Shown piece by piece: positions 1 to 19,616 of a stretch of 19,616 nucleotides of DNA. Positions within the stretch are counted from its first letter, which is position 1. Every line of letters begins with the position of its first letter. The notes beneath the pieces are model-generated. The model saw only the letters and a list, made by a program, of their open reading frames with translations. It was not told the origin of the DNA and did not search any database. The position numbers and the translations under genes were made by a program. Source of the stretch: Cylindrobasidium torrendii FP15055 ss-10 (taxonomy: Eukaryota; Basidiomycota; Agaricomycetes; Agaricales; Physalacriaceae). The DNA lies in assembly GCA_000934385.1 (NCBI GenBank), contig KN880800.1, positions 1 to 19,616 of the forward strand. The letters run 5' to 3'.

Positions 1-187
1 TACAGGAACAGATTATTCATTCATGTTTCATGATTATTCATCCATGTTTTATGATTATTCATATGATTTCACATATGCTTACAGATACAGGAACAGATTA
101 TTCATTTATGTTTCATGATGATTAATCTTCATGATTATTCATGTAGCTTCACATATGCTTACAGATAACCAGATTATTAATTCATGT
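1..187. repeat. AT-rich tandem repeat, about 85-bp unit, 2.2 copies
   Basis: Two near-complete units (1-85 and 86-165) and the start of a third (166-187) each open with TACAGGAACAGATTATTCAT or a close variant and close with CACATATGCTTACAGA. Inside each unit a shorter motif, ATGATTATTCAT, recurs. The array continues to the left of the window, so its true copy number is unknown. It lies just upstream of the TATA box of the first gene and could contribute to its promoter, but nothing shows that directly. Confidence 0.8.
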
Positions 188-205
188 GATTTGATTTGCT
201 GAATG

Positions 206-213
206 TATATAAG
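206..213 (+). promoter_or_regulatory. TATA box of the first gene
   Basis: TATATAAG lies 85 nt before the ATG at 298. Transcription would be expected to start around 235-245, in the pyrimidine-rich CTTTACTCAATCAC region, giving a leader of about 55-60 nt. This is a canonical match in a suitable position, but there is no transcript evidence. Confidence 0.55.
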
Positions 214-297
214 ACCTAATGGTTTCCCTACTTTACTCAATCACTTTTCACCCTCCATCCAACTTCACTTAACCCAACCACTACACTTTCCATCACT

Positions 298-1094
298 ATG
301 GACTCTGTTCAAAACACTTGCTCTCATGCTCCCCTTGATGCATTGCTTAGGGATAATTATAAAGAATATCCTGAGTGAGTATTAAACTCACTGTGCTTTA
401 TACTTGTCTAATATTTTCATTGTTTAGGGAACACCAGGGTGTTCATTGGAAGATTGGCTCTCTGTTCTCCATGTACAATTCGTCTTGGAAGGACAATTGC
501 ACTCTTGCATTCAAGCACCCAGGCGACTTGCCTGATTTTGGCACCCCTGAACGCCGTATTGCTGCTGTGGCTCACGCTGTGGCTGGGCAAATGGTTCTTT
601 TCTTTGCAGACTATATTAGTGCTCCTATTCATCTGTACTGTATGAACTTAGCAGGCCCATTTCATGTAGTGCCAAGTAATAGTCCTTTTGATAGATTTCT
701 AAGGAATGTTGGTAGACTTAGTATGTTAGATGGTAGTGATGCCAGTCCTGTACCATTTGTAAAGGCATCTCAGGGCATAGCTTGGCATGCCATAATCATG
801 TCTCAGATGCTTTGGTATGTTTTTTTTCCCTTATAAACTTCAACTTTTGACTAACAACTTTAAAGGGATTCTACCTATCATGCTCGCATGGCTCCAGCTG
901 AGGGTATACTGTCCCAAAACATGGCTACAGCTATAGTCAACATGCTTCTGAACAATCAAGATTCACTTGTTCAGGACCATTTGATCTACCAGGACCCTAA
1001 CATGGACGGTCATGTTTCTTTTTTATATGAATTGTATTCACAAGTTCAAGTAGTAGTTACTGAGGAGCTTCATAAAAGTGGGGAACTTGACTAG
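298..1094 (+). CDS. Unrecognised 230-aa fungal protein, three exons
   Basis: I do not recognise this protein. Model: exons 298-374, 428-814 and 866-1094, joined across introns of 53 and 51 nt. Both introns are phase 2 with GTGAGT and GTATGT donors; the second has a CTAAC branch site at 851-855. The spliced reading is open from ATG 298 to TAG 1092-1094, and each junction restores a complete codon (GAG, TGG), which is the main support. The product is soluble-looking, with one hydrophobic stretch in the middle (IAAVAHAVAGQMVLFFADY) that may be a buried helix rather than a membrane span. No signal peptide is visible. The TATA box at 206 fits the chosen ATG. It lies head-to-tail with the next gene, 320 nt away, and shares its lower GC content and codon use, unlike the GC-rich genes after 3157. 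Confidence 0.7.
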
Positions 1095-1414
1095 CATTAT
1101 TCTTGTACATATTTTATTTTTTCTTTGACCTTTTTGAAAAGTGTGAAATTAAAAGTTGTGAAGTTGAAATGAGACAAAAACATAGAGCTAGCCATATCTC
1201 TGAAAATCCGGATCTTTTAGAACCTTCTGGAAGTTTGCAATCATAATGACACCTTATCGCATCGTCAATGACATCATTACAACATTCATATATATATGTA
1301 TCATGCATTTCACTTTTTTCACTCCCAACTTTATAACTAAAGTGTATCTGTCACCTCAAGGTCCCAAATTTAATAAACCACTTTGATATAGCCTTCTAAT
1401 ATATCTCTTTTAGA
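1095..1414 (+). other. Intergenic region between the first two genes
   Basis: This 320-nt AT-rich gap must hold the 3' end of the first gene (T-rich tract around 1110-1125) and the promoter of the second. An ATATATATAT run at about 1289-1298 and the CTTTATAACTAAAG stretch near 1329 are possible TATA elements. No open reading frame of note was seen. Confidence 0.5.
1219..1233 (+). promoter_or_regulatory. Perfect three-unit heat-shock-element match
   Basis: AGAACCTTCTGGAAG reads exactly as nGAAn-nTTCn-nGAAn, the trimer site bound by heat-shock factor in eukaryotes. It lies about 180 nt upstream of the ATG at 1415, a normal promoter distance. A short site like this can arise by chance, so regulation by heat-shock factor is only a suggestion. 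Confidence 0.3.
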
Positions 1415-3156
1415 ATGTCTTCAATTACCAACCCCAACTCTCAGTTTTTTCTGCCAGCTCAGGACCCCCAGCACCTGCAACATCTGTTGTCGCTGCCCGA
1501 GTCCGAGCAGAACAATCTATTCCGCCATGTAATCCATTTCTTCCAGTACCAGGACACCTGGCTTTTTGACGACGGAATTGCTTTCCCTTTGGACCATCTT
1601 TCCTTGCACCCTGCCTGTCGTATTCCCTCCGCTGCACGCATTGACTCTCTTATGCAACAATTTGGGAGTAATTCCAACCCCTTTGCAAACACTGTCCAGT
1701 CCAACAACCCTTCCAACTTCCTGATTGGGATTATTGATGCTCAGTCTCTTCAACAACTACTTGCTGTGCTCCGGTCAATCGAGTTGGATCTCAACAACCA
1801 CAAGCAGCCTGGCTATATTCAACTTCCCTCTGATGCACAACTCAATAATCTGAACGTGCAAATTCTTTGTGGCGGTCATCGACTTTCTGCGGCTAAACAG
1901 ATGATTGCCAAAGCAGGAACTACTCCTGAATCATTGGCGTCTTGGCCAGTTAGACTTCTTCATCCAGGTACTTCACATTTAGTCAAATATTACTTTTACT
2001 GATTCAAATTTATTAGCTGTTAGCAAAATTCCTATGTCTTATTTACGTCACTATGCCATGGATCTCAACAGCCACCGATCCCTACCTCCTGATCCAGCGG
2101 AATTCAAACTCTGGTTCTATCAGACAATGATGGAGAGTATGAAAGGCTTGCAGTATGGACCAGAACGACTGCGCAGGCTTGGCAATGCTTGCGAGGTCCT
2201 GAAACATCATCGTGAAGGCTTAAAGAAACAGGAACGGCAAGAAATTCAAAAAATCCACGACAAGCTGGTCTATATTCTGCCTTGTACAGTGGACAGTATC
2301 CTTCGATTACTGGAATATCCCTCCCAAGCCTGGAGGTCTGGGTTAACTGCTCTTCAACTTCTGAAACTAGTAGAGGGCAGAGTTACTACACCTGGGGAAC
2401 CTTTGGTAAGATTGAACTCTACAGTTTTAAATTTTAATCTAACTACAACATTATTAGACAGAGGCTCTTGTTATGCATGACCTTGCAGCAGGCATCAGTG
2501 AACTTGAACACTATGTCTTTAGTGAACAGAACCTAGGCAAGCAACTCCACCTACGTGCCAAGAAAAGAGGTCCTGCAATGGTTGATCATTTGGCCATTCT
2601 CTCCAAATTGCAAAGTGCAGCCAAATACTTGTTTGCTAAGGAGGATGCAGAGTGGGGTTTGGAACGTCTGGTGTTTCTTAGTGATCCTACCAATCGTCAA
2701 GCAGATATTCTTGCCCCCAACATGGTGCGTAACTTTTTATAAGTTCAAACATTTACTAATGAGCTGCTAGCTATTTCATCCATCGTTATTCCTGCAAAAT
2801 ATCAGCAAATTCTGGTCGCCTTCTCCATTTCAGAAGAAGTCTTCCAAAGACAAGCTCAAGGAATTTTGCAACGATGCTGAGTCTGGTCAAACCAAGAAGA
2901 ATTGGATTTCCCCAGCAGAGTTGAAGGCTCTTAGGACTGTCAATATGGACTACCCTTTTGAGCTTTCGGCGGATGACATTGGATTTTCCAATAACTTGAT
3001 TGCAGCAGCAGTAAGTGCTTTTCATTCTCATTATCAATAAAAAACTAAACAATATTAAAGTTTATTCTGCTTCTGGATGGTCTACCTGCATTCAACAACA
3101 TCATTGGACAAACAGCTGCAACTCTGCTACCCAGCAACGGGGTTGGGGTTATATAG
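1415..3156 (+). CDS. 512-aa protein with ParB-like GGHRLSAA motif, five exons
   Basis: Model: exons 1415-1967, 2017-2405, 2464-2724, 2771-3010 and 3061-3156, with introns of 49, 58, 46 and 50 nt. All donors are GTRNGT-like except GTACTT in the first, and branch sites such as TACTAAT (intron 3) are clear. The spliced frame is open to TAG 3154-3156. Near residues 148-162 the sequence NVQILCGGHRLSAAKQM resembles the catalytic or nucleotide-binding G-x-H/R-R core of ParB/sulfiredoxin-like domains (typically GxRRxxAA); the preceding RIPSAARIDSLMQQFG and INxPxNFLIG-type segment is also in the order expected of that fold. The rest, from residue 185, is helical and charged with no family I recognise. 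If the ParB-like assignment holds, DNA or nucleotide binding is likely, but no partner is evident. The last exon is short and stops where the GC-rich block begins, so the original gene may have been longer. Confidence 0.72.
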
Positions 3157-3278
3157 GGAAAGATGCTGGTGTTCAGCTTGGGGTCCGTTCTCCTGTAGCA
3201 CAGCCACAGGGGTACGGCCTGGGGTCGAAGTCTGAGCTGCCAACGTGACACGTCGCGTGGGTTGGCGCAGTCACTGTG

Positions 3279-3947
3279 CGCCTGCGTTCCGCAGGCGGGA
3301 GGGAGCCAGGTAATGTGGAAGTAAGGCACGTGTCAATGGTGTGACGCAGCCCTAACAAAAAGACTACACCCAGGGTTGAACACACGGAAGGCAGGTGTGA
3401 GTGAGTACACAAACCACCTGAGCTATGTTGCCAATGGTGAGGAGAGCAACGGGGGATTCGTGAACGACGATGTGGTACCACAAGGCATGTCATGTGTGGC
3501 CGCCTGCGCATCGCAGGCGGAAAGAGGGTGCTTACTTTAGACTGACGAACGGTTCGCACACTGTGCAGTGCGTGGGCGCCTGCGCATCGCAGGTGAACGC
3601 TACCTCAAATCGCATAAGTCCCGGTTAATTTGCGCACGATGGCAGGTACATTGCAAGCCTCTCACACGTCCGCCTGCGAATCGCAGGCGGAAGGAGAAAA
3701 CAACTGACATTCCGAGAATCGATCCGCCCCTGTACGATTGTAGATCACGGATAAATCCACGGAATCCGGTTGAGGGCTGAATCCACGATGTCATCCCACT
3801 GCGCCTGCGTAACGCAGGCGCAGTGTGATCATAACGATGAGAGCGCGTCAAACGGATTCCGCGTATATATCCGCGACCTACAATCGTGCAGGTGCAAATC
3901 AATCCGAATGTCAGCTGTACTCTCCCTCCGCCTGCGATTCGCAGACG
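3279..3947. repeat. Palindrome array 1: six 8-3-8 palindromes
   Basis: Cores at 3279-3297 (centre TTC), 3501-3519 (CAT), 3577-3595 (CAT), 3671-3689 (AAT), 3802-3820 (TAA) and 3929-3947 (ATT). All fit CGCCTGCGNNNCGCAGGCG with arms of eight; four are perfect, and 3577 and 3929 carry one arm change each. Spacing is 222, 76, 94, 131 and 127 nt. The copy at 3802 has perfect 13-base arms (3797-3825). The array precedes the zinc-cluster gene. Between cores the sequence is mostly unique apart from the large inverted repeat described separately. Confidence 0.9.
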
Positions 3948-3960
3948 GACGGGAAGCGAT
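3660..3960. repeat. About 290-bp imperfect nested palindrome
   Basis: The left arm (about 3662-3800) and right arm (about 3822-3955) match as imperfect reverse complements about the core palindrome at 3802-3820. Matching tracts include TACGATTGTAGATCACGGAT in the left arm against ATCCGCGACCTACAATCGTG in the right, CGGAATCCG against CGGATTCCG, and TGACATTC against GAATGTCA. The outer palindromes at 3671-3689 and 3929-3947 are mirror partners: their coordinates sum to 7618, against 7622 for the central core. The whole can fold as one long hairpin or cruciform made of smaller hairpins. Confidence 0.8.
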
Positions 3961-4128
3961 TACTGACTAACCACGTGGTGGGTACGTCAGCAGACGGTGA
4001 CGCATTTTGTGCCACTGCCGTGGGATCGGCACCGGAGCTGGCCGTGTCGGAGTCCGAAATGGCTGACTTGATTAGGACAAGTCATCGTGGGAAACGGCTG
4101 CAATTCCTCTTGCCCTTCTACCACGACC

Positions 4129-5418
4129 ATGGCCACACCACCGCACTCACCACCGACAACACCGCCTGTCCGCCCACCGCCGTCGCAGGAATCCCGCGTC
4201 GTTCCGATTCCGCCGCCGGCGGGAACACCGGCGCCGCCGTCTCCAGTCGACAATGAGCCAGACATCCCCGCCAGGGACGACGACACTGAGCTTCGTCAGC
4301 AGGTCACTGCTGTCCAGGCCAGATTCGCCGGCCTTTTCCGCAAGTTCACTCGTTGGCCAGGTCCAGCACCCAGGCTGCTCACGGAGGAGGATCGTTTCGA
4401 AGACGAAGGCGATCTTGACTGGGAGAACCGCTGCATTGAGAGGACCGACGAGAGGATGGCCAGGATCGCCGCCCAGGACGCGTGGGTGCAAGAGAACCCA
4501 AGGTTCTTGGACCTCGTAGCCGAGCTCGCGAAGGGAAATGCGGCGAAGGGCAAGGAACGCCCGAAACCAACCCAAGCATCGCGCCCGACGCCCCGCTCGG
4601 TGTCTGAAGAGCTTCCCGACTCCGCGATGGGACCCCCGACTACACCCTCCACGATGTCGAAGAGGATGCGCAGCCCCAGTGTGGAGATCATGCCTCCACC
4701 CAAGAAGAACCGCCGGTCTGAGAGCAGCACGAAGAACGTCAGCGCCGCGAAGAGCAAGTCCAAGGAAGATCGCGCGAAGAAGACTGCGCTCGAGAAGATG
4801 AGGAGGACCCGCGAGAGGAAGGAGGAGGCGGCGCGGCGCCGTGCTGAGATTGAGGAGCTAGCCAGAGAGGGCGAGGAGCAAGGTGCGTGGCAGTCACAAC
4901 AAGACGGACACAAGCTAACGATGAGAATAGATGAACCTTGCGAGCGTTGCTCCCTGAAGGACCTGGAGTGCTACCGCAAGGGTAACCTCAAGTGCAGCCG
5001 CTGCCGCGTCGACCGCAGGGGTTGCTCCTTCCGTCCCAACCCGTCTGCTGGCCCCAAAATCTCGGAGGAGGTCGAGCTGGACAGCCTTGTCCAGTGTGCC
5101 AATGACATCCGCGACGCCGCCCGCGTCGCCACCTACATGATCGGCGTCTTCACTCGAGCATACCCGGACGACACGTTCTACCGTGACTGGATCCAGGACT
5201 TCCGGCAACTTTTCGTGACGTGGAGCCCCCGGCAAGACCGGCGCTGGCAGCAGTACAACGACCTCAACGTTCCTGGACCGTCCGGCACATCCCGCAGGAA
5301 CACGCGGAACGACGAGATGGAGGTCGACGGCGGCGACGGGTCCGAATCCGACGAAGAAGAGGATGAGGAGGAAGAGGAAGAGGAGGAGGACCGCGGCCGC
5401 AGGCGCCGCAAGAACTAA
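4129..5418 (+). CDS. Zn(II)2Cys6-like zinc-cluster protein, 413 aa
   Basis: Model: exons 4129-4882 and 4931-5418 around a 48-nt intron with GTGCGT donor, GCTAAC branch site and ATAG acceptor. The intron length is a multiple of three, so an unspliced reading is also open (429 aa). I chose ATG 4129 (context GACCATGG); the frame is open further upstream to 4087 but only from a GTG. Order of regions: proline-rich N-terminus (1-45), charged middle, a basic nuclear-localisation-like stretch (PPPKKNRR) and a highly charged coiled-coil-like segment (about 205-250), then six cysteines at 255, 258, 265, 273, 276 and 283 in the pattern CX2CX6CX7CX2CX6C, a helical region, and a C-terminal glutamate run ending in arginines (about 390-413). 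The cysteine spacing fits the fungal binuclear zinc cluster, but the basic residues lie in the second half (CSRCRVDRRGC) rather than between cysteines 2 and 3, so DNA binding is likely yet not certain. The cluster begins right after the intron. The palindrome arrays on both sides are possible targets. Confidence 0.8.
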   Translation: MATPPHSPPTTPPVRPPPSQESRVVPIPPPAGTPAPPSPVDNEPDIPARDDDTELRQQVTAVQARFAGLFRKFTRWPGPAPRLLTEEDRFEDEGDLDWENRCIERTDERMARIAAQDAWVQENPRFLDLVAELAKGNAAKGKERPKPTQASRPTPRSVSEELPDSAMGPPTTPSTMSKRMRSPSVEIMPPPKKNRRSESSTKNVSAAKSKSKEDRAKKTALEKMRRTRERKEEAARRRAEIEELAREGEEQGAWQSQQDGHKLTMRIDEPCERCSLKDLECYRKGNLKCSRCRVDRRGCSFRPNPSAGPKISEEVELDSLVQCANDIRDAARVATYMIGVFTRAYPDDTFYRDWIQDFRQLFVTWSPRQDRRWQQYNDLNVPGPSGTSRRNTRNDEMEVDGGDGSESDEEEDEEEEEEEEDRGRRRRKN

Positions 5419-5644
5419 GTACATACATGCGCGGGGGTCATTCGGGACGCAGGGGGCGTCGCCGAAGAGTTTTTTTTAAATTTGTATATTACTATGCTGC
5501 GAGTCGGGCGCCTGTGGCCCAAATGTACTTTTTTTGTTGCCTTGCTGTGTGAGTCGTAGATGGTGGATGCACCAGGTAGTAGGTGACCAGAGCAGCGCGC
5601 AGAGCTAAGAGGTCGACAACAAGATGGTCGATGTAAGTCTGTCA

Positions 5645-6017
5645 TGCCTGCGATGCGCAGACGCAGAGGTAGGGGACCATATTATTTGACAGGCTGTATC
5701 AAGCAACAAGCTCGACATCGTCCTCCCGCGCCTGCGATGCGCAGACGCAGTGATGCGATGTCGCAGCCGCTGGCTGGCAGCATGGAGCAACAGACTTGAC
5801 GTTGTCCTCCCCCGCCTGCGATACGCAGGCGTCGTGAGGCTGTGTCAGGCAGCTGACAGGGACAGTGACGGACCGTGATCCGGATGAACAGGAGGTTATT
5901 CTCCCGCACCTGCGATGCACAGGCGTGCTGACAGCGTGTGCACAACCCGCCTTGCACACTCTGACGTCTGGCAACTGACGTCTCGGGTATCCCTGCTGCG
6001 CCTGCGGAGGGCAGACG
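5645..6017. repeat. Palindrome array 2: five palindromes, 84-94 nt apart
   Basis: Cores at 5645-5663, 5729-5747, 5813-5831, 5907-5925 and 5999-6017, with centres ATG, ATG, ATA, ATG and GAG. Spacing is 84, 84, 94 and 92 nt. The 5813 copy is perfect; the others carry one to three arm changes such as CGCAGACG or CACCTGCG. The sequence before the cores is itself related between units (a GACATCGTCCTCCC / GACGTTGTCCTCCC tract precedes cores 2 and 3), so this is a diverged tandem array with a palindrome in each unit. A sixth, decayed copy lies at 6270-6288. Core 5729 has additional perfect arms CGACATCG (5713-5720) and CGATGTCG (5756-5763). Confidence 0.9.
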
Positions 6018-6145
6018 CTTTGGTCCTCATCGTCGACTCACGATAGCGTGGCAGTGTGACGACACCGTGGGAAAATCCGGTGTGACCAAAGGAGCTGTCA
6101 ACCAGAGTCTCTTGACCACGAACCACTATCATCGACCGTGAACAG

Positions 6146-6285
6146 GTGAGTAGCGCCCTCCCGACCATCGCGCCGAACACCGACTTATCCCGCGCAGTGA
6201 CTATCTCAAGGTTTTCATTGTAAGTTCCTCGACGTAGATCGTCTCAGTGCTAAACAATCCCTCCCTCTCCGCCTGCGCCCAACAG
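6146..6285 (+). other. Two putative introns in the helicase 5' leader
   Basis: 6146-6197 has a GTGAGT donor and CGCAG acceptor; 6220-6285 has a GTAAGT donor, TGCTAAAC branch region and CAACAG acceptor, ending 12 nt before the ATG at 6298. Both match the lengths and signals of the coding introns in this window. The second intron ends inside a decayed palindrome (6270-6288), so that repeat would supply the splice acceptor. Transcript data are absent. Confidence 0.45.
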
Positions 6286-6297
6286 ACACATTTCAAC

Positions 6298-9200
6298 ATG
6301 GGATCAAAAGGAAAGAAAAAGGCCACCGCTGCAGCTGCCAAGCCCAGTTCCATCAAGCTAGCCATCATTCTAGGTTGCTGGATTCGGGCGCCAGAGAAGT
6401 TCGTGGCAGGAGACTTCGACGGGGAAAAGATGAACGCCCCAATTGTTGACCACCTTGGAGAAGGATTCCCGCCAATCTGGGAGGAGGACCCCGCGCGAGA
6501 GGATGCGCAGGGAAAAACGTATCGTTGGGCGGAGATTTGGGACGAGGAAGAGTTTAAGACGGTGCAGAGGGCATTGAAGAAAGCGGGCACGGCTTTTTTC
6601 GCAGTGAAGCCCAAGCGCCCGGCGGATTTTCGATGGAAGGACAACGAGGACGTCACCGGGACTGAGCTCGAGATGCTGGAGAGCTTCCAGGTACACGCAG
6701 AGGAGGAAAAATGGCATCTTGCCTTAGATACACCGGTACGTGGCAGGCAACGGGTTGCCGTATACGCTAACGTTGCTTAAGATCGACGACTACATGACCG
6801 ACCAACACATTACGGTCAAGGATATGTTCGATGCCGACGAGGAGGGGGTAGGAAACGACATTCCCGGCATCGACTCTTGGTCCCCGCACATCGCGGGAAT
6901 GGCAATGATGCTCTTCGGCTGGGTCGCAAACTGGTCGAAAAAACTTCCCGACAAGTTTGCGTATCTAATGCGGGCTCTCATCACCCTGCGCCTCGACGCC
7001 ATCCGCAGTCTCACAAAACGAGCCATGTCCGCCAACAGGCGTCGAACAAATGAGATTGAGAAGGCCCTTGGGAAGAACTTCCTTTTCAAGCAGACGGTTC
7101 CGCGGGGATTGACGACGCGTGCGCTGACTGCTGCGCACAAGAAGATGCAAGAATACAGGGAGACACTGGTGTGGACACACATTTCACCCGAACAACAGGC
7201 CGTCATGGAGGAGGAGATTGATCTGGAAGACGAGAACGCCTACGACCAGATCCACAAGCGCTGGACTAACCTGCCGGACGACGTCAAGTACCGCGAGATC
7301 TGTCTCACGAGCATCGGCTGGATGGCGGTCTTAATCCTGAGACGCTCGGGTCGTGATGTTCTAGCCGACATCGAGTTTGACGAGACGAGTGCATTATTAG
7401 GTACGTGAGGGGCTCTCGCTCGTTCTAGGCTGACATTCACAAAGTTGCACGCGGAAAATTCCTTGCGGGAATGGTGAAGGAGCAGGCCGTCAACGAGATG
7501 GCGGAGATGTCCAACGCTGACACCGACGGCTTCAGAAACGAGGTCAAAGCATACGTGGTAGAGGTCACACGCCGCGAGACTCCAGTCGACCTCAGGGCCC
7601 TCCAGGCTATGCTGGCCAATCGCGAGCCCGATGTCATTCTGCGGGATATTCTGAGCACGGAGGGCGACTCGATTGGGATCGAAGGATATCGCCAATTTGA
7701 CGTCGGCCAGCTCAGTCACCTGCTGGGATATACTGGTCCCCGCCCTTTTGGATTTCGCGAGTGGTACTGCAAAGAGAAACTAGCCGCATGCATGGCTGAC
7801 CATGGCAAGAGGTGTCCCCACGCGGAGGACATCCGATTGTTTTGGCATCAGCTTTGCTGCCTCGCGCGCATCTTCGAGAACGTCTTTCAGGGCAGTCGCG
7901 GCGATATTCCCGGACTTCTCAACGGAGGACCTGCTAACCAGGCTGCCCGCGCGCCAATCGCCTTGCAGGAGGGATGGTCGAACCTGCCAGGGATGCTGCT
8001 AGCCCTCGACGTCGGCATGGGGAAAACAGTGACCGTTCTCGCGAAGATCGCAACGTATGCCGCTCTTGTCGATGCTCAACACGCATCGCCGAATGGAACC
8101 GGAATCGGGGTTATTGGAGACTCCCGTAAGTCGTTTCTGTATGTGTACCACGCCTGCGATGCGCAGGCGGCGAGGGAGGGCGGCGCAGGTGACGTGGCAC
8201 CCACGCGTCACGTTTCACGTGACACGTGGGACATCCTCTGGGCACCCGTCGCCTGCGCATCGCAGGCGGCATTGGGTGGCAGAGGATGTGGGGTGGAAGG
8301 GTCGGCGTGAGCTTGTCGGTCCATGCACCGCAAGCCATTCGATGTCATCAACGCCGCCTGCGCAGCGCAGACGTCGCAGGGTGACATCGAATGTCCTACG
8401 AGTCTCGAGCAACGAGACTCGCAGGTGATGAAGCCTCTTCTCCTCCCCGCCTGCGCTGCGCAGACGACTCCGTTCCCCGAACGGATGTCGGGTATCTTTT
8501 TCCTTGTGCCTCCCTCCCGCCTGCGATCCGCAGGCGTCACGAGCATCCTACTGACATTGTCGCAGAATTCCACCTCCCCAGCGCTGGCCATGTCATCGTC
8601 GTTCCTGCTGGGCTGATGGCGCAATGGAAGGAGGAGATCTTCCGGTACATCATTCCGGGTTACTTCTCCGTCTACGAAGTGAGAAGGACGAAGACGCACT
8701 GGGCCAACGACCTGAAAGCATTCGAGGAGAGTCCCCAGGTGCCCCACCGCAAAATTCTGCTCATATCGCACACCGTGAGTAACCTCTGCGTAAGCCTTCC
8801 GATGCTCATTCCGTCAGTCCCTTAAACGAATGTGGACGGACAACCCAGGGCACAAGAGCGGCGGCCACAGCGTTGTCAACTGGACGGCGCGAGGGACAAT
8901 CTGGAGAATGTCATTTGGCACGGGATCGAACGACGAGGTGCACGTTGGTCGTGGTGAGACCACGACTACCGATTCGTTTGATGCTCTCTGGGCATTGACC
9001 CTGGTCAAATCCGGTCTCACGGGGACACCCCTCATGCAAGGAGCAAACGTAAGTGTTTTCTCGGGCGCGGAATGCTATCTGACTATGGCCATGACAGGAT
9101 CTCCGCTCAATGGCACGCCTCTGCCGCCCTCCAATCTTCACCGAGCTCGAAATGATGAGCTTCAATTCGCAGGAACAAGACCTCAAGCGCCTGAAGCGTC

Positions 9201-11753
9201 AGTACGGCATCAAGCTCGAGGACGTCGCTGCGAACCCGACGAAGATGAATGAGCTCACGAAGAGTGTGGCAGGCTCCGTCAGCATGGTCCACAGCAAGAT
9301 CATGGTCGCGCAAGCCCGCAAGTACATCATCCCCTACACCCTCCGCGTGACGAAACACACGAAGAACAACGAAGGAAAGCTGGTGACCCAGGGTTTGCCA
9401 GACAATACCTCCCTCATCGTCGGCATGGAGGTTAGCCAGGAAGAATTCCACGCTGCAGACACCGAGTTCCACAAATCTCACGCCGGCGAGAGCACAAAGT
9501 CGAAGAACACCGGTCTCGAGGGCATGAGTGCCTCCCGTTTTGGAGTGAGTAGCTGCGACTCAGCTCATCATTGTCTGACCATTGTGTAGACATTTTTCGC
9601 GGCGGGTCGTAAAGTCCTCAACGCCGGACTCTTCCTTGGACTGCAGGAGTCTTCTTACATCCCGACCTCTCAGGAGGACTTCATCCGACTTCGCGCCACC
9701 AAGATGCGTACCCTCCTCGACGTCGTCCACGGCATGGTCACCAAGGAGCCTGGGAACGCCATTCCAGCCACGAGGGAGGTCGTCGACAAAGACGGAAACA
9801 CGCACACGGAACCCCTCCATGGCAGCCAGCACTGTATTGTCGATCTCACGGAATTAGGCCTTATCCCCGCGCACACGGAACAATGGGTACCACCACCCAC
9901 CGTCTCTTTCGCGGAGATGAAGAAAGCAGGCAAGCGTATCCCGAAAGTGGTTGTATATCTCGCAATGGCACAATATCACCCCGCCGTGGTAGCGGTACGT
10001 GCGGGAATGGGCTTCTACAACGTTTACTAACTGACTTCCAGATGTTTAACATGTGGGGTATCAAGGCCATTAGCATGAGTGGTGCCTTCGCTCCAGCCCG
10101 CCGCGCAACAATCCAAAAAGAGTGGGAAGCAAAAGAGGACTTGTCCGTCCTCATCATCTCGGACGCCGGAACGCAGGGACTGAACCTCGTTGCCGCTGAT
10201 GGCATGGTGCTTCAGGTAGCCAATTCGCGCCCTCCTCTCCTCTGGCTCACGCACGAATTCAGGACATTCCCTGGTCGGAGAACGAGGTCATTCAAATCAT
10301 TGCACGCCTCTGGAGACACGGTCAGAAGCGACCGACATTTGTGGTTCGTCTCATGGTCAAGGGAACAGTCGAGCACATGATGGTCGCCAATGGCACTGCC
10401 AAGCGCGACATGCTCGAGAAGTTCTTGGACGGCAAGGCCAGCCCCCGTACGTTTCGCAGATGGGCTGTCGATTTTTGCTGAACACGTGTAGACCTTATCC
10501 GTGCCCTCAAGGGATCTGGCACAGAAGACGACGACGACCTCATCTTGGGCGACATGGAGGTGTCGAAGGAGGAGAAGGAAGAACACGAGAACGCAGTCGC
10601 TCCCAAGGCTCGGAAGACGCGCAAGAAACCACCTCCAAAATCGAAGACAGTCGTCGCCTCTGACGACGAGAGCGAGAGGGGGACAAGCCAACAGCCGATA
10701 GAGATCGACTCCGGCGACGACAAGGCCAAGGCGGCCAAGCCCCGCCCGAAGAGAGCACCAGCGAAGAAGGCAACAAAGGTGGTGACCAACATTGCACCAC
10801 CCAAGCGGGTCGAGCTCCCTGGCCTCGAGTCCGAAGATGAACCTGACGCTCCTCTCCCACCGCCTCAGGCAAAGGACATCGAACCGCCGACGCAGCGCAT
10901 GGACTCTCCGCCACCCCCAACTCCTCCCGCTCACGTCGAGAGAGATGTCCCGATCGCTCCCGTCCCTCCGCCAGATGCTCACGCTCCCGGTGATGACGAT
11001 AGAGATATCGAGATGGAGAAGACTAACGCTGACATCCCCGACACTGACGGAGTGCTCAGCAAGTCTCTGTCCACCCGTCCCTCTCCCATCCAGGACAGTG
11101 ACGCATCCCATCCCGCCCAGCGGGAGCAGGACAAAACCGACGAGAACCCCGTCGTGATGCCGCCTCCCTCTCAGCCTGTCCCCGTCGTGATGCCGCCTCC
11201 CTCTCACGCTACCCCCATTGCGATGTCGCCGCCCTCCCAGCGCCCAGGCCCTCCCGACGCGGTATCTCGTCGCAATGACAGTGACATGTCGCAGAGCGAC
11301 AGCGACGACGCCGAGGGGAAGGGCCCGCTAGACCCGAGCACTCAAAAGCAGCCATCCGCGCCTGCTACTCCTGCAAGAGGGAATTCGCCCGACAGCCATG
11401 CTATGGATGTCGACAACTCCGCCGCTGACCTCGATCCCGATGTCTTTGGCGGTCCTGACGATAACCTTACGGATCCGCCGGATGAGCGGCCGAAGCGACC
11501 GCTGTCGAGTCCCGAGGCCGTCCCGCGTTCAAAGCGTGCGAAGGGAAAACAGCCTGCTCGTGGTCGCTCCCCTGTCACCCAGCCCGTCGCAGGACCATCT
11601 CGCAGCTCGCGGGTTACATCGTCGTCTCGTCGTCGTGATGTTAGGGTCACGGACAGTCCCTCCCCGGAACGGGGCCCTGATCCTGATCTGTCGAACTTCC
11701 CTCGTGCCCCGGAGAGAGCCAAGCCGTCCCGCGCAAGGAAATCCCGTCGTTGA
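6298..11753 (+). CDS. SNF2-family ATPase/helicase-like protein, 1549 aa
   Basis: Model: exons 6298-6735, 6782-7400, 7445-8125, 8566-8774, 8818-9048, 9098-9544, 9590-9994, 10042-10215, 10263-10446 and 10492-11753 (4650 nt, all frames join). Motifs in order: Walker A GMGKT at residues 543-547; motif Ia-like VVPAGLMAQW just after the 440-nt intron; DEVH (motif II) at 688-691; LTGTPLMQ (motif III) at 716-723; SDAGTQGLNL (motif V) at 1050-1059; and QIIARLWRHGQ (motif VI) at 1079-1089. These are the hallmarks of SNF2-type double-stranded-DNA translocases, which use ATP to remodel nucleosomes or other protein-DNA complexes in the nucleus. The 540-residue N-terminal region is not recognised. The C-terminal 420 residues are proline-, serine- and acid-rich, probably disordered, with basic nuclear-localisation-like stretches (RPKRAPAKKATK; KRAKGKQPARGR). 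Walker A is preceded by LDV instead of the usual DEMGLGKT-type context, so it is a divergent member. All introns are 43-49 nt except the third (440 nt), filled with palindromes. Convergent with the 975-aa gene. Confidence 0.9.
8126..8565 (+). repeat. 440-nt helicase intron carrying palindrome array 3
   Basis: Donor GTAAGT at 8126 and acceptor GTCGCAG ending at 8565, with CTGAC as branch site near 8551; it joins exon 3 to exon 4 in frame between Walker A and motif Ia. Five cores lie inside: 8151-8169 (ATG), 8250-8268 (CAT), 8355-8373 (CAG), 8448-8466 (CTG) and 8518-8536 (ATC), 70-105 nt apart. Core 8250 is centred in longer arms (ACATCCTCTG at 8231-8240, its complement at 8280-8289), and core 8355 likewise (CATTCGATGTCA at 8336-8347, complement at 8382-8393). 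Two extra hairpins are present at about 8199-8229 (CACGTGACACGTGGG as one arm) and at 8399-8421 (CGAGTCTCG / CGAGACTCG). Confidence 0.88.
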
Positions 11754-11889
11754 TTGGTGTCGTGCTAGTTTAACGCGTATTTTGTAAATGTGTATGTGTG
11801 CCGCCCCAGAGGGGGAAAATTTCATTCTGCTTGTCTTGTCTGCTGCTGTGAATAGATGACCTGCTCGAATACTGTAAGATAATGTGCAA

Positions 11890-12722
11890 CGCCTGTGTTC
11901 CGCAGGTGGGAGGCGGCGGGGTCTTCCATCCTCAGTGGTTGGAATGCCAGATGCCGCAGGCCGGTCCGCACAAAGTCGATGTCGTGATCATATTCGTGTA
12001 GAGGCACAGCCGGATCGTGTGTCACAACGGATTCGTCTGCGCGTCGCAGGCATACAGGGACGCACCGCTACTACCCGTCGCTACAAGCTTGACACTCCCT
12101 GTACGCGATCTTCCCGCGTCTCCGCCTGCTGCACGCAGGCGACACTGCACTCGATCTGGCAGTCAGCATGGTCTCCCGTCGTTACTACTCACCGTCACCA
12201 TCGTCGGTGTGACCGCTCATCGAGTTCATCCCGTGTCTCCGCCTGCGTTAAGCAGGCGCTGCCGTACAGCGTCACTCACTACGACTTTCATCCGTCGCTA
12301 CTACTCACCGTCACCATCCTTGGTGACACTCATCGAGTTCGTCTCCCACTTCTCCGCCTGCGTTAAGCAGGCGCTGCCGCACAGCGTCACTCACTACGAC
12401 TTTCATCCGTCGCTACTACTCACCGTCACCATCCTTGGAGACACTCATCGAGTTCGTCTCCCACGTCTCCGCCTGCGTTAAGCAGGCGCTGCCGCACAGC
12501 GTCACTCACTACGACTTTCATCCGTCGCTACTACTCACCGTCACCATCCTTGGTGACACTCATCGAGTTCGTCTCCCACGTCTCCGCCTGCGTTAAGCAG
12601 GCGCCGTTGCAGTCAATCACCCGATCAGAATCAACCTTTCATTCACCGCTACTACTCACCGTCACCTTCCTATGACACTCATTGAGTGCGTCCCATGTCT
12701 CTGCGCCTGCGTTGTGCAGGCG
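11890..12722. repeat. Palindrome array 4: eight palindromes
   Basis: Cores at 11890-11908, 12034-12052, 12123-12141, 12240-12258, 12355-12373, 12470-12488, 12585-12603 and 12704-12722. Spacing is 144, 89, 117, 115, 115, 115 and 119 nt. The four copies from 12240 to 12585 are identical (centre TTA with the right arm AGCAGGCG), showing recent tandem amplification; the others have centres TTC, CGT, GCA and TTG. This is the only cluster where the inter-palindrome sequence is strongly conserved. Confidence 0.9.
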
Positions 12723-12806
12723 CTTCCTCACGGCATCATTCACTACAACTTTCATCCGTCGCTACTACTTACCGTCACCTCCCTAGGTGCTACCACTCAT
12801 CATTGC
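12074..12806. repeat. 115-bp tandem repeat, about six units
   Basis: Each unit runs from CATCCGTCGCTACTACTCAC through CCGTCACCATC, a CACTCATCGAGTTCGTC tract and a palindrome core to CAGCGTCACTCACTACGAC. Three units (about 12270-12610) are almost identical. The first unit (from 12074) and the last two are clearly diverged, the usual pattern when arrays expand in the middle by unequal exchange or slippage. Confidence 0.88.
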
Positions 12807-13009
12807 ATTTCCCCGCCCCATCGGACGGGCCACGCAGATCCACTCTCACGCTAACAGTGAGTAACCTCATCTTACAAATTGCGAGCTCTACACCGTACAC
12901 GTACTCCATCTACGCAAATACCCCATCCTAAATACGCGTCCCGTCACTTCCATTCTCTCACCGGCTCCCTGTTGAAGGGTCGGCTGTCGAAACATTCAAA
13001 CATCACCCT

Positions 13010-16000
13010 TTATCTGCCTGTGAATAGGATGAGCAGACGGTGTAATCTATGTCAAACCACTTACCCCCGCCCAGAACCTGGATAACCTCGTTTGCATCCT
13101 GTTCATCCTCACTCTCTTCTGTCGGTCTACGATGAGTCGGCGCGAGCCTGGCCCTCACCGCTGTCTGTCCTCGGCGGCTGCGACGGGCAGCAACAATCCG
13201 TGTGGCGAGATCAAATGGAATGTCCTCATCCTCTCCCCCGTCTTCGTCCGAAAGCTCTGCGTCATCAATAGCACCAGCAGTCCGCGTGAACGCATCCTGT
13301 GCCGCCGTGTGGCGTGCGATCCTCTGTGGATCATCCCCTTCGTATCCTTCCGCATTGTCGTCCAGTGCAAGTGTCCGACCCCTGCAGTCACTAATAACCT
13401 TGGCCTTGTACTTGGGATTGAGGTGGATCAGGATGGTGTGGTTACTAGTCTTTCCGCCTTCGACGTGATAACGGGTCCATTTACGATTTCCGGCGGACTT
13501 CGCCTTGGGCTCGAAGATCTTTGTACCGCTCAGGTGGAAAAACCACTTGCAGTTGTTGTGCATGGTCACGAGAGCACTGTGCAATGTTATCACAATGCTT
13601 TCTGCAGGTTACTTCGACGTACTTGTGAACCTCCATTGCCTCTGCTACCTGGTTTTGACTCATCTTGGCACAGGACCAGTGAATATACTCCATCCAGGCA
13701 GGGATCGTGTCCCAGCGGTGCTCTTTGCTGTTCAACCTCGAGGCATGTTTGGGCAATTCGACTGACGGCGTCGGCCACAGAAGGTTTTGCGTGTGTAGCC
13801 AGTCCTTTTCGGATGTCTCGTTGCAGACAGTGAAATCCTTGAGATACATCGAGATTGCTGTGTCCCTCATCGTTTTGAATCCAACACGTGCGATTTGCGC
13901 CTCCGTCAGCCTGCTGGAAGGCGTGTGCTGGCCTGTGTCGGGTATCTTCTGCCAGATGGAGCACAGGACATTGAGGTAGAAGTAGGCTGCGTCACGGGGC
14001 GGATCTGCCTGTGCCTCCTCTGGGTCGTGCCCTTCGTACCGGGTGACCACGGGCATTGTGACGGCGGCATTGGTCACCCCATTAGGCAAATCAACTTTCC
14101 TCTTCTTGATTGCGCGAGGCGGGTCGACACGTCTGGGTCGCACGTGTATGGAGTCCTTTGTGACGAGGGTGGTTGGTACACCCAGGAGGGCCTCAATTTG
14201 CGACATTGTCTTCTTCCCAAAGTACCGGGTGATTGTTTCCTCGGAGGCCTCGCCGACACCGGGAGATGCATTGCGGAATGTGAGAATGTTTCCCCCATTT
14301 CGATTGTCACTCGGATAGACAAGGGGTGGCAGCAGGAGGCCTCCACGGGCAAGAATGGGCACAGGCTCCATGTTGCTGCGAGGAGTGTAGGCCAGCCAAG
14401 CCTGATCATATCCATGAGCATTGCCGTTAGCATAGACAGCCAGTGCCATGTTGCGCTCCCAGCTGTAGTTTGCTGGCCGGGAATGGACGGAGTTGAACAT
14501 ATAGGAGAGCCCACCAACCAAGGTTAGGCACGACAACTCCCGACGGCACACCTTGGGTGTACTGGCAATATAACGGGCTATGAGACTAATCCCAAGTGGT
14601 CGAGTCAACCTCCACTGCCTGAGAACTGTCAACAAATCTTCACAAACATGTTGTTGTTACTTACCAGCAGACTGTCGTTGGCAACACATACACATAGTTA
14701 CAGAGGTCCTCGGGACTGAATGTGCGGCGGTATACTCTTGCTGCATGCTCGTACGGGATCCTAACTTCGACCCGGAGAAGGGATTGCATTTTCGCAATTG
14801 CCGCATCGAGGCAGGCATTGTAAACCTGGCGGAGCGTTTCTGGTGGGTAGCTGCCATCCTCCAACTTTAGAAACTCAAGGCCATTGGTGTGGAGAGTGCG
14901 GTGTGTGCCAGTGCTGGATGCATTGTATGCATAAAATTTGTCGCTGGTATATACCTGGGCTTTGGATATCTGCTGGGCAATTAATTGATCGTATAATATG
15001 AACAGCGGATGTACTGACCTCGTGATCACCCACAGGGTCCCGGAAGGACATGTCTGCCCCCGCCACCTTTTGTAGACAACACCACGGGTTGATTGTGTAC
15101 TTGCCGGTCTCAAGATCCTCAGCCTCGACATCAAAGATAGCCGATACAATGTTCATGTGGGAATGACCTTCACTACGCGGCAGGATAGTCCAGTTCCGGC
15201 TTTCATGACGAATTTCGATCCCCATGTCAACGAAGATGTGGGAGTGTGTCTTCCTAACGTCTCGGAGGAAATGGTCGACCATTGCCACGGTTGTGTCATA
15301 GTTGTCCCTGTGCCTTGTTGTGTCTTTGGTGCCTCTCATCTGGAGGAAGAGATATGCTGATTTCCCCCACGGATAGTTCTCATGGAGGTCGTCCAACATG
15401 GAATGGAGAACGACATCAACACTTCTTGCGGCGAGACCTCGTGTGGACCTCGTGAGACGTTGGTGAGTGAACTGACGTGCACGGTTTGTTTCGGCTTCGA
15501 GGGTCGCTGGCCATGTCGTGACGATGTCCGGCCGATGTTCTTCGACGGCATTGCGCATGATATCGTAAAAAGTCTTGCGTATGGTCTGCATGTCCTCATC
15601 CTGCACTCCCGGCAGCATCATGTACATATTGTGACGACCGGAAGGCCCACACTCTGCGAACAGCACCGCGGCATCCTTGCCAGGGTCCACCCTCCGTTGC
15701 TGCTCTCCTTCAACCTCTGCCTGAATGGGGTCAGACATGAAAGGAAGTGTAGCGGACTTCTCACCATAAAATTGACGTTGACATTGAGACGCCCAAGGCA
15801 CGGGTAAAAGATGGGCACCATGAGGGGCGACAGGTCGTCACGCCATGGATTAACATCTGCAAACACCAAAACCGAGTCGATGTCACGTTCCACAATACAG
15901 TCGCGCAGTTTAGCCAATTGATTTTCCGCAGGGTTGACCTTGATGTTGTACTGACGGGTGGGGGTCGTTCCACAGAGAGCAAGGTCGATATAATCACGGA

Positions 16001-16184
16001 CGGCAGCCTTGTCGAGGCGATCGAACGGGGACCACACTGTGTCTGGTGCTGTCGCTATCCGTCCCTGCTTCCGACCGAGAAGCTCGACCAGCGCGAGGAG
16101 ATCAATATCTCGACGCTCAGGGACGGGGTTGACGACCTCGATAACACTGTCGGTGTCGCTGGCAGCATCTGAGGCATCACTCAT
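13010..16184 (-). CDS. Unrecognised 975-aa protein, six exons
   Basis: Model on the minus strand: exons 16184-15765, 15720-15019, 14954-14665, 14618-13623, 13576-13065 and 13017-13010. Introns are 44, 64, 46, 46 and 47 nt with GTGAGA, GTCAGT, GTAAGT, GTACGT and GTAAGT donors, and the spliced frame is open throughout. The last intron removes a short tail; without it the frame ends at 13003 and gains about 15 residues. ATG 16184 starts MSDASDAASDTDS; the frame upstream of it has no ATG. I do not recognise the family. Visible features: acidic-serine N-terminus, a region rich in H, R and aromatic residues (DNYDTTVAMVDHFLRDVRKT; HIFVDMGIEIRHESRNW) in exon 2, a basic nuclear-localisation-like stretch (PPRAIKKRKVD, about 635-646), and an acidic tract (DDAELSDEDGGEDEDI) near the C-terminus followed by basic RRSRRGQ. 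No signal peptide or membrane span. It is probably a large nuclear protein. It converges on the helicase gene, and array 5 lies upstream of its start, so the two may function as a pair. Confidence 0.8.
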
Positions 16185-16427
16185 CGTCGGGACGTACGGC
16201 GCGACGGCGGTAGGCGGGTCGTGGGAAGGGATCCCGGAGGTAGGAAGCAAAGAAGCACGGGCGATCAGATCAGACTGAATGACAGCGGCCCGATTCGTCC
16301 GATACCAATTTTATCGTACGCTAAGTCAATGAATTTACAATCATTGAACGGCCTTCCATCGCTCCGTGTGCATGGTTTCTATTCCAGCGTGGCCTGCGGT
16401 TCCCGATGACCAATGCTGAGCCCGATC
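16185..16427 (-). promoter_or_regulatory. Leader and probable promoter of the 975-aa gene
   Basis: Reading toward the gene on the minus strand, a weak TATA-like GATAAAAT lies near 16312, about 130 nt before the ATG at 16184. Beyond it begins palindrome array 5. No other open frame of interest overlaps. The placement of the promoter is inferred only from position. Confidence 0.3.
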
Positions 16428-16863
16428 CACCTGCGCGGCGCAGGCGCAGTGCGAGGCGAGCATTTCGTCAATGTGCTCGTCGATCGGTTGGCGGTTTCCG
16501 CCTGTGTTCCGCAGGCGGGTAAGCACGGACCGTGCATGAAGTTCGTTGAAGCCCCAGTGTATGATCCGCGCCGGTCGCCTCCGCAGAGGAGTGCAGCTGA
16601 CGGAGGATCACTTCGCCGCTCCTCTCGTCTGCGCAGCGCAGGCGGGTGAGATGGCAGTCTCCCCCGACGCCATCACCGAGTGAGTGCCTCCCACGATCCG
16701 CCTGCGTTGCGCAGGCGGTGGTGGACGTGATCTGTCACCGTCACCGCTGCCGTCATGCCGCTGACTTTCCGCCTGCGCTGCGCAGGCGCCCGGGGACGGG
16801 ACTGATGTGTGACCGCACTGACACTTCCATTCCGCTGCCAGGGCCGCCTGCGCAGCGCAGGCG
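16428..16863. repeat. Palindrome array 5: six palindromes, mostly 71-75 nt apart
   Basis: Cores at 16428-16446 (CGG), 16499-16517 (TTC), 16626-16644 (CAG), 16699-16717 (TTG), 16770-16788 (CTG) and 16845-16863 (CAG). Spacing is 71, 127, 73, 71 and 75 nt; the 127 gap may have lost a copy, and a damaged remnant CGCCTCCGCAGAGG is seen near 16576. The last three are perfect; the last has 11-base arms (16842-16866). Core 16428 is centred between AATGCT (16412-16417) and AGCATT (16459-16464). This is the last array before the composition drops to AT-rich at about 16900. Confidence 0.9.
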
Positions 16864-16894
16864 GCCCAGGTGGAGTCCGTCGACATCAGGGACA

Positions 16895-17876
16895 GTCACA
16901 TCTGCACTGATCCGACAGATATATCCGTACAAGTGCATTGTTGTTCTGTCCGTAGCATACTATCAGTAATTCATTCTGCTGTACTATAAGACAATCATAT
17001 AAACGTGACCAAGGCTGACATTACATTGAGTGGGAATCAAATCATGCTATCAGTGCTATACTTGACATTGCATTCAATAACAAGCCGGTACTACTAACTT
17101 GATTTGTAAAATAATTAAACTACCGGAGCTATACTGGGTGTTCTTTATAATCTATGGTATAATAAATAGATTATAACTGGCAAATACAATAGATTATGAC
17201 CAGCTGATACGCTTTACTGGGCCAGTTATTTAAAATTGCTCTTAGACACAAAAAACCCTTGGATAGCTTATTTACTTTGCAAAATACTCAATACAACATT
17301 ACTAAACATGTTTACAATATTTGTACTTAACTGTAGTTTGTTCCCAAACAGTTAATTGGGCAGCCGGTCTGTTAACCGTACAGCGGTCAATAACATTGAA
17401 GTGCATGTGTATGAATTGGAATGACTTCAAAAATGTAATTACTGTACAGCATACTCCAAACCCCAGCATTGCAGAATCTCTTCATTTAACAATCTGAGCT
17501 AACCTTTTATTGTCACTTGGACAGCGCGCAGTCAGACAGCAGATGGTGTCGCAACATTAAGACAATGGTCTGTACACCACTAGATGAGCTTAAGGAACAG
17601 ATGAACTTCACCAAAGACCAGTTAAATAGCAGTTAACACACTCAAGTTAACATTAAGTCTTGAAATTTACACATCAGAAAGATGTATAGGTGGTCTTTCA
17701 TATGTAAATTGCAAAAGTAATAGTGCGGCCATCAAAGCCATGTACTAGACAAACAGTGCCAATATATAATCACGAATGTCATCGAAAAAGGCTCCCAAGA
17801 ACCTTGCCAAATCCTATTCCGCATCTTACTCTATAACTCGTTCAAGCTTATAGAGACTTGGGAGGCGTTCAAGGGG
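16895..17876. other. AT-rich region without visible genes
   Basis: No open frame above about 60 residues and no convincing spliced gene on either strand. A short inverted pair ATAACTGGC / GCCAGTTAT lies near 17174 and 17223, and CTCCCAAG / CTTGGGAG near 17792 and 17856. None of the 19-bp palindromes occurs here, which marks the right edge of the GC-rich block. Confidence 0.6.
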
Positions 17877-18440
17877 TTGCTAAGTTTACCGTCCCTGTAC
17901 CATTTTAATAGCTTACGGTCCGAGCCCACTATCCTTATACTATCTTACGTTCCAAGCTTGCCGTCCTTATAATACCTTACCGTCTAAGTTTACCGTCCTT
18001 GAACCATATTAATAGCTTACAGTCCAAGCTTACCATCCTTATACTATCTTACGGTCCAAGCTTACCATCCTTATCTTACAGTCCGAGCTTACTATCCTTA
18101 TACTATCTTACGGTCTAAGCTTACCATACTTATAATACCTCACCGTCTAAGTTTACCGTCCTTGTATTTGAATACCTTATGGTCCAAGCTTACTGTACTT
18201 ATAATACCTTACTGTCTAAGTTTACGGTCCTTGTACTATTTTTATAGCTTACAGTCCGAGCTTACTATCCTTACACTATCTTCCGGTCAGAGTTTACCAT
18301 ACTAGTAAGTTTACTGTTCTTATAATATCTTACTATTTAAGTTTACCGTTTTTGTATTTTAATACCTTATGGTCTGAGCTTACTGTTCTTATACTATCTT
18401 ACGGTCTACATTTACTGCCTTACTCTGTTTTCATAATACC
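17877..18440. repeat. Degenerate 32-bp minisatellite, about 16 units
   Basis: Units approximate CTTACGGTCCAAGCTTACCR followed by TCCTTATACTAT. Beginnings such as CTTACGGTCC, CTTACCGTCT, CTTACAGTCC and CTTATGGTCC recur at about 32-nt steps. Some units are lengthened to about 40 nt by ...TTTTAATAG or ...TTTGAATAC endings, at intervals suggesting a higher-order period of roughly 105 nt. Differences between units are dominated by C/T and A/G exchanges. Confidence 0.85.
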
Positions 18441-18930
18441 ACATGGGGTGGCCACTCTACAGTTCTGACAGGACCGTACCCCGGATGGTCGGCAAAGGAC
18501 CAAAGCAGGTGTTTAAGATTAAAAAAGGCAAAACTGAGGCACTATCAGACGGAACGGCCAGTGTGGTGTTGTTGACTGGGAAGGATTGGAAGGATTAAAC
18601 AGTCCTAGTAGGACCAGGTCGGAGATGGACGGGGAAGGCCCAAAGCGCAATACGGACCAAGGAGTAACCAGAGAGATAAGTGTAGCGTTGGAATATGCTC
18701 AGAATGAGATAAAGCGCCGGGCAATGACTCGCCAAGTTGGTTGTCAGAACTTTGGACTGAAGCCGGCATACACTTGTCGGGATGTGTGCAGCATTGGGAG
18801 GTGCATAGAGCAAATGCGAGTATATAGTGAAAGGACGAGTGTTCGCAGCGAAGCCAAATCAAGCTGGTATAAATGTAACACTGGCCAGCAACTTTATGAG
18901 TCATTCAGCCCGCTAAACAGTTAACCTTTG
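18441..18930 (+). other. Unique stretch with a doubtful 99-codon open frame
   Basis: An open frame runs from ATG 18625 to a stop at 18922-18924 (99 residues), with several cysteines (CQNFGLKPAYTCRDVCSIGRC) and many charged residues. It matches no family I know, has no splice sites that extend it, and lies between two repeat tracts. It may be chance or a decayed gene, so I do not call it a coding region. Confidence 0.25.
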
Positions 18931-19450
18931 GCTAAGGCTGCCACTGGTACGGTGAAGTATGGCCCGAGCTCTACTGTTTTATGTCAAGTAAAAATCATCT
19001 AAAGCAGTCTAACCTGCGACGGTCAAGCTATATACAAGAGTAATTAAGCAGTTAAGGTAAAGGTTAATGCAATTTAACTAACTAGTAATACAAACTAATA
19101 AAGGTAAGACAGCTAGTAAAGCAAGTCAAGCTGATTAGTTCAAACAGCTAGTGAGCAAAGTAAGATGCACTTAGACAAGCTAGGTGAGTTAGTTAACAAG
19201 GTTAGCTACTAGTAAAAGACTAAGTAAAGGCGTAAAGACAGGGAGTAAGTCAAGTTTGAAGGTGGTAGTTTCAAGCTAGTACAGCAAGGCAAGACAGCTA
19301 GTTCACAGCTAATCAAAGGTAAGTAGGTGAGTTAGTAAACTCAGTGTTAGTAGAAACAATTGGTGAGTGCTACAAATATTAGAAAGACTTAGTTAACAAG
19401 TTAGTTAAATTGTAGACAGGTAATAAGACAAGCTAGCAAGCAAAGGTAAG
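18931..19450. repeat. Purine-rich low-complexity tract (AGCTAGT/GTAAG/GTTAG)
   Basis: The plus strand is a run of short words such as AGCTAGT, GTTAGTTAACAAG, AAGGTAAG and AAGTCAAG, with no open frame. No fixed period is evident by eye. It reads as a heavily diverged simple repeat. Confidence 0.6.
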
Positions 19451-19469
19451 TGCCGTTAGTCAGTAGAGT

Positions 19470-19590
19470 AGAGTCGGATAGGAGTGTGCTTGGAGTCGGG
19501 GGGAGCACGCTCGGGGCTGGCGCAGGTGCAATGGGGTAGCGGAGCATGCTGGGAGTGTGACGGAGCGTGCTCGGTGAGTTTAAGGTTATG
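19470..19590. repeat. Short GGAGCAYGCTSGG repeat, four copies
   Basis: GGAGTGTGCTTGGAG, GGAGCACGCTCGGGG, GGAGCATGCTGGGAG and GGAGCGTGCTCGGTG follow one another from about 19480 to 19577 at intervals of roughly 20-45 nt. GGAGCACGCTC-type cores contain the small palindrome GCAYGC. The element is GC-rich compared with its surroundings. Confidence 0.6.
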
Positions 19591-19616
19591 ATTAAAGTTT
19601 TCAATATCTTTTATTT

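Follow-up and report, generated by a model that had tools for sequence, protein, structure and literature searches.

The window examined here is a 19,616-nucleotide stretch of the genome of Cylindrobasidium torrendii. This species is a wood-decay fungus of the Agaricales. Three genes, which we term A, B and C, lie to the right of a putative element terminus and are interspersed with five clusters of short palindromes (Table 1).

Table 1. Features of the window, in window coordinates; palindrome copies are given by their first position.
Feature	Coordinates	Strand	Description
Putative left terminus	3147..3223	+	GGTTATATAGGG plus ~77 bp inward; 56/75 aligned positions in common with related locus C376
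Palindrome cluster 1	3279..3947	.	Six copies (3279, 3501, 3577, 3671, 3802, 3929) in the gap between terminus and gene A
Gene A	4129..5418	+	Two exons (4129-4882, 4931-5418) encoding 413 aa; Cys pattern resembling a zinc cluster
Palindrome cluster 2	5645..6017	.	Five copies (5645, 5729, 5813, 5907, 5999) in the A-B gap
Lone half-site CGCCTGCG	6270..6277	+	Decayed palindrome copy
Gene B	6298..11753	+	SNF2-like helicase of 1549 aa, encoded in ten exons
Third intron of gene B	8126..8565	+	440 bp, versus 43-49 bp for the other eight introns
Palindrome cluster 3	8151..8536	.	Five copies (8151, 8250, 8355, 8448, 8518) in the third intron of gene B
Palindrome cluster 4	11890..12722	.	Eight copies (11890, 12034, 12123, 12240, 12355, 12470, 12585, 12704) in the B-C 3'-to-3' region
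Tandem repeat	12176..12779	.	Period 115, 5.2 copies, each unit with one palindrome
Gene C	13003..16184	-	Five exons; 999 aa as modelled here, 981 as modelled by NCBI; without family match
Palindrome cluster 5	16428..16863	.	Six copies (16428, 16499, 16626, 16699, 16770, 16845) upstream of gene C

The product of gene A is identical to the 413-aa protein CYLTODRAFT_427028. The record name listed for this protein ends at 'Zn(2)-'. Zn2Cys6 (GAL4-type) proteins carry the signature CX2CX6CX5-12CX2CX6-8C, and the cysteine spacing of protein A (CX2CX6CX7CX2CX6C, with all six cysteines kept in the paralogue P0005) fits it. Pfam returned no zinc-cluster match for protein A at E values up to 1; a weak alignment with a GAL4 chain (E = 0.15) places SLKDLE opposite the GAL4 sequence RLKKLK. 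GAL4-type proteins usually target CGG triplets, and neither CGG nor CCG is present in the conserved palindrome arms. Protein B matches PF00176 (1.3e-11) and PF00271 (1.1e-8) and has INO80 and DDM1 as relatives in the PDB. SNF2 and helicase domains were the only ones above the curated cut-off in a Pfam scan of the three proteins, which revealed no transposase domain. Gene C is an orphan. In searches with ~8,000 candidates scored each, we found two matches for protein A and two for protein C, all from C. torrendii, and one weak SNF2 match for protein B. Predicted structures of A and C, built from two-sequence alignments, are poor (mean pLDDT 45 and 29, respectively).

We located 30 palindromes in the window that match CGCCTGCGNNNCGCAGGCG with up to three mismatches (11 exact, 14 with one, five with two and none with three), whereas 200 dinucleotide-preserving shuffles gave a mean of 0.10 and a maximum of 2. 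The roughly 30 regularly interspaced 19-bp palindromes proposed by an earlier, sequence-only reading are thus borne out, and do not occur at the shuffle level which that reading had allowed for. Their arms in the window element have the form CGCCTGCG-N3-CGCAGGCG, with a CTG/CAG core that is invariant in all 27 non-redundant copies. The centre had been described as free: we find 16 different centres among these copies, but the middle base is A/T-rich in 24 of them, so the centre is variable without being flat. The flanks of individual copies are mostly unrelated to one another. As claimed, the palindromes avoid coding sequence and group into five clusters: none of the 30 overlaps an exon in our gene models, although exons make up 8,892 of the 13,754 bases (65%) of the palindrome-bearing block, every non-coding stretch above 100 bp (five in all) contains five to eight copies, and at the same threshold there are none in positions 1-3278 or 16864-19616.

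Other details of the sequence-only reading needed adjustment. Spacing within clusters, given there as 70-130, is 70-131 except for one interval of 144 and one of 222. Among the eleven periods tried, helical phasing of these spacings was not convincing (Rayleigh nR2 ≤ 4.2). The decayed copy is the lone half-site in front of gene B. The G+C content of the block (57-58%) equals or slightly exceeds that of 12 other host stretches (51-57%; a non-random sample), and it is the flanks, at 40-41%, that are unusual. In cluster 4, the tandem array of period 115 carries flanking sequence along with the palindromes; to judge from the repeat units, part of the palindrome arrays grew by tandem duplication.

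A search of the 29.3-Mb C. torrendii assembly returned the terminus GGTTATATAGGGAA(A/T)G at six places. The 1-kb flanks of these copies are unrelated, with no match at E = 0.01 in 14 of 15 flank pairs and one 18-base match in the remaining pair. Four of the six places, namely the window, C376, C214 and C425, have palindrome arrays. The window and C376 share one type, and C214 and C425 carry a sister type, CCGTCTGC-N5-GCAGACGG; at the sequence level, two related palindrome types exist. The form common to both, CGYCTGC-N5-GCAGRCG, has 34 exact matches in the genome (window 23, C425 6, C214 3 and C376 2), compared with one for a reversed control. All 34 are inside the four terminus-bearing loci, to which the common form is, by this count, confined; the even spread over the genome that the sequence-only reading had also allowed for was not seen. 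The exact window pattern occurs at 13 places (11 in the window and two on C376), and with up to two mismatches at 51; subtraction of the 30 in the window and the two exact ones on C376 leaves 19, against 16 for a reversed control. For the sister type, one mismatch gave 10 places against 8 in the reversed control, and only the nine exact places were therefore counted. A distant B-C gene pair on C380 is without such arrays. The 104-bp ends of C277 and C425 are identical and oppositely oriented, and those of C12 and C214 are likewise opposed, at 97% over 77 bp; we saw no shared duplication by eye in the flanks of either pair. The suspicion of a further palindrome family, raised by GCAAGTACTTGC in C12, was not upheld. 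At about +100, counted from the terminus, C12 passes into another repeat, which is also found in C266, C348 and C61, in stretches without a terminus match.

We looked for a right end, terminal inverted repeat, target-site duplication, empty site and transposase, and identified none. There is no inverted copy of the terminus within the window, a 753-bp piece of the right flank matches only itself in the genome, and the left-flank gene that abuts the terminus has no paralogue in the genome search and is hence unusable for locating the right flank. The right end lies at or beyond position 16863, probably near 16.9 kb.

Clusters 1, 2 and 5 are located upstream of genes A, B and C, as would be the case for ordinary promoter elements of a non-mobile host gene cluster. 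We consider this highly improbable, as clusters 3 and 4 occupy an intron and a 3'-to-3' region, the common form has no exact match elsewhere in the genome, and the element end recurs at six places. Each 19-mer might alternatively be a tiny mobile palindrome that has multiplied inside a repeat-rich block; similar short palindromes have spread in other genomes, and the mostly unrelated flanks would agree with this. Such a scenario, already disfavoured, seems hardly credible to us given the diversity of centres, the offsets kept between diverged copies, the flanks brought along by the tandem copies of cluster 4, the confinement of the common form to the four terminus-bearing loci, and the near-control count of the window pattern elsewhere. 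Independent foldback units, which the sequence-only reading had listed beside a hairpin and a dimeric protein site, are unlikely on the same distribution and number of centres.

Comparison of related copies in two alignments revealed that the intact arms are identical at 32/32 and 48/48 positions, while the centres agree at 2/6 and 5/15 and the rest of the sequence at 119/234 and 149/210. The centres thus drift more than their surroundings (7/21 versus 268/444, p = 0.02, from few positions). Copies 3279 and 3501, at +132 and +354 from the terminus, have counterparts at +122 and +329 in C376, where CpG outside the arms is reduced to 12 observed versus 29.2 expected and all eight arm CpGs are retained. 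One C425 palindrome lies opposite a degenerate C214 unit, and one C425 unit falls into an alignment gap. As aligned, the arms are conserved against a drifting centre and drifting surroundings.

This pattern makes it likely that the palindromes are selected protein-binding sites, which would be occupied by a dimeric protein. They could also act as hairpins, be it as cruciforms, RNA stem-loops, small-RNA sources or transcription stops: stems of eight perfect base pairs closed by a 3-base loop fold well (mean -11.1 kcal/mol as RNA), a change from C-G to T-A at arm position 3 between the two types is compensated, copies 3802, 8250 and 8355 sit within longer inverted repeats, and the centres drift as loops might. 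Within the window, however, 16 of the 240 arm pairs are broken and 8 are wobble pairs, with no compensated change, and 19 of the 30 copies contain at least one imperfect pair. A significant extension of the stem is missing in 27 of the 30, the palindromes are positioned alike upstream, downstream and inside genes, and Rfam matches remain far below gathering scores. Hairpins are in our view quite improbable. A dimeric site fits best, because the arms stay identical between diverged copies while the centres drift, and because at least one non-Watson-Crick pair is tolerated in 19 of 30 copies with 0 compensated changes among 240 pairs.

Several other origins were considered and rejected. The six Rfam matches at E values up to 1 (best 0.0006) look like inverted-repeat matches and do not identify a known RNA. 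For a tRNA/SINE origin, the window contained no tRNA according to ARAGORN, whose single prediction among six further loci was a tRNA-Gly in L037, 8 kb from the terminus. For a viral origin, peptide patterns of protein C had no match in viral contigs, in which the palindrome occurs in 20 stretches, with one site each and no arrays.

Taken together, we favor a reading in which these selected, dimeric-site palindromes are part of a family of mobile elements with several genes, whose left end here, GGTTATATAGGG, is at position 3147, and we assign it a probability of about 0.55. That the element moves is suggested by its recurring end, which is of one kind. Each element type would carry its own palindrome, repeated through the long non-coding stretches, such that the whole element may be marked. 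The zinc-cluster-like protein A may bind the palindromes as a dimer, for which we see slightly less than even odds. Proteins A and B could then keep the chromatin of the element open, or help to assemble a transposition complex, in the manner of VANC or TNPA in plants.

A transposase, perhaps protein C, or a partner might bind the sites for end recognition or excision; cluster 1 starts 132 bp from the terminus and the offset is kept in C376, TNPA-bound subterminal repeats diverge between families (PMC2613891), and piggyBac ends have 19-bp palindromes that are bound by a dimer of a zinc-binding domain (PMC11707139). A role in transposition is nonetheless unlikely, since sites also occur deep in the element (at 5 kb in an intron and at 9 kb in a 3'-to-3' region), and A, B and C contain no transposase domain. 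An anti-silencing role, as opposed to transposition or plain gene regulation, is conceivable but less likely than not. The CpG observed/expected ratio is 1.00 in the block (palindromes masked) and 0.36 and 0.64 in its flanks, but ordinary host stretches reach 0.94-1.08, so a young insertion explains the block value equally well; the first 375 bp of the block are CpG-depleted (0.62). In its most far-reaching form, the proposal would be that a fungal element independently evolved self-recognition and anti-silencing within methylated surroundings, using its own palindromes, seeded into every long non-coding stretch and even an intron, its own zinc-cluster binder and its own SNF2 remodeller to hold the marked DNA open, with the diverged palindrome codes of related elements avoiding cross-activation. 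This we regard as rather unlikely as a whole. The orphan genes suggest a type of multigene fungal element that has not been described, and the diverged site types, together with paralogues of A and C, that of A being 68% identical, would offer natural material for the study of site-protein coevolution.

Short palindromes rich in G+C are also known from intergenic sequence and introns elsewhere, as mitochondrial GC palindromes in fungi and as REP units in bacteria. The palindromes described here differ in being nuclear, tied to one element family and variable in their centres, and all 34 common-form matches lie in four loci, in place of a genome-wide spread independent of a larger element. Starships have a tyrosine-recombinase captain gene at one end; proteins A, B and C contain no captain domain at E values up to 1, and the right end was not located. 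The three proteins likewise contain no KDZ (Kyakuja, Dileera, Zisupton) transposase, and the left end is not of the Kyakuja CA..TG type. Kyakuja, Dileera, PlavakaA/B and others are, like the proposed element, multigene basidiomycete mobile elements, some with an anti-methylation gene (TET/JBP); their ends are CA..TG, TGT..ACA or CATCA..TGATG rather than GGTTATATAGGG, and the text of PMC12730594 mentions neither SNF2 nor Cylindrobasidium. For CACTA and Plavaka, the left end of our element is again not TGT..ACA or CATCA..TGATG, and a transposase domain is lacking in A, B and C. CACTA (En/Spm) elements resemble it in their short-motif arrays, which vary from one related family to the next and are bound by the element protein TNPA; as described in PMC2613891, their arrays are subterminal only and accompany CACTA ends and a transposase, whereas the arrays of the window element extend across the entire block and neither such ends nor a transposase was recognized. 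PiggyBac and piggyBat likewise have palindromes (19 bp and bound by a zinc-binding domain dimer in piggyBac), but according to PMC11707139 these are one or few copies of different sequence at the ends only, and the piggyBac transposase was not seen here.

Element-specific motif arrays that resist silencing have been described for plant transposons, and we found no fungal case in the open-licence PMC literature. If our reading is correct, one fungal element would unite a palindromic motif, a chromatin remodeller and a candidate for the binding protein, and self-marking of selfish DNA could be tested in another kingdom besides plants. In its layout, the window element is similar to the VANC anti-silencing system known from Arabidopsis VANDAL transposons, also treated in PMC10398659, although A, B and C encode no VANC or Mutator-type (VANDAL) proteins in the Pfam scan. 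According to PMC5735166, VANC targets are motifs located in introns, in intergenic DNA and in terminal non-coding DNA, are often tandem repeats and differ between related elements; the VANC21 motif is the 9-bp YAGTATTAY, and the word palindrome does not appear in that paper. Both systems thus combine element-specific short non-coding motifs, tandem repeats and diverged motifs in related elements, with binding by an element-encoded protein shown for VANC and proposed here. In place of the 9-bp VANC21 motif, the present, fungal element has a 19-bp palindrome alongside genes for a zinc-cluster-like protein and for an SNF2-like helicase.

The sequence-only reading had counted about 30 palindromes in five clusters, none in a coding exon, and all of this is borne out. 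CGCCTGCGNNNCGCAGGCG matches 30 times in the window (11 exact, 14 with one and five with two mismatches, up to three being permitted); 200 shuffled sequences averaged 0.10 matches. Judged with gene models derived from the sequence, 0/30 copies overlap an exon, while exons make up 65% of the palindrome-bearing block; every non-coding stretch above 100 bp, five in all, holds 5–8 copies. Gene B has one palindrome-bearing intron of 440 bp, and its eight sister introns measure 43–49 bp. Part of the array has grown in tandem, in 115-bp units. Two isolated half-sites are present, one of them the decayed copy noted before. The score of the intron cluster against the microRNA family MIR918 (39.7 bits; gathering score 268) is probably due only to its long hairpin.

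Coordinates of features in the window and in stretches (L) of other contigs (C) of the same genome
Stretch	Position	Strand	Feature
Window	1415-3141		AT-rich gene model, CpG o/e 0.36, reaching the terminus
Window	3147		terminus of the block
Window	3356-3382; 3412-3427	minus	tRNA B- and A-box-like stretches
L016 (C376)	9503-9529; 9559-9574	minus	tRNA B- and A-box-like stretches
Window	3802; 8355; 8250		copies inside longer inverted repeats (p 0.000; 0.003; 0.021)
Window	5398		isolated half-site, within gene A
Window	6270		isolated half-site, the decayed copy
Window	8198-8427		intron cluster, a long inverted repeat
Window	12240; 12355; 12470		tandem-array copies
Window	16863		end of last palindrome copy
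Window	17880-18420		right flank, AT-rich tandem repeats, chiefly 32-bp unit CTTACGGTCCAAGCTTACCATCCTTATACTAT
L036 (C12)	from ~+100 of terminus		repeat holding GCAAGTACTTGC palindromes at 91-92-bp spacing; also in L062, L063, L064
L040 (C380)	~2430-2775		inverted GCGAAACCCCGCTGGCAAAATC copies (by eye) between relatives of B and C
L041	C444:1-9000	minus	three neighbouring frames with six-Cys zinc-cluster-like motifs

We searched the Cylindrobasidium torrendii genome (Agaricales, Physalacriaceae; 29.3 Mb, 494 contigs) for this type 1 pattern. Rather than being spread evenly, exact copies number 13: 11 lie in the window, the other two at the end of contig C376. Allowing two mismatches yields 51 places; the 19 left after subtracting 30 in the window and two in C376 are about chance (reversed control, 16). 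A sister palindrome, CCGTCTGC-N5-GCAGACGG, has three exact copies in contig C214 and six in C425 (with one mismatch permitted, 10 places; reversed control, 8). Exact copies of the common form CGYCTGC-N5-GCAGRCG number 34 genome-wide: 23 in the window, six in C425, three in C214, two in C376 and none elsewhere (reversed control, 1).

Pairwise alignment of the terminal regions, in which the intact palindromes of the window or of C214 served to delimit the arms, suggests that the arms are under selection. These are identical at 32/32 positions between C376 and the window and at 48/48 between C425 and C214. The centres agree at 2/6 and 5/15 positions, and the remainder outside the 77-bp terminus at 119/234 and 149/210 (34 and 140 gapped columns omitted). 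Centres are less alike than their surroundings (7/21 versus 268/444, Fisher p 0.02; C425/C214 alone, p 0.007), albeit over few positions. C376 is poor in CpG outside the arms (12 observed, 29.2 expected), with 8/8 arm CpGs kept; window arms fit the consensus at 104/120 CpG and 232/240 other positions. Among 27 non-redundant window copies (the three tandem-array copies removed) the CTG/CAG core is invariant, 16 different centres occur and flanking positions carry ≤0.52 bits. Units are also lost: three of the six C425 palindromes lie opposite intact C214 copies, one opposite a degenerate unit, one opposite a gap and one past the end of C214.

The palindromes are probably protein sites rather than hairpins. 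In favour of hairpins, the change between the two types is compensated, and three copies lie inside longer inverted repeats (tabulated p values against mismatched flanks). Against this, of the 240 arm pairs in the window 16 are broken, eight wobble and none is compensated, and 19/30 copies contain at least one non-Watson-Crick pair. The second commonest half-site, CGTCTGCG (7/54), includes the CGTCTGC of the sister type and occurs in single arms, consistent with recognition by half-site.

Directly ahead of the first palindromes the window and C376 share GGGTTATATAGGGAAAG. GGTTATATAGGGAAAG is found six times when one mismatch is permitted (window, C376, C12, C214, C277 and C425); in five of these places the contig stops <500 bp inward, the pattern expected when an assembler fails to bridge a repeat. 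The 1-kb outer flanks are unrelated (14/15 pairs without a match at E 0.01; one pair with an 18-base match). By eye, TTGG or TTTGGGG precedes the terminus in 4/6 places; as the last flank bases are partly alike, its exact outer base is uncertain. Palindrome arrays follow in the window, C376, C214 and C425; the sequence after the terminus is too short to show one in C12, broken at ~+100 by another repeat, and in C277, which stops at +104. The GCAAGTACTTGC repeat sits at the ends of C12, C266, C348 and C61. In C425 a frame running 465 codons from stop to stop spans the terminus, with ~432 codons on the flank side; since shorter frames cross other termini too, gene interruption is only suggested. 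The box-like stretches, judged by eye, lie at nearly equal offsets from the terminus in the window and C376, with CTTTTTG next, outward; ARAGORN finds no tRNA there, and they possibly mark a Pol III transcript directed toward the terminus. The flanking gene model matches DUF3723 weakly (E 0.013, below cut-off), bears a ParB-like motif and has no paralogue in the genome.

With palindromes masked, the CpG o/e of the block is 1.00 (array regions, 0.92–1.15), and that of its flanks 0.36 and 0.64. This retention fits protection from methylation. It fits a young insertion as well, for which speak 12 stretches elsewhere in the genome, also at 0.94–1.08, and the first 375 bp of the block, at 0.62.

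Gene B encodes SNF2 (PF00176, 1.3e-11) and helicase-C (PF00271, 1.1e-8) domains, its nearest solved chains being INO80 and DDM1. Protein A, whose truncated annotated name ends in 'Zn(2)-', has six cysteines spaced CX2CX6CX7CX2CX6C, as in the C6 zinc cluster; it aligns with GAL4 only weakly (E 0.15) and has no Pfam zinc-cluster match. A helix is predicted directly before the cluster (205–247; poor model, mean pLDDT 45). Protein C matches CYLTODRAFT_494734 of strain FP15055 ss-10 (100% identity over 98% of the model), with no family match. Paralogues of A (68% identity in the aligned part) and C (53–54%) lie on contigs of 1,003 and 2,614 bases, such as broken repeats leave behind; neither is linked to a palindrome array, and both contigs seemingly fall outside the searched assembly, where the A and C queries missed them. 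C380 bears a distant B and C pair, head to tail (39% in the best stretches), with no terminus or common-form palindrome, so B and C are associated beyond this element. The inverted copies between them are perhaps a small inverted-repeat element. Two of the three L041 frames were found with protein A (34% identity), and L041 has no common-form palindrome.

We infer that dimers of A may bind the palindromes and, together with B, would keep the element in an open state or prepared for movement. Against A as binder, the palindrome lacks a CGG triplet and the basic stretch is changed in the GAL4 alignment.

We found no description of this element in the open-licence PMC literature. The terminus fits none of the fungal transposon ends printed in an excerpt of PMC12730594 (Kyakuja, CA..TG; PlavakaA, TGT..ACA; PlavakaB, CATCA..TGATG). 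A basidiomycete has been reported to carry Starships (PMC13066641, excerpt); none of A, B and C showed a Starship captain domain. VANC targets, as an excerpt of PMC5735166 describes them, lie in introns, intergenic and terminal non-coding regions, and include tandem repeats differing from one related element to another. Like them, the block motifs occupy all long non-coding stretches, one intron included, are family-specific and have partly grown in tandem in 115-bp units.
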